Virus record (IMG/VR): IMGVR_UViG_3300011116_000062
Coordinates: 1 to 61,632 of that record
Source: a virus
Direction: 5' to 3' (one strand)
Length of the DNA stretch: 61,632 nucleotides
In this document: piece after piece, positions 1 through 61,632 of the stretch
Layout: the number at the start of each line of letters is the position of its first letter
Numbering within the stretch: the first letter of the stretch is position 1
The notes under the pieces: model-generated
Database searches by the model: none
Told to the model about the DNA's origin: nothing
The model's input: only the letters and a program-made list of their open reading frames with translations
Program-made: the position numbers and the translations under genes

Positions 1-52
1 GCCTCCCCCTTTTTTTGTCCCCGCTTCGGCGGGGCCTATACCAGTTCCATAG

Positions 53-73
53 GTGTGTGCGCGCGTGCGCGTG
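53..73. other. Alternating purine-pyrimidine (Z-DNA-type) tract
   Basis: Twenty-one bases alternate strictly between G and T/C, ending in a CG-rich core. Such tracts can flip to Z-DNA under negative supercoiling. It lies just before the first palindrome. The role is unknown. Confidence 0.5.
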
Positions 74-104
74 GCTACATCGTTATAGTTTTGCTTAAAT
101 CATT

Positions 105-123
105 TTCTGGGATTTTCCCAGAA
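105..123. promoter_or_regulatory. Palindrome copy 1, TTCTGGGA-TTT-TCCCAGAA
   Basis: This is a perfect 8-3-8 inverted repeat and one of four copies in the window, all outside genes. It is probably the binding site of a dimeric regulator, or possibly an RNA hairpin. No clear promoter could be assigned to this copy. Confidence 0.75.
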
Positions 124-133
124 TCTCGCTGCA

Positions 134-150
134 ACCCTGCGTAGCAGGGT
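134..150. repeat. Inverted repeat ACCCTGC-GTA-GCAGGGT
   Basis: This is a perfect 7-3-7 inverted repeat 10 bases after palindrome copy 1, with the same arm-loop geometry but a different sequence. No T-run follows on either strand, so it is not a terminator. It could be a second operator. Confidence 0.55.
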
Positions 151-270
151 ACACCAATTCGTTTTGGCCGTCAACTGCCTGCCCCTTGTTCCAACTTCGT
201 AGATTCTGTTCCAAGTCGTTCCAACCGATTGGAACAAGTTTTTGCCATGTATATCAAGCACTTACGCGAC

Positions 271-300
271 TTGTTCCAATGTTCCAAGTTTTTTAGGGTA
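271..300. repeat. 30-bp inverted repeat, left arm
   Basis: This arm is the reverse complement of 391-420 with one mismatch. It contains two iterons and a run ending in TTTTTTAGGGTA. The arms are separated by 90 bases, so cruciform extrusion or a long RNA stem is possible. Confidence 0.8.
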
Positions 301-390
301 TACCTACCCCCGCATGGTAAAAAACTCGATCGGATGAGAAGGCAGCGCGGTGCGTCAACCCAAAATAAAAAAGTCACGGAGAACCCGCTC

Positions 391-420
391 TACCCTAAAA
401 AAGTTGGAACATTGGAACAA
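391..420. repeat. 30-bp inverted repeat, right arm
   Basis: This arm starts TACCCTAAAAAAG and contains the iterons at 404 and 412. It pairs with 271-300 with 29 of 30 matches. A pyrimidine-rich, AT-rich stretch follows immediately. Confidence 0.8.
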
Positions 421-676
421 CCTCATATTTTTTACTCTCTACTACTACTACTATATTATAAGTTCTTCTTCTTCTCTCTACTCTCTCACCTAGCAAAATC
501 AAGCACTTACTCAACCTACCCCGTCGCACCTTATACTATCAATGTGTCCACCTTCCCTATACTATCTGAGCCAGAGTACAACTTCGAAAACTGGAACATT
601 TGGAACAAATCCGCCCCGACTTGGAACAACCCCGAAACCGCTACACAAAAAGTGTACAATTATTTGTTCACAAGGT

Positions 677-705
677 TTGACATAGTACAAGAAACATGAG
701 ACAAT
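677..705 (+). promoter_or_regulatory. Early promoter 1 (TTGACA-N17-GACAAT)
   Basis: A perfect -35 (677-682), a 17-base spacer and a 4/6 -10 (700-705) face the first early gene. The expected start is near 712. Palindrome copy 2 begins 47 bases after the -10, inside the 5' leader. This suggests transcription by the host sigma70 polymerase, with regulation downstream of the start. Confidence 0.6.
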
Positions 706-752
706 ATCAGAATGAAAAAGCGTCCTGATTTAGCCAAGTGAGTGCAGAGCGG

Positions 753-771
753 TTCTGGGATTTTCCCAGAA
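753..771. promoter_or_regulatory. Palindrome copy 2, TTCTGGGA-TTT-TCCCAGAA
   Basis: This perfect 8-3-8 inverted repeat lies in the predicted leader of the first early operon, about 35 bases before its GGAGG ribosome site. It sits at roughly +41 from the predicted transcript start, the same geometry as copy 3. Confidence 0.8.
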
Positions 772-818
772 TCACAGAAAGTGCAGAGTCAGAAAGGTAA
801 CAACTGGAGGACATTGTT

Positions 819-1160
819 ATGAGCAAGAAGTGCAGCAACCGGGAAGCGCGAGGCCATGTTCAGAGCCGTACCCCGTTCACCGCGAACAACTTGTACGGAG
901 TGCGAGCAGGCACGAGCGAAGAACCCATGTACATTGTTTATTCCTACGGTGAGCATTGGCCGTTGTTCATCTACCACGAGCCGACAGACACATGGTTCGA
1001 AAACTCCGACAAGTACAGCGTGACCACGAGCAAGCACCGTTCGCAGTCGCACCCGCTGTGCGAGACCGTGAGCCGCCCGAAGCCGTTCATGCGTGACCTT
1101 GTGTATGTCGGTCTGGTCAAGGCGACATCGCTTGCGGGTAATGTGCGGGTGGCAGCATGA
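819..1160 (+). CDS. Small early phage protein, unknown function
   Basis: This 113-residue protein is the first gene of the early operon. GGAGG at 806-810 fixes the ATG. The leader CTGGAGGACATTGTTATG is almost the same as the one before the MoxR gene at 3820. The middle is aromatic-rich (YSYGEHWPLFIY) and is followed by a polar stretch with KYSVTTSKHRSQ. I recognise the type as a conserved phage hypothetical but know no function. Its position right after a strong promoter suggests very early expression, as for host-takeover proteins; that is inference. Confidence 0.85.
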   Translation: MSKKCSNREARGHVQSRTPFTANNLYGVRAGTSEEPMYIVYSYGEHWPLFIYHEPTDTWFENSDKYSVTTSKHRSQSHPLCETVSRPKPFMRDLVYVGLVKATSLAGNVRVAA

Positions 1161-1366
1161 GCCGGGAGGACTATGGCTGCATCAAGTGCGGCAAGCCGGT
1201 GAATCCTGCGAGATGGGAACTTGGTTACAACATCTGCATGAGCAGCGCGTGTGCCAGACCCGCTCCGGTACGCACCATCGTGCCGATGCACAAGAGCAAC
1301 TACATGGTCATCACCGACAAGCGTGACCTGATGGGTATTAACAATAAAGGAGGGTTCTACCGATGA
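1157..1366 (+). CDS. Small zinc-finger-like early protein
   Basis: This 69-residue protein starts in a 4-base ATGA overlap with the gene before, so the two are translationally coupled. A CxxC pair near the N-terminus (CIKCGK) and two later cysteines (CMSSAC) could bind one zinc ion. The remainder is basic with no domain I recognise. It may bind nucleic acid or protein in the host-takeover phase. Confidence 0.8.
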   Translation: MSREDYGCIKCGKPVNPARWELGYNICMSSACARPAPVRTIVPMHKSNYMVITDKRDLMGINNKGGFYR

Positions 1367-1530
1367 GCCATTGGAGAGAGATACAACACATCCCAGACTT
1401 CAACGGCAAAACCGTTGCCAACATCGAGTTTGACGGATACGAGCATTTCATCATCAAGTTCACCGATGGCACGCGGCTGCACATCCGCGAAATGCAACAG
1501 GCTGGACAAATTACTTGGGAGGGTAAGTGA
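1363..1530 (+). CDS. Small early protein (55 residues)
   Basis: The ATG overlaps the previous stop (ATGA) behind an AGGAGG site at about 1348-1354. The protein begins MSHWREIQHIPDF and ends QITWEGK. Its pattern of short strands (KTVANIEFDGYEHFIIKFTDGTR, broken here as VANIEFDGYEHF then IIKFTDGTR) suggests a small beta-sheet fold. The unbroken overlap chain with both neighbours is the main evidence that it is real. Function is unknown. Confidence 0.75.
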   Translation: MSHWREIQHIPDFNGKTVANIEFDGYEHFIIKFTDGTRLHIREMQQAGQITWEGK

Positions 1531-1531
1531 C

Positions 1532-1945
1532 ATGGCTAAGAAGAAGTACGCACGGAAGTGCAACGCTTGCGGCAAGGGCATGAACGAGGGGTACTGCGTC
1601 GAAAATGGTATGGAGTACTACTGTTCTGACGAGTGCCTCCACACGGAGATTACGCCCGAAGAGTGGCTTGAGTTGTACAACGATGGCGAGGGCGATTCGT
1701 ATTGGACTGACTGGAGCGAAGACCCCGACGAGTACCTTGATGATGAGGATGAGGATGAGGATGAGGATGAGGATAAGGGTAAGGATGAGGACGATTTGGT
1801 CGAAGCGTTGCAGGACACGGTAGCCAAGCAATCTCTGGTCATCAGAGATTTGATGGGCGAAGCAGACCGACTGCGTGAAGTAATAAACGCGCAGAACAAG
1901 GTCATTGAGACACTTACGCTGCTCAAGAAGCAGCAGGAGGTGTGA
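1532..1945 (+). CDS. Zinc-ribbon protein with polyacidic linker and coiled coil
   Basis: This 137-residue protein starts at the ATG at 1532, behind GGAGGG at 1518-1523; an upstream in-frame start would overlap the previous gene without a ribosome site. Residues about 10-36 hold a CxxC and a later CxxxC-type pair (CNACGK, CSDEC), a zinc-ribbon layout. An Asp/Glu tract near residues 65-85 is encoded by a GATGAG hexanucleotide repeat. The last 50 residues look like a coiled coil. Acidic phage proteins sometimes mimic DNA, but that role is only a guess. Confidence 0.85.
   Translation: MAKKKYARKCNACGKGMNEGYCVENGMEYYCSDECLHTEITPEEWLELYNDGEGDSYWTDWSEDPDEYLDDEDEDEDEDEDKGKDEDDLVEALQDTVAKQSLVIRDLMGEADRLREVINAQNKVIETLTLLKKQQEV
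1738..1790 (+). repeat. Hexanucleotide GATGAG repeat inside a gene
   Basis: Five or more near-perfect GATGAG units encode alternating Asp-Glu residues. Such repeats can change length by slippage without shifting frame, so the acidic tract may vary between relatives. Confidence 0.8.
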
Positions 1946-1946
1946 G

Positions 1947-2102
1947 ATGAAGATTCAATTGGACATCGAGGACATCGACGACCCGCTCTACGACGCTCTA
2001 CTAGAAACATTTCGCTACAAAGCGAAGATGATGGGACTTGATCCCGATGCGTACAGATACGGCGAGTGGGTTGTGTCGTGCAAAGCGGAGGACAAGGTAT
2101 GA
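1947..2102 (+). CDS. Small early protein (51 residues)
   Basis: The start is the ATG at 1947, just after an AGGAGG site that lies in the end of the upstream gene. The acidic N-terminus (MKIQLDIEDIDDP) is followed by an amphipathic stretch and GEWVVSCKAED. Its stop overlaps the start of the next gene. I do not recognise the family. Confidence 0.75.
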   Translation: MKIQLDIEDIDDPLYDALLETFRYKAKMMGLDPDAYRYGEWVVSCKAEDKV

Positions 2103-2245
2103 ACGATGCAGACCTGCGGATACTGGAGATGTACTACCAAGACGGCATGAAAGAGACGGAGATTGCAGAGTCTCTTGGGCTGTCGCTGCTCACCATCCAT
2201 GAGGTGTTGGCAGCGTGGGAAAACGGCGAGTACAAAACACGATAG
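2099..2245 (+). CDS. 48-residue helix-turn-helix protein
   Basis: The ATG lies in a 4-base overlap with the stop of the previous gene. Almost the whole protein is one HTH: LRILEMYYQDGMKETEIAES followed by LGLSLLTIHEVL, the pattern of sigma70 region 4 and many small regulators. It probably binds DNA alone or recruits RNA polymerase. It is a candidate reader of one of the palindromic sites near its operon, which is inference. It is easily missed because it is so short. Confidence 0.75.
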   Translation: MNDADLRILEMYYQDGMKETEIAESLGLSLLTIHEVLAAWENGEYKTR

Positions 2246-2255
2246 GAGGAGTGAG

Positions 2256-2420
2256 ATGGACAAGAAAGTAATCATCGAAGTCCGGGGTGGCATTCCCGAA
2301 ATCATCGAAGCACCGGACGGCGTGGATGTGGAGATACGGGACTACGACACCGAGTTCTACGAGGACGAGGACTTGCATGAGGACGACGAAGGCGAGAAGT
2401 ATTTCTTGAGGGAGGGTTGA
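2256..2420 (+). CDS. Small acidic early protein (54 residues)
   Basis: The ATG at 2256 follows AGGAGGAG. The N-terminal MDKKVIIEVRGGIPEII looks like two beta strands. The rest is strongly acidic (YDTEFYEDEDLHEDDEGEK). I recall similar short proteins in other phages, without a known function. Confidence 0.8.
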   Translation: MDKKVIIEVRGGIPEIIEAPDGVDVEIRDYDTEFYEDEDLHEDDEGEKYFLREG

Positions 2421-2422
2421 AC

Positions 2423-2611
2423 ATGGACTATTTATTTTCAATCGGTGACCGGGTGATGTGGAGCGGAGCATGGGGGACGAAAGCACCCCGTCCTGCACGG
2501 ATTGTCGGGCGTGGCGCGAAGAACAACGAGCCAGTCTACGACTTGGATAACGGCCATTGGGCATACGAGTACCAACTAGAAGCGACGGCTGATGCTGTCG
2601 AGGAGGAGTGA
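2423..2611 (+). CDS. Small SH3/KOW-like early protein (62 residues)
   Basis: The ATG at 2423 follows GGAGGG. The sequence SIGDRVMWSGAWG, then PARIVGRG, PVYDLDNGHW and a final YEYQLEA fits a small five-stranded barrel of the SH3/KOW/Tudor kind. Function is unknown. A second small protein of similar layout is in the late block at 46642-46812. Confidence 0.75.
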   Translation: MDYLFSIGDRVMWSGAWGTKAPRPARIVGRGAKNNEPVYDLDNGHWAYEYQLEATADAVEEE

Positions 2612-2612
2612 C

Positions 2613-2807
2613 ATGGAAGACGATATCGAGTGGTGGCGTAGTGAGGACAGCGACGACCGATGGATTGCTGAGCAAGTCCGTCAGTACGAACAACAGGCAT
2701 GGGAGGAAGAGCAAGCCGCCCGTGAGTTGGTAAAAAGTATTGACTCTGATGTCAAGATATCTTATACTATTCCTAAATGGGCGATCAGCCCGAGAGTTGA
2801 TGAGTAG
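2613..2807 (+). CDS. Small acidic helical early protein (64 residues)
   Basis: The start is the ATG at 2613 behind AGGAGGAG. The first 45 residues are charged and probably helical (EDDIEWWRSEDSDDRWIAEQ). The end of the gene contains the promoter for the next operon at 2740-2768, so the coding sequence and the promoter share bases. I do not recognise the family. Confidence 0.75.
   Translation: MEDDIEWWRSEDSDDRWIAEQVRQYEQQAWEEEQAARELVKSIDSDVKISYTIPKWAISPRVDE
2740..2768 (+). promoter_or_regulatory. Early promoter 2 (TTGACT-N17-TATACT)
   Basis: The -35 (2740-2745) and -10 (2763-2768) each match the sigma70 consensus at 5 of 6 bases with an ideal 17-base spacer. The promoter lies in the last codons of the upstream gene and faces 2859. 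Palindrome copy 3 begins 49 bases after the -10, as for promoter 1. Confidence 0.75.
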
Positions 2808-2817
2808 TGCAAACACA

Positions 2818-2836
2818 TTCTGGGAATTTCCCAGAA
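2818..2836. promoter_or_regulatory. Palindrome copy 3, TTCTGGGA-ATT-TCCCAGAA
   Basis: This perfect 8-3-8 inverted repeat extends to 10 bp arms with the flanking A and T. It sits between promoter 2 and the gene at 2859. It may control the MoxR/VWA operon together with the first early operon. Confidence 0.8.
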
Positions 2837-2858
2837 TCAACCTGAGAGGTACAGAGTT

Positions 2859-3770
2859 ATGAGCGTTGAGACTGACAAGTTGTTGAAGAAGCCGAACCAT
2901 GTCATCTCCCTCGCTACGTCTGCCATGTTGGTCGATGCGCGGGTGACGGTGTGGACTGGCACGAAGCAGGACAGCGAGATAAGCGAGGAGGTCACGACTG
3001 CCAAGAAAGCAGAGCGTGACTCGGGCAAGTTCGTGAAGCACTTGCTTGCGAATTGTCCAGAGCATAAGCGTTGCATGAACTACCGCCAGATTGTCTACAA
3101 CTGGATGCAGCGGCGTTCGTATGACTGGGCGGGATCGCTACGCTTGCTACCTGTCGTGGACTACCCGAAGTTCATGGCTGAGTACACGCAACATGAGAAG
3201 ACGTTCTACGAGTTGGTGGACACGTTCATCCAAGCGTACCCGACCATCGTGAGTAACCGTGCGTTCGCCTTGGGTGACATGTTCGACAGGAACGACTACC
3301 CCGACCCAGCGGAAGTGCGTAGCAAGTTCACGATTAACTTGTACCGCTCAGAAGTGCCGACCGGGGATTACCGGGTGGCTATCGCGCAGGATGCCGTCGA
3401 TGACTTGGCGGTGACCTACGAGCGACAGGCACGGAGTCTGGTCGAGACGGTGCTGACTCAGCAGAAGGATCAGTTGGTGGACATCATGAAGACACTTGCT
3501 GAGAACTGTGCTGTGGAGACTATCAGCGAGAACGGTGAGTTGAAGGTCAAGCGGAAGAAACTGTACGAGTCTACGCTCACACGAGCGCAGGAACTATGCG
3601 AGACCTTCCGTGACTTCAACATCACACGAGATAACGAGTTGGAGACTGTGCGTACAGAGTTGGCACGAGTTGTGGGTGGGCTGACCATCGACAAGTTGCG
3701 CGACAGCGATACCACACGCACCGTCGTGCATGAGGAGTTGACCGACATCCTGAAGAAGTTCGGTCTGTAA
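2859..3770 (+). CDS. DUF3150-like protein of the MoxR/VWA cassette
   Basis: This 303-residue protein is the first gene behind promoter 2. It is mostly helical and lacks catalytic motifs that I can see; the middle has NLYRSEVPTGDYRVAIAQDA and long charged helices follow. DUF3150 proteins typically sit next to a MoxR ATPase and a VWA protein in phages and plasmids, and that is the gene order here. It may be the substrate adaptor or effector of the ATPase. The family name is from memory and should be tested by profile search. Confidence 0.8.
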   Translation: MSVETDKLLKKPNHVISLATSAMLVDARVTVWTGTKQDSEISEEVTTAKKAERDSGKFVKHLLANCPEHKRCMNYRQIVYNWMQRRSYDWAGSLRLLPVVDYPKFMAEYTQHEKTFYELVDTFIQAYPTIVSNRAFALGDMFDRNDYPDPAEVRSKFTINLYRSEVPTGDYRVAIAQDAVDDLAVTYERQARSLVETVLTQQKDQLVDIMKTLAENCAVETISENGELKVKRKKLYESTLTRAQELCETFRDFNITRDNELETVRTELARVVGGLTIDKLRDSDTTRTVVHEELTDILKKFGL

Positions 3771-3819
3771 GGTAAGTGTGTTTCCGTACATAGAGTAACT
3801 ACATCTGGAGGATATTGTT

Positions 3820-4929
3820 ATGGCTATTCAGTTCATCGAGCCGTGGAGCATCAACGACCTGCGTAAGTCTGTGCCGTTGTATGCGGAGGAGTTGACCATC
3901 ATCGCCATGGGTGAGCCGGGTGTCGGCAAGTCGAGCGTGTTGAGCGGCATCGCTGAGGACATGGGTGACAAGTGGCGCAAGGTTGGCGATGGCTATCCTG
4001 ATGACAAGTACGACTACATCTATGTTGACTGCGCGGTGCGTGACCTTGGCGATACCGTGATGAGCGTACCGGACAACGAGCGCACCCGACTCATGCAGTT
4101 GGTGTCTGACTTGTTCAGGTTGGACAGTCCGAAGCCGAAGGTCATCATGCTTGACGAGTTCATGAAGACTCCGAAGTTGCTGCAAGCAATGTGGACACGG
4201 CTCATGCTTGAGCGTTGCGTAGGTGATACTCCGCTGCCCGAAGGTAGCATGGTGTTTGCTACGAGTAACAACGAGAGCGACGGAGTAGGCGATACTCAGT
4301 TGGCACACTCTGGCAATCGCACGATGCGTGTCCGTATCCGCAAGCCGAACGCTAACGAGTGGCTGACATGGGCGGGTAATAACAACATACCTACCGTGAT
4401 CCGTGCATGGGTTGCTATGAACCCGTCTGCACTCGCGTCTTACCTTGATGGTGGACAGGACGATAATCCGTACATCTTCAATCCCAGTAAGCGTGAGTTG
4501 TCGTTCGTATCTCCTCGCAGTCTCGCCAAGTCTAGCGTGGTGGTGCGTAACCGTGAGAAGGCAGGTGACCGGGTGACGGAGACGGCACTCGCAGGTGTCA
4601 TCGGTGCAGCAGCAGCCAAGGACATGACTGTCTTCATGAAGTTGGAGCGCGACTTGATTCCGGTGAGCAAGGTCATCGCAGACCCGACAGGTGTCCCGCT
4701 TCCTGATAACAAGTCTGCCGTGTTCCTCATGACATTCAACGCCATCGACACCATCGAGACGCAGGATGACCTGAGCAGTTTCATGCAGTTCATCGAGCGC
4801 GTGAAGTCCGTCGAGATTGAGTCGCTGTTCTTCACCATGTGTATGCAGAGTAAGCGTGTGGTGCGACTTGCCAAGAACAACAAGCGCATCATGGAGTGGG
4901 CCAAGGACAACTACGAGTTGCTTGTTTAA
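3820..4929 (+). CDS. MoxR-type AAA+ ATPase
   Basis: This 369-residue ATPase has Walker A at residues 31-39 (GEPGVGKSS), Walker B at 108-114 (VIMLDEF) and sensor 1 near 146-151 (FATSNN). MoxR ATPases act as chaperones that activate or insert cofactors into a partner, usually with a VWA protein, and the partner gene follows 11 bases later. The start is the ATG behind CTGGAGGATATTGTTATG. A phage role may be in virion assembly, host takeover or defence evasion; none is shown by the sequence. Confidence 0.92.
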   Translation: MAIQFIEPWSINDLRKSVPLYAEELTIIAMGEPGVGKSSVLSGIAEDMGDKWRKVGDGYPDDKYDYIYVDCAVRDLGDTVMSVPDNERTRLMQLVSDLFRLDSPKPKVIMLDEFMKTPKLLQAMWTRLMLERCVGDTPLPEGSMVFATSNNESDGVGDTQLAHSGNRTMRVRIRKPNANEWLTWAGNNNIPTVIRAWVAMNPSALASYLDGGQDDNPYIFNPSKRELSFVSPRSLAKSSVVVRNREKAGDRVTETALAGVIGAAAAKDMTVFMKLERDLIPVSKVIADPTGVPLPDNKSAVFLMTFNAIDTIETQDDLSSFMQFIERVKSVEIESLFFTMCMQSKRVVRLAKNNKRIMEWAKDNYELLV

Positions 4930-4940
4930 TCGGAGGAGTT

Positions 4941-6137
4941 ATGAGCGCAGTAAGAAAGTATGACGCAGAGTTCGAACTCAAGAGAGCGCACGTTGATTTG
5001 CTCAAGCATCGTGAGACCTGCCAGTACGCGGGAATCATCATGATGGGCGAGAGCAGCGTGGTGCATGATGCCAAGGCATGTAGGACTGCCTACACAGATG
5101 GTATCAACAAGCGTTATGGGGCGGCTTTCATGGAGACGCTGACTCGACCGCAGGTCGCAGGACTTGTGCTGCACGAGAACTTCCATGTGTTGCTCAAGCA
5201 CCTGCCACGCCATCGTGACCTGATGAAGAAGAACGCGAGACTTGCCAACGTGGCGATGGACTACGTTGTGAATGACATGATCCATGAGATTAAAGACAAG
5301 TCCGTCGTGCAGTTGCCGCCCGGTGCGCTGTATCACCCGATGTTTGCCGGGTGGTCTGTGCGTCAGGTGTACGACTACCTTGAGAAGGACATGGAGAAGA
5401 ACGGTGGCGGTGGCATGGGTGAGGGTGAGCCGCTAGATGAGCATGACTTCGATGCCGTCGAGGAGATGACACCGGAGGAGTTGAAGGAACACGATGAAAA
5501 AGTACAAGAGGCCATCCATCAAGGCGGGATGTTGGCGGGCAAGTTCGGTAACAAATTGCCACGACAAATTACTGACCTGATGAAGCCGGAGATTGACTGG
5601 GCTGAAGTCCTGCGCGACTTCTGGACTAGTGCGATGCGAGGCTATGACGAGTACACCTACGCACGCATGAACCGTCGTAGGTTGGCAGATGATTTGTACC
5701 TACCAACGATGTATTCCGAAAGGATCGGGCGCGTCGTGTTGGCTATCGACACATCCGGCAGTATCGGACAGGAGCAGTTGAATCTTGTGGCATCCCAAAT
5801 CATCCAGTTGTGCGACACCATGCCGCCCGATGAGATTGTGGTGCTGTGGTGGGATACCGAGGTACGTGGTAAGCAAGTCTTTACCGATAGCAACTACGCT
5901 AGTCTCGCTACGCTTCTCAAACCTGCCGGAGGCGGTGGTACGAGGGCATCGTGTGTCAGCCAATACATGAACAAGCACAGCATGACCGCTGATTGCGTGA
6001 TCGTGTTCACCGATGGACACATCGAGTGTGACGTTGATTGGAAGGTGACATCACCTACGCTGTGGCTCATTGACAGGCATGGTCACAGTAACTTCAAGCC
6101 GCCTGTGGGTACTCAGAAAGTCAAGGTCAACAAGTAA
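4941..6137 (+). CDS. Metallopeptidase/VWA protein (DUF2201 type)
   Basis: This 398-residue protein has an HExxH-like zinc site at residues 78-82 (HENFH) in the N-terminal half. A Glu/Asp/Gly-rich linker spans about 150-190. A VWA domain follows, with the MIDAS motif DTSGS at 270-274. This two-domain layout is typical of DUF2201 proteins that pair with MoxR ATPases. The ATG at 4941 is chosen because GGAGGAG lies just before it; earlier in-frame starts lie inside the ATPase gene. It probably forms a complex with the ATPase and processes or remodels an unknown target. Confidence 0.92.
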   Translation: MSAVRKYDAEFELKRAHVDLLKHRETCQYAGIIMMGESSVVHDAKACRTAYTDGINKRYGAAFMETLTRPQVAGLVLHENFHVLLKHLPRHRDLMKKNARLANVAMDYVVNDMIHEIKDKSVVQLPPGALYHPMFAGWSVRQVYDYLEKDMEKNGGGGMGEGEPLDEHDFDAVEEMTPEELKEHDEKVQEAIHQGGMLAGKFGNKLPRQITDLMKPEIDWAEVLRDFWTSAMRGYDEYTYARMNRRRLADDLYLPTMYSERIGRVVLAIDTSGSIGQEQLNLVASQIIQLCDTMPPDEIVVLWWDTEVRGKQVFTDSNYASLATLLKPAGGGGTRASCVSQYMNKHSMTADCVIVFTDGHIECDVDWKVTSPTLWLIDRHGHSNFKPPVGTQKVKVNK

Positions 6138-6148
6138 GGAGATATGTT

Positions 6149-7198
6149 ATGAATATCAATGCACAGTCCGCTCCCCCATTTTTCTTGACCGATGTATATG
6201 ACGATGTTACCAAGAAAGATGTGATGTCTAGCCGGTTCTGGCCGATTATCGTGGCATCAATCAACCACATCAAAGACTCGACAGATTCATTGGTGGTCGG
6301 TGGGATTGAGCGGTTCCCGGACAGCAGTGTAATCAAATCGGTAACGCTGACTAACCGTGCCGGATTGAATGTTGTAAGCATGTACGCAGACTCGACTGAC
6401 CCCAAATCCACTATCCACTTTGGTGGGGTGTACGAGGCTACCCGTCAAAACGGGCACAACAACATTCATGTCTCAGTCAAGAGCAACAACGTCAAATACA
6501 TCATCCGCAAGATTAAAGACCCGCAGGGAGATCCGATCAACACGCTGAATAACAGATGGGCTGAGGCTAAAAATTACTTCGCAGAGCAGGTGTCTGCCTT
6601 AATCAGTCGTGGGCTTCGTAACGGCGGTGCGTTGGGTTCCGAGATACGAATCACGCTCAATCAAGATGCGGTCACGGCTCTGGCAAAAGTTCACATGGGC
6701 AGCATGAACAAGATAGACATGCCAGATTTTGTTCTAGCGCACATCGAATCACAGTATCGGATGTACCTTGATAAGCAGAAGAAGGCGTTGACCTGCGCCG
6801 AGGATATCAAGCAGATGTTCGGTAACGATAAGTGGGTGCTGCTCAGCGATATGAGTAGCGGTGCTGTCGTTGTGGGAGCCATAAGCAGGCAACCGTTGAT
6901 GGATGCCGTGGACATCTTCATCAAGACCGGCGAGTTGCTTAGCACACACAAGTTCAAATACATCAATGCTGTCGTTCCGATTAAGCGATACAAGTCGTTC
7001 AACGATGTCGATGAAGATATCCGGCGGGACATCGAGATGCAGTTGACCATGTTGAAGTTACATACCAAGTCAGATGGGCCGCTTTTACCGACCTCCGACA
7101 GTATGGAGCGTGGTGAGCATGTCTACACAGACTTGGGCGCGATGACCTCCGGTTCGTACATGACCTCGCCCTTTATTATCGTGGACAAAACCATATGA
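6149..7198 (+). CDS. Unknown protein after the MoxR/VWA cassette
   Basis: This 349-residue protein starts 11 bases after the VWA gene behind AAGGAGATAT. It has mixed alpha/beta content and no signal peptide or membrane segment. I see no catalytic motif. The spacing suggests it is co-transcribed with the cassette and may be its fourth component. Its stop overlaps the next start. Confidence 0.85.
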   Translation: MNINAQSAPPFFLTDVYDDVTKKDVMSSRFWPIIVASINHIKDSTDSLVVGGIERFPDSSVIKSVTLTNRAGLNVVSMYADSTDPKSTIHFGGVYEATRQNGHNNIHVSVKSNNVKYIIRKIKDPQGDPINTLNNRWAEAKNYFAEQVSALISRGLRNGGALGSEIRITLNQDAVTALAKVHMGSMNKIDMPDFVLAHIESQYRMYLDKQKKALTCAEDIKQMFGNDKWVLLSDMSSGAVVVGAISRQPLMDAVDIFIKTGELLSTHKFKYINAVVPIKRYKSFNDVDEDIRRDIEMQLTMLKLHTKSDGPLLPTSDSMERGEHVYTDLGAMTSGSYMTSPFIIVDKTI

Positions 7199-7587
7199 GT
7201 AAATTGGAGTTACATGTTCCGGTGGATGGCGCGAGATATTACTTACCGGTGCGCTTGGGCAGCAAGACCGTAACTGTGTGGGTAGCAGAAAACTATTGTA
7301 GGTATTTCGCACGTAGCGAGTTACCGGACTGGCTCAGACAACGCTTAACCATGATCATGGCATGTGATAACAAGCATCTATCCACGAGGGACAAGATGGA
7401 CTACGCCGTCGCGCCGAACGGGATAGTGCTGCGCTCCGTGTACGAGTCGAGCAAGCGTGAATGTCCTGAAGGGTTCGAAGACATAGGGTGGCGTGTGAAT
7501 GACAAATACTTTTACGTGGTGACAGATAGTACCTATGTAGATGAGTTGAAGGTTGGTGCTGAACGTGTAACGGAGAAACTGCGATGA
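7195..7587 (+). CDS. Unknown small protein (130 residues)
   Basis: It starts in an ATGA overlap with the gene before. It looks like an alpha/beta protein with a strand-rich start (LELHVPVDGARYYLPVRL) and a helical middle (LPDWLRQRLTMIMA). The family is not recognised. It also overlaps the nuclease gene that follows by 4 bases. Confidence 0.8.
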   Translation: MSKLELHVPVDGARYYLPVRLGSKTVTVWVAENYCRYFARSELPDWLRQRLTMIMACDNKHLSTRDKMDYAVAPNGIVLRSVYESSKRECPEGFEDIGWRVNDKYFYVVTDSTYVDELKVGAERVTEKLR

Positions 7588-7871
7588 CTCCAGAGGGCAA
7601 AGTCAAAGCGAAGGTCAAGAAAGTTCTTGCGGAGGTAGGCGCGTACTACGCCATGCCGATGGGAACTGGTATGGGTTCTTCTGGCGTCCCAGATTTTTTA
7701 GTTTGTAAAGGAGGGTTGTTCTATGGTATAGAGTGTAAGGCAAATGGCAATAAACCAACTGCGCTTCAAGAAGCGAACCTGAAACGCATACGCGAAGCCG
7801 GTGGGATTGCGCTAGTGATTGATGAAACCAATGTTGATAATTTGAAACAGGAGATGTGTTGTGAAAGATAA
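7584..7871 (+). CDS. VRR-NUC family nuclease
   Basis: This 95-residue protein matches the small phage form of the VRR-NUC branch of PD-(D/E)XK nucleases. The core PDFLV (near residue 34), GIECKA (near 48) and a following Q in ALQEANL supply the D, ExK and Q active-site residues. Members of this family cut branched DNA such as Holliday junctions. In this phage it could resolve replication intermediates before packaging. The length is normal for single-domain members. Confidence 0.9.
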   Translation: MTPEGKVKAKVKKVLAEVGAYYAMPMGTGMGSSGVPDFLVCKGGLFYGIECKANGNKPTALQEANLKRIREAGGIALVIDETNVDNLKQEMCCER

Positions 7872-8277
7872 GACTACGAAAGCCGCTAAGATTCTTGCTC
7901 TTACTGAGAAGGGTGGGTCAGTCAAAGATATCGCCAAGGCTGTGAAGTGCGATGATGCCTACGTGTACTACGTGCGTTGGATGAATAAGAACAAGAAGAA
8001 AAAGCCGTCGAAGATTATTACGGCGGTGAAACAGATGAAACAAGCGTTGGATTCTATCGAGAAGAAGCCCGACCTCGTGAATCACCCGCCGCACTACACA
8101 GACGGCGGCGTTGATACGTTGACCTACATCGAAGCCAAGGACTTGAACTATCGACTCGGCAACGTGGTGAAGTACGTCAGCCGTTGCGGTAAGAAGTTGA
8201 ATTCAGATCCGTTGCAGGACTTGATGAAGGCTCGCTTCTATCTTCAGCGTGAGATTGACATTCGGAGAGAAGCGTAA
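7861..8277 (+). CDS. DUF3310 protein with N-terminal HTH
   Basis: This 138-residue protein uses a GTG start behind CAGGAG, inside the end of the nuclease gene (11-base overlap). The N-terminus has an HTH-like segment (SVKDIAKAVKCDDAYVYYVR). The C-terminal half is the DUF3310 signature: NHPPHYTDGG, then LGNVVKYVSRCGKK and DLMKARFYLQREI. DUF3310 proteins are common in phages and often labelled nucleotide kinase, with no P-loop and no firm evidence. The added HTH suggests DNA contact. Confidence 0.9.
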   Translation: MKDKTTKAAKILALTEKGGSVKDIAKAVKCDDAYVYYVRWMNKNKKKKPSKIITAVKQMKQALDSIEKKPDLVNHPPHYTDGGVDTLTYIEAKDLNYRLGNVVKYVSRCGKKLNSDPLQDLMKARFYLQREIDIRREA

Positions 8278-8393
8278 TGTTCCGGGCCATCAGATGGTGG
8301 TGGCTTAGACACAAAGCCGATGTCATACGGGAGTGGGGGCGCGTCCCCCCTCCCAACTGGCGTTGTTCACGAGGAGGGAGGGAATACTGGTGA
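8277..8393 (+). CDS. Tiny basic protein (38 residues)
   Basis: The ATG overlaps the previous stop behind GGAGAG. The product begins MFRAIRWWWLRHK and is very basic with five tryptophans in all. The stop overlaps the next GTG start. The perfect coupling on both sides supports a real gene, but it is so short that a leader-peptide role is also possible. Confidence 0.55.
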   Translation: MFRAIRWWWLRHKADVIREWGRVPPPNWRCSRGGREYW

Positions 8394-8617
8394 ACAGCAA
8401 AGACGAAGACGAAGCCTTTGAAATCGAGATGTCGGCACACCCTTGGGGGTACGGACAGCAACGTAAAGAAGACTTTGAATTCGCCATGGCTGCTATCCGT
8501 ATGCATGGACTCTGGAATGAAGCGTTGGTAATCATGAATGAGATTCAACGACTCAAGGCTGAACTAGAAGAAGCGAGGAAAAAATCGTGCCCCACGAATA
8601 CATCAAAGACAGACTGA
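8390..8617 (+). CDS. Small early protein (75 residues)
   Basis: The GTG at 8390 is preferred because GAGGAGGGAGGG lies just upstream and it overlaps the previous stop. The protein is acidic at the N-terminus and has a helical end (EIQRLKAELEEARKK). It overlaps the next gene by 31 bases in another frame. Function is unknown. Confidence 0.7.
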   Translation: MNSKDEDEAFEIEMSAHPWGYGQQRKEDFEFAMAAIRMHGLWNEALVIMNEIQRLKAELEEARKKSCPTNTSKTD

Positions 8618-8823
8618 ATCAACAGATACGTGACCTGACTCATGAAAACTCCATACTCAAGAACTCCCTGTACCGCAAGGACAGGGAATATATCGATTTA
8701 CAGACGCGCTACAACGATGCCCATGAGAACGTCAATTTTTTAAGCGTAATACTTGGTGTGGCGCTGTTACTGCTGATCGGTGTGACGATTGCAGCCATCA
8801 GACATTGGGGAGGTGCGCCGTGA
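8587..8823 (+). CDS. Small single-pass membrane protein with coiled coil
   Basis: This 78-residue protein starts at a GTG behind GAGGAAA. Residues 8-48 form a charged coiled coil. Residues about 50-72 are a hydrophobic membrane helix (FLSVILGVALLLLIGVTIAAI). The N-terminus would face one side of the inner membrane as an anchored rod. Location among early genes argues against a lysis role; it may tether a replication or host-takeover factor to the membrane. Confidence 0.75.
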   Translation: MPHEYIKDRLNQQIRDLTHENSILKNSLYRKDREYIDLQTRYNDAHENVNFLSVILGVALLLLIGVTIAAIRHWGGAP

Positions 8824-9050
8824 CCCCAAGCAACGACCAAATCAACGAGTGGCTCAAGGCCGCAGAGGCTTCAGAGCAGCCACGCTTCATTGTCTTTGCC
8901 ACGCTTGCCGCCGAATGGGGTGCGAAGCAGGAGCGTGAGGCGTGTGCGAAGTTGGTGGAATCACGCAAGACGGGCGCAAACGAGTTGATGGATGCGGTGC
9001 GCGACATGGAAGCCGCCGCCATCCGCAAGCGAGGGAAGGTGAAGCCGTGA
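8820..9050 (+). CDS. Small helical protein (76 residues)
   Basis: The GTG at 8820 overlaps the previous stop and follows GGGGAGG. The sequence has the EREACAKLVES pattern seen in many small phage proteins. It is charged and helical. No function is known to me. Confidence 0.7.
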   Translation: MTPSNDQINEWLKAAEASEQPRFIVFATLAAEWGAKQEREACAKLVESRKTGANELMDAVRDMEAAAIRKRGKVKP

Positions 9051-9187
9051 GTGAGAATCCCGAAACAGTCAAAGCCTTGCAAGAAGAAGCCGAGAGAGAG
9101 GCTGAGCGACTTAAACAATTAGGTTGGACGCGGACAGATTTTGTGAATGCCCTCATCGCGGAGTTGGACAAGGAGGTAAAGCCGTGA
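9047..9187 (+). CDS. Tiny helical protein (46 residues)
   Basis: The GTG overlaps the previous stop (GTGA). The product is a highly charged helix (ALQEEAEREAERLKQ) followed by TRTDFVNALIAELDKE. It is flanked on both sides by coupled genes. Function is unknown. Confidence 0.6.
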   Translation: MSENPETVKALQEEAEREAERLKQLGWTRTDFVNALIAELDKEVKP

Positions 9188-9537
9188 GCGACAGCATCCC
9201 GCTGCACAAAAGCGATTGTGCGTTGCTTCTTGGCGGCTATCAATGCACCTGCGGGCTTCACCAACGGGATAGCAAGACGCTCCCCGCCGAGCAGCCGAAG
9301 CCCGAGGCGTTTCAGGTGGCAAAGCAGTTGACGCTGCGTGCGATTGAGGAATTGACCGAAGATAATGTCCGACTACGCCTTGAGAACGGGCGGCTGCGGG
9401 AGGCGTTGGAGAAGTCGCTGACTGATGAACAGATCCAGCAGATTGCCGCGTCGATTGACCGCTCAATGCCGCTTGGGTCAGCCAAAATCTTGTTTGCTCG
9501 ACGCATTGAAGCCGCCCTGCGGCGGGAGGAGACATGA
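9184..9537 (+). CDS. Small protein with Cys/His-rich N-terminus
   Basis: This 117-residue protein starts at GTG behind AAGGAGG and overlaps the previous stop. The first 25 residues hold three cysteines and two histidines (HKSDCALLLGGYQCTCGLH), a possible zinc site. A coiled coil spans about 55-85. I recall the N-terminal motif in other phage hypotheticals. It may be a small DNA- or protein-binding factor. Confidence 0.75.
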   Translation: MSDSIPLHKSDCALLLGGYQCTCGLHQRDSKTLPAEQPKPEAFQVAKQLTLRAIEELTEDNVRLRLENGRLREALEKSLTDEQIQQIAASIDRSMPLGSAKILFARRIEAALRREET

Positions 9538-9827
9538 CCATCCCGAAGCAATTCCAGTACAACGGTCACATCGTACAGGTGCGGTTGATACAGCCATCGG
9601 CATGGCCTCACCCGCAGGACACCATCGGTTGCCTTGACCCTGATTACATGACCATCGACCTGCGTAAGGATGCATGTCCAAGCGTACTGCACCAGAAGTT
9701 CCTGCACGAAGTTGTGCATTTGATATTACTGCCCATCGACCGGGAACTTGCTGAGAACGAGGTGTTCGTGGAACAACTGAGTCAAGTGATGAACCAACTT
9801 GGCATGACGGTAGAGGGGACGAAATGA
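9534..9827 (+). CDS. Small putative zinc metallopeptidase
   Basis: This 97-residue protein starts in an ATGA overlap. It has an HExxH motif (LHEVVHLILL) and a later glutamate-rich helix (NEVFVEQLSQVM) that could give the third ligand, as in ImmA/IrrE or M78-type enzymes. Single-domain versions of this size occur in phages. ImmA proteins cleave repressors, so a role against host or prophage regulators is possible but not shown. Confidence 0.75.
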   Translation: MTIPKQFQYNGHIVQVRLIQPSAWPHPQDTIGCLDPDYMTIDLRKDACPSVLHQKFLHEVVHLILLPIDRELAENEVFVEQLSQVMNQLGMTVEGTK

Positions 9828-10069
9828 CTCCCGACGACGAACTTGACCCAAACACGCTATACGCGAATGGCTTTGAGGATGCACTCATCGGGCGTGGTTG
9901 GCAGCACACGAAACTGCTCGCCGTGTACGACTACAACAAGTGCGTAGAGATACTTATGGAACGCGATGAGATGACGCACGAGGAGGCCATCGAGTGGATG
10001 GAGTACAACGTAGTCGGGGCGTATGTCGGTGAGCACACGCCGATATTCATGCTGCCGAAGGAGGAGTAA
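9824..10069 (+). CDS. Small acidic protein (81 residues)
   Basis: The ATG overlaps the previous stop. The motif LMERDEMTHEEAIEWMEYNV followed by VGAYVGEHTPIFM is one I recall in many phages. It is acidic and helical with a beta-like end. Function is unknown. Confidence 0.8.
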   Translation: MTPDDELDPNTLYANGFEDALIGRGWQHTKLLAVYDYNKCVEILMERDEMTHEEAIEWMEYNVVGAYVGEHTPIFMLPKEE

Positions 10070-10070
10070 G

Positions 10071-10271
10071 GTGGGAACGGAAGAAGACATACTTGATCTG
10101 ATCCGTTCGTTGCCCGATGAGATGAACAACTTCTCGACGACGACGGAGATGAAGTTCCTGACGGTAGGCAGCGTCCTCTGGGCGTGTCGTGATGAAATTA
10201 TTTACCTGCGTAGGCGGGTGAGGGAGTTGGAACATGGTCAAAAAGGTAAAACTAAGAGCAAAGTCCGTTAG
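10071..10271 (+). CDS. Small protein (66 residues)
   Basis: The GTG at 10071 follows AAGGAGGAG. The first two thirds are helical, then a basic tail (ELEHGQKGKTKSKVR). It overlaps the next gene by 38 bases. No family is recognised. Confidence 0.65.
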   Translation: MGTEEDILDLIRSLPDEMNNFSTTTEMKFLTVGSVLWACRDEIIYLRRRVRELEHGQKGKTKSKVR

Positions 10272-10542
10272 GGACTGCGTTACCTATCCGATAGCCGACC
10301 CTGAAAGGGAGAAGGCGTGGGACAGGTTCATACGGAGTTGGGACGGTAAAACCATGAGACATTCGTTCCCCAAGGATGAACATGGAGCCAGATTCCCGCT
10401 TGGCGGGTGCTACTACGAACTGTGGTGCATCGCTTGGGAGTTTGCGTGGGACGCAGGGTGGCGTAAGCGGTGGGAAGTAGAGGCGAAGGAAGCCGAGGAA
10501 GCAAAAAATGCAACGCCCAAAAAAGGTAAGAAAGTGCCCTGA
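10234..10542 (+). CDS. Basic Trp-rich small protein (102 residues)
   Basis: The ATG lies inside the previous gene, behind GGGAGTTGGAAC. The protein is basic, has eight tryptophans and ends in a Lys-rich tail. The pattern YYELWCIAWEFAWDAGWRKR suggests an aromatic helix. The family is not recognised. Confidence 0.65.
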   Translation: MVKKVKLRAKSVRDCVTYPIADPEREKAWDRFIRSWDGKTMRHSFPKDEHGARFPLGGCYYELWCIAWEFAWDAGWRKRWEVEAKEAEEAKNATPKKGKKVP

Positions 10543-10678
10543 GTGCAAGCGGGTGTTCGCCAACCCCGAATCGTTTCGTATGCACAAGTTAAAAGGCATC
10601 GGGTGCAGGACAGCAGAAGGACTGATAGCCCGAGGCTACATAGTGATTGATGGGAAGTGGATAAACAAAGTTAAATGA
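10508..10678 (+). CDS. Small C2H2-like zinc-finger protein (56 residues)
   Basis: This short gene overlaps the end of the one before in another frame and stops 9 bases before the polymerase start. CPECKRVFANPESFRMHKLK continues to a cysteine that completes a CxxC-x12-H-x6-C finger. The rest is basic. It is likely a nucleic-acid-binding protein coupled to the polymerase gene. Confidence 0.7.
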   Translation: MQRPKKVRKCPECKRVFANPESFRMHKLKGIGCRTAEGLIARGYIVIDGKWINKVK

Positions 10679-10687
10679 GGAGGTGTT

Positions 10688-12547
10688 ATGAGTTTCGTGA
10701 CGCTCGATTTCGAGACGTACTACGCCAAGGACTTCTCTCTGTCCAAGATGACTACCGAGGAGTACATCCGCGATCCTAGGTTTGAAGTTATTGGTGTCAG
10801 CATCAAGGTCGATGATGACATCCCCGAATGGATCACAGGGCCGAAAGATTTCATCAAGGCTAAGTTGGACAGGATCGATTGGGCTAACTCAGCGGTGCTG
10901 TGTCACAACACACAGTTCGATGGGGCCATCCTTGCATGGCACTTCGGAATAGTGCCTTCGTATTACTTCGATACGCTTTGCATGGCGAGAGCCGTACATG
11001 GTGTGGAAGCGGGTGGGTCGCTCAAGGCTTTGGCCGAGCGGTATCGGTTAGGCGAGAAAGGTACCGAGGTCATCAATGCTCTGGGCAAGTACCGCAAGGA
11101 CTTCACTAATAGTGAACTTGCCGACTACGGCGAATACTGCTGTAACGATGTCGCTCTGACATTCAAATTATTCAACGTGTTGATGTCGGACTACTTCCCA
11201 CAGTCGGAACTAGACCTGATCGACATGACGTTGCGTATGTACACACAGCCGGTGCTGCAAGTGAACGATGCTTTGCTCATCGAGAGATTGGAGGAGATTA
11301 AGCAAGAGAAGACAGAACTCCTGCACAGTCTCAAGGCCAATCTCAAGTGCGAAACTGAAGAAGATGTACGCAAGAAGTTGGCAAGCAACCCGCAATTCGC
11401 TCAGGTGTTGATTGACCACGGCGTTGAGCCGCCCAAGAAAGTAAGTCTTACCACAGGTAAGGAAACGTGGGCGTTGGCTAAGAACGACGAGGGGTTTATC
11501 GCGTTATCGGAACACGATAATCCCTTTATCCAACAACTATGCGCGGTTCGTTTGGGTACTAAGTCCACCATCGAGGAGTCGCGTATCGAGCGGTTCATCA
11601 GCATCGGTTCTCGCAATCGAGGTCGGCTCCCTATCCCGTTGAAATACTACGGCGCACATACTGGGCGTTGGGCCGGGTCTGACTCGGTAAACTTCCAGAA
11701 CTTGCCTAGCCGGGATAAAAAGAAGAAGACGCTGAAGAACTCAGTCTCCGCCCCCGATGGTCAAATGGTAATTAACTGTGACTCATCACAGATTGAAGCG
11801 CGTGTGCTGGCGTGGCTTGCCGGTCAAGATGATGTAACTGAGCAGTTCCGCAAGGGAGACGATGTGTACAGCATCTTCGCTACCAAGATTTACAAGCAGC
11901 CCATCAGCAAGGCCAACCCTGTCGAACGCTTCGTCGGCAAGACCTGCATCCTCGGACTGGGTTACGGGACTGGCGCTGCCAAGTTACGTCACACGCTAAA
12001 GACTCAGCCGCCGGGCGCAGACTTACCTGAAGATGAGTGCAAGCGCATCGTGGACCTGTATCGCAACACCAACGACAAGATCGTTGAATTATGGCGCGAG
12101 TGTGATTATGCATTAAATTGCATAATGTCTTGGCCTGAAGGCAAGAAGCCTTTCTATCTCGGTGCGCGTAAGTGCGTGACGATTGACAGCAAGGGGGTGC
12201 GCCTACCCAATGGCCTATACATCCGCTACCCCAACCTGCGGGTTGAGGACGACAAGACTGTCTATGATTCTCGTAAAGGAACCGTGTCGATTTGGGGCGG
12301 GGCCATGGTTGAGAACGTGGTACAGGCACTTGCAAGAATCATAGTCGGTGAACAAATGCTGAACATGCGTGACACTTACCGACCCGTCCTGACAGTCCAT
12401 GACGCAGCGGTGGTTGTTACTCACAAGGAGAAGAAGGACGAGGCGCTTGCGTTTATAACACAAGTAATGTCTACTCCTCCTGAATGGGCAGCAGGTTTGC
12501 CGGTCGCTTGCGAAGCCAAGTACGGCGAGTCCTATGGAGAATGTTAG
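10688..12547 (+). CDS. Family A DNA polymerase with 3'-5' exonuclease
   Basis: This 619-residue enzyme copies the phage genome. The exonuclease begins at the N-terminus with DFET (residues 7-10). Polymerase motif A is DSSQIE at 365-370. Motif B runs from R414 through K418 to Y426. Motif C is HDA at 571-573, where the usual family sequence is HDE. The length fits phage enzymes lacking a 5' nuclease domain. GGAGG just before the ATG fixes the start. The enzyme works with the primase-helicase at 17542 and the probable SSB at 16286. Confidence 0.95.
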   Translation: MSFVTLDFETYYAKDFSLSKMTTEEYIRDPRFEVIGVSIKVDDDIPEWITGPKDFIKAKLDRIDWANSAVLCHNTQFDGAILAWHFGIVPSYYFDTLCMARAVHGVEAGGSLKALAERYRLGEKGTEVINALGKYRKDFTNSELADYGEYCCNDVALTFKLFNVLMSDYFPQSELDLIDMTLRMYTQPVLQVNDALLIERLEEIKQEKTELLHSLKANLKCETEEDVRKKLASNPQFAQVLIDHGVEPPKKVSLTTGKETWALAKNDEGFIALSEHDNPFIQQLCAVRLGTKSTIEESRIERFISIGSRNRGRLPIPLKYYGAHTGRWAGSDSVNFQNLPSRDKKKKTLKNSVSAPDGQMVINCDSSQIEARVLAWLAGQDDVTEQFRKGDDVYSIFATKIYKQPISKANPVERFVGKTCILGLGYGTGAAKLRHTLKTQPPGADLPEDECKRIVDLYRNTNDKIVELWRECDYALNCIMSWPEGKKPFYLGARKCVTIDSKGVRLPNGLYIRYPNLRVEDDKTVYDSRKGTVSIWGGAMVENVVQALARIIVGEQMLNMRDTYRPVLTVHDAAVVVTHKEKKDEALAFITQVMSTPPEWAAGLPVACEAKYGESYGEC

Positions 12548-12549
12548 TT

Positions 12550-12894
12550 ATGACTGAATCAAGACTTGATGAGATGCGTAGGCAAGTAGCAGAGTTTCAC
12601 GCTAAGCATCCCGAAGTGTGGCGGCTCTTTGAGCAGTTCACGTTTCAGATGATCGGGCGTGGGTTCAAACACTACTCCGTTAACGCGGTCTTTGAGCGTA
12701 TCCGATGGGAGATGGATGTCGGAGGAGATGGTGTTGATACGTTCAAATTAAACAATAACTACAGAGCGTTCTACGCTAGACGGTTTATGAAGATACACCC
12801 GCAGTACGATGGGTTCTTCAGGACTCGGGTACAAGTATCCGACCACCGTCCTGCCACTAGGATGCCTGAACTTACGCCGCACGATTACCAATGA
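12550..12894 (+). CDS. Conserved small replication-region protein
   Basis: This 114-residue protein starts at the ATG two bases after the polymerase stop; upstream in-frame starts lie inside the polymerase. It is basic and helical, with FQMIGRGFKHYSVNAVFERI and NNNYRAFYARRFMKIHP. I recall this type next to phage replication genes, with no known role. It overlaps the nuclease gene start by 4 bases. Confidence 0.8.
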   Translation: MTESRLDEMRRQVAEFHAKHPEVWRLFEQFTFQMIGRGFKHYSVNAVFERIRWEMDVGGDGVDTFKLNNNYRAFYARRFMKIHPQYDGFFRTRVQVSDHRPATRMPELTPHDYQ

Positions 12895-13544
12895 TCCAAT
12901 GGAGTTATAGCAGTCTCAAGGAATTCTTGAACTGCCCCAAACAGTATTACCACCTGAAGGTAGCGAAGGACTACCAGAAACAGACTACGCCCCAGATGTT
13001 CTACGGGAGCGAGGTACACAAGGCGCTTGAAGATTACGTTCGTGAAGGCAAGCCTCTCGCCAAGAACTACGAGTTCATCAAGCCTGTGCTTGATGAGTTG
13101 TTAGCGATACCCGGTGAGAAGTATCCAGAACACAAGATGGCGTTGACCGTCGATAAGGAGCCATGTGACTTTGATGCTGAGAACCGATGGGTACGTGGCA
13201 TCGTTGACCTGTTGATTGTGGATGGTGAGACTGCTTACATCATCGATTACAAGACAGGCAGCAATCGATACCCAGACCCGAAGCAGTTGAAGTTGATGGC
13301 GTTGATGACTTACGCGCACTTCCCAGCGGTCAAAAGAATCAAAGCAGGTCTGTTGTTTGTACTGAAGAACACCTTCATACCTGAAGAGTATCAACGAGAC
13401 GAGTCTGAAAACCTTTGGAAAGGGTTCATCAACGACACCAACCGACTAAAACTCGCCTACGAGAACTCCATGTGGCCTCCGCAGCCGACTGGTTTATGCG
13501 GGTGGTGTCCTGTTAGTAGTTGTAAGTTTTATAAAGAGAGGTAA
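12891..13544 (+). CDS. Cas4/RecB-type PD-(D/E)XK nuclease with 4-Cys cluster
   Basis: This 217-residue nuclease has H43 in GSEVH, D106 in GIVDLLI, D119 and K121 in DYKTG, and a following Q132. These are the catalytic set of the RecB/Cas4 family. Cysteines at 15, 203, 206 and 211 (CP near the start, CxxCxxxxC near the end) match the iron-sulfur cluster layout of Cas4 and AddB. It probably resects or trims DNA ends during replication or recombination. No cas genes or CRISPR array are nearby. Confidence 0.9.
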   Translation: MIQWSYSSLKEFLNCPKQYYHLKVAKDYQKQTTPQMFYGSEVHKALEDYVREGKPLAKNYEFIKPVLDELLAIPGEKYPEHKMALTVDKEPCDFDAENRWVRGIVDLLIVDGETAYIIDYKTGSNRYPDPKQLKLMALMTYAHFPAVKRIKAGLLFVLKNTFIPEEYQRDESENLWKGFINDTNRLKLAYENSMWPPQPTGLCGWCPVSSCKFYKER

Positions 13545-13547
13545 GTT

Positions 13548-13934
13548 ATGAATGCGTATGAATATGATATCGAGTTGCAAAAACTTAAACTCCACCTCAG
13601 GAGGACGCGCGACCGGGTGGCCCATCTCAACGATGAAATCAATATTCATAAATCGGTGATTCGCGGATACAGGAACAGGCACTCAGACTTGCTCATTAGT
13701 TACGACCGATTAGTGAACAAGTTTGAGGCCAACTTCAAGTTTCATTCGTACATCAGGGATGTACTGGATCAGACCGCAGACTTAATGGAGAACTGCAATG
13801 CCGTACACGAAGACTCCGAGACCATACAAACACGAGTATCAGATGCAGTTAAAGCGCGGCGAACACGAGCGCCGAATGGAACGGCAACGCGCAAGAAACG
13901 AGTACGACAAGAAGGGTGTCAGCCGGAAAGGTAA
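13548..13934 (+). CDS. Coiled-coil protein overlapping the next gene
   Basis: This 128-residue protein begins with a long basic-acidic coiled coil (residues 5-60). From about residue 84 on it shares DNA with the following gene in another frame, and that part has an odd, Arg/Thr-rich composition. Either both frames are used, which is a 137-base overlap, or the ancestral stop was lost. The first 80 residues look reliable. Confidence 0.65.
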   Translation: MNAYEYDIELQKLKLHLRRTRDRVAHLNDEINIHKSVIRGYRNRHSDLLISYDRLVNKFEANFKFHSYIRDVLDQTADLMENCNAVHEDSETIQTRVSDAVKARRTRAPNGTATRKKRVRQEGCQPER

Positions 13935-14052
13935 GGACGTTGCTCATGTGAAGGCGCTGTCCAAGGGCGGCAGCAACCGCGACGGTACCCGCCTAGAGGC
14001 TCCTTCCAAGAACCGTTCTTTCGCCAGAAAGTCTAACGGGAAGATGAAGTAG
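13798..14052 (+). CDS. Small basic HNH-like protein
   Basis: This 84-residue protein has a C-terminal half reading VAHVKALSKGGSN, then RLEAPSKNRSF, which resembles the H...GG...N...N core of small phage HNH nucleases. The last metal ligand is Asn rather than His, as in many HNN members. The N-terminus is Arg/Lys-rich. HNH proteins can nick DNA for packaging or replication. The match is partial and no zinc-knuckle cysteines are present, so it may be inactive. Confidence 0.6.
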   Translation: MPYTKTPRPYKHEYQMQLKRGEHERRMERQRARNEYDKKGVSRKGKDVAHVKALSKGGSNRDGTRLEAPSKNRSFARKSNGKMK

Positions 14053-14269
14053 TGCAGGGCGTGTGCTATAAATTAACTCCGCTAAGCACAAGGCGTGAGT
14101 GTGTATTAGCGGGGAGTCTTACGTCACCCTCTCTGCTCCCCATGCGGATTCATAACACCGCTCAACCGCGTCTGTTGATGGCAGGACCAAACGATCATTG
14201 GGTCGCCTCCACCCTGAGCATCAGCCGTCTCGCCCACGTTACGGGCTTTAATTCTTAACGAGAACGGTC
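14053..14269 (+). other. Gene-free leader before the helicase, possible structured RNA
   Basis: These 217 bases separate two dense gene runs. A 68-codon GTG frame (14052-14258) exists, but its Ser/Thr/Leu/Arg-rich product is unlike its neighbours. An extended -10 promoter lies at 14064-14072. CTCCGCTAA (14077-14085) can pair with TTAGCGGGGAG (14106-14116), and the GGGGAG of that arm can instead pair with CTCCCC (14136-14141). Two mutually exclusive stems in a leader suggest an RNA switch or attenuator; this is inference. Confidence 0.5.
14064..14072 (+). promoter_or_regulatory. Extended -10 promoter (TGC-TATAAA)
   Basis: TGC followed by TATAAA fits an extended -10 element; I see no good -35. 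The predicted start near 14079 would put both hairpins in the 5' leader of the helicase operon. Confidence 0.5.
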
Positions 14270-15880
14270 ATGGAAATCGTTGAAAACACGCTTTTAAAAG
14301 TCACGGTTCCTTACAGTATTGCTGATTCAGCGATACAGTCGATTGAGAAGTGCGAACTGCTTGCAGAGTACGGCACCAACAGGCAGGTCGCTGTTTACTG
14401 GGGCCACGACGAGGCTGAGCGTCTCGCGCAAATCTTTGATGCAGGACAGCCCAACCCGAAGATTCCCGATGTGCCGTCACCTATCTTCCGTGACTACAAC
14501 TGGCCGGGAATCCACACACCGTTCAAGCACCAGAGGGACACAGCGTCCTTCCTCTCGCTACGACATCGCGCGTTCTGCTTCAACGAAGCAGGTACGGGTA
14601 AGACCTCCGCAGCAATCTGGGCCGCTGACTACCTCATGAATCTGGGGTTAGTCAAGAAAGCCCTCGTTATCTGTCCGCTATCAATCATGCAGTCCGCATG
14701 GCAAGCAGACATCTTCAAGACAGCAATGCACAGGACATGTGGGATTGCTCACGGGACAAGCCTCAAGCGTAAAAAAATCCTTGGTGAGAACTTTGATTTC
14801 ACCATCATCAACTACGACGGCACCCATGTCGTGTTTAAGGAATTGCAGGAAGCGCGGTTCGACCTGATCATCATTGATGAAGCCAACGCCTACAAGACCT
14901 CGACGACCCGACGTTGGAAGACCTTGGCTAAATTGATTACGCCAAGTACTCGGCTCTGGATGATGACGGGTACACCTGCATCGCAGTCGCCTGTCGATGC
15001 GTTCGGTCTGGCTAAACTTATCTCGCCACAGCGAGTGCCGAAGTTCTCCGGTGCATGGCGCGACAAGGTGATGTACCAACTGACCCGCTTCAAGTGGGCA
15101 CCGAAGGTCACCGCACAGCAAGAAGTTCATAGTGCCTTGCAACCTGCAATCAGGTTTACCAAGCGGGAGTGTCTGGATCTACCGGACGTTACATATCAGA
15201 CTCGTGAAGTACCTATGAGCCCGCAAGCAGCGAAGTTCTATAAAGAACTAAAGCAGCAAATGTTAATTGAAGCTGCTGGCGAACAGATCAGCGCAGTCAA
15301 CGCTGCGGCATCTCTCACTAAACTTTTACAGATCAGCGGCGGCGCTGCCTATACCGACAAGCATCAAGTCATCGAGTTTGACATCAAGCCAAGGCTTAGC
15401 GAACTCAAAGATGTGCTTGACGAAACGTCAAACAAGGTTGTAGTATTCGTTCCGTACATACACACAATTGATGTGGTCTGTAAATTCTTAGTTTCGGAGG
15501 GTGTTAGCAACGAGGTGATACAAGGCTCGGTCGCACCGCGTAGAAGAGCAGAGATCATATCTTTGTTCCAGACCGCAGAAGACCCGCGAGTGCTTGTGAT
15601 TCAGCCTCAATCAGCAGCGCACGGTATCACGCTGACTGCCGCAGACACGATTGTGTTCTGGTCTCCGGTGATGTCAGTCGAGACATACCTGCAATGTATC
15701 GGGCGGATTGATCGTGTAGGACAGCAGAACAAGATGACGGTTGTGCATCTCCAAGGCTCAGACGTAGAGCGGCGGATGTACAACCTGCTACAGGGCAAAG
15801 TAGATAGCCATCAGAAGTTGGTGGATCTCTACAAGCAAGAGTTGGGTGAAACAAACGATGAAGAAGTGGAGGATGTATGA
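14270..15880 (+). CDS. SNF2-type superfamily 2 helicase
   Basis: This 536-residue ATPase has Walker A at residues 105-112 (NEAGTGKT), a DExx box DEAN at 203-206, and the C-terminal arginine-finger motif Q475-CIGRIDRVGQ. These mark SNF2/SWI2 DNA translocases, which in phages remodel replication forks or strip proteins from DNA. There is no N- or C-terminal extra domain. The last codons overlap the next gene by 4 bases. Confidence 0.93.
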   Translation: MEIVENTLLKVTVPYSIADSAIQSIEKCELLAEYGTNRQVAVYWGHDEAERLAQIFDAGQPNPKIPDVPSPIFRDYNWPGIHTPFKHQRDTASFLSLRHRAFCFNEAGTGKTSAAIWAADYLMNLGLVKKALVICPLSIMQSAWQADIFKTAMHRTCGIAHGTSLKRKKILGENFDFTIINYDGTHVVFKELQEARFDLIIIDEANAYKTSTTRRWKTLAKLITPSTRLWMMTGTPASQSPVDAFGLAKLISPQRVPKFSGAWRDKVMYQLTRFKWAPKVTAQQEVHSALQPAIRFTKRECLDLPDVTYQTREVPMSPQAAKFYKELKQQMLIEAAGEQISAVNAAASLTKLLQISGGAAYTDKHQVIEFDIKPRLSELKDVLDETSNKVVVFVPYIHTIDVVCKFLVSEGVSNEVIQGSVAPRRRAEIISLFQTAEDPRVLVIQPQSAAHGITLTAADTIVFWSPVMSVETYLQCIGRIDRVGQQNKMTVVHLQGSDVERRMYNLLQGKVDSHQKLVDLYKQELGETNDEEVEDV

Positions 15881-16278
15881 GTTCGGTTAACACAGAGGAA
15901 TTGGTTGAAGCCTACATCGCGCTTCGTACTGAACGTGATTTGCTTCTCCGCGAGTATGAAGCCAAAGATGAAGTGTTGAAGGAGCAGATGTCTAAGTTGG
16001 AGGCCGCACTCCTCGATGTCTGCAACACCATCAACGCTGACAGTATCAAGACTAGTCATGGCACGGTGATGCGTAAGTTGAATGAACGCTTCTTCTGTCA
16101 AGACTGGGATAACTTCTATAACTTTGTTCTGAGCAACGAGGCTCCGCATCTGCTTGAGCGGCGCATCCATCAGAGCAACTTCAGGGAATTTTTGAATAGT
16201 CATGTCGCTGACGGGTTACCCCCCGGCATCAACGTGATGCGTGAATACGGCGTTTCAGTACGTAAAGCCAGCAAGTGA
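15877..16278 (+). CDS. Conserved protein between helicase and SSB-like gene
   Basis: This 133-residue protein starts in an ATGA overlap with the helicase. Residues 5-60 are a coiled coil. The second half (SHGTVMRKLNERFFCQDWD, then HQSNFREFLNSH) is more conserved-looking, and I recall it as a phage protein found beside ssDNA-binding proteins. It may be a mediator or inhibitor acting at the fork. A Gam-like role was considered but cannot be supported. Confidence 0.8.
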   Translation: MSSVNTEELVEAYIALRTERDLLLREYEAKDEVLKEQMSKLEAALLDVCNTINADSIKTSHGTVMRKLNERFFCQDWDNFYNFVLSNEAPHLLERRIHQSNFREFLNSHVADGLPPGINVMREYGVSVRKASK

Positions 16279-16285
16279 GGTTTGT

Positions 16286-17152
16286 ATGAGCAACGATATC
16301 ATTGCAAGTTTGAAGAACGAACTCGCCATCTCAGGTGGCGTTGACGATGACACCCGTGCAGTAGCCGGTGGCGGCGGTGGCGGTGGAATCAAGCGCATCT
16401 CCATCAAGGGTGGCGTGTTCCGCAAGTACGCAGGTGGCAAGGAGATTGGTGCCATCGAAGACCGGCACATGAACGTCATCTTCGTGAAGATGGCCCACAA
16501 CCCGAGCCGTACTTATTACTCTGGGTCGTACAAGGAAGGCGAGAAGACTTCGCCTATCTGTTGGTCATCCGATTCCAAGACCCCCGACGCAGAGGTCAAG
16601 AACCCACAGGCTTCCGCGTGTGAGAAGTGCCAATGGTCTGTGAAGGGCAGCGGTCAGGGCGGCAGCGGCACCGGGTGCCGTCTCTCGTGGAGAACTGCTG
16701 TTGTTCTTCCGCAGGATCCGGGCGGTGATGTGATGCAGTTGTCACTCCCCGCTACGTCTGCCTTCGGTAAGGAAGAGGGTGGCAAGTGGCCGTTCCGTCC
16801 CTACATTCAGATGCTTGCTAACAACAACATCTCGGCGGGTCGTGTCATCACCAAGATGCAGTTCGACACCAAGTCGCCTGTGCCGAAGTTGTTGTTCTCG
16901 CCTGTTGCTCCGGTTCCTCAAGAGGATGTAGATACCGTCCTGCGCCAGAAGGAGTCGAACGCGGCTGAGATGGCTGTCAAGATGACGGTGTTTCAGGCTG
17001 ACGAAAACGGCAACGGGTCGAGCAGCGCGAAGGAATCTGACGGTGAAGTCGAGGTTGCTCAGCCCATCCTGCGCGAGTCTGCTAAGAAGACGGAGGCGGC
17101 TGCTCCTGCGGCAGATGTCTCTGACATCGTAAAGAAGTGGTCTAAGAAGTAA
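16286..17152 (+). CDS. Probable single-stranded-DNA-binding protein
   Basis: This 288-residue protein starts at the ATG at 16286; upstream in-frame starts lie within the previous gene. A Gly-rich stretch at about 27-34 precedes strand-rich sequence (GGIKRISIKGGVFRKY). Four cysteines at 92, 112, 115 and 131 could bind zinc. The C-terminus is Ala/Glu-rich and ends DIVKKWSKK. Position between helicase and primase, and similarity in layout to remembered phage SSBs, support the call. The tail lacks the acidic tip of classic SSBs. Confidence 0.65.
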   Translation: MSNDIIASLKNELAISGGVDDDTRAVAGGGGGGGIKRISIKGGVFRKYAGGKEIGAIEDRHMNVIFVKMAHNPSRTYYSGSYKEGEKTSPICWSSDSKTPDAEVKNPQASACEKCQWSVKGSGQGGSGTGCRLSWRTAVVLPQDPGGDVMQLSLPATSAFGKEEGGKWPFRPYIQMLANNNISAGRVITKMQFDTKSPVPKLLFSPVAPVPQEDVDTVLRQKESNAAEMAVKMTVFQADENGNGSSSAKESDGEVEVAQPILRESAKKTEAAAPAADVSDIVKKWSKK

Positions 17153-17161
17153 GGAGTCGAT

Positions 17162-17473
17162 ATGCCTCGTTCATACGACTACAAGTTCCTTTTGCAACTG
17201 CAAAAGTCAGACCCTACCCGCTTGGGGGTGAAACTTGGCCGCGTGTGCGTCGAGGCTAACCTTCCTGCGGCTTACGTGGCTAAAGTTCTTGAGACTTCCC
17301 GCACCACGGTTTACTCGTGGTTCCGAGGTCAGGGCGTACGCGAAGAGCGTAGGGCCAGAGTAGAGACGTTCATTGATCTGGTTGAGAGAGACATGAAAGA
17401 AGGAGTCCTTCCTGCCTCGACCATACTCGATGCGAAACTCTACTTGCGAGAACTTAGCGGAGGTCTGGTTTGA
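17162..17473 (+). CDS. Helix-turn-helix DNA-binding protein
   Basis: This 103-residue protein has an HTH at about 38-60 (AAYVAKVLETSRTTVYSWFR), followed by a helical tail. The strong recognition helix suggests sequence-specific binding. It sits just before a terminator, and a partial inverted repeat TTGAC-N11-GTCAA (17470-17490) overlaps its stop. It may control the operon junction or the palindromes in the control region. It lacks the extra domains of a classical lysogeny repressor. Confidence 0.82.
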   Translation: MPRSYDYKFLLQLQKSDPTRLGVKLGRVCVEANLPAAYVAKVLETSRTTVYSWFRGQGVREERRARVETFIDLVERDMKEGVLPASTILDAKLYLRELSGGLV

Positions 17474-17490
17474 CCTAACCGGCTAGTCAA
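17470..17490. promoter_or_regulatory. Inverted repeat TTGAC-N11-GTCAA
   Basis: The arms flank the stop of the HTH gene and precede the terminator. It is a possible operator for that protein, with low confidence because the arms are only five bases. Confidence 0.3.
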
Positions 17491-17498
17491 TGACTGTT

Positions 17499-17527
17499 GG
17501 CGGGGGACCGCAGACCCCGCCTTTTTT
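17499..17527 (+). terminator. Rho-independent terminator after the HTH gene
   Basis: GGCGGGG (17499-17505) pairs with CCCCGCC (17515-17521) around a 9-base loop and is followed by six T. It is a strong plus-strand terminator 14 bases before the primase start, so the primase needs read-through or its own promoter. Confidence 0.85.
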
Positions 17528-17541
17528 ATCTGTGGGCGGTC

Positions 17542-20367
17542 ATGAGAAAACAATTTTATGAGAAAGCATTACCGTCGCAGGGCGTCTACTGTATATCTGG
17601 AATCGACAAGAACGGAAAAATAATCAATCGGTTCGCAGAGACGCTTGGCGATCTCTTAACAACCATAGAGAGGATTGAAAGTGATCAGAACGTATTCGTA
17701 GCACTCAACACATTCAACGGGTACAGCCGTAAGGCTGAGTATGCAATCTACTGCAAGTCATTCTTCGTCGATCTGGACGTAGGGGCAGGCAACCCGAAGA
17801 AGTATCCTAGCAAGGAGGCAGCACTCGCTGACCTCGCGGACTTCGTGCTGCTGAAAGAACTACCGCCACCTGTACGGGTGGATTCGGGTACGGGCATCCA
17901 TGCCTACTGGCTGTTCGATAGGGACGTGCCAACCGAGGAGTGGCGGACCTACGCAGGCAAGTTCAAACAACTCTGTTTAGATCATCTCAAGATTGACCCG
18001 GCGGTCACGGCTGACGCCGCCCGTATCTTGCGGTGTCCAGAATCCAACAATTACAAGACCGACCCACCGAGCCGCAGTCGGTTTCTCGACACCGAGCTCT
18101 TCGAATACAGTTTCGATGAATTCAAGGAGTACCTTGGCAAGGAGGAGCCGACCACTAACTCCATCCTTGATTCCATCCCGAAGGGCATGGATGAGGATAC
18201 CAAGCGTATCGCCAAGTTAGATAACTACGAGACCACGTTCCAAGACATCGCAGAAAAGAGTCTGAGCGATCAAGGGTGCGCTCAGATTAAGAACATCTTG
18301 GTCAATTCCAAGATGCTAGAAGAACCGTTGTGGTACGCAGGGTTGTCCATCGCCCGTCATTGCACGGACTGGGAGACTGCCATCCACTTAATGTCTGAAG
18401 ACCATCCTGAGTACAACCATGAAGCAACTATTCGTAAGGCTAATCAAGCGTTTGGCAAGCCGTTTTCCTGTGAGAAGTTCAACGAACTCAACCCATCAGG
18501 ATGCGCTGAATGCCCCTTGCGGGGAAGAATCACTAATCCTCTTGCAGTTGGACGACGACTTAAAGAAGCCGCGCCAGAAGAACTTACCCCGCAGGACTCA
18601 GTTCGGATCTCGCAGAATCCCGAAGAAGTTCCGAGTCTACCGCAGTTCTTACTACCCTATGTACGAGGACGAGAGTCAGGAGGAATCTTCTTCGTCCCTC
18701 CTTCCAAAGTAGATGAGGATGGGGTCAGGTGGCAGGATGAGCCTGTCTGCATAAGCCAGAACGACTTGGCTCCGTTCAAGCGAATGTTCAGTCCTGCGGA
18801 TGGCGACTGCCTCATGGTGCGTCACGCCATGAAGAACGACCCGACACGTGAGTTCATCCTACCGATGAAGCATGTGTATGCGACGGACAAGTTCAAGGAG
18901 ATTCTGAGCAGCAACAGCGTAATGTTCCTGCCAGCGCACACGAATCACTTGGCTAACTACTTTATCAAGTGGAATCAGTACCTACAAAACATGGATAAGG
19001 CGGAAATCATGCACATGCAGATGGGATGGACAGAAACCAACGACTCTTTCGTTATCGGTCTCAACGAGATCACTAGCAAGGGTGAGGAACGTAAGGCAGC
19101 GGCTAGTCCGTTGGTCCGTAACATTTCTAAACTACTCAAGCCGCAGGGTGACTACGATGTCTGGAAGCGGTCGGCCAACGCACTTGACGAGCGTGGATTT
19201 GAGATGCACCTGTTCGCTCTGCTGTGTGGGCTTGGCTCTCCGCTGATGCGGCTGACCTCCACTAGCGGTGTGATGGTCTCGTTCACTAGCGTCGAGACAG
19301 GCAATGCCAAGACGGGTGCCATGTATGCAGGGCTGTCGGTCTGGGGAGACCCGAAGGAACTCAGCGTGGTGGACGGCAACGCTACGGATAACGCCTTCAT
19401 CGGTAGATTGCTTAATCTCAAGAACATCTTCTTCGGGATTGATGAAGCCAGCAACATCGACCCAGAGCAACTATCCAAGTTGATCCACCGTATCTCTCAG
19501 GGCAAGGCCAAGATACGTATGCAGAGTTCGGTCAACGCCGAGCGCGACCTTGAGATGACTGCATCGCTCATCGCCATGGTGACATCGAACCATCCGATGT
19601 ACGAGAAGTTGCAGAAGATTAAGGCAAGCCCGGACGGCGAAGTTGCGCGTCTTGTGGAGTTTGTTATCGAGCGCCCCATGCCTCTCGTAGTCAATCCTAG
19701 CAGGGGCCGAGAGATATTCGATGAGTTCCGTTACAACTACGGACATGCGGGGCCGGAGTTCGTCAAGGAGTTCTTCCGCATCGGTGAGGATCAAGTCAAA
19801 GTCATGATGGCAGCGTGGCAGGACAGGTTCCGCAAGGACTTCGGCAACGATACTGGCTACCGCTTCTACGAGAACCTCATCAAGGCAGCGTTCACGGCAG
19901 GCGAAATCTCAGTAAACGCAGGCATCTTGAACGTTGATTTGGACAAGGCTTATACGAAGGTTGTATCGAAGATGCTGGAGATCCGTGACAGCACGGCTCA
20001 CATCAATCAGAACGATTACAAGAACCTGCTTGGTGAGTACAGCAACAAAAATCAATCTTCGTTTCTGTTCATGGACGGGGAGAAGATGATCAACACCTAC
20101 GAGCCGCGGCAACTGATTGGGCGTATCGACGTGAATACAGGGATGTACTACGTATCCCGTACCGAGTTCAAGAAGTATCTGGCTGAGTTAAACATCAGCG
20201 CCCGACAGTTTGAGATGGTGATGAAGGCTGAGAAGATACTTGTTGGCGCTGAGAAGAAGCGTCTTGGCGCAGGTTGGAAAGGCGGCTCTACGTTCCATCC
20301 CATCTGGGTATATGCTTTCAAGACGGATAACGCTGAGGCGTTGGTGAATGAACTCAATAAGGCTTGA
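17542..20367 (+). CDS. Primase-helicase (AEP-type primase, DUF927-like ATPase)
   Basis: This 941-residue protein probably primes and unwinds DNA at the fork. The N-terminal domain has D77 and D79 in FFVDLDV and H120 in GTGIHAYW, the catalytic DxD and H of archaeo-eukaryotic primases, followed by TADAARILRCP. The C-terminal part has a Walker A-like loop near residue 587 (TGNAKT, lacking the usual GK) and a Walker B-like FGIDEA near 630-636. The ATG at 17542 is preferred over earlier starts, which lie within the terminator hairpin. Confidence 0.88.
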   Translation: MRKQFYEKALPSQGVYCISGIDKNGKIINRFAETLGDLLTTIERIESDQNVFVALNTFNGYSRKAEYAIYCKSFFVDLDVGAGNPKKYPSKEAALADLADFVLLKELPPPVRVDSGTGIHAYWLFDRDVPTEEWRTYAGKFKQLCLDHLKIDPAVTADAARILRCPESNNYKTDPPSRSRFLDTELFEYSFDEFKEYLGKEEPTTNSILDSIPKGMDEDTKRIAKLDNYETTFQDIAEKSLSDQGCAQIKNILVNSKMLEEPLWYAGLSIARHCTDWETAIHLMSEDHPEYNHEATIRKANQAFGKPFSCEKFNELNPSGCAECPLRGRITNPLAVGRRLKEAAPEELTPQDSVRISQNPEEVPSLPQFLLPYVRGRESGGIFFVPPSKVDEDGVRWQDEPVCISQNDLAPFKRMFSPADGDCLMVRHAMKNDPTREFILPMKHVYATDKFKEILSSNSVMFLPAHTNHLANYFIKWNQYLQNMDKAEIMHMQMGWTETNDSFVIGLNEITSKGEERKAAASPLVRNISKLLKPQGDYDVWKRSANALDERGFEMHLFALLCGLGSPLMRLTSTSGVMVSFTSVETGNAKTGAMYAGLSVWGDPKELSVVDGNATDNAFIGRLLNLKNIFFGIDEASNIDPEQLSKLIHRISQGKAKIRMQSSVNAERDLEMTASLIAMVTSNHPMYEKLQKIKASPDGEVARLVEFVIERPMPLVVNPSRGREIFDEFRYNYGHAGPEFVKEFFRIGEDQVKVMMAAWQDRFRKDFGNDTGYRFYENLIKAAFTAGEISVNAGILNVDLDKAYTKVVSKMLEIRDSTAHINQNDYKNLLGEYSNKNQSSFLFMDGEKMINTYEPRQLIGRIDVNTGMYYVSRTEFKKYLAELNISARQFEMVMKAEKILVGAEKKRLGAGWKGGSTFHPIWVYAFKTDNAEALVNELNKA

Positions 20368-20554
20368 GGAACCCGAGTGGCTACTGCCGTTTGAGTTCAT
20401 GCAGATAGGCGACAGTTTCTTTGTGCCTACTCTCAAGCCCATGGAGATGCTATACATCATCGACACCCGGTCGAAGGTCGCCAAGGTTAAGGTGAAGGCT
20501 TACACCTCGTCCAAGGATGGACGCCTCGGGGTGCGTGTATGGCGCGTACGTTAG
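20348..20554 (+). CDS. Small protein at the end of the early block
   Basis: This 68-residue protein starts inside the end of the primase gene (20-base overlap). Its strand-rich pattern (GDSFFVPTLK, MLYIIDT, KVKVKAYTS, GVRVWRVR) suggests a small beta fold. The stop overlaps the stop of the convergent late gene by 4 bases. It resembles small proteins seen beside phage primases; function is unknown. Confidence 0.75.
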   Translation: MNSIRLEEPEWLLPFEFMQIGDSFFVPTLKPMEMLYIIDTRSKVAKVKVKAYTSSKDGRLGVRVWRVR

Positions 20555-23500
20555 GTTTCTGGCTCTATCCCGTAGAGTTTGAACGTATCAATCATGTTCC
20601 GCTTGGCAAGGTTCTGCATCCGGGTGTTCTCCTTGAGCAGGTCGCGGCGCTGCTGCTGGTTGAACTGCGAAGACAGCCGGATGTACTTCGCTTGCTCCTG
20701 TAGTGACTTCAACTGATCATTGATTGCATGATTGTAGAAATCCACGATCTCGATGTCAGTCGGATACTTTTCAAGATACCGCCTGAAGGCATCAGGGCGC
20801 AGTTCCAGAGACTTGAGTAGTCGCTGCTTCTGCTCAACCTGCTCCTTCACATCCTGATACTGCCGAGCATCATAGTTTGACCGGGTGCCGATAAAACTAT
20901 CAAGCGGCACAAGGGTACGGTCTAGGTCATCTATGCTACGCAGTTCGCGCTGTCCGCTGGCAAACAATTTGAGATCATATGTGGCAGAAGCAACGCGATT
21001 AAGAGCATCAGCATAGTTAGTAGCCCAGAAGTACATGCTGTTCGGGCTGACTTCCACGTTGGTGAAGTCGAAGAAGTTCCGCGCCATGTCCTTGTACAGA
21101 TCAGGCACGTTGCTGCCGCCGGTAAAGACATCGCTGTATCGGCTCTGACGGTTGTTATAGATCTCGTTACCGAGGTTGTCGGTGTTCATTGCGTACTCTA
21201 CGACGGGTCGCAAAGCAGACGGTGTTACCGAGTCAACAAGGAAGCCGGTGAAGTTATCGAAGACGTTGATGTTTGACTTGGGTATCGGAATGAACGAGTC
21301 AAACGCTATGTTGATAATGTTAGCCGTGAAGTCCTTAAAGGATTCGTTACCAGCAGCCAATGCTGCGACCTGCGCTCCCATAGCGCCAAAAGCCGAGATA
21401 CCAAAGCCCCACGGGATCTGAAGGAACGTGTCCTTACCAAGTATCGGAAGTCTGGCGTAACGAGTCCACCGCGCCATGTCGTCCGTGGCTACAGAGTTTC
21501 GACCTTGCTCGTCATCGTCCGCACCAGCCAGAGCAAGACTATAAAGGAATGCACCGGCAGCAGCCGTCGCAAAGATGGTGTACTGCGCTCGACGCTTGTT
21601 CTCTTTGTAGTTATTCAGGAACCGCTTGGACGCTTCAGGATTGTCCCTGATGGACGCCGGAGCCTTGGACAACGCAGTCTTCTCATCAACAAGTGCAGGC
21701 ATGATCGCGTCGATGGCACGCACCGCACCTGTCGCACCCGCACGGAAGAACATGAACAGCGCACCAGCCTCACGCCCTGCCGTACCAATCAGTCGGAAGT
21801 TGGCAAGGTTTTTAGCGAAGGACGCAGCCTCGGTCCTAGCAGCCTGCTCGATCTGCGCGGTCTCCTGAGCGTTAGGGGAACGCTTGTTCTTGTCACGGAA
21901 CTCCTGCTTCAGCCGAGCCATGACGTTGCCCTTCATCACGCCGTACGCAGCCACGCGACTCGTGAATTCGAAAGCGTCGTTATATATGTCAGCCCACTTT
22001 TGGATGGCTTCTTTAGTTTTATCGTAAGGGCTAACTCCTTTCGGGCCGATCAAAGCCTCTAGTTCATTAGCCTGTGCCTGCATACTGTAGATTTGCTGAT
22101 AAGTAGTCCGACCACCTTCCTGCATCCACTCAATCACATCGTTGTAGAACGGGTCGGTCTTAGCAAGCTTCTCCAGTTCAGCAATCTTTCCTTCGTTGAG
22201 AAGTTTGGAAACGTTACCAGACTTGTGCAGACCGCCCTTCATCACGTTGCGGAACAACGCATCAGCCAGATACGTAGCCGCTTCCTTACCGCCCACGTCG
22301 GCAGAGATAGCCAGCGTGTTGGTGAAGATGTCACGAGGGAAGTTGAGCGGGGCGAACGACGGGTTGTATCGGGTATGCATCTGGCCAAAGAAGCCGGTGA
22401 TGTTGTTACCCCATCTAACTCCCAAGTTATCCACCTGATACGGACGGCGGATAGACTCCAAGAAGTCTATGTCTTTATTGGCGATCTCATAGACCTCGAT
22501 GTTGCCAGCGTCGTTGTAGTGGAACAGTTTGTTCTTGCCCTTGAACTTCTTAAAATCGAAGTCTTTGTCAAGGTAACGCTGCTCGTGGGTCACTTCGGCT
22601 ACCTTACGACCGCTGACGTGCCCCTGTTCAATAAGGTTCTTAACGGCCTCCGTTACACCGGCACGGCCAGCGCGGGAGGCTGCATACAACGCGTCGGAGA
22701 GAGACTGAAGGACTGAGTTGTCGGCTTCGGACTCACGACCTTCCATGGCTTGATCCGCATCAGCAAACTCACCGCTGATGCGTACATCGTTAGGATCAGT
22801 CATCTCTGCTTCAGCACGCACCTTGGTACCCGGCACACCCTTGAACGGCGTGTAGTGCTTGAAGTCGTAGAAGGCGACGATGTTATCAACCGGCTTGGTC
22901 CAATACTTCGCCATGCGGTTGAGTTCGGCAGTTACATTCTGCACGTCCTCGATAGCCTTAATCGCCGCTTCTGCAGGCGGCTTCTGCGTGCCCAAAGCGT
23001 TGAACGTGTTGGCCCACTTAGCAATGAATGCAGGGCTGTATCCACCAAGAACGTTGTACTGCTCGTCATTGATGTCCGTAGACATCGGCTTGCCTTCTTT
23101 CTTAATCGGGCTAGCACCGAGCGGATCAAGGTTGTTTTTATCAGATACGAGCGCCTTCAGCAGCTTGTGTAACTGCTTAGCCTGTCCATTGCTAACAAGA
23201 TCATTACCCGGCTTGACGAGGGCGCGGAGGATACTGTCACGTAATTCGGCAGGGCTTATCTGGATAGTGCGCCCGTTAGAGTCACGGAAAGCCCGACGCT
23301 TAGTGCTAAGCGGTACGTAACGCATGAACATGATCATGCGGCGCTCCGGCTCATGCAGGACGATTCGGAACCGGTCAAGTTCCTCGATGGCCTGATCTGT
23401 AGTCAGGTTACGCGACCTAGCGTACTTTTCGATGGCCTTATACGCACGGTCCATCGGCCCCTTGAGCATGGTCGAGGTGAGCCAAGCAGCCTTATCCTGA

Positions 23501-26500
23501 GCGTTGGTGATCTTGGTATAGGCATCGTTCATGCCGGGACCGTAGGTGATCAGTTCACCGGCACGTTTGAGCGCACGCTCAAGAAGCAGCGCGGGGCGCA
23601 GTTCGTTCTGGAACTTCTTGACAATCGCCTCAAACTTGTCGAGCCGCCTGCTACCAGCCTCTCTTCCAGACACGTACTTAAGGATACGGTCAGTGATACT
23701 AACCTTGCCGTACCGCTGCTTGTACGTATCCTGCCGGGTCTTTATTGCTTGCTCTGGGGTCTGACCTTTCCGGTCGGTAGGTTCAACTGCCCGGTAGCCG
23801 GGTGCTTCTGAAAGCATCCTGTCGGTCTGATATTTACCGTCCGCTTTAGCAAGACTATCCAACGCACGAATGGCGGCCGCGTCAGACTTCAGACCGAAGA
23901 CATCTTTAACTTTCTCAATAAAGTCACGCAACCAATTTTTAAGTTGGCCGATGATGCTTGGTGAAACTTCGTAACGCCCCTGCACGATACGGGCACCGTT
24001 GACCGCCCAGAATTCAGACGGATTGACGTACTGATAGAACGACTTGGGAACCTGTCCGTTCCTAATAGCGTCAAGGGCCTTCTCGTACTCGGCGTTCCGA
24101 TTCGTTTCGTCAGTAAAGTAGTGGTAGTTCGTAATGGCATTGAAGAACGCCTTCTCAGCATCAGTCTTCGCGTTCTTCGCCGCCTTGGTCAGTTGTTTGA
24201 CATAGGCTTTGAGGATGCCCGAGCGGATGTTGGACGGCATCAACCGTTCAAGATGGTGCAGGATCTCGTGTGTAGCGGTCTGGCTATCACCTGCGCTTTT
24301 GAACAACGTGACAATACGGCCCACCGGGTTATAAAACCCACCCGTGCCTATCTCTGTCAGTGGCTGTCCACGGATAGAGATGCCCAAGTCATCGACAAGC
24401 AACGGGTTCTGCCGGATGAACCATTCGGCAATATCGATACCTTCTTGCGATATCAAGCCTTTGCGCCGAGCGTTCATAAGTCGCTCGCGGATGTAGTCTG
24501 CACCGCGTTTACGCGGTTGAACAATGCGCTCTTTTTGGGTCTCTAGCAGTAGGTTGCCGGTAGTTTCGGCTAACTGATCGCCAGTAATCTGACCTTCATC
24601 GTATTTTTGCTTAGCCTTTTTTAGTTCAGTACGTAGCGACGGGGCGCGTTCACGGCTCTGCTCTGATACATCCGGCGCAGTACGATTTAGGACATCAACG
24701 CTTTTATATACACGGTCTGCGTCTGTGTCTTCATCTTCCTCAAGTTTAGCCCGTGCTTTCTTTTCAGCTTCAATCCGATTTCTTTCATTAAAGAATCTGG
24801 CAATATCTTCGTCAGTAGCGTTTTCAGAAAGCGACGGTTCAGAAGTAGTAGCCTGCGCTTTATTTTCAGCTTCAATTTCTTCAGCAGTTTTAATTTTAAA
24901 ACGCGGACGGTCAGGGTCTAGAAAAAACGACGGTTCAGAAGTAGTGGCAGGTTCAACAGCAGGTTCAGCAGCAGGCTCAACAGCAGGCTCAGCCTGTGCT
25001 TTAGCAGCAGCCCTTCTTTCAAAAGTTTGCTTAATAAGGTTAAGTCGTTGTTCAGAGGCGGTTGGCGCAGCGGCTTCAACTTTTTCTTCTGTAACGGTCT
25101 CAGGTTCGCCCAAGAACTTACCGGCCTTGAACATACCACGCATGACGCTGCCATCAGCATCGACGAACTCGCCTTCGCCGTGGAATTTATAGTCCTTGAA
25201 GCCGCCGTTATAGACAGATCCGTCTGTAAAAGTCAGCGTGCCTACGCCGTTAAGCCTGCCTTTCTTAAAAGTACCTTGAAATACATCGCCAGTAGGTGTG
25301 GTATACGCTCCAACACCTTCAAACAATCCGCTTTTGGAGTCAACTTTACCGGTATAAGACGACCCGTCATCGAACGTATACGTTTCAGAAGTTAGTGCAG
25401 GACTGAGTGCTGCTTCTCCAACATCAGGTTCTTCAGCAAACACATCAGCAGGTACCAATCCTGCGCCTGTAGGCTCTGTAACACCGGGTTCTGCGGCTCC
25501 AACTCCAGATGGAGGCACAACATCGCCTCTTCCAACTGGTTCAGTGATAGTTTGTCCAGCAGCGGTTGTAACATCGGCTCCACTTGGCACCTCCATTTCG
25601 GGTACGAACTCACCCGTAGTCAGCATACCAAGGTCAGGAGCCTTGGCCGTCAAAATGTCGTTGAGCAAGGACTTGGTATAGGCAAGTTTGGAGTCTTTAT
25701 CAATCTCGTAGCCCATGTTGCGGATTAGTTTCCGCGCCGTAAACAGGTTGAACTGGACCTCGCCACTCCCAACCTTGTCCGCATAGTCCTTGGCAGCGGC
25801 AAAGGCTTCCGGCGGGATGCCGCCCGGTGCGCTAGGAGGTGCAGCAGTTTCGCCAGCAGGAGGCGGCGGGGGCGGAGGAGGAGCCTCTCCACCATCAGTC
25901 TCTTCTTCAGTTGTAGCTTTAGTAGAAGTAACGAAACCCTTAGCCCCACCCATCAGAGGACCGAGGATGGCCGCGCCAATTGCAGCCTGCTTGAACTCTT
26001 CCCGTGCATCAGCATCGGTGAGTGACAGGCCAGCCTGCCAGCGTTCAAGAGCCTGCTGAGCAACTTCTTGAGGAATTTCAAAAGCCGCGCCTTTGCCTGC
26101 TTCAATCAGCGCAGTGCCGTAACGAGTACTCTTGATTGCGCCACGTTCGGCAGCATCGGTAACAGCCTTGGCCGCAGCCTCAGCAGCCTCGTCACTTGCA
26201 CCAACAAGGTTTTTAAGAAGCGGAAACGCTTCGAACAGCGGTTTGAAATACTTGAACCCGGCGTAGTCAAGCGCCGTCTGCCCCGCCGACGATATAACGG
26301 ATCGCGTTAAACTGAATTCTTCAGGGACACGACCTTCGGTAGCAGCACGTTCCTGCTCCTGTGCCTGCCGCAAGATGTTCTGAGTTCCATACTGTGCGGC
26401 ACTAGTAGCCATACCAGCCTTAACAGCGCGACCCGGTGCTCTGGTTAGTAGCGCAGTGCCAGTCGCTGTGATAGCAGGTGCAACAAGTTGACCGAGCGAG

Positions 26501-26820
26501 CCGCCAAGAAGTTCCTTGAACGCCTCCCAGTTTTCTCCTTCGCCAAACCCTACCGACTCGTACTTAGACTTAGCAGCGTCAAGCAGTTTGCGACGGTTTT
26601 CTTCGTTCGGGTTATCAGCGTAGCGCGTGGCTTCGTCAGCCAAACCGAGAGTCTTGGCAGACTCGAAGAATGCCCCGAAGAAACCGGGACGCTCAGGGGC
26701 TTTAGGTTGCGCCGCCTGTTGATACTGCGTCCACGGTCCCGGCTCCATGCCTTGTTGATATTGCGTCCACGGCCCAGCGCCTTGCTCTGGAGCCTGATAG
26801 TTTTCCCAAGGCTTAGCCAT
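20551..26820 (-). CDS. Giant polyvalent internal virion protein
   Basis: This 2089-residue protein is the last and largest late gene. Two WTQYQQ repeats open it. Residues about 476-571 are MORN-type repeats (GVGTLTFTDGSVYNGGF and similar). An HExxH metallopeptidase motif lies at 851-855 (HEILH). Helical regions follow, and the part near 1480-1600 resembles the LPD38-type domain of polyvalent proteins. A hydrophobic segment lies near 1740-1765. Such proteins are usually packaged in podovirus heads and ejected with the DNA. Protease and MORN roles in the infected cell are inference. Confidence 0.85.
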   Translation of the reverse strand: MAKPWENYQAPEQGAGPWTQYQQGMEPGPWTQYQQAAQPKAPERPGFFGAFFESAKTLGLADEATRYADNPNEENRRKLLDAAKSKYESVGFGEGENWEAFKELLGGSLGQLVAPAITATGTALLTRAPGRAVKAGMATSAAQYGTQNILRQAQEQERAATEGRVPEEFSLTRSVISSAGQTALDYAGFKYFKPLFEAFPLLKNLVGASDEAAEAAAKAVTDAAERGAIKSTRYGTALIEAGKGAAFEIPQEVAQQALERWQAGLSLTDADAREEFKQAAIGAAILGPLMGGAKGFVTSTKATTEEETDGGEAPPPPPPPPAGETAAPPSAPGGIPPEAFAAAKDYADKVGSGEVQFNLFTARKLIRNMGYEIDKDSKLAYTKSLLNDILTAKAPDLGMLTTGEFVPEMEVPSGADVTTAAGQTITEPVGRGDVVPPSGVGAAEPGVTEPTGAGLVPADVFAEEPDVGEAALSPALTSETYTFDDGSSYTGKVDSKSGLFEGVGAYTTPTGDVFQGTFKKGRLNGVGTLTFTDGSVYNGGFKDYKFHGEGEFVDADGSVMRGMFKAGKFLGEPETVTEEKVEAAAPTASEQRLNLIKQTFERRAAAKAQAEPAVEPAAEPAVEPATTSEPSFFLDPDRPRFKIKTAEEIEAENKAQATTSEPSLSENATDEDIARFFNERNRIEAEKKARAKLEEDEDTDADRVYKSVDVLNRTAPDVSEQSRERAPSLRTELKKAKQKYDEGQITGDQLAETTGNLLLETQKERIVQPRKRGADYIRERLMNARRKGLISQEGIDIAEWFIRQNPLLVDDLGISIRGQPLTEIGTGGFYNPVGRIVTLFKSAGDSQTATHEILHHLERLMPSNIRSGILKAYVKQLTKAAKNAKTDAEKAFFNAITNYHYFTDETNRNAEYEKALDAIRNGQVPKSFYQYVNPSEFWAVNGARIVQGRYEVSPSIIGQLKNWLRDFIEKVKDVFGLKSDAAAIRALDSLAKADGKYQTDRMLSEAPGYRAVEPTDRKGQTPEQAIKTRQDTYKQRYGKVSITDRILKYVSGREAGSRRLDKFEAIVKKFQNELRPALLLERALKRAGELITYGPGMNDAYTKITNAQDKAAWLTSTMLKGPMDRAYKAIEKYARSRNLTTDQAIEELDRFRIVLHEPERRMIMFMRYVPLSTKRRAFRDSNGRTIQISPAELRDSILRALVKPGNDLVSNGQAKQLHKLLKALVSDKNNLDPLGASPIKKEGKPMSTDINDEQYNVLGGYSPAFIAKWANTFNALGTQKPPAEAAIKAIEDVQNVTAELNRMAKYWTKPVDNIVAFYDFKHYTPFKGVPGTKVRAEAEMTDPNDVRISGEFADADQAMEGRESEADNSVLQSLSDALYAASRAGRAGVTEAVKNLIEQGHVSGRKVAEVTHEQRYLDKDFDFKKFKGKNKLFHYNDAGNIEVYEIANKDIDFLESIRRPYQVDNLGVRWGNNITGFFGQMHTRYNPSFAPLNFPRDIFTNTLAISADVGGKEAATYLADALFRNVMKGGLHKSGNVSKLLNEGKIAELEKLAKTDPFYNDVIEWMQEGGRTTYQQIYSMQAQANELEALIGPKGVSPYDKTKEAIQKWADIYNDAFEFTSRVAAYGVMKGNVMARLKQEFRDKNKRSPNAQETAQIEQAARTEAASFAKNLANFRLIGTAGREAGALFMFFRAGATGAVRAIDAIMPALVDEKTALSKAPASIRDNPEASKRFLNNYKENKRRAQYTIFATAAAGAFLYSLALAGADDDEQGRNSVATDDMARWTRYARLPILGKDTFLQIPWGFGISAFGAMGAQVAALAAGNESFKDFTANIINIAFDSFIPIPKSNINVFDNFTGFLVDSVTPSALRPVVEYAMNTDNLGNEIYNNRQSRYSDVFTGGSNVPDLYKDMARNFFDFTNVEVSPNSMYFWATNYADALNRVASATYDLKLFASGQRELRSIDDLDRTLVPLDSFIGTRSNYDARQYQDVKEQVEQKQRLLKSLELRPDAFRRYLEKYPTDIEIVDFYNHAINDQLKSLQEQAKYIRLSSQFNQQQRRDLLKENTRMQNLAKRNMIDTFKLYGIEPET

Positions 26821-28866
26821 TTACTGTCCTACGGGTTCCCAGCTATTTTGATCTCCGGGAGGGCCACCTACGTATTTGTACCCACCTTGAATAGTACCAA
26901 CTTCCGGCGCATTTTCGTACGGATTACGCACATACTGACTCTGCGGAGCATAGTCAGAGATCATGCTCGATTGCCCTCTTGCACGCCGCTCCATCATGCG
27001 TTGAGTTTCAGGAGATGCGAATATGTACGCATTTGATGAACGAAGTTTAGCCAGAGCAGCTTCGGCTCTAGCAGCACGGCTCTGATCAGCAGAGTAAGCG
27101 GTTGCTGAAGTAGCACGAAGGTTTTCCTGCAACGCAGATCTCGCTTCAATAAGTTCCTGCTGCCTAGCGGCTTTTTCTTGGGGGTCGATACCCGGTTCCT
27201 GCGTTCTCTTGTAAAGATCAAGGAGGTAATCCCCCTCGTCTTTTCTGCCAGCCGAGTACATACGCGCAACTTCTATCTGTGTTGCACGATCAAGAGCCTT
27301 CTCTCGGGCCGAGTTTTCTATCTCAAGCACTTTCATCTGCTTGGCTTCGTACCGCATAGTCAGGTTGTCAAACCGGTTAATCGTATCTCTACGGCCAGTT
27401 TCGATAGCCTGCTCTTGAGCACGGCGCAACTGAATACGCATACCCTCAAGTTCCCGGTTCTCTTTACGAAGATCCTTGAGATCTTTGATCAAGTTACCGT
27501 AGTTCTCCTTAATGCTATCGCCAAGGGCGTTCGCGAAGAACGGGCTACGGCTACCGAGCAACGACGCACCGGTCATAATCCAGAAGTTTTTCTCCGCCTG
27601 CTTGCGGTCGCCGCCCAGTCGCTTGGCTTCTTCATCAATGAACTTATTCTGGTCGGCAAGCGCCTTACTGTGCGTACCGGTGCCAGTCCTCTCGTAGAAC
27701 GCTTCCTGCTCAGCTTCCATAGTCTTCAGATCCGGCGCAGAGCCGATATCAAATATAGACTTGGGAGCAGAAGGTGCCGCAGGCGGTCGCGTACCAGCAG
27801 CGGGAGGTCTAGCACTAGTAGCCGCAGGAGGCTTAGCAGCCGTAGCAGCCGCAGGAGGCTTAGCAGCCGTAGCAGCCGGGGCCGCAGGAGCCGCAGGAGC
27901 CGCAGGAGCTTCAGTGCCATACCCCATATTGCGGCGGTAATTAGCTTCGAACGCCATGGCTTCCGGAGAATCTGCGCCAAACTTTTTAACTATATCTCTG
28001 TACTGATTGGCGTTCCTCATCTCGTCTTCGCTAAGAGTTAACTCAGCTTCTTGCTTAGACTCTCTCGGCACCACGACTTCGGTAGTGCGCCTTTTGGCTT
28101 TTTCAATTGGAGTTTCATACAGCAGGCTAGTCGGCAAAGCGCCTTCAAGCGTGCCCATAAACGTAGCCAAACCGGTCTTGAATTTGCTTTTCGGGTCAAC
28201 GTCCATACCCAACTGAGCAAGACGAGACGTAGCCTGAATACTTTCAGGATCGGACTTGGACGCGTCGTAAGCAGCGAGTCCAGCGGCAAGCGGAGCGCCT
28301 ATTTTTGCAACCTTGGTAGCATAACCACCAAGACGCCCCGGACCACCTTCTCTAATGTACTTAGAGAACGTAGGCATATTTCTATCAGCCCACTGAAGGA
28401 TACGGGCCTGTTCAGCCGGTGGAGCCTTATTAAATGATTCCTCCAGAGCATCCCACGTAGCCGCACCCATCGAAGTGCCGCCTTCCTGAAACGCCACGAT
28501 GCCACCACCAGCGAACCCACGGGCCATAGCCGGGTTCGGTACAGCCGCCACGCCAGCGGCGGGAGCCATCGGAGCCTGCGGCATTCTTGGTGCCTGCTGT
28601 TGAGCAAGCATCGCATCATACTGCTGGGCTACGGTCGGCGGGGCAGCGGGGGGCTGCTGAGCCATCTGTTGCTGAGTCTTAGCAACATTTTCAATACGAA
28701 GCTTCTTGGCAATTAACCCTGCAAGTTGAGGTTCGCCACGCGAGACAAGAAACGGGACGATGTTTGCGTCGTTTACCTTGTCCTTCTGCTCAACAAAGTT
28801 CTGATAAGCAGATACCGTGGGAGAGATTGCACTCAACCCCGCCAACATGTTCGGGTTATTAGCCAT
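26821..28866 (-). CDS. Large internal or structural virion protein
   Basis: This 681-residue protein starts behind GAGGGG and ends one base before the giant protein. It has a Gln/Pro/Ala-rich part (residues 60-110), the motif FAGGGIVAFQEGG near 120, an Ala/Pro tandem repeat near 325-365 (AATAAKPPA units), and a long coiled coil from about 440 on. I recall the GGIVAF motif in late proteins of uncultured aquatic phages. It is probably an internal virion protein; no enzyme motif is visible. Confidence 0.75.
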   Translation of the reverse strand: MANNPNMLAGLSAISPTVSAYQNFVEQKDKVNDANIVPFLVSRGEPQLAGLIAKKLRIENVAKTQQQMAQQPPAAPPTVAQQYDAMLAQQQAPRMPQAPMAPAAGVAAVPNPAMARGFAGGGIVAFQEGGTSMGAATWDALEESFNKAPPAEQARILQWADRNMPTFSKYIREGGPGRLGGYATKVAKIGAPLAAGLAAYDASKSDPESIQATSRLAQLGMDVDPKSKFKTGLATFMGTLEGALPTSLLYETPIEKAKRRTTEVVVPRESKQEAELTLSEDEMRNANQYRDIVKKFGADSPEAMAFEANYRRNMGYGTEAPAAPAAPAAPAATAAKPPAAATAAKPPAATSARPPAAGTRPPAAPSAPKSIFDIGSAPDLKTMEAEQEAFYERTGTGTHSKALADQNKFIDEEAKRLGGDRKQAEKNFWIMTGASLLGSRSPFFANALGDSIKENYGNLIKDLKDLRKENRELEGMRIQLRRAQEQAIETGRRDTINRFDNLTMRYEAKQMKVLEIENSAREKALDRATQIEVARMYSAGRKDEGDYLLDLYKRTQEPGIDPQEKAARQQELIEARSALQENLRATSATAYSADQSRAARAEAALAKLRSSNAYIFASPETQRMMERRARGQSSMISDYAPQSQYVRNPYENAPEVGTIQGGYKYVGGPPGDQNSWEPVGQ

Positions 28867-28868
28867 CG

Positions 28869-30380
28869 TTAACCCCTCTGAGCGCCGTAGTACATCGCAC
28901 CCAGACCCGCCACCGTATTAAGCGGGTTAGGCGCAGCCTGATAAATCTGCTGAGAAGCAGCCGTAGCCGGTACACCACGAATGATGTCGGAAATGAAGCC
29001 CAATTGCGAGTACGGGTACCTCTGACGAGCGATGTAATCCTGATACTGCTGTTCCAGACGCTGCTGTTCCAAGCCCTGAAGTTGCGCCCCAGCCTGCTGC
29101 TGAGCCTGCGCTGCCATCTGCTGCTGGTTGAACTGAGTCTGGCCCAACTGACCAAGCGTACCCGCCGCAGCCAACTGCTGCTGAAGGCCCTGAAGCCCAA
29201 GCCCCGCGCCGAACTGGCGGGACTGCTCCATCATCTGCTGTGCAGCCTGATTCTGAGCAAGAGCCTGCTGCTGGGCCTGCAACTGCGCGGCCTGATTAAG
29301 TTGCTGCGACTGAAGGCCAGTCTGGGCACCCAACTGCTGAACACCAAGCAGGGCTGCAAGATTCTGCTGCCCAGTGGTAAGCCCAGCCTGCTGGTTGGCA
29401 AGTGCGGCCTGAAGTCCGGTCTGGGCACCCAACTGCTGCACACCCAGTTGAGCAGCGAGGTTCTGTTGTGCCGCCTGCTGCGCTGCTTGCTGATTAGCAA
29501 GAGCCGCCTGAAGTCCGGTCTGTGCGCCAAGCTGCTGCACACCCAGTTGAGCAGCAAGATTTTGCTGGCCGGTGGTGAGTCCTGCCTGCTGGTTAGCAAG
29601 CGCGGCTTGCATAGCCGCCGCACGATCCGCACCAAACTGCTGCGCTGCCTGCTGGAAAGCCTGCTGCCGACCGGTAGCCTCGATGCCACCCAACTGCTGC
29701 TGAAGATTACGTTGTGCTTCAGACTGGAGCAGCGCCTCACGAGTACCGCCACGGGCACCTGCACGGATGCCTGCCGCCTGCAATCCCGGCATCTGGCGAG
29801 CAAAGTCCTGAACAGCCGCCTTCTTTTGCTGCTCAACAACGCCGGTCATGTACGGAGACATGTAGTCCTGCATCGCCTGAGTGCCGAAGCGTTCCGCGCC
29901 TACCTGCTGTGCCGGTCCCATCTGATATGTTTGCAGGTTCGAACCGGAAACGCGCTCAGGTCCAGCCATCTGGAAAGCCTGCAGATTAGGCCCACCAACT
30001 TGCTGCGGAGCAGCCATCTGATACTGCTGTAAGGACGGAGCCTGCGTGCCCATATACGACACGCCAACCGGCTGGTACTGCATCGGCTGATACGAGAGGC
30101 CCAACTGTCCTGCCTGCTGCCCGACGAGGCCTGCAAGACCCGAAGCCTGCGCGATCTGCGGAGTGGGACCAAGAGCCTGCGTGCCCATCATGGCCTGCTG
30201 CTGGAGCGGGTTAAGCCCAGCAAGGCGCTGCCCTTCATACGGCTGATAAGGCTGACCGTAAGTTAGAGCCTCTGCTTCACCCAGCAGTCGGGTGGCATAA
30301 GGTTTGGCCCAATCCGGAATATTGGACTGGGTAACTGTTTGTTGAGTAGGTGCTGAACTACCGCCGCCACCGCCACACAT
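28869..30380 (-). CDS. Gln-rich virion protein with 33-residue repeats
   Basis: This 503-residue protein starts MCGGGGGSSAP behind CAGGAG. Residues about 257-357 contain three copies of a 33-residue unit (AALANQQAGLTTGQQNLAA and onward). Thirty-three residues is three 11-residue hendecads, which fits a right-handed coiled coil. The N-terminal IPDWAKPYATRLLGEAE motif is one I recall in late genes of similar phages. It is likely structural, perhaps an internal or ejection protein. Confidence 0.75.
   Translation of the reverse strand: MCGGGGGSSAPTQQTVTQSNIPDWAKPYATRLLGEAEALTYGQPYQPYEGQRLAGLNPLQQQAMMGTQALGPTPQIAQASGLAGLVGQQAGQLGLSYQPMQYQPVGVSYMGTQAPSLQQYQMAAPQQVGGPNLQAFQMAGPERVSGSNLQTYQMGPAQQVGAERFGTQAMQDYMSPYMTGVVEQQKKAAVQDFARQMPGLQAAGIRAGARGGTREALLQSEAQRNLQQQLGGIEATGRQQAFQQAAQQFGADRAAAMQAALANQQAGLTTGQQNLAAQLGVQQLGAQTGLQAALANQQAAQQAAQQNLAAQLGVQQLGAQTGLQAALANQQAGLTTGQQNLAALLGVQQLGAQTGLQSQQLNQAAQLQAQQQALAQNQAAQQMMEQSRQFGAGLGLQGLQQQLAAAGTLGQLGQTQFNQQQMAAQAQQQAGAQLQGLEQQRLEQQYQDYIARQRYPYSQLGFISDIIRGVPATAASQQIYQAAPNPLNTVAGLGAMYYGAQRG
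29311..29607 (-). repeat. Three tandem 99-bp repeats in the Gln-rich gene
   Basis: Each unit encodes 33 residues, with the second copy differing around GLTTG. Conservation at DNA level suggests recent duplication or recombination. Confidence 0.7.
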
Positions 30381-30382
30381 AG

Positions 30383-30841
30383 TTAAACTCCTGCGGCAAA
30401 CAAGCCGCCAACGACTTTCATGCCCATACGCTGCATGATGTCAAATTTTGATTCAGTGTCCTCTGCATTGAACACGCCAACAATCAGGGGCATCCCAGAG
30501 TCCTCAGCGAATTCCTTGGCGCGGTCAAGCAACATCTTCCCGACACCTGAATTACGATGTTCGGGTAATACATAAAACCAGCCATCAGTCAGATACTTCG
30601 CGTCTGAGTACCACGGTGAAGTCAGATTGAGTCCGATAGACCCGACGAATACTCCGTCGTCATCTTCAACGGCCCACGCTCCACAGTTTACGTTCTCTAC
30701 AAGCCACGCATAGCCCTTAGCAAAATTGAACTCTTTGGCGCTAAGCTTGCCCATGCTGTGCTCGGGAATGAAATGATTGATAAGGAGGTCAAGCAACCTC
30801 TTCATATCAGTTTCATTGTTCTCAAGCATCACGATTTTCAT
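30383..30841 (-). CDS. GNAT-family acetyltransferase
   Basis: This 152-residue enzyme has the GNAT acetyl-CoA motif WFYVLPEHRNSGVGKMLLDR, with the R/Q-x-x-G-x-G/A signature seen as R-N-S-G-V-G. It overlaps the next upstream gene by 4 bases (ATGA). GNAT genes inside late operons are known in several podoviruses. It could modify a virion protein or a host protein after delivery; the substrate is unknown. Confidence 0.88.
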   Translation of the reverse strand: MKIVMLENNETDMKRLLDLLINHFIPEHSMGKLSAKEFNFAKGYAWLVENVNCGAWAVEDDDGVFVGSIGLNLTSPWYSDAKYLTDGWFYVLPEHRNSGVGKMLLDRAKEFAEDSGMPLIVGVFNAEDTESKFDIMQRMGMKVVGGLFAAGV

Positions 30842-33396
30842 CGCGGCATCATTCCGTCAACGTTGACCTGCGGGGCTTGATGAGCACGCCCGGTACGAGC
30901 CTTACGAACCCGAGCCATCATGTCATACAACTTCTTGGAGCCAGCATCGGTAGAACCGTTGCCAAGATGGGATACAACGTCAGCCGGGATGACGAACTCA
31001 CCGTCAGTCAACCGAGCCTCCTGATTTCCGTCGATATTGGCCTTGATGCTGTCAGACATACCATCGCCCTTACCAGACACCAACTTGCCAGCCACCGGGC
31101 GCTGTTTACGCTTGCGTCTACGCTTGGCTACGCCACCCTTGGCAAATCCAAAGTTGTATTCGCTGCCAAAATCATCGTAGTTCTGTTCAAACCCGCCAAG
31201 GCCGTAGTCCATCGGATTTTGTCTGAATTCAGGTATGAACTGACTATCGCTACGCATAGGATAGTAGTCAGCGTACTCAAGCGGCTCGCTTGCCTGCGGT
31301 GTAGGAATGTACTCACGTTCGGCTGGAGAGTAAGTAAGTTCAGGCTCACGCTCAGGCTCACTGAACGGAGTCATGGCAGGCGGCTGATAAACGGGAGCAG
31401 GAGGCTGATAGATGGGAGCAGGCGGCTGATAGACGGGAGCAGGAGGCTGATAGACGGGTTCCTGATAAACAGAAACATCTTCCTGCGGCGTCGGAATGTA
31501 CTCACGCTCAGGCTCACTGAACGGAGTCATGGCAGGCGGCTGATAGACGGGAGCAGGCGGCTGATAGATGGGTTCTTGATAAACAGGAACATCTTCTTGC
31601 GTGCGTGGGATGTACTCACGCTCAGGCTCACTAAACGGAGTCATGGCAGGCGGCTGATAAAACTCCATACTGTTGTACGGAGTCGGCTGAACGTATTCAC
31701 GCGGCTCGGAAGGCGGCGTATAAGCTGGTTCCGGTGGAGAATAGTTACCCGCATACGGACTCAAACTTGAAAAGTCTATGCCGCTAAAATCACCGTAGCT
31801 CGGCTCCGGGGCCATGGGCGGAGGCTGCATCATCGGAGGCGGTTGAGCGGCGCGTGCAGCGTCTTCTGCTGCAACTTCATCCGCAGTCATACGGAAAAGC
31901 GGCCTGCTGTACGAACCAGAGGACCCTCGCTGACCTACTTGATCAAACATCGACGGGTCAAAATTAATGCCCATCATTCCACCAAGCCCACCAAGCCCAC
32001 CAAGCCCACTCAGTATGTCAGCGTATGCGCCAAGCTCCCTAGTAGTAGGTCTGCTAGGAGTAGTCGGCGTAGTAACTGGTTTAGGAGGCGCAACCGGTTT
32101 TGCTTCAGGAATAAACGACCGGTTCAAGTTCTGCATATATGCACTGAGTTGCTCAGCGCCAGAACCGCTATAAGGCAGGTTAGATGCACTGCCATACAGA
32201 GGGTCTACCTGCCTTGGAGGAGGAAGCATCACGGCACCGGGCGGGGGTTCAGGAAAAGGACTACGGATATCGGTTCGCGAAATGCCGCCTACAGGAGCAA
32301 ACTCTTCTTCTCTGGCTGCACGAAACATGGCTTCGCCACCTGCTCCATATTTCGCAACGCTGCCGCCAGAGGCCATGCCCGGATATTTCTTAGTGTAGTA
32401 ACCCGGCAAAAACCCTTGGTACGGATCGTACCCACCAGAAATGTAGTATGAAGGGTCTTCTTCATTAGGCGGCTTATAGTCCGGCGTCATAAGGCTAGAG
32501 GCGGTCGTGCCAAGACCGGCAACGCCAGCGGCACCCAATTTAGACCCTACAGCACCTAGCGTAGCACCCGGAGCAGCCTTAAGCGCCGCCATACCAGAAC
32601 TTAAGTTAGCCCCAGTGATAGGTGCAGCAGCAACGTTCTTGAAGGCTTCAGGAGCCAATGCTTTGGTGATCGTGTCAGTACCGGCAGCGCCAGCGGCCCT
32701 AATAGCCTCTGAACCAGTTAATGCACCAACGTTTGAAGCAGCGGTGGTAGCACCGGGTGTTATAGCCTGAATCCCCTGTGCCGCCGCGTCTGCACCTGTC
32801 TGTAAAGCATTTTTTACAGCACTTCCTGCCGTCGCACCTGCCGTGCTTACCGCACTACCAAGGCTGGCACCACCATACGCGCCAAGACCCGCCATGAGGC
32901 CCTTGCTAAGATCACCGGTACGGGCGGCTTCCACACCACCAACGAGCAGACTGCTACCAAGTGCGCCAAGTCCCGGAAAAATAAAGTTAAGACCAAAACC
33001 CAACAGGGTCGGCAAGAGTTTCTTGAGGAACGAAGCCTCGTAAAGCCCCGTATGCGGATTGATAGTCAGGCTACCACCGTGAGCCAAGGCAAGAGACTGG
33101 AGTCCCTTAACCTCTTCGGGAGCCATGTGAACAAGCATCGTGTCGCCACGGCGACCACGGGATGCAAGAAGGGATGCAACACCTGCTTCTGGGGCCACGC
33201 TGCCACCTCGTGCAAAGTTAGTTTGTACTATCTCTTCCCCGGTCATCGGGTTGATTTTTACATCATATCCGCCTACGACTTCGGTGGGGCGGTTGTAATT
33301 AAGAGGAGCCGCGTAGGTGCTGCTAGTAAGCCGGGCCATCGGGTAGGACGGGTTAGATGCCGGAATTACACCGCCCTGTGGATAAGTTGGACTCAT
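30838..33396 (-). CDS. Large Pro-rich virion protein
   Basis: This 852-residue protein has Gly-rich motifs (FARGGSVAPEAG, MASGGSVAKYGAGG, FAKGGVAKRRRK), a hydrophobic Gly/Ala region at about 125-200, and a Pro/Tyr repeat region (YQPPAPVYQPPAMTPFSEPE) at about 570-690. The C-terminus has ARLTDGEFVIPADVV and LGNGSTDAG, a motif I recall as widespread in uncultured marine phages. It is most likely a structural or internal protein. The basic KRRRKRKQRP stretch could touch DNA. Confidence 0.75.
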   Translation of the reverse strand: MSPTYPQGGVIPASNPSYPMARLTSSTYAAPLNYNRPTEVVGGYDVKINPMTGEEIVQTNFARGGSVAPEAGVASLLASRGRRGDTMLVHMAPEEVKGLQSLALAHGGSLTINPHTGLYEASFLKKLLPTLLGFGLNFIFPGLGALGSSLLVGGVEAARTGDLSKGLMAGLGAYGGASLGSAVSTAGATAGSAVKNALQTGADAAAQGIQAITPGATTAASNVGALTGSEAIRAAGAAGTDTITKALAPEAFKNVAAAPITGANLSSGMAALKAAPGATLGAVGSKLGAAGVAGLGTTASSLMTPDYKPPNEEDPSYYISGGYDPYQGFLPGYYTKKYPGMASGGSVAKYGAGGEAMFRAAREEEFAPVGGISRTDIRSPFPEPPPGAVMLPPPRQVDPLYGSASNLPYSGSGAEQLSAYMQNLNRSFIPEAKPVAPPKPVTTPTTPSRPTTRELGAYADILSGLGGLGGLGGMMGINFDPSMFDQVGQRGSSGSYSRPLFRMTADEVAAEDAARAAQPPPMMQPPPMAPEPSYGDFSGIDFSSLSPYAGNYSPPEPAYTPPSEPREYVQPTPYNSMEFYQPPAMTPFSEPEREYIPRTQEDVPVYQEPIYQPPAPVYQPPAMTPFSEPEREYIPTPQEDVSVYQEPVYQPPAPVYQPPAPIYQPPAPVYQPPAMTPFSEPEREPELTYSPAEREYIPTPQASEPLEYADYYPMRSDSQFIPEFRQNPMDYGLGGFEQNYDDFGSEYNFGFAKGGVAKRRRKRKQRPVAGKLVSGKGDGMSDSIKANIDGNQEARLTDGEFVIPADVVSHLGNGSTDAGSKKLYDMMARVRKARTGRAHQAPQVNVDGMMPR
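31370..31680 (-). repeat. Repeats encoding YQPPAP / TPFSEPEREYIP
   Basis: At least three copies of a block encoding YQPPAMTPFSEPEREYIP recur, separated by short VYQEP and YQPPAP units. Direct DNA identity among them is high, so unit number may vary. Confidence 0.7.
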
Positions 33397-33436
33397 AGCA
33401 CCCTCACGGGGTCAAGTTGTCTGGATACTAGCATTT

Positions 33437-34696
33437 CTATTGCGTCAAATCCCAAAACGCGATGGTTCCGTAACAGTCACCTTGCGGGGTCGCTGAGTCC
33501 ACCGTGCGAATGCCTAAAGTCAGTATGTCGCTGACCCCGGCCAAGGACACGCCAAGTTGCAGTGCCCAGTTATACCCGGCGGGGTCCACAAGGGGCTGCT
33601 TGCCGCCGCTACCCGACGCATCTAGGTAGTCGGTTTGGACAAGGGTGCCGCCTGTCATAGCCGTGGCTGAAGTGTCCATTTCCGCGTTAGAGTCTGTAGG
33701 TACCGCAGACCACGAAGCCCCGGTCAGGGTGCTATTGAAGAACAACCCCACCTCGTAGGACTGGCTGGTGATGGGCAGCACCTGCATACGACCCGGCAGC
33801 ACCACAGCACCCAACGCGGTCGAGGCCAGACGGATAGAGACAATCGGCTTAAAGGTTAGTTGGATGTTGCTGAGTTTAGTCGTTCTACGCGCTAGATGGC
33901 TTGGTGAGTACTGCTCATAGCCGCCTTCGGACACCACGTTGGAACAGATCTGCTTCATGCTGGCACTGACACCAGCCGAGACATTCGTAATCTCGTAACG
34001 CACCGGCAGGATAGCCGTCGTCATGTAGACCGAAGTTCTTTCGTTCGCGTTATTAAACGTGTGGCAGACGATGTACTGCCCGTTGATGACGAACCCCGTC
34101 CGGACAGAGCCAACGCCCAGCCACTCGAAGTCGCACCAGAATATCTGCGTCTTGGATGCATCGAGCGTGATACCGCTTGGGCCGGTGCCGTCCAACTTGT
34201 CGCCGTTCCAGTCAGCCTGATTGACCGTGCGGGCATCGCTCGGCGTACCCGGCGTCGGGATAGAGTTAGATCGCAGCACCATCGACTTCGTGGTGCCACT
34301 AACTTGGAAGAACACACCGTTTTGGGTATTGAAATATCCAACTCGCTGCCGGATGCCTGCCGTGGGCGTATTCATGCAGAACGTAGTAAGGACTAGCAAA
34401 CTTTTACCCGGCTGATACGACATCGAACGGAACGACTGGCGCACCACCTCTGAACCGATGGTGGACGTTACCGACATCTGCACCGACGACTCGTTGCTCA
34501 GGAACGTGGTTGACCCGCCCGATGCCGTGCTCGTATCGAACTGATTGTCGGAAGTGTATCTCTGCTGTGAGTCGAACAGGGTATAGGGCTGGCTAACGCG
34601 CTGACGACCAAACGCATCTAGTGCAGTCGGCGGAAAAGTGACGTTGATGGGGTTGTTAGGGTCCGACCCGTACGGCGGATAGACTGTAATCGTCAT
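33437..34696 (-). CDS. Structural virion protein, beta-rich
   Basis: This 419-residue protein begins with MTITVYPPYGSDPNNPINV and is strand- and Thr/Ser-rich, with the motif FGRQRVSQPYTLFDSQQRY near residue 30. I recall this motif in structural proteins of several phages. It overlaps the upstream gene by 4 bases. It may be a head or tail decoration protein. No enzymatic motif is visible. Confidence 0.75.
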   Translation of the reverse strand: MTITVYPPYGSDPNNPINVTFPPTALDAFGRQRVSQPYTLFDSQQRYTSDNQFDTSTASGGSTTFLSNESSVQMSVTSTIGSEVVRQSFRSMSYQPGKSLLVLTTFCMNTPTAGIRQRVGYFNTQNGVFFQVSGTTKSMVLRSNSIPTPGTPSDARTVNQADWNGDKLDGTGPSGITLDASKTQIFWCDFEWLGVGSVRTGFVINGQYIVCHTFNNANERTSVYMTTAILPVRYEITNVSAGVSASMKQICSNVVSEGGYEQYSPSHLARRTTKLSNIQLTFKPIVSIRLASTALGAVVLPGRMQVLPITSQSYEVGLFFNSTLTGASWSAVPTDSNAEMDTSATAMTGGTLVQTDYLDASGSGGKQPLVDPAGYNWALQLGVSLAGVSDILTLGIRTVDSATPQGDCYGTIAFWDLTQ

Positions 34697-35028
34697 GTGG
34701 CTTCACCACCCGTGATGGTCACCGAGATGCCTGCGGCGCTGCCCTTGATCTGAATCAGGTCACCCGGAGTCAGGATCTCAGAGCCGGTCCACTGCACGGT
34801 CGTGTTGGCATTGATTGGCGCGTTGTAAAAAAGCGCGTTACTAGTACCCGCCGTGCCACCCTTCGGGATCAAGTGGATATAGAACCGCAGCGACCCAGAT
34901 GTCGTGTTGCAGATATCAATGTTCTTGACGTAGGTGCGAGTCAAGGAAGGCGTCGTATAGATGATGGCGTACGAAGTGGTCGTTTCCGCCTGCGCCAACC
35001 GGTTGCCGACTATGTTCTGGAAGGCCAT
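34693..35028 (-). CDS. Small beta-rich structural protein (111 residues)
   Basis: It is strand-rich, with TYVKNIDICNTTSGSLRFYI and a final GISVTITGG. It is coupled to both neighbours (ATGA overlap downstream, one-base overlap upstream). The layout resembles small tail-associated jelly-roll proteins. The gene order suggests co-assembly with the proteins at 33437 and 35219. Confidence 0.75.
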   Translation of the reverse strand: MAFQNIVGNRLAQAETTTSYAIIYTTPSLTRTYVKNIDICNTTSGSLRFYIHLIPKGGTAGTSNALFYNAPINANTTVQWTGSEILTPGDLIQIKGSAAGISVTITGGEAT

Positions 35029-35219
35029 TAGAAGGACCCTTCACCAAGCCAGCACAACACAGACAGGCTATTAAGTTTCTGGATCAACTCCTGCGTGTTG
35101 CCGTCCACTTGGTTGAAGTAGATACGCAACTGATTATTAAGTTGGTCCTGATACCGCTGCTGGTAATCCACCGGAGCAATGGCAAGGTTAGAAGCCTTGG
35201 AGGGGCGTGTTTCAATCAT
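35028..35219 (-). CDS. Small tail-associated protein (63 residues)
   Basis: The protein is mainly one amphipathic helix (QQRYQDQLNNQLRIYFNQVD) followed by a hydrophobic end. Start and stop each overlap a neighbour by one base. I recall such short proteins between tail genes of podoviruses. It may be a chaperone or plug for a tail protein. Confidence 0.7.
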   Translation of the reverse strand: MIETRPSKASNLAIAPVDYQQRYQDQLNNQLRIYFNQVDGNTQELIQKLNSLSVLCWLGEGSF

Positions 35220-37516
35220 CAGCGTCTCCCGTCAGGACGGATGTCAAGGCGCATCATACCCATCTGCCACGCCACACCGATGTCGGCTGAGGACATACGG
35301 AAGGACATCTGACGGCCACGCACGCGGGTATAGACCTGACCCGTATAAAGTTCAATCGGGAAGGACTGCGTTTCAGTCACAGTCGGTGTATTAGCCGCAG
35401 AGTAGGCACTGCCGGAGTTCTGTCTCGGCTTAACGGTCAGCGTTACGGACGGCGTGTTCGAGTTCGACCCGTTGAAGGTCAGATCAGGCAGCATGCGCCA
35501 GATGTACCCGAAGCTCTGCCCGTCTTGGATGTCGAAGTCCGAAGTCTCGATGTAGGCTGCAATCGGCAGGATCTCGCTCGTAGAGCGGTCGTCGTTCCCG
35601 TTCTCGTGGTTCATGACCTGATTAGGCACGCTATAGGACACAGTGCTGTACTGGATATGGGACGTTGCTGCAGTCCCGTCGTACCCACGCGTGCAGCCGG
35701 TCAGCGAGTTTGAGGTCTTGCCGGTGTAGTAGATTTTCTCAAAGTCAATCGTGACTACGCCCTCGTTCGCATAAGACGCAGCGTTCACCATCGGCAGTAT
35801 CGTCACACTGCTATTGATGGCATCTGACAGGTACGAAGTCTGGATGCTGAACGAAGCCATCGGGTACTGCCGAAGCGGCGAGTCAAGCCAGAAGGACCGC
35901 TCAAGATCACCGTAGTACCAGATTCGCTCAAGGTGGTTATAGATCACGTACCGGTTGTTCACGAGGCTGTTCGCAGTGGGGTAGAACCACCAGACCTCGT
36001 TATAACCCTCGTTGGTACCGGCCACGATCTGCGCCAACTGATCCGTGTTGATATCGGTGAACACGAACTGACGGAGGCTGCACGGCAGTGTCTCAACGCG
36101 GCCCGAGTACTGATAGAACTTGTCCACGCCCATCCAGTAGGTCACGTTGTTGACCGTGATGGCAGCGTTAGGCGATGCGATGGAGATGTTGTCCATCAGC
36201 AGGTTCTGGCTGAACACGTACGGCGGACCAAGGTACTGCATCGAGAAGATGGCAGCGTCCGTCCAGATGAGGATTTCCTGCCGGGTATCAAGCGCAGCCA
36301 CGATGTACGAGCCGTACGACAGGCGGTTCTCGCCAGACTGATTCGTCGTCGCCGGGACCCACTCAAACGGATTGTCTGCATCCGACCAACGCACGAGCAG
36401 CGGGTCGAAGTCTTCCGCGAAGTTGACGGGGTTGTACGGGTTGGACCCGAACGCGATGGTGAAATTGCCTACGCTTGACGTGGCAACCTGATAGGTGTTG
36501 TTCGGGACGTGCCTACCTGCATAACTGAACGTGTAAGTGCCAGACGAAGGCGCAGTCGTCGCCGCAGAGATGGGTACCGTGTAACTACCCGCGATGTACG
36601 CCGTCGTGACATAAGTCCCCGCCGGTATACCAGTTCCTGACACCACAGAGCCAGTATCAATACCGTTCGGGTCGATGACCGTGATTGTGGTCACGGCTGA
36701 AAGAAAGTCGGCTTCCGTGGTGGCCTTGACCTGCGTGTTGGCATAGGCGTTCAACGTGATGGCACGTGGCCACGTAGAGGTGTTCTTCTCCCAGTAGTAG
36801 ATAGCACCAGAGCGCGGATTGAAAAGCAGGTTCTCCCTGTCGTTGTCCTGCGACCAGAGCCGGATCTGCGAAGCAAGCGCAGAGCCTACGCCCCATCCAC
36901 CAAAACCCCACGGGCCACCGCCCCAGCCAAGACCAAGCGAAAAGGTCGCGTTGCCTGCACTTATCTCAATCGCCGCAGACACGGCAGCGCCGCCACCTGA
37001 CCCCGTGGACGTAGCAACAACTGCACCAAGGATGGTGAACGAAGTGCTGGTCGGGACCGTGAGGACCTCGAAGTTGCCATTCAACGTTACGCCGTTGACT
37101 ACGCCGCTGCCCGACACGCCTGAAAAAGTGACATATGTACCGACACTGATATTGTGCGGCAGCGTGGTCGTCACGGTGACACGGTAACTACCGTTGATCG
37201 TCGCAAACGGATTGTTAGGCAGCGTTATGGTCTGAGCAAGCGGGGTGATGTCGTGGTAGATACCTGCGTTCTCCACGTATATCTTGGAGTTGGTGCCCAC
37301 ACCAAGCAGGTTATCGCTAGCAAGGGTGATCCAGTTAAAGAGCGACCGGCATACCCCCTTGAACGTAAAAGTGGACTGGTTGATCCAGCCACCGATCTTT
37401 TCTGCATAACCCGAACGGAACCGGACCTTATCGCAAGCGTAAAAGCCACCCTCGTTAGCGTACGTGGTGGACTCGCGATTTATACCGGGACGCAGTTCAA
37501 GTTTCTGCAGAGGCAT
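35219..37516 (-). CDS. Large tail protein (possible nozzle or hub)
   Basis: This 765-residue protein begins LQKLELRPGINRESTTYANE and CDKVRFRSGYAEKIGGW, a signature I recall across marine and freshwater podoviruses. It is strand-rich throughout with repeating G/S/T segments. P22-type nozzle proteins (gp10) are also large, beta-rich and encoded near the lysis genes, so this is a possible counterpart. That assignment is from layout only and needs a structure-based search. Confidence 0.7.
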   Translation of the reverse strand: MPLQKLELRPGINRESTTYANEGGFYACDKVRFRSGYAEKIGGWINQSTFTFKGVCRSLFNWITLASDNLLGVGTNSKIYVENAGIYHDITPLAQTITLPNNPFATINGSYRVTVTTTLPHNISVGTYVTFSGVSGSGVVNGVTLNGNFEVLTVPTSTSFTILGAVVATSTGSGGGAAVSAAIEISAGNATFSLGLGWGGGPWGFGGWGVGSALASQIRLWSQDNDRENLLFNPRSGAIYYWEKNTSTWPRAITLNAYANTQVKATTEADFLSAVTTITVIDPNGIDTGSVVSGTGIPAGTYVTTAYIAGSYTVPISAATTAPSSGTYTFSYAGRHVPNNTYQVATSSVGNFTIAFGSNPYNPVNFAEDFDPLLVRWSDADNPFEWVPATTNQSGENRLSYGSYIVAALDTRQEILIWTDAAIFSMQYLGPPYVFSQNLLMDNISIASPNAAITVNNVTYWMGVDKFYQYSGRVETLPCSLRQFVFTDINTDQLAQIVAGTNEGYNEVWWFYPTANSLVNNRYVIYNHLERIWYYGDLERSFWLDSPLRQYPMASFSIQTSYLSDAINSSVTILPMVNAASYANEGVVTIDFEKIYYTGKTSNSLTGCTRGYDGTAATSHIQYSTVSYSVPNQVMNHENGNDDRSTSEILPIAAYIETSDFDIQDGQSFGYIWRMLPDLTFNGSNSNTPSVTLTVKPRQNSGSAYSAANTPTVTETQSFPIELYTGQVYTRVRGRQMSFRMSSADIGVAWQMGMMRLDIRPDGRR

Positions 37517-37518
37517 TG

Positions 37519-37857
37519 TTAGACCCTACGCTCGAAATGCGGGACATCCTTGAACGACTTCCAGAACCCGCCCCATTGGTTCTTCGGGTTCAGACTCTGC
37601 CAGTACTCACCGACCGGGGTGAGCGCCGGGATGTCGTAGCAGAGTTTGCCGTTTTTGAAAAAATTCAGGTCGATGGCGCACCGCTTGAGGTGGATGCTGT
37701 TCATCGTCTTGCTGCGGCCAGTCTTGACATAAATGGCCTGCTGTTCCGGGGTACGTGCGAGTTCACCACCCGTCACGACAAAGCCCAACTCCGTCGCCTT
37801 GTTAATGAGTTTGGCGACATCCAGCAGGAACGCCGCCTGTTCTGCCACGAGACTCAC
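37519..37857 (-). CDS. Endolysin, M15 peptidase family
   Basis: This 112-residue enzyme cuts peptidoglycan cross-links, probably as an L-alanyl-D-glutamate or D-Ala-D-Ala peptidase. The zinc ligands are H56 (SIH), D63 (AIDL) and H107 (PHFE), with the acidic residue 104 near the active site. The length fits single-domain M15 endolysins of Gram-negative phages. There is no signal peptide, so release depends on the holin encoded just upstream. Confidence 0.92.
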   Translation of the reverse strand: MSLVAEQAAFLLDVAKLINKATELGFVVTGGELARTPEQQAIYVKTGRSKTMNSIHLKRCAIDLNFFKNGKLCYDIPALTPVGEYWQSLNPKNQWGGFWKSFKDVPHFERRV

Positions 37858-38396
37858 TTGAGTGCCTCCTTCAACGCTTCGGTCTTTTCTTTCGACCCCG
37901 CGCTCGACCCGAAGTAATACGCCGCAACCTGCGTGGACACGTCAGACAGCACCCCAAGGACATAGATGAGGATGTCCTTGCGACTGGCCTCGACCGGCGT
38001 GTTATCAAACATGACGACGCCGAACAGCACGAAGGTCAGCCCGAGGATGCCAAGCGCCAACACCGGGGTGATGATTTTATTCAGTAACGGAGCCTTATCA
38101 GAGGTCGCAATCTGCACCTCACGCTGCCGCGCATCGTTGGTGTCCTTCAACCGCGCTTCCAGTTCAGCGAGGTCGAGTTTGTCCTCCTCCAACCGCAACT
38201 TGAGCAGTTCTTCCTCATGCTCCATCTGGGCAATCTGAATCTTCGCCAAGTCCTCGCTAGTCATGTCCGGCTTCAGTTCCACGCCCAACTTGTTCTCGAC
38301 ATAGTCCTTGCCCTTCGCCAACACGGCGTTGGCGACGAGGTTGAGGCCGCTGCCGAGCAGGGGCTTGAGGATGGCAGAGAGTGCTGCGGGAATCAT
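37854..38396 (-). CDS. Holin-like membrane protein (3TM/GTA type)
   Basis: This 180-residue protein has a charged helical middle (residues 45-100) and two clear hydrophobic segments near 108-127 and 144-165, plus a weaker N-terminal one. The APLLNKIITPVLALGILG pattern matches the 3TM holin family known from gene transfer agents. It overlaps the endolysin gene by 4 bases, the usual holin-endolysin arrangement. Confidence 0.88.
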   Translation of the reverse strand: MIPAALSAILKPLLGSGLNLVANAVLAKGKDYVENKLGVELKPDMTSEDLAKIQIAQMEHEEELLKLRLEEDKLDLAELEARLKDTNDARQREVQIATSDKAPLLNKIITPVLALGILGLTFVLFGVVMFDNTPVEASRKDILIYVLGVLSDVSTQVAAYYFGSSAGSKEKTEALKEALK

Positions 38397-38656
38397 TTGT
38401 CTGTCTCCTTTTGCTCAAGCAACTTGACCCGCATCTGAAGGTCATAAATCTTGTCGAGCAGTTCTTCCTTCTGACGCTGACGGCGCTCTGCCGAGATGGG
38501 ACTGTCGGTCGGCACACCCTCCGGCGTGATGAGCGCAGGCATCTGGCCTTCGATACGGGTCAAGCGGGTGCTGAACGAACTGACCTGACCCAAGAGCCAT
38601 GCGATGCAGGCTATAAGGACAGGCACCAGCATCTTCATTATCTCGCCAAAGTTCAT
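38393..38656 (-). CDS. Spanin-like or Rz-like small membrane protein
   Basis: The ATG at 38656 has GGAG 8 bases upstream; an earlier GTG would leave no ribosome site. The 87-residue protein has an N-terminal membrane helix (LVPVLIACIAWLLG) and a C-terminal coiled coil (KEELLDKIYDLQMRVKLLEQ). This fits an inner-membrane spanin, which helps disrupt the outer membrane. I found no separate outer-membrane lipoprotein partner. It is coupled to the holin gene. Confidence 0.75.
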   Translation of the reverse strand: MNFGEIMKMLVPVLIACIAWLLGQVSSFSTRLTRIEGQMPALITPEGVPTDSPISAERRQRQKEELLDKIYDLQMRVKLLEQKETDK

Positions 38657-38658
38657 CT

Positions 38659-39234
38659 TTATCTCCACTTAGGTCCGTCAAACCACGCGGCAATCGAGTG
38701 CCGCTTCCCTTCTGTCACAGGCAGCGCCGCATGGCGCACAAACGAGGGGAAGAAGATCACCGTGCCCTGCTGCCTCATCTCCTCGGCGTTCGGGTAGTGC
38801 GTAACGTGTTCAAACGTCAGGTCGCCGCCCTTGTACTCGGCAGGGTCCGTCAATTGAATGACGCACGAGAGTTTGCGGTGGTAGTACGGATCGCCATTCA
38901 TGTAGAAAATGTCGTGGTGCGTCTTGTACTCGCCTTGTCTCTCGCCGTCATATTCTGCAATCTGGTAGTAGTCGATCTTGCTGATATGCACATCAAACCA
39001 ATCACGGTTGGCCCAGACGGCAAGCCGCCACAACTCATCGAACATGTAGTCAAGTTCGGTATCGCCCTTGTTGACGAACCAGATGCTTGACCGCCGGAAC
39101 GATGTATCCGATTGGATACCGTCATTTGTACCGATCTGAGCCTCGCTCGGTTCCCGTTTCGTGGCAACATCAATGATGTGCTGGCAGTAATCTGCCGGGA
39201 AGTAAGACTTGAAGTAACACCATTCGCCTTTCAT
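38659..39234 (-). CDS. 2OG-Fe(II) oxygenase, prolyl-hydroxylase-like
   Basis: This 191-residue enzyme has the iron triad H106, D108 and H168 and the 2-oxoglutarate-binding R178 (GKRHSIAAW). The double-stranded beta-helix layout is typical of phage prolyl 4-hydroxylase-like enzymes. Its gene lies two genes downstream of a collagen-like fibre rich in Gly-Pro-Thr triplets (39843-41651), which is a plausible substrate. Hydroxylation of that fibre is inference. Confidence 0.9.
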   Translation of the reverse strand: MKGEWCYFKSYFPADYCQHIIDVATKREPSEAQIGTNDGIQSDTSFRRSSIWFVNKGDTELDYMFDELWRLAVWANRDWFDVHISKIDYYQIAEYDGERQGEYKTHHDIFYMNGDPYYHRKLSCVIQLTDPAEYKGGDLTFEHVTHYPNAEEMRQQGTVIFFPSFVRHAALPVTEGKRHSIAAWFDGPKWR

Positions 39235-39833
39235 TACGGGGGGAGTCCTACTTGTGCTTCGACGTACATATTTACAAATACCGAAAGGATATCGGTACCT
39301 GCACTATTTTTGATACGAAGCGTAGATACTAAAGATTTAAATACTGATGAATTGTTCACAAAATTTTCAACGTACAAATCCCACGACCTAGTAGTATTCA
39401 GTTGCAGCGAAGTCGCTGTTGCAGAACTTCCGATGGAGAACGGATCCCCGCTTGGCGCGTCCATATAGGCATAGTAGTCGGTGTTGGCACCGGTAAGCAG
39501 CCAACTATAGGTCAGGTAGTTGGTCCCGCCAGTCGTCTGGTCTGCATACGAATACGTCGCCGTACCATTTGAGTTAAGTTCTACCTTAACAAACGAGTTG
39601 GCGTAGGTTCCGCTCGTATCCAGTGCGTAGTGAAACAGGTCAATAGAGTTGCTGGTAGGCGGGTATTCGTCGATTCGCACACCCGGATGAAACTGCACCC
39701 ACGACGACCCATTCCAAACCCTTGCAGATTTGGCGTTGTTCAGTGCATTAGTCGATACCCACGACGATCCGTTCCAAACCTTAAGTTGAGCTTGGACCTG
39801 CCATGACGAACCGTTCCACACCTTAAGCGGCAT
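39234..39833 (-). CDS. Tail-fibre protein with KVWNGSSW repeats
   Basis: This 199-residue protein opens with three short repeats (KVWNGSSWQVQ, KVWNGSSWVST, RVWNGSSWVQF), which are common in fibre and receptor-binding tips. The rest is strand-rich and Ser/Thr-rich. It is one base from the hydroxylase gene and 9 bases from the collagen-like fibre, so they probably assemble together. Confidence 0.8.
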   Translation of the reverse strand: MPLKVWNGSSWQVQAQLKVWNGSSWVSTNALNNAKSARVWNGSSWVQFHPGVRIDEYPPTSNSIDLFHYALDTSGTYANSFVKVELNSNGTATYSYADQTTGGTNYLTYSWLLTGANTDYYAYMDAPSGDPFSIGSSATATSLQLNTTRSWDLYVENFVNNSSVFKSLVSTLRIKNSAGTDILSVFVNMYVEAQVGLPP

Positions 39834-39842
39834 GACAACCTC

Positions 39843-41651
39843 TTAGATTTGGAACCACACGTCGCCTGCGTTGGATGCAGTCGGAGTGCCTGAAGACACA
39901 AAGACCTGACCACCACCCGTGTATCCGCTCGTCACGTTACGCAAGTAGTTGGCACCAGCCGGACCCGGAGGCCCCGTAGGACCAGTAGGACCCGTGGGAC
40001 CCAGAGGGCCGGTAGGACCGGTCGGGCCTGTCAAGCCAGTCGGGCCGGTCGAACCAATCGGACCCGGAGGACCAGCCACAGTCGAAGCAGGGCCGGTAGG
40101 ACCAACAGGACCGGTCGGACCCGTAGGCCCAGTTGGGCCGGTCGGGATAGTGAAGTTAAAGATTGCAGCCGACGTAGTGCCTGAGTTCGTAACCGAAGCC
40201 GAACCACCCGCAGGACCAGTCGTAGTCGTGCCAACCGTAATAGTTGCAGCCGAACCCGTGGGGCCTGTGGGACCCGGTGAGCCAGTCGAACCTGTTGGGC
40301 CAGTAGGACCCGTGAGACCCTGCGGACCGGTGGGACCCGTAGGACCCGTAGCACCTGCCGAACCCTGCGGAATCGTGAAGTTAAATACCGCTGCCGACGA
40401 AGTTCCAGAGTTCGACACCGCCGCAGGCGTACCGGCAGGGCCGGTCGTAGTCGTGCCAACAGTAATTGTCGCCGCAGATCCCGCAGCGCCAGTCGGACCC
40501 GTAGGACCAGTCAAGCCAGTCGGGCCGCTCGGACCAGTCGGACCCGGAGGACCGGCCACAGTCGAAGCAGGGCCAGTCGGGCCGGTCGGACCAGTCGGAC
40601 CCGGAGGACCAGCCACCGTTGACGCAGGACCCGTAGGGCCGGTAGGACCCGTAGCACCCGTTGTACCAGTCGGCCCCGGAGGACCCGGAGGGCCAGCCAC
40701 CGTTGACGCAGGACCCGTAGGGCCGGTAGGACCCGTAACACCAGTAGGGCCGGTAGGACCCGTAGGACCGGTGGGCAAAGTAAAGTTAAAGACCGCTGCG
40801 CTTGTCGTGCCCGAGTTCGTAATAGAGGCAGGACTACCCGCAGGACCCGTCGTGACCGTGCCCAGCGTCAGCGTAGCGGCAGAACCAGTCGGACCCGTGG
40901 GACCAGACGGACCAGTCGGCCCCGGAGGACCCGGCACTGTAGAGGCAGCACCTGTAGGCCCAGTCGGGCCAGTCAGACCGATAGGACCGGTGGGGCCGGT
41001 CGGACCTGTAGGACCCGTGGGGCCGGTCGGGATGGTGAAGTTGAACGTCGCAGCGGACGGGGTACCAACGTTGGTGACTGCCGCAGAGCCTCCTGCGGGG
41101 CTAGTCGTGGTCGTGCCTACGGCAATCGTTGCCGCCGTACCAGTCGGACCAGTCGCGCCTGTGGGGCCAGTCGGCCCCGTAGCACCAGTCGGACCCACAG
41201 GACCAGTAGGCCCAGTCGGACCCGTGGGGCCGGTGGGGCCAATCAAGTTGGTCGCGGTGACAATGTCCGTGCCATTACAGACGAGGATGGTCTTAATAGT
41301 GCTGGCAACCGACACACCGGTCTGGCCCGCGACCTTGACCGTGACTGCAAAGCCACCCGTGGTGTTGTTAAAAATAAAGTACAGTTTCTTGTTGTTCGGC
41401 ACCTCAACTGTCCGCGCTGCGGTCAGGGTACCAATCAACTCAATGTACATGTTACGGGCCACGCCCGTAGCACCATTCGGGATGGTCAGGATGGTGGGGG
41501 AGGCACTGTCCGTGACGGTTTGAGTCACATACCCGGCAATGGACTGCTCAAGCAGGGTGCCAAGGTTAGTATTGGTCGTGACACCCCACGTGCCGGACTG
41601 TTCGCCCGTGCCGATAAGTTCGATGCCAAGATTGGAACTATAAGTAGTCAT
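39843..41651 (-). CDS. Collagen-like tail fibre
   Basis: This 602-residue fibre has a globular N-terminus (about residues 1-140) and then long Gly-x-y runs, mostly GPT, broken by four beta-rich insertions ([20 protein letters not shown]-like). A few GPP triplets occur ([10 protein letters not shown]). The C-terminus is a short domain ([16 protein letters not shown]). Collagen-like phage proteins form trimeric triple helices in fibres. The insertions repeat about every 100 residues. Confidence 0.9.
39955..41255 (-). repeat. Collagen-type DNA repeats
   Basis: The GGACCC/GGGCCT-rich units encode Gly-Pro-Thr triplets. The opposite strand also reads as Gly-Pro-Val, which gives a long false frame. 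Repeat number is likely to change by recombination. Confidence 0.85.
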
Positions 41652-41671
41652 TTCATACCCCTAGAAACGGC

Positions 41672-42454
41672 TTAGCCGTCCGGATCCAGATTGGTCCAAG
41701 TTGTTGATTGTGAGTCGTCTACGGGCGTCCAACCACCTGTCTGAGAGTCGTTCACAGGTTGCCATATTGAGCCTTGGCTGTCATCTACCGGGTTCCACAA
41801 ATAGGCCCCGGATACAGTGTCGAACAGGGAGGCGGACCCGCTGAACAGGGACTGGAAGGTAACGCCCGCCAAGGCCACATCGTTGATGACAGTGCTGTCA
41901 GAAAACTGTGAGTTGAACACGCCCAGCGAGAACACCTGCGCTGAAGACGAAGAAGTTTCTGCAACCGATGCCGACATGTTGATTGTCGGGGTGATGGTAT
42001 CTGTCCCCGTAGCCGACTCAGGAACAGTGATGAACACCGAGAACGACGGAGTAAGGGTTTCTGCGGCTACGCCCGTTTCTGCAACGTTAGACACGTATAT
42101 CGGCGTTGCCGACACCGCATCAGACGGGATGGCAACTTCGCTGACCAAAGAGACGAAATCGACCGTAGCCTCAAACGGGTCCCCTCCTATTGCCTCTTCC
42201 TCGACTTGAGCCACAAATATGGGCTGAGTGAAGAACTGCGAGGAGGCGTTGCCGGTCAGGATAATGCTGCTGTTGAAGATGCTGCCCGGTGCATCCACCG
42301 AGTCAGACGCAGTGCTTGTCTCGGATATAGACGAGACAGCAAAAAGGACAGAAGCAACGGAGTCCGATCCCGTTACGGATTCAGATACAGCAGAGTTCAG
42401 GTATTGCTGAAACCCGCTGATCGTCCATGACGAGATCGGCCCGTTGCTAAACAT
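41672..42454 (-). CDS. Fibre/tail protein with Ser-rich and W-PVDDSQ repeats
   Basis: This 260-residue protein is built of about seven similar strand repeats (SVSESVTGSDSVAS type). Its C-terminus has three copies of a Trp-centred unit (WNPVDDSQGS, WQPVNDSQTG, WTPVDDSQST). The ATG at 42454 overlaps the previous stop; an in-frame GTG precedes it by one codon. Such repeats are typical of fibres and can bind sugars or chaperones. Confidence 0.75.
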   Translation of the reverse strand: MFSNGPISSWTISGFQQYLNSAVSESVTGSDSVASVLFAVSSISETSTASDSVDAPGSIFNSSIILTGNASSQFFTQPIFVAQVEEEAIGGDPFEATVDFVSLVSEVAIPSDAVSATPIYVSNVAETGVAAETLTPSFSVFITVPESATGTDTITPTINMSASVAETSSSSAQVFSLGVFNSQFSDSTVINDVALAGVTFQSLFSGSASLFDTVSGAYLWNPVDDSQGSIWQPVNDSQTGGWTPVDDSQSTTWTNLDPDG

Positions 42455-42627
42455 CACTCAATTTCTGGAGGGGCGCTCGGCGGCTGCTGTTGCAACTGAG
42501 CCTGTGCCTGCTGCTGAAGTTTGCCAAAAAGCCCTGCCACTGCCTCGAACGGCAGTTTGGACAGCGCCAAGAAAATGAGGTTAGCCTCGTCAATCGAAAG
42601 GTCGTCAAACTTGATCTTGTTTTCCAT
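42454..42627 (-). CDS. Small acidic-helical protein (57 residues)
   Basis: It starts at the ATG at 42627 behind AAAGGTGAG and begins MENKIKFDDLSIDEANLIF. The end is Gln/Pro-rich (QQQAQAQLQQQPPSAPP). Its short helix-loop layout and place between fibre genes suggest a fibre assembly helper. Confidence 0.7.
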   Translation of the reverse strand: MENKIKFDDLSIDEANLIFLALSKLPFEAVAGLFGKLQQQAQAQLQQQPPSAPPEIE

Positions 42628-42668
42628 AACTCACCTTTGCGGGTTTTGGCCCGTTGTTGATAGAACGA

Positions 42669-43013
42669 TTAGACCGCCGGGGGTGCCCACGGCAGCGGAG
42701 GCGATACGATAGGCGGATTGATCTGATTGTCAATCTGTTGCTGCACGTTGGCTTCGTTCGCGGCCTTATCGACCCCGTTAGCCCAGCACCAGCCTAGCAC
42801 CTGATCCTGCGTCAGATTGGCATACGGGGTGAAAGACTCACCCTGCACAACCGAGAACGAAGCAGTGCCGTAGGTGCTGCCACTGTAAGTATTGCTTCCT
42901 GACACTTCCGAGCCGTTGCACTGCCAGTGGGCAGTTACGACGTAATCCACGCCCTCCGGGCTCTGCGGAAGACAGTCAAGTTGCGAGATATTCCAAACGA
43001 TTGTAGCGGACAT
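42669..43013 (-). CDS. Small tail-associated protein (114 residues)
   Basis: It has the N-terminal part MSATIVWNISQLDCLPQSPE, then VDYVVTAHWQCNG, which I recall in many phage tail regions. It is strand-rich and probably an Ig-like or small sheet domain. It follows the S74 fibre gene by one base, so it may be a fibre cofactor. Confidence 0.78.
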   Translation of the reverse strand: MSATIVWNISQLDCLPQSPEGVDYVVTAHWQCNGSEVSGSNTYSGSTYGTASFSVVQGESFTPYANLTQDQVLGWCWANGVDKAANEANVQQQIDNQINPPIVSPPLPWAPPAV

Positions 43014-46000
43014 TTATTTAACCTCAAGTTGAGCGACACGTTGTCGCAAGGATTGAATTTCTTTCACAAGCATAGGCACAAGTTTGCTGTAGTCCACGCC
43101 CCACGGGTTCTTGAAGTCTTCTACATCGTCTGCATCGCCAACCGAAACTGCCTCGGGCGCGACCATGTGCAGGTCTTGGGCAATCATGCCATAACGGGTA
43201 TGACCGCCAACCTTCCAATCGTGCTTAACAACTTCAATTGCATCAATGACTGACCCTGCATCATCAGCAGGAGCAATATTGTCCTTTAGACGACGGTCGG
43301 ACGAGGTGTTGTAAGCAGTCGCTGCGCTTGTAAACGATATAGTTCCAACTGCTGTGCTAGACCCATTTGCGATATACAGCGCATAGCGTGTACCCGTGTC
43401 ATTATTTGCTTGAACAGTATACGCAGATAAATTTTGCGCCAACGGAGCAACAACTATTCCATCATTATCTGGATTTATCGTGACCCTTTGTGCTGTAAAC
43501 AATCCATATCCTGCCGTTGTAGTTCCTACAAGCAGTTTCCCCCCGCTCGTGATGCGGGCGCGTTCAAGTGCGCTCGTGCTGAAGAGCAGCGGGAAGGCTC
43601 CACGGACATTGACGATGCCGTTACCAACCGTATCAACGCCAAACCAAGTGCCGTCAAGACCCGTGTTGCTGTTGCCAGCAGACATGATGGCGTTGGTGGA
43701 GCCGCTGCGATATAGGCTAAGAGCCTGAGTTGGGTTATTGCCTTCTGCGATTCCGACATTTCCCCCGCTCGTGATGCGCATGCGTTCGATGTCGTTGGTA
43801 TTGAAAACTAGCGCGTTACTATTTTGCGTCCCGACAACAAAATTATTTTGAAATGAGGGATTTCCGACGGCTGATCCGCCTGTACCAACATATCCGACTG
43901 CAGAACCAGCAGCGCCTTGGAGCCAACGAACAGCATTATAAACCGACGTACTCGTACTGCTATTAACTATACGGCCTGTGTAAACTGTTGATCCAACAGA
44001 GTTCGCGTCAAACTGAAAAACAGAACCGTCTTGGTTCGTGCTGTACCCGACTAAAAACCGACCCGATGAGTCGATGCGGGCGCGTTCGGAGCCGTTGGCG
44101 TAAAGCAGCAGCGGCACATTGGTAATAGAGCCAATTTCTACAGTTGTGTCGTTGGCTTCAAACTTTGCTTGCTGCGTCGTTCCGTTGTTTGCGTAGAAAC
44201 GCAACGTGCCAGAGTTGGCCGTAGCACGACCGCGAATAATGATTCCAGTGCCGCCGGAGTTTGACTGAACTTCAATCGGTACGGTTGGCGAAGTAACCCC
44301 CACCCCCAAATTCCCACTCGCATCCAGCGTCATCGCCTGCGTCCACGAAATTGTGGAGCCTGCGGTGCTGTTTGCTGCCACTTGCCAACTCATCGTAGGA
44401 GCAGAGTTAACCGACTCCATGACAAAGCGGAAAGCGTTATTTGCGTTTTTGCGAACCCAGTTGCTGCCATTCCAAAAGGCGTTCGCCAGCATCATTGCAT
44501 CGGTTGAGCCAAACGCGCCATACGACGCAGAAGCGTTTACATCTAAGAAACGATTGCCACTCCCCCACGCACTCGGCGTGACCCCGAGGCCGAGGTTGCC
44601 GGATCGGTCAAGAACCATACGAGAGGTCAATGTGCCGGATATTTCTGCGGCGTTATCCGCTGTTGTAAGAAAGTTAAGCCCTACGCCGCCAACGCTTGCA
44701 TCGCGCAACGCTTGAATACGAGAACCTGCTACAGTCCCGGCGCGAATCAAACTCAGCCCAGAGGTAAATAACGACCCTCCATCAATCTCTGACTCTACAG
44801 TGACCGTGGTATTTGTCGCGCTTGAATCAACATGAAGCCTTGTAGCCGGACTCGCCGTGCCGATGCCGAGGTTGCCGGAGGAGTTGAGACGCATACGCTC
44901 GGTCGGAGTGAAGGTATTTCCGGCAGTCAGGCTCTGATTAGAGAAGAAAACAAATTCGCCGCCTATTTGTTGCAAATAAGAAGCGGTTGTTGCACGGGCA
45001 ACATAGTTGGAGCCGGATATGAACTCCATGTTATGCGCGAGAACAAACTCCGTTGAGTACCCCCACTGATATCCGCCGCCAGCCCCAGTGTTAACATTCA
45101 GTCGAAGACCCGTAACGGTATCTCCGGCGTTGCCATAGTTAGCGTCAAACAGGGCTGTCGGGCGACCGCTGTTCGGGGTCGAGTTAACAACATGAAGTTT
45201 TGCTGCCGGACTCGTGGTGCCGAGGCCGAGCAAGCCGGAGGAGGTAATCCGGAATACTTCTGCGCTGTTTGCGTAGAACAGCATTGCATTAACGGAGTTA
45301 CTGTAGTTGATCAACCCGTACGCGCTGCTGCTGGTAGCCGAGAAAAGAAGTCCGCTGTCGCCGCTAGTTCCGGTCTGAATATCAAGGTACTGCGTACCAG
45401 AGGCTTTGTAGAAAAGCGCAGTGGTATTAGAGCCGCCACGGCTAGTGTTTGAACTTGCACCAAGAAGAAAACGTCCGGCGGAGTCGAGGCGCATACGCTC
45501 GGTGTTGTTGGTACCAAACACCAAAGAGCCAGCGATGACATTGTAGGCGTAGAAGTTCGTCGCATCATTGAACAGATTGCCGACCTTCGTGCTGCCGGAC
45601 AGCATATCAATGTTTGCGCCAGTCGTGCCGCTGATGGCGAGATTGCGGTAGTTGGCGTAGTTGGCCGGACTCGCCGTGCCGATGCCGAGGTCTCCGGCAG
45701 CGGTCAGCCGCATACGCTCAAAAGAAGTACGAGCAAAGGTAGAGCCTGCTGCGCCAGTTGCGCCTGTGTGAAATGCAATGCCATCGCTAATCTGTAAACG
45801 AATAAAGTTGCCGTCGTTAGCAACGGTCTTTTTGAGTTGCCCGCCGACCGTATCGGCAATTACGCCACCGCCAAAAACTGCGTCAGCAGACGAGGCTAAC
45901 TGCGACACCGTGGCGTAATTAAAACCGCTTTGTGAAAAAATACCTCCAAGTCCATTTACATGAAGCGTTGTAGCCGGACTCGCCGTGCCGATGCCGAGGC

Positions 46001-46640
46001 CCGTCGAATTGAGGCGCATGGATTCGCTGCCGCCGACAGACCACACGGCAACACCAGTCGCGTCAATTTGATATCTGTTCGCAAGATTGGTGTAAAAAGT
46101 TATCCCGCTTGCGCTTCCAGTCGAAATGCCTAACGCGCCAGTCGCCTGATAAATCGTATTCGTTACATCAGCACCGGCCAGTCGCAACCCATTAGCAGTA
46201 AAATAAGTCCCATCAAAGGTCAGCGTTGACCCGCTCGTCGCCACCTTGCTGCCGTTCAAGTACAGGACGCCGTTGGCCGTGCCGTTGGAGAGGGTCAAGC
46301 CGGGGATCGTGACGTTCGTAGCAGTGTCTAGATAGACCGCCCGGCCAGCCGGATAGTCACAGAAGACGAACTTGGTACCTGCTGAAAAGTTGACGAGACT
46401 ACCGCTGTTAGAGGACGCCAACACCGTATCTCGGGAGAGCGTAGTTCCCGAAGACGTATACGTACCGATGCCAACTTCCCACTCGTTAGCGGTCTGGTGG
46501 ACAATCGTGTAATAGGTAGTGTTCCCGTTGCCGATGACAGCAAAGGACTGATACCCACTGACGGCACCGGCGAGAGTTATTGTGCCAGTGCTAGTAGTAG
46601 TCGTGGTCTCGTTGACACGATCAGCAAGTACAAGAGGCAT
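43014..46640 (-). CDS. Long tail fibre with S74 intramolecular chaperone
   Basis: This 1208-residue fibre is mostly repeated beta units (RMRLNSSGNLGIGTASPAT type, at least ten). The last 100 residues are the peptidase S74 chaperone (TSSDRRLKDNI, then YGMIAQDLHMV), which helps trimer folding and then cuts itself off. The N-terminus (LADRVNETTTTTSTGTI) is a virion-attachment domain seen in related fibres. It probably binds the host surface. Confidence 0.92.
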   Translation of the reverse strand: MPLVLADRVNETTTTTSTGTITLAGAVSGYQSFAVIGNGNTTYYTIVHQTANEWEVGIGTYTSSGTTLSRDTVLASSNSGSLVNFSAGTKFVFCDYPAGRAVYLDTATNVTIPGLTLSNGTANGVLYLNGSKVATSGSTLTFDGTYFTANGLRLAGADVTNTIYQATGALGISTGSASGITFYTNLANRYQIDATGVAVWSVGGSESMRLNSTGLGIGTASPATTLHVNGLGGIFSQSGFNYATVSQLASSADAVFGGGVIADTVGGQLKKTVANDGNFIRLQISDGIAFHTGATGAAGSTFARTSFERMRLTAAGDLGIGTASPANYANYRNLAISGTTGANIDMLSGSTKVGNLFNDATNFYAYNVIAGSLVFGTNNTERMRLDSAGRFLLGASSNTSRGGSNTTALFYKASGTQYLDIQTGTSGDSGLLFSATSSSAYGLINYSNSVNAMLFYANSAEVFRITSSGLLGLGTTSPAAKLHVVNSTPNSGRPTALFDANYGNAGDTVTGLRLNVNTGAGGGYQWGYSTEFVLAHNMEFISGSNYVARATTASYLQQIGGEFVFFSNQSLTAGNTFTPTERMRLNSSGNLGIGTASPATRLHVDSSATNTTVTVESEIDGGSLFTSGLSLIRAGTVAGSRIQALRDASVGGVGLNFLTTADNAAEISGTLTSRMVLDRSGNLGLGVTPSAWGSGNRFLDVNASASYGAFGSTDAMMLANAFWNGSNWVRKNANNAFRFVMESVNSAPTMSWQVAANSTAGSTISWTQAMTLDASGNLGVGVTSPTVPIEVQSNSGGTGIIIRGRATANSGTLRFYANNGTTQQAKFEANDTTVEIGSITNVPLLLYANGSERARIDSSGRFLVGYSTNQDGSVFQFDANSVGSTVYTGRIVNSSTSTSVYNAVRWLQGAAGSAVGYVGTGGSAVGNPSFQNNFVVGTQNSNALVFNTNDIERMRITSGGNVGIAEGNNPTQALSLYRSGSTNAIMSAGNSNTGLDGTWFGVDTVGNGIVNVRGAFPLLFSTSALERARITSGGKLLVGTTTAGYGLFTAQRVTINPDNDGIVVAPLAQNLSAYTVQANNDTGTRYALYIANGSSTAVGTISFTSAATAYNTSSDRRLKDNIAPADDAGSVIDAIEVVKHDWKVGGHTRYGMIAQDLHMVAPEAVSVGDADDVEDFKNPWGVDYSKLVPMLVKEIQSLRQRVAQLEVK

Positions 46641-46641
46641 T

Positions 46642-46812
46642 TTAAGCCTCCGTCAACTGATCTTCTGTGAACCAACGCTGCTGGTTGAGCCCGTCCGTGT
46701 CGGTCCACTCGACGAGGTAATAGATCACTCCATCCTCAGTCATACGCATCGCGACAACAGGACCTTCAGGTACAACAGACTTTACGCGAACGCGGTCGCC
46801 CTTCTTGTACAT
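46642..46812 (-). CDS. Small SH3/KOW-like protein (56 residues)
   Basis: The ATG at 46812 follows AAGGAG. KKGDRVRVKSVVPEGPVVAM and YYLVEWTDTDG fit a small barrel of the KOW/Tudor type. It lies between two structural genes. It resembles in layout the early protein at 2423-2611. Confidence 0.75.
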   Translation of the reverse strand: MYKKGDRVRVKSVVPEGPVVAMRMTEDGVIYYLVEWTDTDGLNQQRWFTEDQLTEA

Positions 46813-46822
46813 AGGATGCTCC

Positions 46823-47404
46823 TTATGCTGCGTCAAGGCTGAAAGTGTAGGTCACATTGAGCGTATCACCAGAGGTAACGTTGCGGTCACCGGGGGCTTG
46901 GAAGTCCGCAGCAGAGAACAGGATGCCGGTCGAGCCACCCTTCGTGCTGTTGCTCACCAAGAACGCGCCGCCAACCGTCGCGGTAGCGTTGATGTTGTAC
47001 TGGGCAGGAGATGCCGAGTTGGTGATGATCGACGGGTCCGCAGTCGATGCCGTGCCGAACGTAGCCGCAGGGCGGGTCGCATTGCTATACGGGGTGATCT
47101 CGATCCAACCGGGGTGCAGAGCCATCGTGTCCGACGCCGCCGGGGTGTTCGACGCACCCGCGCCATAGAGGCCGATGTACCACGCCGCCGTGTAGGAGAC
47201 GCCCTTGAAGTACTGCGTGTTCATGTCCTGAAGACCAACGTTCACCACGAGGTTATGGGACTCAGCGGTCCACTTCAGGTTGCCGTCCTTGTCACGGCAC
47301 TCGATCTGGAAAACACCGCCGCCACGAAGTCCTTCCTTCGCACCGTCGTTCTTGGTGATCGAAGCCGCCGCCTCGTCTACCGACTTTGCTTTGTTAGTAA
47401 GCAT
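46823..47404 (-). CDS. Structural protein (193 residues)
   Basis: The protein opens with a charged helix and continues with strand-rich sequence (WYIGLYGAGASNTPAAS, then MALHPGWIEITPY). I recall this layout in tail proteins of related phages. It is probably part of a short tail or a fibre base. No enzyme motif is visible. Confidence 0.75.
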   Translation of the reverse strand: MLTNKAKSVDEAAASITKNDGAKEGLRGGGVFQIECRDKDGNLKWTAESHNLVVNVGLQDMNTQYFKGVSYTAAWYIGLYGAGASNTPAASDTMALHPGWIEITPYSNATRPAATFGTASTADPSIITNSASPAQYNINATATVGGAFLVSNSTKGGSTGILFSAADFQAPGDRNVTSGDTLNVTYTFSLDAA

Positions 47405-47416
47405 CTCAATGACTCC

Positions 47417-47830
47417 TTAAGTGAAGCGTAGCAGCGCAGAAGTAGATGTGTTGACAGGCATCTGCACCGTGAAGGTGTTAGTAGCGGTCTTGTCCGCGCC
47501 AAAACTCAGTACCGCTATCGACTTGTTGCTCTTGCTTGCGTTATAGATCAACCCGCCTGCCGCCGTGAAAGAAGCCGGATTCCACACAGCGTTGTTGAAA
47601 TTGACGTAGACCACACCGTTTGACGTGTTGATGGTCACACCGGTCAGCACTTTACCGCCTGCCGAATAACCCGTACCACTTATCTCGTTCGACACAGAGT
47701 ATGCCGTGGTGCTCTCATCCAACGTTGCCGCGCTTGTGTACAACGCCAATTTTATCGTGTCCGTCAAAAGATCATGCTGACCTTTTAGGATCTGATCTTT
47801 AAAACTGAGCGTAAGCGTCTGGTAGATCAT
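47417..47830 (-). CDS. Structural protein (137 residues), beta-rich
   Basis: A strand-rich sequence with DTIKLALYTSAATLDESTTA and GTGYSAGGKVLTGVT, motifs I recall in short-tailed phages. It overlaps the adaptor gene by 4 bases. It probably forms a small tail or head decoration subunit. Confidence 0.78.
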   Translation of the reverse strand: MIYQTLTLSFKDQILKGQHDLLTDTIKLALYTSAATLDESTTAYSVSNEISGTGYSAGGKVLTGVTINTSNGVVYVNFNNAVWNPASFTAAGGLIYNASKSNKSIAVLSFGADKTATNTFTVQMPVNTSTSALLRFT

Positions 47831-48468
47831 GACGTAACCGGCACTCTAGCCTGACCAGAGCGATATGCATCGCGCCGGTTGAGGCCATCGCCAAGACGGG
47901 TCAACTGCTGCAAGGCTTCCTGATACTTCTGCTCGTAGTACGCCATCATGTCCTGCTCACCCTTCAAGTAGGTGTAAGCCTCGCGCAGCGTTCCGTATAG
48001 CAGAATATTTTCGAAGTTATCGCCCAGCCACGAAGTGCCCGCCGTAACAATCGACTCAGGGTAATAGTAGTAATGCATTTCAACCTGATAGTTGCTATCA
48101 GGTGTTGGACCAAGGATGAACGTGTTCTTATCGAAGATGGCGTAGTACTTGGGTACGCCCGTATCGTCCGGGTCCGGGTAGGACTGTCGGATGAAGTTCA
48201 CATCCTTATCGAGCAAGAACTCCTGAGCATTCGTCAGTGGATTGATGACTGCCAAAGAGAACGTGGCAAGCCAGTCCGGCGGCATCGTCAAGTACTTGTT
48301 GTTCGGAGTCAAAGTACCGATTTGATTACGCCGGATAGCCGGGATCTGGACCGAGTTATAAACCCGCTCTTCCGCAAGTTGCACAAAGGTAGGAATATTC
48401 GCCACGAACGACGTTTCCGTCGATTCGCAGTACTGTTGTACCAATGTGACAAGCGTTGCGTAGTTCAT
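47827..48468 (-). CDS. Head-tail adaptor-like protein
   Basis: This 213-residue protein has helical N- and C-terminal parts and a strand-rich centre with PPDWLATFSLAVIN and YPDPDDTGVPKYYAIFD. It matches the layout of adaptor proteins (P22 gp4 / T7 gp11 type) that sit under the portal. I recall this pattern in other podoviruses. It is the best adaptor candidate in the window. Confidence 0.8.
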   Translation of the reverse strand: MNYATLVTLVQQYCESTETSFVANIPTFVQLAEERVYNSVQIPAIRRNQIGTLTPNNKYLTMPPDWLATFSLAVINPLTNAQEFLLDKDVNFIRQSYPDPDDTGVPKYYAIFDKNTFILGPTPDSNYQVEMHYYYYPESIVTAGTSWLGDNFENILLYGTLREAYTYLKGEQDMMAYYEQKYQEALQQLTRLGDGLNRRDAYRSGQARVPVTS

Positions 48469-48471
48469 GTC

Positions 48472-48723
48472 TTAACCGCGCTCTTTACCCTGACGCGTGA
48501 GAACACCAGCCAAGCCACCCTTCTGCAGGTTCACTTCTGCAATGAACTTCTTGCCCTTGGTGGCAGCGCCAGCACCCTGCATGTCCATGTGGGTCACACC
48601 CACATTGATGTCCTTCTCAGGATAGCCGTTCTCGCCCGTAGGAGCGTTGTTCGGCTCAGGCTGCTTGTACTTGCCGATTGGGTTCATGTCCCAATCGAGG
48701 AACTTGAAATCGGGCTTACCCAT
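48472..48723 (-). CDS. Small virion-region protein (83 residues)
   Basis: The protein is polar, with DINVGVTHMDMQGAGAATKG near the middle and a basic end (LTRQGKERG). GAGG precedes the ATG. I recall this short type in uncultured phages. It may be a virion component or assembly factor. Confidence 0.7.
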   Translation of the reverse strand: MGKPDFKFLDWDMNPIGKYKQPEPNNAPTGENGYPEKDINVGVTHMDMQGAGAATKGKKFIAEVNLQKGGLAGVLTRQGKERG

Positions 48724-48728
48724 GATGA

Positions 48729-48932
48729 TTACCTCGGGCCAGACGAACCGCGCATCGGGCTGCGCTGATTCATGACCTTAGCCATGCCACGGCCATACTT
48801 CTTCATGTCCGCGTTGGTCTTGCCACCCGCACGGAGCTTCGTCAGCGGCTTGCCGGGGTGCATTGCCTTCTCATGCCTGTGGACGGCCTTCTTCATCATG
48901 GCCTTGTCCATCTTTACATCACTGTGTTTCAT
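48729..48932 (-). CDS. Small basic protein (67 residues)
   Basis: The ATG at 48932 is favoured by AGGAG upstream. The product is rich in Lys, Arg, Met and His (MMKKAVHRHEKAMHPGKP) and carries the motif MKKYGRGMAKVMNQRSP. That motif recurs in short phage proteins. The charge suggests nucleic-acid contact in the capsid. Confidence 0.7.
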   Translation of the reverse strand: MKHSDVKMDKAMMKKAVHRHEKAMHPGKPLTKLRAGGKTNADMKKYGRGMAKVMNQRSPMRGSSGPR

Positions 48933-48941
48933 CACAATCTC

Positions 48942-49319
48942 CTAGGTCGTTACGACCGTTACATCGCCTACGTATCCCTTGGATACGAGATAATTTGGGG
49001 TCAGCCCCGCATCTGTCGCCTGAGCGCCGCCAATCGGATTCCAGCCCCACTGGATCATTCTACTACCACCTGCACCGTCGTTGCCGGGGGCGTAATAGGT
49101 GGTATCTGGGCGGGGGTTCCGTATAGCCTGCGGGTCGTCCACTGGGTACAGACCAAGCGACAACTGCGGGTGGTCAGGGTTCCAGCACTCGGTACAAGCC
49201 AAGATGTTAACGTTCTTGGTCTTGATGACAAGCGGCTTCAAGTCCCTCAACTTGTACCGCCACCCGCAAATATCGCATTGCGAGATAGCATTTTTGCCGG
49301 ATGCGAAACGATTAGGCAT
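48942..49319 (-). CDS. Zinc-ribbon structural-region protein
   Basis: This 125-residue protein has CDICGWRYKLRDLK near residue 15 and CTECW near 41, a CxxC-x22-CxxC ribbon. It continues with a Gly/Pro-rich strand region. I recall the CDICGWRYK motif in other late operons. It is probably structural. Confidence 0.78.
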   Translation of the reverse strand: MPNRFASGKNAISQCDICGWRYKLRDLKPLVIKTKNVNILACTECWNPDHPQLSLGLYPVDDPQAIRNPRPDTTYYAPGNDGAGGSRMIQWGWNPIGGAQATDAGLTPNYLVSKGYVGDVTVVTT

Positions 49320-49320
49320 C

Positions 49321-50046
49321 TCAGTACCCGCCTAAGAACGACTGCCGGGGCACAAACCGCACCGCCGCCTTCTCGCGGTCCTCGCCAGCCGCGAGGTCCC
49401 ACGCCTCGTCGTACTGCGCCTTAAGTACCATCGTACGAACATCCGCTCCCGGAATCTTCATCGAGAGCATGTACGCCAGCCCCGCCACCATGCAGGGCAG
49501 GAAACGGAACGGTATATCCTGCCCGTTGGAGCCATTACCCACATCGAACATCCGGCGCAGACGGGTGTAGTACAGGGTGTACGTCGTACTGTTGTCAGGT
49601 TTCGGCCACACCGTGAACTGCGGGTAAACCACCGCACCAGCCGAGTCCGTTGCGCCCGTACGACGGTTGATCCAGATCTGGATCGGGCGACCCGTTGCGT
49701 TCTTGTTCGGGATAGCAACGTAGGTACTGGACGAAATACGGCTGATATTGATATCGATCTGGTTCGTGCCGGTACCCGTACGGATTACATGGTCCAGCAG
49801 ATCCACCGTATCGGCAGCAAGGTCATACGTCCCGACATTGTAGGTCAGGGTGTGCGTACCCTGCTCAAGGGTCCAGAGGTTGATGCCCCGGTTGGCCCAG
49901 TCCATAAGAAGCAGGGACAGACTACGCTTTGCCGTACGCAGGTCGTAACCGCTACGCAGTTCCGCACCGCAACGCTCGAAAGCCTCCTCTACGATGGTAT
50001 TGAGGTCGAGGTTGAAGTCGGTTGTGGCTGTAGTCTTATCGGCCAT
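49321..50046 (-). CDS. Head-completion or adaptor-like protein (241 residues)
   Basis: The protein starts with a helical stretch (LDLNTIVEEAFERCGAELRS) and a core helix (TAKRSLSLLLMDWANRGINL), then strand-rich sequence. This is the general layout of packaged-DNA stabilisation or adaptor proteins in short-tailed phages. The ATG at 50046 is used because an earlier GTG adds only one codon. It could be a second adaptor ring. Confidence 0.72.
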   Translation of the reverse strand: MADKTTATTDFNLDLNTIVEEAFERCGAELRSGYDLRTAKRSLSLLLMDWANRGINLWTLEQGTHTLTYNVGTYDLAADTVDLLDHVIRTGTGTNQIDINISRISSSTYVAIPNKNATGRPIQIWINRRTGATDSAGAVVYPQFTVWPKPDNSTTYTLYYTRLRRMFDVGNGSNGQDIPFRFLPCMVAGLAYMLSMKIPGADVRTMVLKAQYDEAWDLAAGEDREKAAVRFVPRQSFLGGY

Positions 50047-50052
50047 CACTTC

Positions 50053-50301
50053 TTACCTTTTGCCTGCCTGCCGGTAGCTGCGTGTTTTCGCAGCAATGCT
50101 TTTTGGCTGAGCAACGAACTGTTTACCTTGCGCTTTGCCTTTACGCTTGGCGGCGGAGGTTCGGGCATACTCGGCGGGGCTGAGAGCATTGATCGCAGAT
50201 TCCGGAAGATATCTCTCACCCGTGTCAGAAGATCGTTTACCACTCTTCGTTCTCCACTTTTGCTGAGTCCACGCCTTAAGCGATTGCTGTGGGGCTTTCA
50301 T
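50053..50301 (-). CDS. Small basic phage protein (82 residues)
   Basis: The ATG at 50301 is chosen; the longer frame upstream is Cys/Arg-rich and overlaps the neighbour. The sequence QSLKAWTQQKWRTKSGKRSS continues GERYLPESAINALSP and KGKQFVAQPKSIAAKTRSYR. I recall this type from cyanophages and other marine phages. It is very basic and is the first of a cluster of such proteins. Confidence 0.8.
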   Translation of the reverse strand: MKAPQQSLKAWTQQKWRTKSGKRSSDTGERYLPESAINALSPAEYARTSAAKRKGKAQGKQFVAQPKSIAAKTRSYRQAGKR

Positions 50302-50302
50302 A

Positions 50303-50599
50303 TTAGTCTCTGTACCCGCCACCTTTCGCCTTGTACTGCTTAGCCAGCAACTGAGCCTTACGGGCCGACCACTGCCCCGCTTTAGTGCCCTGCACGGCAC
50401 GGGACTTGATTGACTCAAACAGGCTCTTACGCATACCGGGCTTGGTGTAGTTCCCAGCCTCGTTCACCTTACTCTTGCCGCCTTCCTTGAAGGTTTTAAT
50501 CGGCTCGCCAGTACCTTTAACGGGCTTACTATCCCCACGCCGCTTAGCGCGAGGAATTTTTCCCGGTGCCATAGCGCCCATGCCGCGTGAGGGCATCAT
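50303..50599 (-). CDS. Small basic phage protein (98 residues)
   Basis: The conserved C-terminal block runs NYTKPGMRKSLFESIKSRAV, then TKAGQWSARKAQLLAKQYKAKG. This block is known to me from many marine phage small proteins. The N-terminus is Gly/Met/Pro-rich and the start (ATG at 50599) is the least sure part. A packaged, DNA-neutralising role is possible. Confidence 0.8.
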   Translation of the reverse strand: MMPSRGMGAMAPGKIPRAKRRGDSKPVKGTGEPIKTFKEGGKSKVNEAGNYTKPGMRKSLFESIKSRAVQGTKAGQWSARKAQLLAKQYKAKGGGYRD

Positions 50600-50949
50600 C
50601 AGATGAACTTCCCGCGAGTCTTACCCTTAGTCGCGCAGCCATCAGCACGCTTGGAAGCGGAAGAGACGGAGCCACCACGCTTAAACATCGGTTCACGCTT
50701 TGCACGCTCAGCGGCTTCACGCATCCGCCGGTCCTTGTCCGCCTGTTCCTTATCTTTAGCAGCCTGCTCCAACTTTGCATCGGACGAAGCAGCCTCACGA
50801 GCAGCAGCCTTTCGACGACGCTCAGCAGCAGCCGCTTCCTGCGCCCGAATCAGGGCTTCCTGCTGCCGCAAGAATTCCCGCCGTTCTGCGCTATCCGGAG
50901 GAGGCACAGCCTCGCCCGTGCTTGCGGACTTACTTTTGGCAGCAGCCAT
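50599..50949 (-). CDS. Coiled-coil protein with C-terminal GG / ADG-GKT peptide
   Basis: This 116-residue protein is a long charged helix (residues 20-85) ending in MFKRGGSV and RADGCATKGKTRGKFI. The same terminal peptide type is repeated in the neighbouring gene. The ATG at 50949 overlaps that gene's stop. The tail may be a targeting or cargo tag for the virion. Confidence 0.75.
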   Translation of the reverse strand: MAAAKSKSASTGEAVPPPDSAERREFLRQQEALIRAQEAAAAERRRKAAAREAASSDAKLEQAAKDKEQADKDRRMREAAERAKREPMFKRGGSVSSASKRADGCATKGKTRGKFI

Positions 50950-51386
50950 CAGCACTTACCGCCGTAAGCCATCTTGACCATCGTGCCCTTGGTCTTGCCC
51001 TTGGACGTAATGCCGTCAGCAGCCTTGCGGAACACCGAACCACCTTCGCGCATCTTGACCGTCGTGCCCTTGGTCTTGCCCTTGGACGTAATGCCGTCAG
51101 CAGCCTTGCGGTAGGAGCCAGCCATGCCGCCCTTACGCATCATGGTTTGAGTAGTACCACCGGCTGTGCCCATTCCGCTGACAGGAGTGGCAGCACCACC
51201 GGAGGGAGCGGAGGGACGGGTAGCAGGAGGGGCAGAACGGGCTGCACGCTGCGCCGCAGCGCGAGCCTCAACCGAATTAGCCTTGCGGAAAGCCTCCTCA
51301 CGAGACCTCGTCGCAGCAAGTTTATTTCGGAGGTCTTCGCGACCTTTCAGTCCAGCCTTAAATTTTTCCGTATTGGACTCTTTCAT
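50949..51386 (-). CDS. Basic protein with two ADG-GKTKG repeats
   Basis: This 145-residue protein has a charged N-terminus, an Ala/Pro/Ser linker (50-75) and two 27-residue units carrying RKAADGITSKGKTKGT and a GG motif (MMRKGGMAG, REGGSVF). It ends MAYGGKC. It starts in the ATGA overlap with the gene at 51383-51532. Function is unknown, and a role as packaged basic protein is inference. Confidence 0.75.
   Translation of the reverse strand: MKESNTEKFKAGLKGREDLRNKLAATRSREEAFRKANSVEARAAAQRAARSAPPATRPSAPSGGAATPVSGMGTAGGTTQTMMRKGGMAGSYRKAADGITSKGKTKGTTVKMREGGSVFRKAADGITSKGKTKGTMVKMAYGGKC
50970..51111 (-). repeat. Two 61-bp direct repeats, 81 bp apart
   Basis: 50970-51030 and 51051-51111 differ at one base. 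They encode the ADG-GKTKG units. The identity at DNA level implies recent duplication or conversion. Confidence 0.85.
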
Positions 51387-51532
51387 TTTGATTTACTCCT
51401 GAATTTACGACCTTTATCGGCCTTCATAAATTCTTTACCAACTTTCTGAGGGACGCCCAAACGCTTCGCCGCCTTCGGATCATTAGCGACCAAAGCCATC
51501 AGACGGTGTTGCTTACCGGATTTACTGGGCAC
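51383..51532 (-). CDS. Small basic protein (49 residues), GTG start
   Basis: The GTG at 51532 has GGAG seven bases upstream, and the stop overlaps the next ATG. The product begins MPSKSGKQHRLMALVANDP and continues KAAKRLGVPQKVGKEFMKAD. I recall this type from many aquatic phages. It is the shortest member of the basic cluster. Confidence 0.75.
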   Translation of the reverse strand: MPSKSGKQHRLMALVANDPKAAKRLGVPQKVGKEFMKADKGRKFRSKSK

Positions 51533-51764
51533 GGTGCTGCTCCACTAACCGGTCTATCTTCTGCTCAAGCCGGTCAAGCCTGTCGAGCAGCACCTGTGCA
51601 TCCGCACGGACTTCCATGCGCGTTACATGATCGCGAGCGACTTCTTCGCGGGTCTTGTTAAGGAGGATGTTCAACCGGGTTATTTCCGTTGATTTTTCCT
51701 TCATGACAAACCCAATGATCGTCACGATTCCGCTAAGAACCACGTTCCAAACGAGCATTTCCAT
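51522..51764 (-). CDS. Small membrane protein with coiled coil (80 residues)
   Basis: An N-terminal membrane helix (LVWNVVLSGIVTIIGFVMK) is followed by a coiled coil (DRLDRLEQKIDRLVEQH). It overlaps the next gene by 11 bases. This type is common in late operons of uncultured phages. It could be a second spanin-like or virion membrane protein. Confidence 0.75.
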   Translation of the reverse strand: MEMLVWNVVLSGIVTIIGFVMKEKSTEITRLNILLNKTREEVARDHVTRMEVRADAQVLLDRLDRLEQKIDRLVEQHRAQ

Positions 51765-51767
51765 GGA

Positions 51768-52022
51768 TTAACACTTCCATGCACGTAAAGATTTATTGAT
51801 TCGGCTGTTTGGATCATTAGCGGTTTTCGCGCTCGTAAGTTTCTTCTTCATTCCCGACATCCGGGCACAGAATGACTTCTTACGGGAGCCGCCTTCAGGT
51901 TGAGGGGCCTTGAGACCGGGCTTGCCGGGATTCGCACGGTTATAGGAAGCCCTGCCTTTGGCATTTAAGCCGCCAGCAGGGTTTTTCCCTTCCTTACGCT
52001 GCCACGCAGGGGTTTTAGCCAT
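51768..52022 (-). CDS. Small basic Cys-containing protein (DUF6321-like)
   Basis: This 84-residue protein has AWQRKEGKNPAGGLNAKGRA, then RKKSFCARMSGMKKKLTSAK and SRINKSLRAWKC, a pattern I recall as DUF6321 from marine phages and large viruses. It is strongly basic. The family label is from memory. It probably binds nucleic acid or packs inside the virion. Confidence 0.82.
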   Translation of the reverse strand: MAKTPAWQRKEGKNPAGGLNAKGRASYNRANPGKPGLKAPQPEGGSRKKSFCARMSGMKKKLTSAKTANDPNSRINKSLRAWKC

Positions 52023-52320
52023 AGAACACCATCACTGAGCCGATGGTCGTGACATCCACGTATACGTTAGTCTGGAAGACCAGACCTTCGCCCGGAAGCA
52101 GTACGTAATCCGGGGCCGTGGAGTTGGCAAGCGTGTTGATCGTCAACCGGGTCGTGCCCGAGGCACCGCCGTCCTTAAAGACCACACTGCCTGCGCCAGC
52201 GGCGGGGATGATGTAGATGGCCTTTACACGAACACGACCGAGATCATTCCCGGCCTGATCCTGCAGCAGCCCATCCGTCGTCCGCACTCCACTGGCTAAG
52301 ACATCTGTTTGCATAGCCAT
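52015..52320 (-). CDS. Small structural protein (101 residues)
   Basis: The ATG at 52320 has GGAGCC upstream. The sequence is strand-rich (VRVKAIYIIPAAGAGSVVFK and VYVDVTTIGSVMVFYG), as for small jelly-roll or decoration proteins. It overlaps the basic protein gene by 8 bases. Confidence 0.72.
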   Translation of the reverse strand: MAMQTDVLASGVRTTDGLLQDQAGNDLGRVRVKAIYIIPAAGAGSVVFKDGGASGTTRLTINTLANSTAPDYVLLPGEGLVFQTNVYVDVTTIGSVMVFYG

Positions 52321-52332
52321 GTGTGGCTCCTA

Positions 52333-52665
52333 TTAGGCGGACAGTACGATCACATTATACGTAGCAGCAGCCGGGTCAACCGAGGCAGCGGAGATGTTGC
52401 TCGCACGGATCGTGACCGTGTTCGCAGCCGAGACAAACGCGTTGAAAACGATGCCCGCAGCGGGAGCAGCCGGGAGGCCCATGATCACTTCGTCGCCAGC
52501 CGCCGCACCCGTCACCGTGATGGTCAGGTCAGCCTGAGCAGCCGCAGCAATCGAGCCGAAGTTGAGAGAAGCGGAACCGCTAAGAACCTTAGCAATCGTG
52601 GCACCGGAACCGACAATGAAGCCGTTCTGAGAAACTACCGGGCCGGAAAAAGTTGTAACAGCCAT
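52333..52665 (-). CDS. Possible capsid decoration protein
   Basis: This 110-residue protein is Ala/Gly/Val-rich and strand-rich (DLTITVTGAAAGDEVIM). It is the first gene after the terminator that follows the major capsid gene, which is a common place for head decoration genes. No specific family is recognised. Confidence 0.68.
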   Translation of the reverse strand: MAVTTFSGPVVSQNGFIVGSGATIAKVLSGSASLNFGSIAAAAQADLTITVTGAAAGDEVIMGLPAAPAAGIVFNAFVSAANTVTIRASNISAASVDPAAATYNVIVLSA

Positions 52666-52690
52666 TATAAATACCTCACATGCGAGTTAG

Positions 52691-52733
52691 GTTTATCAGT
52701 CTGCATGTCGTCAGTCGGGCCTGTCTGATAAAC
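52691..52733. promoter_or_regulatory. Inverted repeat GTTTATCAG-N25-CTGATAAAC
   Basis: The 9-base arms lie between the terminator and the gene at 52333. This is a possible operator or promoter-proximal hairpin for the second late unit. No convincing -35/-10 pair was found. Confidence 0.35.
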
Positions 52734-52771
52734 CGAATTTTCCCGATAACGACTATATACGCCTAGAAATC

Positions 52772-52800
52772 AAAAAAGGAAAGGGGGGCCGAAGCCCCCC
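52772..52800 (-). terminator. Rho-independent terminator after the major capsid gene
   Basis: On the minus strand GGGGGGC, a TTCG loop and GCCCCCC are followed by TTTCCTTTTTT. The hairpin stops 12 bases after the capsid gene. It would lower expression of the genes beyond, or allow partial read-through. Confidence 0.9.
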
Positions 52801-52812
52801 TCACCTAGTTCA

Positions 52813-53721
52813 TCAAGCACCCGGCGAACCGTACATGCCGAGCGGATCCGACCAGCCGAACGAGTAACGCTCGCGGCTCTTGTACCGGACGTTGCCGGTG
52901 TCGAAATCCCCGTCCATGCTGTTAGCCAGCGGCGTACGGACAAAGTGCTTCATGCCGTTCGGAACGTCGGTTCGGAGGAACCAAGCATTCGTGTCCGTCA
53001 GGAAGTGGTTGACCGTATAGCCTTCCGGAATCGAACCCATCGCCTTGAGGGCGTTGATGTCGTTATCCGCAGTCGCCACACGGAGTTCCGTGTCGAGGAG
53101 ACGCTTGGCAACGAACATCAGAGCCGGGGGGACGACGAGCTTACGCGGCTTCGCAGCAATGAGCAGACCACGCTCGTCGGTCCAAGCGGCGATCTGGATG
53201 ACCGCAGCCTCAAGCGACGTTTCGTTAAGGTCCGCACCGACAGTGGGACGGTTGCTGTTGGTGCCGCCCGAGACCAGCGGGTGAGCCGTCGAGAACAGGG
53301 CAACGCCGTCACCACCGGGGTAGGACGCCGAGAAGCCGTTGTTCAGAACCGCAGCACCCTTGACCTGCTTCGTGTACGCCATGGCACGAGCAAGCGACTT
53401 CGTGTAACGCTTGCTGAGCGAGTCATACAGGTTGTCCTCAACCGCCTCTTCCGTGATGGAGAAGCCGAGAGCGATGGTCTCGTGGTTGTAGCGAGCAGTC
53501 CAAGCTTCCTGCGCGTTGTCATACGCAATCGCCTGTCCTTCCGGCTTGACCGGAGCAGCGGAGAACCCGCTGAGCTTCGTTTCCTCTTCGAAGGAACGCT
53601 CGGAGGTCTCAGTCTCGTAGATCTCCTTGTGCTCCTCACCGTACTGCTTGTACTCCAGACCGAACAGGGCGTTCAGACCGGGCAGCAGCTCCTTAAGAAG
53701 TTGTGCACGTGAAATAGCCAT
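52813..53721 (-). CDS. Major capsid protein (Mu gpT-like, HK97 fold)
   Basis: This 302-residue protein fits the Mu gpT-type major head subunit. The centre has FSTAHPLVSGGTNSNRPTV, and the first third has TARYNHETIALGFSITEEA, both typical of that family. It lies between scaffold-region genes and a strong terminator, in the place of most capsid genes. It builds the icosahedral head around the scaffold. AGGGGAG precedes the ATG. Confidence 0.88.
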   Translation of the reverse strand: MAISRAQLLKELLPGLNALFGLEYKQYGEEHKEIYETETSERSFEEETKLSGFSAAPVKPEGQAIAYDNAQEAWTARYNHETIALGFSITEEAVEDNLYDSLSKRYTKSLARAMAYTKQVKGAAVLNNGFSASYPGGDGVALFSTAHPLVSGGTNSNRPTVGADLNETSLEAAVIQIAAWTDERGLLIAAKPRKLVVPPALMFVAKRLLDTELRVATADNDINALKAMGSIPEGYTVNHFLTDTNAWFLRTDVPNGMKHFVRTPLANSMDGDFDTGNVRYKSRERYSFGWSDPLGMYGSPGA

Positions 53722-53738
53722 TTCTTAGAACTCCCCTA

Positions 53739-54371
53739 TTAGGTGCCAGTCGCGTTGTTATACGCGTGGTAACCAGCGTTAAACTTGACGATGAACTCGA
53801 CAAGGTTGCCGCTGCTGTTGGCCGAATCGGTCACAACATCAACCACACGGAACGGCAGCGAGCTCGTCACGTTGTTGATGAAGACGCCCATACGGCTGTT
53901 ACCGGTCGTCGTAGAACCCGTGTTGAGCACGAGTTCCGCGTTCGTACCAAACGAGTTGGCACGGGACACGTACGCCGGAAGCAGACCACCCGTGGTGCTG
54001 TCCGCAACGTTGCTCGTCACGTTGACGACCTTGTACAGCGCATTCGGATCATCCGAAATGTACGCCAAGATGTCGTCAGCCGCCGTCGAAGCCGGATAGT
54101 ACTGCGAGAATACTTTCTGCTTCGTGGCCGGGTTCGTGTACGAGCACCCGAGGAACACACCAATCACGCCGTTGACCGGCGCGGCATTGTTCTGAAGGGT
54201 CGTGATGATGACATTTCCCGACGAGTTAAGCTGCACGACATCGCCGTTGAAGATCGACGTGCCGTAAGCGTTCCCAATCGGGATCTGTCGAGTCGCACCC
54301 GCGAACGGAAGACCGCCAACCAAGTTGACCGGCTTCAGTCCATAAGGTGCATCAACAGTGGGATAAGCCAT
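53739..54371 (-). CDS. Head structural or decoration protein (210 residues)
   Basis: It begins MAYPTVDAPYGLKPVNLVGG, a start I recall for proteins next to gpT-like capsids. The rest is strand-rich. It is likely a second capsid protein or a decoration protein. AGGAG precedes the ATG. Confidence 0.8.
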   Translation of the reverse strand: MAYPTVDAPYGLKPVNLVGGLPFAGATRQIPIGNAYGTSIFNGDVVQLNSSGNVIITTLQNNAAPVNGVIGVFLGCSYTNPATKQKVFSQYYPASTAADDILAYISDDPNALYKVVNVTSNVADSTTGGLLPAYVSRANSFGTNAELVLNTGSTTTGNSRMGVFINNVTSSLPFRVVDVVTDSANSSGNLVEFIVKFNAGYHAYNNATGT

Positions 54372-54393
54372 TTGATACTCCTAAAAAGTGAAT

Positions 54394-54846
54394 TTATTTA
54401 CCACCGCGCCCAAACGATGTGGTTGTTCGCTTCTCGGTAAAGAGCGGCATACGCGCATCGTTCTGACGCATGAAGTTGTTGTCCACGGCATCCATCTGAG
54501 ACTCAGCCTGACGTGTATAGAAGTTATCACGCTGCTTCATGAGTTCTTCTGGGGCCTTGCACAACAACAGGCCACCGATCTCGATATTCCCCTTGAAACG
54601 GGAGTTCGGATCGGCTTGTAGCATCAACTCCGGGTAGTCTTCGGCCTTACAAGGCTCCCAACCTTCGCGGAGTTTTGCGGACGTATTCGTAGGGTCTGCG
54701 GTCCCCATCAAACTGGTCCGGATCCACCTGTGAACCCAACCGGGCTGCTCCTTGGGTGAAGGAAGCACCTGCGGGGGCGTCCAAGTGACTTTACGCTGCG
54801 TTGACTCACGCTTCTCAAGTTCTCGATCAAGGCGACTCTCAGCCAT
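54394..54846 (-). CDS. Conserved head-region protein (150 residues)
   Basis: A charged N-terminus is followed by GWVHRWIRTSLMGTADPTN and LLLCKAPEELMKQRDNFYTR. I recall this type between scaffold and capsid genes in uncultured phages. It overlaps the scaffold gene by 8 bases. It may help capsid assembly. Confidence 0.8.
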   Translation of the reverse strand: MAESRLDRELEKRESTQRKVTWTPPQVLPSPKEQPGWVHRWIRTSLMGTADPTNTSAKLREGWEPCKAEDYPELMLQADPNSRFKGNIEIGGLLLCKAPEELMKQRDNFYTRQAESQMDAVDNNFMRQNDARMPLFTEKRTTTSFGRGGK

Positions 54847-55807
54847 TGTAGTTCTCCAGTTTCATAAGTTCTTTTGCGTACTGCTCGTTGCTCAAGCCAA
54901 GTTTCTTAGCAAGTGCAACTTGAGACGTTGTTAATCGAACCTGTCTCGGGGATGTGGCCCGAGTCACCGGAGCAACCACGTTGGCTGCTGGTTTTGCACG
55001 CGGGGCGGTTTTGGCCTGCTCCCTCGTCGGCTCTTCCTCAGTTGTACTTTCAAATACCTCCGGAAATCGCTTCTTAATCGTCTCGTCGATACGGCGGTAG
55101 TAATCATCGCTACGCGGATCCATACCCGACCGGACCAGCTTTTCATGGAGGCCGAGCGCGAGGGCGGTCATCTCCTCATCCACACCGAACCAAGAATTTT
55201 TCTGCCTCCAAGCCTCGGCTTTTGGGTCGTAGACCGGAGCAGATCCTTGCGGTGTCGTTACCTCTTGATTTGCTTGTACACCCTGTTCTCCAGTTTGTAA
55301 AGAGGGCTTGAACCGTTCGTAGTCACGAAGCTTCAGCTTGGCTTCTGTCAAGCTTTCTTGTGCTTCGGTGATCTTGTCGGCATCACCCAATTCATAAGCT
55401 TGCTTGAGTTTTTCCTTAGCGGTCGTAAGTTCGATATTCGCAGCCTTGGTGACTTCCTGAATATAGACCTTCTCGCCCTGTCCAAGCCGCTGCTTGAGTT
55501 TGCGGTTCTCTTCGAACTGCATCTGAGCAAACCGCTCAGCCTCGGCCTTCTCACGGGCATACCGCTCTTTCTCCCGACGCTCGTCGTTCCAGACCTTCTT
55601 CATCTGGCGGAAACGCTCTTTCACGTCGTCGGAGTACTTATCGAGGTCATCCTTCTCTAGTTCCTCGACGATCTCCTTGGGCATCGGGGCGGCATGGGCC
55701 TTATCTTCAGGCGGCATGTCATCCACAATTTCAATGTCCAGAGCATCTGCAGACTTGGTCTCGTCCGACTTGATTTCGTCGGGGAATCTGAATTCCTGTG
55801 CGTTCAT
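54839..55807 (-). CDS. Scaffolding protein
   Basis: This 322-residue protein is acidic at the N-terminus, has a long coiled coil (about residues 55-160) and a disordered Pro/Ala/Thr stretch (about 255-300), with a short helical end (LAKKLGLSNEQYAKELMK). This is the usual make-up of an internal scaffold that guides capsid assembly, and it lies just before the capsid genes. No protease domain is seen. Confidence 0.85.
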   Translation of the reverse strand: MNAQEFRFPDEIKSDETKSADALDIEIVDDMPPEDKAHAAPMPKEIVEELEKDDLDKYSDDVKERFRQMKKVWNDERREKERYAREKAEAERFAQMQFEENRKLKQRLGQGEKVYIQEVTKAANIELTTAKEKLKQAYELGDADKITEAQESLTEAKLKLRDYERFKPSLQTGEQGVQANQEVTTPQGSAPVYDPKAEAWRQKNSWFGVDEEMTALALGLHEKLVRSGMDPRSDDYYRRIDETIKKRFPEVFESTTEEEPTREQAKTAPRAKPAANVVAPVTRATSPRQVRLTTSQVALAKKLGLSNEQYAKELMKLENYNG

Positions 55808-55819
55808 TTAGGTCCTCCC

Positions 55820-56197
55820 TTAAGCACGACGGATGCCACGGGGGTCTTGGACCACCGCTTCCACCGTGTCGTCGTTGATGATCCGGAACTCACGACCGTG
55901 GATAACCACGCGGGTACCCGAGTACGGACGGGTCAGAACGAAGTCCCCCTCCTTGCACCACGGGCCAGTCGGAAACCGGTCCTTGTCGGCGTAGCAAAGG
56001 TCACCCATCTTGACTACGAACAGCACGACGGTGGTCTGCTCCTCAGTCTTCTTGGTGTCCTCGGCTTTGATGATGCCGCCGTCATACTCCTCCTCCACCT
56101 GCGGGATGGCGCAGAGGATTCGGTAGCCCCTTGGCTCAGGGAGAAGTTTTGCCTTCTCTGCCTGCTCCTTGGTGGCTTCGATATCAATATTACTCAT
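55820..56197 (-). CDS. GroES-like co-chaperonin
   Basis: This 125-residue protein has the ten-kilodalton chaperonin fold: PRGYRILCAIPQVEEEYDGG and a mobile-loop-like segment with TKKTEEQTTVVLFVV, ending FRIINDDTVEAVV. T4 gp31 does the same job for its capsid with the host GroEL. The ATG at 56197 has GGAG upstream; the longer frame lacks one. The gene sits between portal and scaffold, so the capsid protein is the likely client. Confidence 0.85.
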   Translation of the reverse strand: MSNIDIEATKEQAEKAKLLPEPRGYRILCAIPQVEEEYDGGIIKAEDTKKTEEQTTVVLFVVKMGDLCYADKDRFPTGPWCKEGDFVLTRPYSGTRVVIHGREFRIINDDTVEAVVQDPRGIRRA

Positions 56198-56384
56198 CAG
56201 CACGCTCCAGTTTATTGGCAAGGTCTTTGATATGGTTTTTGGCGAGGTCGAGACCCTGTAACGCCCCGCACAATCTCTTGTATTCAGACTCGTTGAGCTT
56301 GCCCTGTATCAGGCTGTCAACGATAAGCCGCTTCTCTTCCTCAAGTTTTGAGTTGAGGTAATCGAGTGGTGTGCTGTAGTTCAT
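56190..56384 (-). CDS. Small coiled-coil protein (64 residues)
   Basis: The protein is almost one helix pair (DYLNSKLEEEKRLIVDSLIQ and YKRLCGALQGLDLAKNHIK). It overlaps the co-chaperonin gene by 8 bases. I recall it next to portal genes of similar phages. It may assist portal or scaffold assembly. Confidence 0.75.
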   Translation of the reverse strand: MNYSTPLDYLNSKLEEEKRLIVDSLIQGKLNESEYKRLCGALQGLDLAKNHIKDLANKLERADE

Positions 56385-56393
56385 GGGCTACAG

Positions 56394-58925
56394 TTACTCC
56401 TTTGACTTGGACTTGGTGGATGCCGACGTGCGTGCGATATCGGCAAGATCCTTCGCCTTAGCAATCTCAATCCCAAGGCGTACACCTTCGGCCTGTTGCT
56501 TGGCTTTGTCCTTCTGAATATCGACGCCCATCTTCGCAGCCTCAAGCTGCTGTCTGGCGGAGGATTCGGCTTGGCGAATCTCCAACTCATCGACTCGGGC
56601 GGCGGCATCAACGGCGTCTTTCTGGATCTTCCGCTTCTGCTCTTCCATCCGGATCTGAGCGTCAATCTGCATCTGCTGCTGTTTGAGTTGCAGTTCCTGC
56701 GCCCGAAGCTGAAGCTCCTGCTGCTGCATCTGGATGATTGGATCCTGTTGCTGCTGAGCAATCTGCTGGGCCTGTGCTTCTGCCAGATCCTTCTGGAGTA
56801 GCTGTGCGGCGGCTTGAGCCGCAAGCTGGGAGACCTGAATCTCCACGGCTTCTGGCAGGTAGTTCTCGTCGTTATCCTTGTCCGGCATCGGGGGCAGAGT
56901 GGTGCCGAGTTGCTTCTCGATCTGTTTGCGATACTCGAAAGCAATGTGCTCCATGAGGTGCGCTTGAGCAGCCCCCATGATCGTCTGCGCCTGCGGGTTT
57001 TGGCCCACTAACTGCATGATCTTCGGATCCTGCATAGCTGCCATGTGGACGCGGATATGCGACTCATGATCCTGATACAGGAACGCCTTGACCGGTTTGC
57101 CAGTCAGGATATTCATGTTCTCAGTGACAGGATCAACGGGCTTCATCTCATCCTCAATCGGGATGATCTTCTGGGCGTTCTTGATACCCAGCGTCTCTAT
57201 CATCTGCCGGTGTAGATACGGCAGATCGTAGATCTGTGGATTGGTCTGGCTCAGTTGCAGCACCGCTTGGTACTGCACGATCTTCTGCGACATCGTGGCC
57301 GCGTTGGGATCACTGACCGGGATGACATCGACATCATCGTAGTCGGCCTTCTTGGCGCTGCGCTTGCCGACTTCCGGTTCGTATGAATACTCGTCCGGGG
57401 TGTTGTCGCGGATGATGCCTGCAAGGAGTTTGAACTCCTGCTTCATCGTGTAGTAGATGCGAGCCTGCACTGCCGACATGACCTTCAGCACGCGCTCAAG
57501 GATGGCAAGCGTCGTACCGACCGGGGCCTGCGAGGACATGTCGGAGACCTTGAGATCCGACACCGCAGCGAAGCGGCGTCCTTCCTCGACCACCTTGTCC
57601 ATCAGCATGGCAAGGGTCTGGCTCGGCTCCTTGTACGGAAGCGGCAGGATGTTGTCGCGGATCGCGCCGCTCGGCACGTCTACGTCCCGGAATTCTCCCG
57701 GAGCAATAGGCGTATCGTCTCCCTTAATTCTAAGCCCGCGCGATTTGAGACCACCCGGAAGATTACTGAGGGTTCCCGCGTCGATAAGCTGTCTAAGAAG
57801 AGATGTAGCTGCCTTAGAGTGTCCGCCGATAAGGTGGATGAGACCAAAGTAGTAGAACCCGAATCCGGGTATGTAGCCATAATGAACAAAGTGCTGTCGC
57901 TTTTCTTTAAGTCCGTCATCTTCTTTCCAGTTACGGCGAATGGCTAAAATAGTTCCGGTCCCCTTCTCGATGGTCACCACGTAAGGCAGTGCGATGCCGG
58001 TCTCGTTGTTGTCGTCATCGACATCAGGATAGCCAGCAAGGTCGATGTTGACGTGCATCTCAAGCAACTGGAACCGATTGTCCATCGAAGCTGAGAAGCC
58101 CTGATCTTCGGCTTTCTGCTTCTCGACCTCATCCATCGTGCGGATCGGCTCACCCAGATCCACATCACGATAGAAGCCTGCATACTGCAGTTTGATCAGT
58201 TCGTTCTTCGTCTTACGCATCCGGTGCGTAACACGGTCCGCCGTCTCAAGGTTCGGTGCGCCATAAGGCACGACGATATCCTCAGCCGGGATGAACACCG
58301 CTGTCTGACGGTTAAGCGAGGGGTCGAAGTAGACCTTCTTGAAGGCGTTGCCCGACAGAGCCAGCGAGAGCAGCATCCGTTCGTGCTCCGGACGGTACTC
58401 CTTCATGATCTCGGTCAACTGATAGTTCATGTCATCAGCGACACGGACAGCGGAGTCCTTCTTTTCAGGGGTCTCCTTGCCGACGATCTTGGTCTTAACG
58501 GGACCCGCCGCAGGGAAGGTCTCCATGATGGTCTCGGACTGGAACTTGACCGCGCTCTCCATCAGGAGCGGGTGGAACACACCGCACGCACCCGGCCACG
58601 GCTCGGTACGCTCCTCGTAGCGGATGCCAAGGATCTTCAGGCCCTTGATGTAGGTGTCGAGCCAGTCCTTACGGCTGGAGAGGTCCTGCTCGTACTGCCC
58701 GATGAGTTCGCCTGCCAGACTCTGCAAGTCGTTCTCGCTCATGTAGTCAGCGAGGTTGGCATCGAACGCCTCTGCACGAGGCTCTTCTTTGACCAGTTCA
58801 ATGACGGCCCCATCAATCCCGATGGTCATCGACTCAGGATCTTCGACCTCAATGGTAAGCGCCTCAGTCTCAGGCAGTGCGCCAAGTCCAACCGGGGCTT
58901 CGTAAAGACTCTTCTCAACAGCCAT
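56394..58925 (-). CDS. Portal protein
   Basis: This 843-residue protein forms the dodecameric ring through which DNA enters and leaves. It has the core IRYEERTEPWPGACGVFHPL near residue 100, a mixed body, and a long Gln/Glu-rich coiled coil from about 690 to the end, like the P22-type barrel. The size fits large podovirus portals. AGGAG precedes the ATG. It lies two genes from the terminase. Confidence 0.92.
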   Translation of the reverse strand: MAVEKSLYEAPVGLGALPETEALTIEVEDPESMTIGIDGAVIELVKEEPRAEAFDANLADYMSENDLQSLAGELIGQYEQDLSSRKDWLDTYIKGLKILGIRYEERTEPWPGACGVFHPLLMESAVKFQSETIMETFPAAGPVKTKIVGKETPEKKDSAVRVADDMNYQLTEIMKEYRPEHERMLLSLALSGNAFKKVYFDPSLNRQTAVFIPAEDIVVPYGAPNLETADRVTHRMRKTKNELIKLQYAGFYRDVDLGEPIRTMDEVEKQKAEDQGFSASMDNRFQLLEMHVNIDLAGYPDVDDDNNETGIALPYVVTIEKGTGTILAIRRNWKEDDGLKEKRQHFVHYGYIPGFGFYYFGLIHLIGGHSKAATSLLRQLIDAGTLSNLPGGLKSRGLRIKGDDTPIAPGEFRDVDVPSGAIRDNILPLPYKEPSQTLAMLMDKVVEEGRRFAAVSDLKVSDMSSQAPVGTTLAILERVLKVMSAVQARIYYTMKQEFKLLAGIIRDNTPDEYSYEPEVGKRSAKKADYDDVDVIPVSDPNAATMSQKIVQYQAVLQLSQTNPQIYDLPYLHRQMIETLGIKNAQKIIPIEDEMKPVDPVTENMNILTGKPVKAFLYQDHESHIRVHMAAMQDPKIMQLVGQNPQAQTIMGAAQAHLMEHIAFEYRKQIEKQLGTTLPPMPDKDNDENYLPEAVEIQVSQLAAQAAAQLLQKDLAEAQAQQIAQQQQDPIIQMQQQELQLRAQELQLKQQQMQIDAQIRMEEQKRKIQKDAVDAAARVDELEIRQAESSARQQLEAAKMGVDIQKDKAKQQAEGVRLGIEIAKAKDLADIARTSASTKSKSKE

Positions 58926-58934
58926 GATGATCTC

Positions 58935-59198
58935 CTAGCGCCGTCGCAACGTCGCTGTATTTGTCGTCGGGTTGTAAGCGTACTGGTCCATAGACCGTCC
59001 AGCAGCTTTAGCCGCTCGGTCCTTGGCCCGTTCTGCTGCGGTCATCATGTCGCGCTTCCTACCTTCGGCGGTCAATTCGCCCTTAGCGTTCACATGTCCG
59101 CGTTTCTTCAGGATCTCAAGGGCCATATCCCTGTCACCGACCTGCGCTGCAAGCCGGTCTATCAACTGCCCCCGACCCATAAACTTTTGCGTAGCCAT
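58935..59198 (-). CDS. Conserved small protein between terminase and portal
   Basis: This 87-residue basic protein begins MATQKFMGRGQLIDRLAAQV and continues KRGHVNAKGELTAEGRKRD. I recall it next to terminase and portal genes of aquatic phages. It overlaps the terminase stop by one base. It may be a packaging or head-completion factor. Confidence 0.8.
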   Translation of the reverse strand: MATQKFMGRGQLIDRLAAQVGDRDMALEILKKRGHVNAKGELTAEGRKRDMMTAAERAKDRAAKAAGRSMDQYAYNPTTNTATLRRR

Positions 59199-60703
59199 CA
59201 GTAAAACCCCTCACGCCTATGACCCTTGAACCACTTGATCGGCTCCGGCTCATCTGTCGGCAAGCGGATGAAACCGCCCTGCCGGAACCTGATCAAAGCC
59301 AAAGTCGTCGCGTCCACCAAGTCATCATGGGTGCCACTCGGGAAGTCATTACACTCCTCCATGACCTCCCTAGCCCATCGGTGGTCACTACACCACACGA
59401 TTCCAGAACTGAATAAGTCCACAACCGCGTTCACACGGCTGATCTTGTCCTGCCCCTTACCCGGCGTGAACTCAGATATGGGCACGCCCATCCGGCGCAT
59501 CTCTTGATATAGAGCCGCCCCGTTGGACTTCTTTTCTACAATGAATGTATCAGGTTGCCACTCTTTATACTCGTTTAGGACCAACTGCTTCAACTCGGGG
59601 AACTCCATCCGCTCTTTGATGGCGTTCAACAGGATGATGTTGTAGTTCTTGGTCTCCTCGTTGAAGAAGACCCCCCAAGTCATGAGGGCGTTGAAGTCAG
59701 CCCGGTTGTTTTTCTCTTGGGCAGCGTCAAGAGACATGATGATATGTTCACACTGGGGCGGGTAGTCCTTGTCCCATATCTGCCACCACTCCCGCTTGAT
59801 GAGCGCCCCCTCCTCGGAGGTCGGCTCCTGCATGTACTGGGCCTGCCAATACCGCACGTCCATCGAGGCTTTCTTAGCCAGCAGTTCTTCTATCTGCCAG
59901 AACTCAGGCCAGAGCGGTTTGTCGTTCAAAATGGCAGGAAACTGTACAACCTCCCACTGATCCGCCTCGTCATTACGCAGCATGTGGTCCACGATCTTCC
60001 CCGTCAGGTCCATCTTGGACCAGCGGGTCATGACGACGATGATCGCGCCACCCGGCATCAGTCGCTGTACGGGTCCTGACTGGAACCATTCCCATGCGGG
60101 TTCGAATACGTCTGCGCGACCCTGTTTAGCTTCCTGTTCAGAGTGAGGGTCATCAATAATAAAGAGATCGGCACCACGGCCAGCAAGAGCGCCACCAACG
60201 CCGATAGCGAAATACTCGCCGTTAAAATTCGTACCCCAACGAGACGCAGACTTAGAGTCAGCTTGGAGTTCCACGTTCGGGAAGATGTCATGATAAAGGT
60301 CCGACCCTACGAGGTTACGCACCCGACGACCGAAGTTCACCGCTAGATCTGCGGTGTGAGACGCCATGATGACTTTTTTCTGAGGATATTTGCCCAAAAA
60401 CCACGCCGGAGCGAGGTACGAGATCATCTCCGACTTGCCATGACGCGGGGCGATGTTGACGATGACTCTTTTTTTCTTGCCTGCGGCTACGTCCTCAAAG
60501 ATTCCCGCCAATTTGCGGTGATGTGGACCTACTTTATAGCCGGGATACACATGTTCGATGAAATCTAGGAAGGAAGTCGTGGCAACTTCCTGCGTGATCT
60601 GCGATTTACCCTGAGCAACAAGCCTAGAAAGCAGCGCCTGCTCCTTTTCCGTCATGTAAGGCAGCAATTCCTGCGCTTTTTTGACGAGTTCAGGGTTCAG
60701 CAC
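59198..60703 (-). CDS. terL: Terminase large subunit
   Basis: This 501-residue ATPase-nuclease packages the genome. The Walker A-like motif is APRHGKSE at 85-92, Walker B is FIIDD at 161-165, and the coupling motif VVMTRW is at 203-208. The nuclease has D306 (SLDAA), E370 (VEKKSNG) and D440/D441/D444 (HDDLVDA). The start is a GTG with a weak ribosome site, overlapping the stop region of the upstream gene, which is typical of translational coupling. Confidence 0.95.
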   Translation of the reverse strand: MLNPELVKKAQELLPYMTEKEQALLSRLVAQGKSQITQEVATTSFLDFIEHVYPGYKVGPHHRKLAGIFEDVAAGKKKRVIVNIAPRHGKSEMISYLAPAWFLGKYPQKKVIMASHTADLAVNFGRRVRNLVGSDLYHDIFPNVELQADSKSASRWGTNFNGEYFAIGVGGALAGRGADLFIIDDPHSEQEAKQGRADVFEPAWEWFQSGPVQRLMPGGAIIVVMTRWSKMDLTGKIVDHMLRNDEADQWEVVQFPAILNDKPLWPEFWQIEELLAKKASMDVRYWQAQYMQEPTSEEGALIKREWWQIWDKDYPPQCEHIIMSLDAAQEKNNRADFNALMTWGVFFNEETKNYNIILLNAIKERMEFPELKQLVLNEYKEWQPDTFIVEKKSNGAALYQEMRRMGVPISEFTPGKGQDKISRVNAVVDLFSSGIVWCSDHRWAREVMEECNDFPSGTHDDLVDATTLALIRFRQGGFIRLPTDEPEPIKWFKGHRREGFY

Positions 60704-61341
60704 GGCTCGGGGTCGCCTGATTCTGCCGGTACAGCGTCGAATTCAGCCTCGATGATCCCATCTTTGGCACGTTGCTTGGCTTTTTCATGGCTAAGCACGC
60801 GTTTTTCCACGCTTTGGATGATCTTGGTGAGGTCTTGTTCGATCTCAGCCATGGTTTTTATGACGTGAGTGGTCTCAGTGCGCTTCTTGAACGCATCCAC
60901 GCCGTCAACTTCACCCAACTTTGTCACCGCAGCGATGCGAGTCTTGCTATCACCAGCGTGTTCAATCTCGTAAACGAGCTTGTTGACCACGTAGGTCTTG
61001 AGTTCCGAGAGTTCATCGACCAACTGGAAGTTGGCTTTGGCTACCAAACCCGCCAAGTAGACCTGCAACTCATTGGTTTCTTTGCTCAGGTCAAGCTTCA
61101 ACTCAGGATCGGCCATGTGATCCTTCGCGATCTTCTCTGCACGAGCGATGTCATCGCTATCAGGAGCGATGGGTGTACCTGTCAAATCAGATATGAGCTT
61201 GATAGTCGCCGCTCGCATCCTGATTTCCTCAGACTGACTAAGCGGAGGCATTGCATCTGCGACAGACGCAGGTAACGGGACACCTTCGTCAATGTCCGGT
61301 ACAAGCGGTATATGAGCCGGGGACCCGGCGTGTAGCTCCAT
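60697..61341 (-). CDS. Probable terminase small subunit
   Basis: The ATG at 61341 is chosen because a good promoter lies only about 20 bases upstream; a longer TTG frame would place the promoter inside the gene. The 214-residue protein has a coiled coil at about 90-170 and an acidic C-terminus. Its place just upstream of the large subunit, and its size, support the call. No clear HTH is visible at the N-terminus. Confidence 0.65.
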   Translation of the reverse strand: MELHAGSPAHIPLVPDIDEGVPLPASVADAMPPLSQSEEIRMRAATIKLISDLTGTPIAPDSDDIARAEKIAKDHMADPELKLDLSKETNELQVYLAGLVAKANFQLVDELSELKTYVVNKLVYEIEHAGDSKTRIAAVTKLGEVDGVDAFKKRTETTHVIKTMAEIEQDLTKIIQSVEKRVLSHEKAKQRAKDGIIEAEFDAVPAESGDPEPC

Positions 61342-61362
61342 GAAATCGGATACTACAAGCAA

Positions 61363-61392
61363 AATATATAAAAGCAAACGGCATGGTACCAA
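61363..61392 (-). promoter_or_regulatory. Late promoter (TTGGTA-N18-TATATT)
   Basis: On the minus strand TTGGTA (61387-61392) and TATATT (61363-61368) are 18 bases apart. The -10 matches 5/6. The transcript would start near 61355, about 14 bases before the ATG at 61341, which is nearly leaderless. It would drive the terminase and head genes. Confidence 0.5.
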
Positions 61393-61517
61393 AAAGATAA
61401 CCGGGGGTGTTTATATATACAGGGGGGTGGGGTCCAGCCTAGTAAATATGGAAATTGAGTCGTGATTTGTGAGGATCATAGGGGGGGCGGGGTGCGTGCG
61501 GAGTCCCAACTTTGCGC

Positions 61518-61539
61518 GGGGGGGCCGGGTAGGGTGGGG
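61518..61539 (+). other. G-quadruplex motif
   Basis: Four G runs (7, 3, 3 and 4) are separated by loops of 2, 2 and 1 bases, the classic G-quadruplex pattern. It lies 5 bases before palindrome copy 4 on the same strand, and other long G runs lie nearby. Confidence 0.7.
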
Positions 61540-61544
61540 TTTCG

Positions 61545-61563
61545 TTCTGGGAAAATCCCAGAA
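61545..61563. promoter_or_regulatory. Palindrome copy 4, TTCTGGGA-AAA-TCCCAGAA
   Basis: This perfect 8-3-8 inverted repeat sits directly beside the G-quadruplex. On the minus strand a TACAAT at 61615-61620 lies 51 bases upstream, a spacing like that of copies 2 and 3, but the matching -35 would lie across the window end. Confidence 0.75.
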
Positions 61564-61632
61564 TTGCCGTGCAGGGTCGAAAAAGCCTTTTACAATCAAC
61601 GGGTTACATGGGGGATTGTATTAGCAATGCTC

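Follow-up and report, generated by a model that had tools for sequence, protein, structure and literature searches.

Lineage-specific palindromes at the early-gene control points of a lytic-looking phage group, and a candidate regulator gene with which they appear to swap

What reads a palindrome that occurs a handful of times in a phage genome, each time between genes? The stretch of viral DNA analysed here, an IMG/VR virus record of 61,632 nt called the window below, carries TTCTGGGA-N3-TCCCAGAA in exact form at 105-123, 753-771, 2818-2836 and 61545-61563. The initial annotation had reported these as four perfect copies outside genes, and this is correct in coordinates and in placement, since none of the four falls within a plausible gene and the reading frames overlapping them are spurious antisense ones. 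A search of the whole window found no additional match with up to three mismatches, against a chance expectation of 0.19 even at that tolerance, and none of 100 shuffles reached four copies. Our reading, to which we give a probability of a little under 0.6, is that a dimeric regulator encoded in the phage genome, in all likelihood by a gene here called gX, would read the palindromes, repress the early genes and swap between phages together with its operators.

The early genes of the window run rightwards and include DNA polymerase A, an SNF2 helicase, a PD-(D/E)XK nuclease and a primase; the late genes run leftwards, with terminase first. The palindromic copies have no strand of their own. The first early gene (819-1160, plus strand, no function assigned) has copy 2 (753-771) in its leader, 47 bases past the -10 of a promoter-like TTGACA-N17-GACAAT (677-705, plus strand). 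Copy 3 (2818-2836) lies in the leader of the gene at 2859-3770 (plus strand), 49 bases past the -10 of a promoter-like TTGACT-N17-TATACT (2740-2768, plus strand) and 22 bases before the ATG. That gene encodes a protein of 303 aa whose homolog in Synechococcus phage MinM2 is annotated as DUF3150, and it opens a set with an ATPase (3820-4929) and a VWA protein (4896-6137). Copy 4 (61545-61563) falls between the leftward terminase operon and what is, in relatives, a rightward gX, and copy 1 (105-123, with TTT at its centre) corresponds to a site 135-136 bp 3' of the gX stop codon in relatives. The distances of 47 and 49 bases had been given correctly before. Both elements are promoter-like, the position of the second is conserved, and the -10 ahead of the 303-aa gene has kept its place in almost every relative, but the element upstream of copy 2 is a consensus match and not proof, and a scan of the window alone would be expected to give about three such matches by chance.

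The gene that copies 4 and 1 would enclose is absent from the window, as it falls precisely at the break of the record. In the related locus L010, 969 bp separate the equivalents of these copies, and gX (675 bp, 225 aa) is the single gene between them, with the copy-4 equivalent 156 bp upstream of its start. The window begins (1-40, plus strand, GCCTCCCCCTTTTTTTGTCCCC) inside the terminator behind gX of L010, and it ends (61592-61632, plus strand, TTGTATTAGCAATGCTC) in the stretch leading into that gene. Since the record stops just before gX and starts in the terminator behind it, the two ends adjoin and gX has been lost; when they are joined, copies 4 and 1 come to share a single divergent region. 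These two copies flank a noncoding region with TGTTCCAA repeats, a possible origin.

About 50 relatives were compared, and homologs of the 303-aa gene were taken from 52 loci. The group, mostly from metagenomes, gave at least 599 terminase matches; no relative at the DNA level was found among cultured phages. In the leaders of the 303-aa gene homologs at these 52 loci, there is a recurring palindrome whose sequence is set by lineage, so that the place orthologous to copy 3 is occupied by the clade's own version. De novo scans give one multicopy palindrome per genome, in 3-12 copies, at the same control points; the arms are invariant inside each genome while the loops vary. The TTCTGGGA-N3 class is that of the window clade (five perfect sites in G001 and three in G003). 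TCTGAC-N3 is found in G015, G016 and G018 (4-7 exact copies), TCCACG-N4 in G022 and G024, GCGTTAG-N4 in G026 (five copies) and a TTACACC-like palindrome in G033. The terminase relatives add CCTGAC-N3 (6-9 copies), CGTATT-N4 (eight), CGTATC-N4 (six), CGTGTC-N4 (five), GTTACA-N3 (six), CGTGGGA-N2 (three) and TTCCGGA-N5 (four). G054, of 62.6 kb, has 12 exact copies of CCTGAC-N3-GTCAGG, all at 6,969-15,180, and G039 has 11 of CGTATT-N4-AATACG; nearly all copies in these two genomes are in the early region, and the window has neither sequence. A single copy was seen outside its class, a CGTATT-N4 in G040, which is a genome of the CGTATC class; other classes are otherwise at zero. All copies in a genome thus change together, lineage by lineage. 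This answers the search in related phages that the initial annotation had proposed. Terminators of the form GGGGGCGAAAGCCCCC also surface as repeated palindromes in these scans and were set aside.

The site class does not descend with the terminase. On the terminase tree, the classes are scattered, with 18 changes, and the sister terminases L157/L167 and L197/L194 have different classes. The gene that follows the class is gX, a rightward reading frame of 180-295 aa with a copy of the site on either side, seen also in L171/L181 and L214. A BLAST match between gX proteins exists in 36 of 42 pairs of loci with the same site and in 8 of 364 pairs with different sites. When only pairs with a terminase identity of 92% or more are counted, this becomes 7 of 7 and 1 of 18; the lone exception has the related sites CGTATC and CGTGTC. 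In a forward test, six loci fetched by gX homology alone (L240, L244, L245, L247, L248 and L249) all had the predicted class and none of the other tested classes; gX of L244 and L248 is identical to the query, so four of the six are informative. No repeated palindrome was found in five terminase relatives without a gX-like frame (L156, L169, L170, L172 and L184), nor was a clear multicopy palindrome found in the gX group of L158, L166, L187 and L225. Within the TCCACG group, gX identity is not a clean predictor of class, in that proteins down to 32% identity keep the same site and one at 33%, in G033, pairs with another. As far as sequence comparison can establish it, site class tracks gX and not the terminase, and gX is probably the factor that reads the sites. 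The earlier proposal that the copies form one regulon of one phage protein is supported.

The distances of the flanking sites from gX are typical of each class (-156/+136, -104/+35, -127 to -131/+3 to +14 and about -45/-1). Where the class is CCTGAC, the copy upstream of gX is within the leader of that gene, behind a TATAAT, which suggests that gX regulates itself. The protein has no match above the cut-off in Pfam or PHROGs and no relative in the PDB by sequence, the weak matches to designed proteins being attributed to composition. The two AlphaFold models (pLDDT 81.5 and 83.7, pTM 0.60 and 0.62) both show a mostly helical protein that includes a small beta element and a single long helix. 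With these moderately confident models, Foldseek gave no match above noise in the PDB or BFVD and no recognised DNA-binding domain. In profile comparisons, the gX family of the TCTGAC class joins that of the CCTGAC class (95-100% probability), and the CGTATC family joins the CGTGTC family (100%); the CGTATT and CGTATC classes give no alignment despite their similar sites. Since gX has no relative in sequence or fold, it is from the co-segregation that we infer that gX itself binds the site; it would do so as a dimer, and the effect would be repression.

The alternative that survives best is that gX is a passenger and that another early protein linked to it (the 303-aa protein, the product of a neighbouring gene or a small protein that escaped recognition) is the reader. 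The tree of the 303-aa protein does fit the site classes (TTCTGGGA, 99; CTGAC, 97), which shows that the whole early block tends to travel together. However, this protein is 70% identical between G003, of the TTCTGGGA class, and G037, in which the search gave no palindrome of this kind, compared with 69% within the TTCTGGGA class, and it has no match to a DNA-binding domain. It is gX that drops most sharply between classes and gX that is the gene bracketed by the sites, and a linked reader is therefore unlikely.

A second alternative is that the element acts in the leader RNA as a hairpin, either as a translational operator or as a stabiliser of the mRNA, and a transcript hairpin had been one of the initial suggestions. 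Many copies are immediately 5' of a Shine-Dalgarno sequence, and the window version has a predicted RNA fold of -10.2 kcal/mol. This was examined in 23 sequence sets with 136 exact copies, mismatches being read in the sense of transcription. Among 31 copies with one transition mismatch, 17 would give G-U and 14 A-C (p 0.72), and there were no compensatory double changes in the stems, so that nothing resembles a structured leader whose stem is kept by compensatory or G-U changes. The predicted stems are weak in two other classes (-2.6 and -2.8 kcal/mol), Rfam has no match to the palindrome, and some copies are within genes or far from any start. The GACTCT-GAC-AGAGTC hairpins of the TCTGAC clade, considered as covarying RNA stems, are shifted readings of TCTGAC-N3-GTCAGN sites. 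The hairpin is thus improbable. The sites are constrained at the level of DNA: arms that are constant around a centre of variable sequence and fixed length, with no bias to G-U, argue for a site in double-stranded DNA bound by a dimer, in which both the arms of the inverted repeat and the spacing between them are kept. The palindromes are very probably DNA operators of one factor encoded by the phage.

Such operators could in principle serve replication, partition or packaging and not transcription, and the possible origin flanked by copies 1 and 4 would suit that function. We regard it as no more probable than the hairpin, since the majority of copies occupy leaders or gene junctions over several kilobases of early genes, and the TGTTCCAA repeats stay while the palindrome class changes. 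A host regulator as the reader, with palindromes differing by host, is less probable again: hosts could differ between lineages, and none has been traced through prophages, but phages whose terminases are 97% identical can differ in class, and the class follows gX. Least credible is the 103-aa helix-turn-helix (HTH) protein (17162-17473) named in the initial annotation, which is found in every relative covering its locus and has weak HTH matches, but whose recognition helix is identical in G003 (TTCTGGGA) and G016 (TCTGAC) and differs between L180 (CCTGAC) and G015 (TCTGAC), which have the CTGAC core in common. The other HTH candidate named there, of 48 aa (2099-2245), fares no better, having no homolog in G001 or G003 with their perfect sites. 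On these comparisons, both HTH proteins are ruled out as the reader. A DUF3310/HTH protein likewise does not follow class, its identity being 47-49% within a class and 50-51% between classes.

How would a regulator encoded by gX act? Some sites lie in leaders, with 9-80 bases between them and the -10; others are at gene junctions, beside or within the control region of gX and at the boundary of the early and late arms. The initial annotation had placed copies 2 and 3 at about +40 in the leader, a position that is not fixed among relatives, where the spacing from the -10 is 9 bases in L010, 32 in L035 and about 80 in L042. This variable distance argues against an activator that must be in phase with the promoter. 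Most simply, the regulator would be a repressor that acts on initiation or on early elongation and thereby also holds down its own production. The regulator would bind the leaders of early genes, the gene junctions and a site beside or within its own leader. Once bound, it would most likely block early transcription, either as a roadblock downstream of the promoter or by a stoperator-like block to elongation, and by occlusion where the site touches the transcription start. The outcome would be a self-limited shut-off of the early genes. The roadblock had been proposed at the outset and suits the positions of the sites, though not at a fixed +40; as a mechanism it is presumed from those positions, and we put it at even odds. 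Regulator and operators would change specificity jointly, the pair recombining between phages independently of the terminase gene.

Comparison with known systems finds parts of this arrangement in several of them. Lambda-type operators are odd-length palindromes bound by a dimer, and the co-divergence of regulator and operator is familiar. Unlike the lambda operators, which are clustered at two promoters, the sites here are scattered over early leaders in a lytic-looking phage, and no cI/Cro-like gene tracks the site class. The stoperators of L5 and the cluster A mycobacteriophages, which are temperate, are 13-bp asymmetric and oriented sites read by a two-domain HTH monomer (PMC6550527, PMC9283540). 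They resemble the present sites in being many and dispersed in short intergenic regions under one regulator, with site and regulator diverging together (PMC6550527, PMC9283540), and many dispersed, mostly intergenic sites are indeed found here (4 in the window, 11-12 in G039 and G054). On the other hand, the sites of the window lineage are perfect inverted repeats and not asymmetric ones oriented with transcription; no HTH can be recognised in gX, the candidate reader, and the 103-aa HTH protein does not track the site; no prophages were found; and one site class gives way wholly to another, in swaps that run counter to the terminase tree. None of an asymmetric site, an HTH repressor homologous to L5 gp71 or temperate lysogeny was found for this lineage. 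In the temperate Bacillus phage SPbeta, dispersed SPBRE operators are read by the master repressor MrpR, which has a tyrosine-recombinase fold (PMC10516654). The likeness is in dispersed phage operators with a nonclassical DNA-binding reader, for which gX is the candidate here, but the moderately confident gX models match no solved structure, the tyrosine-recombinase fold included. Finally, the lytic T1-like phages TLS and Stevie carry 16-20 unexplained repeats that lie between genes, ahead of start codons (PMC11447400, PMC4319613). These too are intergenic sites in lytic phages (PMC11447400, PMC4319613), but they are asymmetric, 21-22 bp long and similar among T1-like phages, whereas those of the window lineage are palindromic and lineage-specific and have a candidate reader.

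The lineage shows no sign of temperance. No confirmed terminase relative was found in 84,980 bacterial and archaeal genomes, hence no host could be assigned through prophages, and no integrase was recognised among the window proteins examined. In temperate phages, the existence of many incompatible operator-repressor types is explained by superinfection immunity. A swapping lock-and-key pattern of a site and a fast-evolving gX was not expected in phages of this kind, and its presence in a very abundant group without prophage trace raises the question of what drives the swapping of specificity in lytic phages. The pattern may also bear on the unexplained repeats of the T1-like phages. The broader proposal, that gX is a new family of sequence-specific DNA-binding proteins with an undescribed fold, forming swappable regulator-operator modules (about 15 specificities in this set) that shut off early genes in an apparently strictly lytic lineage, is more tentative, and we hold it at somewhat less than even odds. 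If it is true, there would be immunity-like diversification of operators without lysogeny, for example through avoidance of cross-regulation in coinfection. If binding by gX is true, the roughly 15 classes of site with their gX proteins would offer ready-made orthogonal regulator-operator pairs.

The distantly related Planktothrix phage Pag-Yong1, which is in culture, carries about 20 exact copies of GGTTCA-N3-TGAACC (21 in the two parts scanned), but no homolog of gX was identified in it. These sites are often located between the stop codon of an early gene and the Shine-Dalgarno sequence of the next.

Between two related loci, L227 and L228, the products of gX, the candidate reader gene that is bracketed by two copies of the palindrome, are 86% identical, with the differences concentrated within the last 45 residues, and the two bracketing sites both carry the same change, CGTATTAAGTAATACG to CGTATTAACTAACACG. 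Judging from these sequences, the last 45 residues of gX may be its specificity region. A single genome (G025, locus L124, 7080-8598) carries two gX paralogs in tandem. In L188, L193, L216 and L226, a glutamine-amidotransferase-like ORF (MRPTIGLFHKHPHASAHCC...) separates the terminase from gX.

A noncoding, AT-rich segment of ~440 bp (window 187-628) holds nine of the 12 genome copies of the TGTTCCAA/TTGGAACA repeats and is a candidate replication origin. CCAGTTC/GTTCCA repeats are also found 3' of gX in relatives with other palindrome classes (L207, L220); in the CCTGAC class, GTTCCA is almost missing.

In L010/G001, a fifth palindrome copy stands between the ATPase gene and the gene at window 2859-3770; the corresponding interval of the window, 3770-3820, has lost it. 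To the left of copy 4, window 61470-61545 contains a block resembling GGAGTCCCAA...GGGTGGGGT that is common to different palindrome classes, possibly a packaging site or a late promoter.

The entries for the phages Pag-Yong1, MinM2 and Pra-JY27 (OL906435.1; L149, L150) share a length of 65,014 and a match score while differing in host. Pag-Yong1 has a G+C content of 69%, so the stated hosts merit checking. Elsewhere, the window encodes a large polyvalent protein of 2089 aa with an LPD38 domain (20551-26820); separately, 39843-41651 contains collagen-like repeats.

Follow-up and report, generated by a model that had tools for sequence, protein, structure and literature searches.

A box array between divergent gene blocks as the probable replication origin of a tailed phage, with a primase-polymerase–DUF927 helicase as its candidate reader

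The 61,632-base phage record IMGVR_UViG_3300011116_000062, from a water-borne bacterial virus, was analysed over its whole length, which is called the window here. The array of short boxes at 188-627 is likely to be the replication origin of this phage, read by the phage's own primase-helicase, PriHel; we read it as an origin that would work like the SaPI type, placed in a tailed phage. The iteron-type origin proposed by the first-pass annotation is supported by a place and layout that are kept while the box changes, by an initiator-type helicase, and by a link, seen among close relatives, between the C-terminus of that helicase and the box. An iteron origin with a self-loading DUF927 helicase is known already. 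Judging from the sequences, what appears to be new is that a tailed phage has DUF927 fused to a primase-polymerase, that the layout persists while the box varies, and that a trinucleotide tract is present. A literature search at the level of titles and abstract openings found no description of such an array. A widespread, mostly uncultured phage group gains a concrete candidate origin and initiator.

The heptamer GTTCCAA occurs, on either strand, at 188, 208, 218, 229(-), 273, 281, 404(-), 412(-), 600(-) and 621(-). The motif count confirms the ten exact GTTCCAA/TTGGAAC copies reported earlier, and an eleventh copy, the six-base TGGAAC, lies at 592-597. The other 61 kb of the genome hold 9 copies against a shuffle mean of 7.7, which is the chance level, and the maximum in any 441 bp of 60 Markov simulations was 2. 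Copies on the plus strand lie to the left and those on the minus strand to the right, except for the single minus copy at 229; many relatives likewise have plus copies with a single minus copy about 42 bp further along. The palindrome previously noted was also found, the copies at 218 and 229 forming GTTCCAACCGATTGGAAC, as was the AT- and pyrimidine-rich stretch (420-480, with 72% A+T and 75% pyrimidine). Agreement of the spacings with the helical repeat, another early claim, holds for steps of 20, 10 and 21 bp and fails for the doublets 273/281 and 404/412, which are only 8 bp apart. The inverted 30-nt arms 271-300/391-420 are 97% complementary, and the tract that follows them at 430-480 is a probable unwinding element. 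Two mechanical open reading frames, 68 and 156 aa long, run through the region, and the relatives' habit of keeping the spacing while the box changes speaks against a coding role.

Table 1. Coordinates of the array parts and of the genes and sites discussed.
Feature	Position	Strand	Remarks
Left outer box cluster	188..235	.	GTTCCAA 188+, 208+, 218+; TTGGAAC 229-; 218-235 is an 18-bp palindrome
ATCAAGCACTTAC element, left copy	253..265	+	18-nt direct repeat 253-270/498-515, 89%
Left inner doublet GTTCCAATGTTCCAA	273..287	+	8 bp start to start; inside inverted arm 271-300
Centre between inverted 30-nt arms	301..390	.	inner boxes 124 bp apart; 300-390 is 48% A+T
Right inner doublet TTGGAACATTGGAAC	404..418	-	faces left doublet; inside inverted arm 391-420
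AT-/pyrimidine-rich tract	430..480	.	15-nt CTA run and TTC run; after right doublet
ATCAAGCACTTAC element, right copy	498..510	+	repeat of copy at 253
Right outer box cluster	592..627	-	TGGAAC 592-597; TTGGAAC 600-606, 621-627
Promoter-like site TTGACA-17-GACAAT	677..705	+	right of array, facing early genes; consensus match only
Family A DNA polymerase	10688..12547	+	protein family scan
SNF2-type helicase, replication module	14270..15880	+	protein family scan
Conserved 303-aa protein	16241..17152	+	backbone control; single-strand-binding role guessed
Helix-turn-helix protein, 103 aa, phrog_664	17162..17473	+	adjoins PriHel; second-choice box reader
PriHel, 941 aa	17542..20367	+	open frame from 17497; proposed initiator

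The array sits between two divergent gene blocks, the main plus-strand block at 819-20554 and a minus-strand block running from 61392 back to 20551. Where the genes were found in relatives, their order is terminase, p231, array, p303, ATPase, VWA protein, polymerase, SNF2 helicase, SSB-like protein and PriHel, with the helix-turn-helix (HTH) gene directly preceding PriHel. In all 9 long records, the raw cumulative GC skew reaches its minimum no more than about 3 kb from the array (for G020 and G023, from a substitute position taken 2 kb upstream of p303); after detrending, the minima lie up to 4.0 kb from it. A skew sign change far from the array, named at the outset as an observation that would count against an origin, was not seen, the minimum being near the array; the maximum, however, falls where the gene direction changes, so skew cannot separate replication from transcription and does not discriminate. 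Compared with relative G025, about 0.78 kb seems to be absent at the junction of the window ends 1/61632, and the record may therefore be no closed circle.

Scans of the window against Rfam (at gathering scores) and for tRNAs gave no match, and no DNA similarity to cultured phages was found for 1-20000 in 'near' mode or for 1-2500 in 'distant' mode. Among the 21 of 75 window reading frames scanned, there was no DnaA and no match to a Rep_3-type initiator with two winged-helix domains. Iteron arrays also function in plasmid partition and copy control, and if the phage were plasmid-like, the boxes could on that ground be its partition or incompatibility site; the same 21 of 75 frames gave no hit to a partition or integration family at E 0.001 or better, and we give this reading almost no credence. 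In passing, the highest G+C of the 1-kb steps (66%) falls at 40001-41000, where many short repeats, for example CGGGTCC, lie inside a 602-aa frame (39843-41651). The proteins p303, the ATPase and a VWA/DUF2201 protein (2859-6137) each occur in 27 of 28 relatives, and a 69-aa zinc-finger-like protein with cysteine pairs (1157-1366) and a core such as MHKSNY or MNKSNY occurs in 24 of 28.

A location between divergent blocks would also suit an operator array, with a phage regulator such as the HTH protein at 17162-17473 binding the boxes and controlling divergent early and late transcription. Two promoter-like sites were found, against 1.0 expected in shuffles, at 677-705 and at 431-459 inside the tract, and the HTH protein is present in 24 of 24 relatives in which PolA was found. 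The boxes nevertheless end about 50 bp before the better of these sites, and long-spaced inward doublets, trinucleotide tracts and, in some relatives, DnaA boxes are features of origins. The HTH protein, moreover, is not associated with box type (partial r 0.00 across 36 genomes and 0.10 across 21; same-box effect -0.008), and the dispersed palindrome TTCTGGGA-N3-TCCCAGAA is a better operator candidate. An operator role for the boxes is consequently judged improbable, and the origin reading is kept.

The palindrome itself occurs in the window at 105-123, 753-771, 2818-2836 and 61545-61563, against a chance expectation near zero, and three of these four copies lie shortly upstream of gene starts. 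Among relatives, 5 copies were found in G025, 3 in G010 and 1 in the fragment G028. A second dispersed palindrome, TCCTGACA-N0..2-TGTCAGGA, is present in 6-7 copies each in G001, G014, G015 and G024 (TTGTACG-type and related records); many copies lie near the array, and it is perhaps a lineage-specific operator.

The array was followed through relatives at two levels. Scans of IMG/VR with the ATPase gene (3820-4929) and the terminase gene returned at least 80 loci each. Clusters of at least six GTTCCA within 480 nt occur in 39 of 161 sequences, counting the matches listed and the window (31 distinct), and many of these clusters share the same spacing pattern; loci that have no such cluster may be fragments or carry another box. 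In addition, the records of 28 relatives and the array regions of 18 more were fetched. Of 46 records, the window included, 42 carry an array in the corresponding position, 40 of them having an exact box upstream of p303 and two (G020 and G054) being recognised by eye and kept outside the counts of the trinucleotide, layout and DnaA-box tests. Of the four regions that have no array, G028 starts downstream of the site, G023 and G059 reach less than 2 kb upstream of p303, and G056 showed none in the 5.7 kb examined upstream of p303.

The frequent heptamer at this place differs by record and lineage. Among the 40 arrays, TTGTTCCA is the box in 15 (the window and G016 included), AATTCCA in 11, TTGTTCTA in 8 and TTGTACG in 3, and TTGTGCC, TTGTGCA and TTGTTCC are found in one record each. 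The boxes were hand-picked from k-mer lists, two other heptamers outnumbering TTGTGCC in G017 and others being tied in G024. The layout is kept across these types: both inward-facing inner doublets are present in 31 of 39 arrays (G016, a copy of G005, was dropped), although doublets are easier to find in the 17 records that were searched with a five-letter core. Their median spacing is 124 bp (10th-90th percentile 112-173), with another box between the doublets in 10 of the 39. The element of the ATCAAGCACTTAC type, written as A[TA]CAANN[AG]CTTA, is found on the plus strand in 27 of 39 arrays; the rest of the fetched regions, 154,520 nt searched on either strand, has a single match.

A packaging site, where the terminase would start at the repeats, is another conceivable use of such an array, given that the genes of the terminase large subunit and of the 231-aa neighbour (60697-61392) adjoin it where both were found. 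Box type is not positively linked to either protein (in 21 genomes, partial r is 0.01 for the terminase and -0.15 for the neighbour), and the doublet and tract of the distant phage RHph_TM3_14A lie about 7 kb from its terminase gene. Packaging is thus a very unlikely explanation, and the array is treated below as an origin.

The first-pass annotation had called for a search for an initiator, and PriHel, with a predicted fold like that of SaPI Rep and SCCmec Cch, emerged as the candidate reader. Its sequence matches Pfam DUF927 (E 1.3e-24) and NCBIfam SCCmet_Cch1 (E 1.3e-11, at 43.7 bits against a cut-off of 700). In a model built from 34 sequences (mean pLDDT 83, pTM 0.51), residues 1-199 match primase-polymerases (S-2L PrimPol, Z 18.6), and residues 348-940 align with SCCmec Cch, the best structural match (Z 31.9, 483 aligned, spanning 364-940), and with SaPIbov1 Rep (Z 27.0, 469 aligned), both over nearly their whole length. 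The P4 alpha protein was not among the structure matches listed for PriHel. The C-terminal domain, residues 822-941, was also modelled alone (pLDDT 87) and contains a helix at 887-896. Its best matches are 5dgk 438-556 (Z 9.9) and 8tch 452-561 (Z 9.0), which are the C-terminal domains of Cch and SaPIbov1 Rep, followed by a next match at Z 7.5. This likeness rests on the VIA alignment, Foldseek alone giving no match at E below 0.1 (5dgk, E 0.13). PriHel is the best candidate reader of the boxes, and helix 887-896 is its predicted recognition helix. The gene lies about 17 kb from the array and in the same order in relatives where both were found.

The association between box type and protein was measured in several ways, which differ in weight. 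Across 17 genes in 21 genomes, a set outside which many small genes remain, the partial correlation with box type is highest for PriHel (0.42; next 0.26). By segment, it is 0.44 for residues 741-840, 0.36 for 841-941 and 0.33 for 1-300. In 36 genomes, the stretches 741-840 and 881-940 reach 0.40 and the helicase part 0.37. This 36-genome test was run without G016 and G028 (copies of G005 and G000), G011, G025 and G027 (PriHel not found), G018 (no array region), and G020, G023, G054, G056 and G059 (box unassigned at that time). Over 629 pairs from 36 genomes, the same-box effect is +0.029 for residues 841-941, and other segments give +0.018 (301-450), +0.025 (451-600) and +0.029 (741-840). For these pairs, G020 was assigned by eye to the TTGTACG type and G024 to the TTGTTCC type, G063 was left out, and one of 630 pairs (G014/G024) was dropped at an identity of at least 97%.

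Pairs were also matched by their identity in PriHel 1-740 and SSB, the backbone, G024 being left out here as well. At a backbone identity of 0.65-0.70, residues 841-941 are 0.48 identical in same-box pairs versus 0.36 in different-box pairs (19 and 13 pairs). At 0.70-0.76, the values are 0.68 versus 0.41 (22 and 3 pairs), and the pairs are not independent, since 15 of the 22 same-box pairs in this top bin fall within TTGTTCTA lineages and all three different-box pairs involve G030. Residues 601-740 and 741-840 show no same-box gap in pairs matched at 0.65-0.76. Below a backbone identity of 0.65, same-box and different-box pairs do not differ in residues 841-941: at 0.50-0.65, the values are 0.32 versus 0.31 for 841-941, 0.30 versus 0.30 for 876-906, 0.37 versus 0.31 for 741-840, and 0.53 versus 0.48 for 151-300. 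Some same-box pairs share only 28% identity in the PriHel C-terminus (G000/G006). The covariation of box and PriHel is therefore weak overall and not confined to the C-terminus in all tests; a joint change of box and C-terminus, as suggested by the sequences, is clear only between close genomes.

G014 and G024 are sister genomes, 98.9% identical over a 7.6-kb stretch running into the end of PriHel and 97.1% identical over the 4.8 kb that surround p303 and the ATPase. Between their PriHel proteins there are 11 residue differences, of which 7 lie at 878-896 and 6 in the predicted helix 887-896. In the left inner cluster, three TTGTACG of G014 correspond to two TTGTTCC and one TTGTTCT of G024. 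From the centre to the right, the two arrays are nearly identical; their left halves differ, and with them the boxes. The DNA beside the left cluster or doublet differs too, and the G014 array holds mixed boxes. Other patches of divergence exist between the two genomes, and the pair is therefore a strong hint and no proof. Natural pairs of this sort can be used to test how an initiator changes its target.

The HTH protein was considered as the reader in its own right, being conserved, adjoining PriHel and having weak matches to HTH families; its helix-turn-helix differs slightly between box classes. It was ranked second, as its identity has no link to box type. A different division of labour would have some other phage protein or a host protein read the boxes at the origin, with PriHel serving only as the replicative helicase. 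The distance of PriHel from the array, a box link that is not confined to the C-terminus, and DnaA boxes near 8 of 40 arrays would suit this arrangement, but PriHel has the strongest association among the genes tested. A host protein is moreover unlikely to be the sole reader, because the boxes differ between closely related backbones, as in G014/G024. A separate initiator is accordingly thought unlikely, and PriHel is retained as the proposed one.

The tract to the right of the inner doublets has a composition of its own. Perfect trinucleotide runs of at least 12 nt number 52 in the 1,417,944 nt of 29 records, and 21 of these are inside 25 arrays that total about 10.5 kb, less than 1% of the sequence; G020 adds two. 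Such a run is present inside 25 of 40 arrays and absent in 15, including all 8 of the TTGTTCTA type, and the window array holds two. In 22 of 39 arrays, a run follows the right inner box, and 20 of these 22 have the polarity of DnaA-trios, the trio motif being taken from PMC10797057 and widened here to 3'-[G/A]A[T/A]-5'. The CTA run of the window reads 3'-GAT-5' on the lower strand, as DnaA-trios do, and is a trinucleotide repeat in the same sense.

The perfect DnaA box TTATCCACA is found in 10 copies within 250 bp of arrays, spread over 8 of 40, with a single further copy in the remaining 145,833 nt of the fetched regions; one of 30 shuffled 9-mers was equally frequent near arrays (mean 0.6). 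Seven of the 8 arrays with a DnaA box are of the AATTCCA type. No DnaA box lies within 250 bp of the window array, which is among the 32 of 40 without one.

PriHel has relatives of 24-26% identity in two cultured phages, Rollin of Pseudomonas and RHph_TM3_14A of Rhizobium. In Rollin, 8 of 9 TATGCAA copies lie at 260-679, where two triplets face each other at a distance of about 224 bp. The only trinucleotide run of at least 12 nt in its 61,282 bases comes directly after the right box triplet; this AAT run has no trio polarity. A second Rollin repeat, CTACCTTTT, surrounds the box array with 9 copies at 1-497, and its tenth and last copy lies close to the opposite end of the record. In RHph_TM3_14A (48,890 of 60,889 bases examined), the only run of at least 12 nt comes directly after two AACATA boxes 8 bp apart, an array that is less certain because AACATA occurs 19 times in the examined stretch. 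The examined annotated stretches of four cultured or named phages list no origin.

By analogy, the tract could be a working counterpart of the DnaA-trio, in which case a viral initiator of the DUF927 kind, with no relation to DnaA, would contact one of its strands in three-base steps beside the boxes. The placement of the only run of Rollin, and of the only one in the TM3_14A stretch, directly after a box cluster points this way; the AAT run of Rollin without trio polarity and the 15 of 40 arrays without a run weaken the case, and the idea is a tentative one that we hold to be somewhat doubtful. If it were true, a similar strand-opening code would have arisen twice. Through the trinucleotide tract, the question of a common strand-opening code can be put to the test in a cultured phage.

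For the origin as a whole, we infer the steps of binding, loading, opening and priming as follows. The C-terminal winged-helix domain of PriHel would bind the boxes, and the inward-facing doublets would place one helicase hexamer on each side of the 124-bp centre, the two standing head to head as in the model for SaPI origins. Opening may begin in the AT- and pyrimidine-rich tract, which in many relatives consists of trinucleotide repeats. The fused primase-polymerase would then prime, and the family A polymerase of the phage would extend.

Among known systems, the RepA, TrfA and pi origins of iteron plasmids differ in having host DnaA boxes alongside, which the window array has not. The bacterial DnaA-trio and basal unwinding element is similar in its trinucleotide repeats beside boxes, with matching polarity in those 20 of 22 arrays; it is dissimilar in that the window array has no DnaA box and the run is missing from 15 of 40 arrays. 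In phage P4, whose origin comprises ori and crr, the alpha protein unites primase, helicase and C-terminal iteron-binding parts, and its helicase belongs to a different family from that of PriHel. In RepA of PLE, the Vibrio cholerae satellites, the DNA-binding domain and the origin covary and act as a module (PMC8263062); unlike PriHel, this protein has a RepA_N DNA-binding domain and its origin has three semi-palindromic iterons of about 30 bp (PMC8263062). Phages and satellites fight over such origins (PMC8263062), and this conflict is one possible reason for the turnover of boxes.

Fusions of a primase domain with DUF927 occur in mobile elements as the PrimQH family (PMC5862659), and PriHel, which joins a primase-polymerase to DUF927, is likened to them by description; the passages on them concern the proteins, not such origins (PMC5862659). 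SCCmec Cch is like PriHel both as its best structural match (Z 31.9) and through the SCCmet_Cch1 sequence match. Cch is not known to have a primase domain. It is a DUF927 relative of SaPIbov1 Rep, and until the work on Cch2 no origin had been identified in SCC elements (PMC7581432).

In the SaPI system, the C-terminal domain of Rep recognises iterons and the origins lie directly downstream of rep (PMC7581432), with repeats in opposite orientations directing two head-to-head hexamers (PMC9894130). Unlike SaPI Rep, the helicase of PriHel is fused to a primase-polymerase and belongs to a tailed phage that encodes a family A polymerase itself. The array at 188-627 is about 17 kb from PriHel instead of directly downstream of the initiator gene, and the tract lies outside the inner doublets, unlike that of SaPI origins. 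As the origin is not adjacent to the initiator gene, the phage is not classed as a SaPI-type replicon. The likeness to SaPI consists of the predicted DUF927-type initiator helicase fold of PriHel, its C-terminal domain included, and of the short repeats in opposite orientations that characterise the window array and 31 of 39 arrays.
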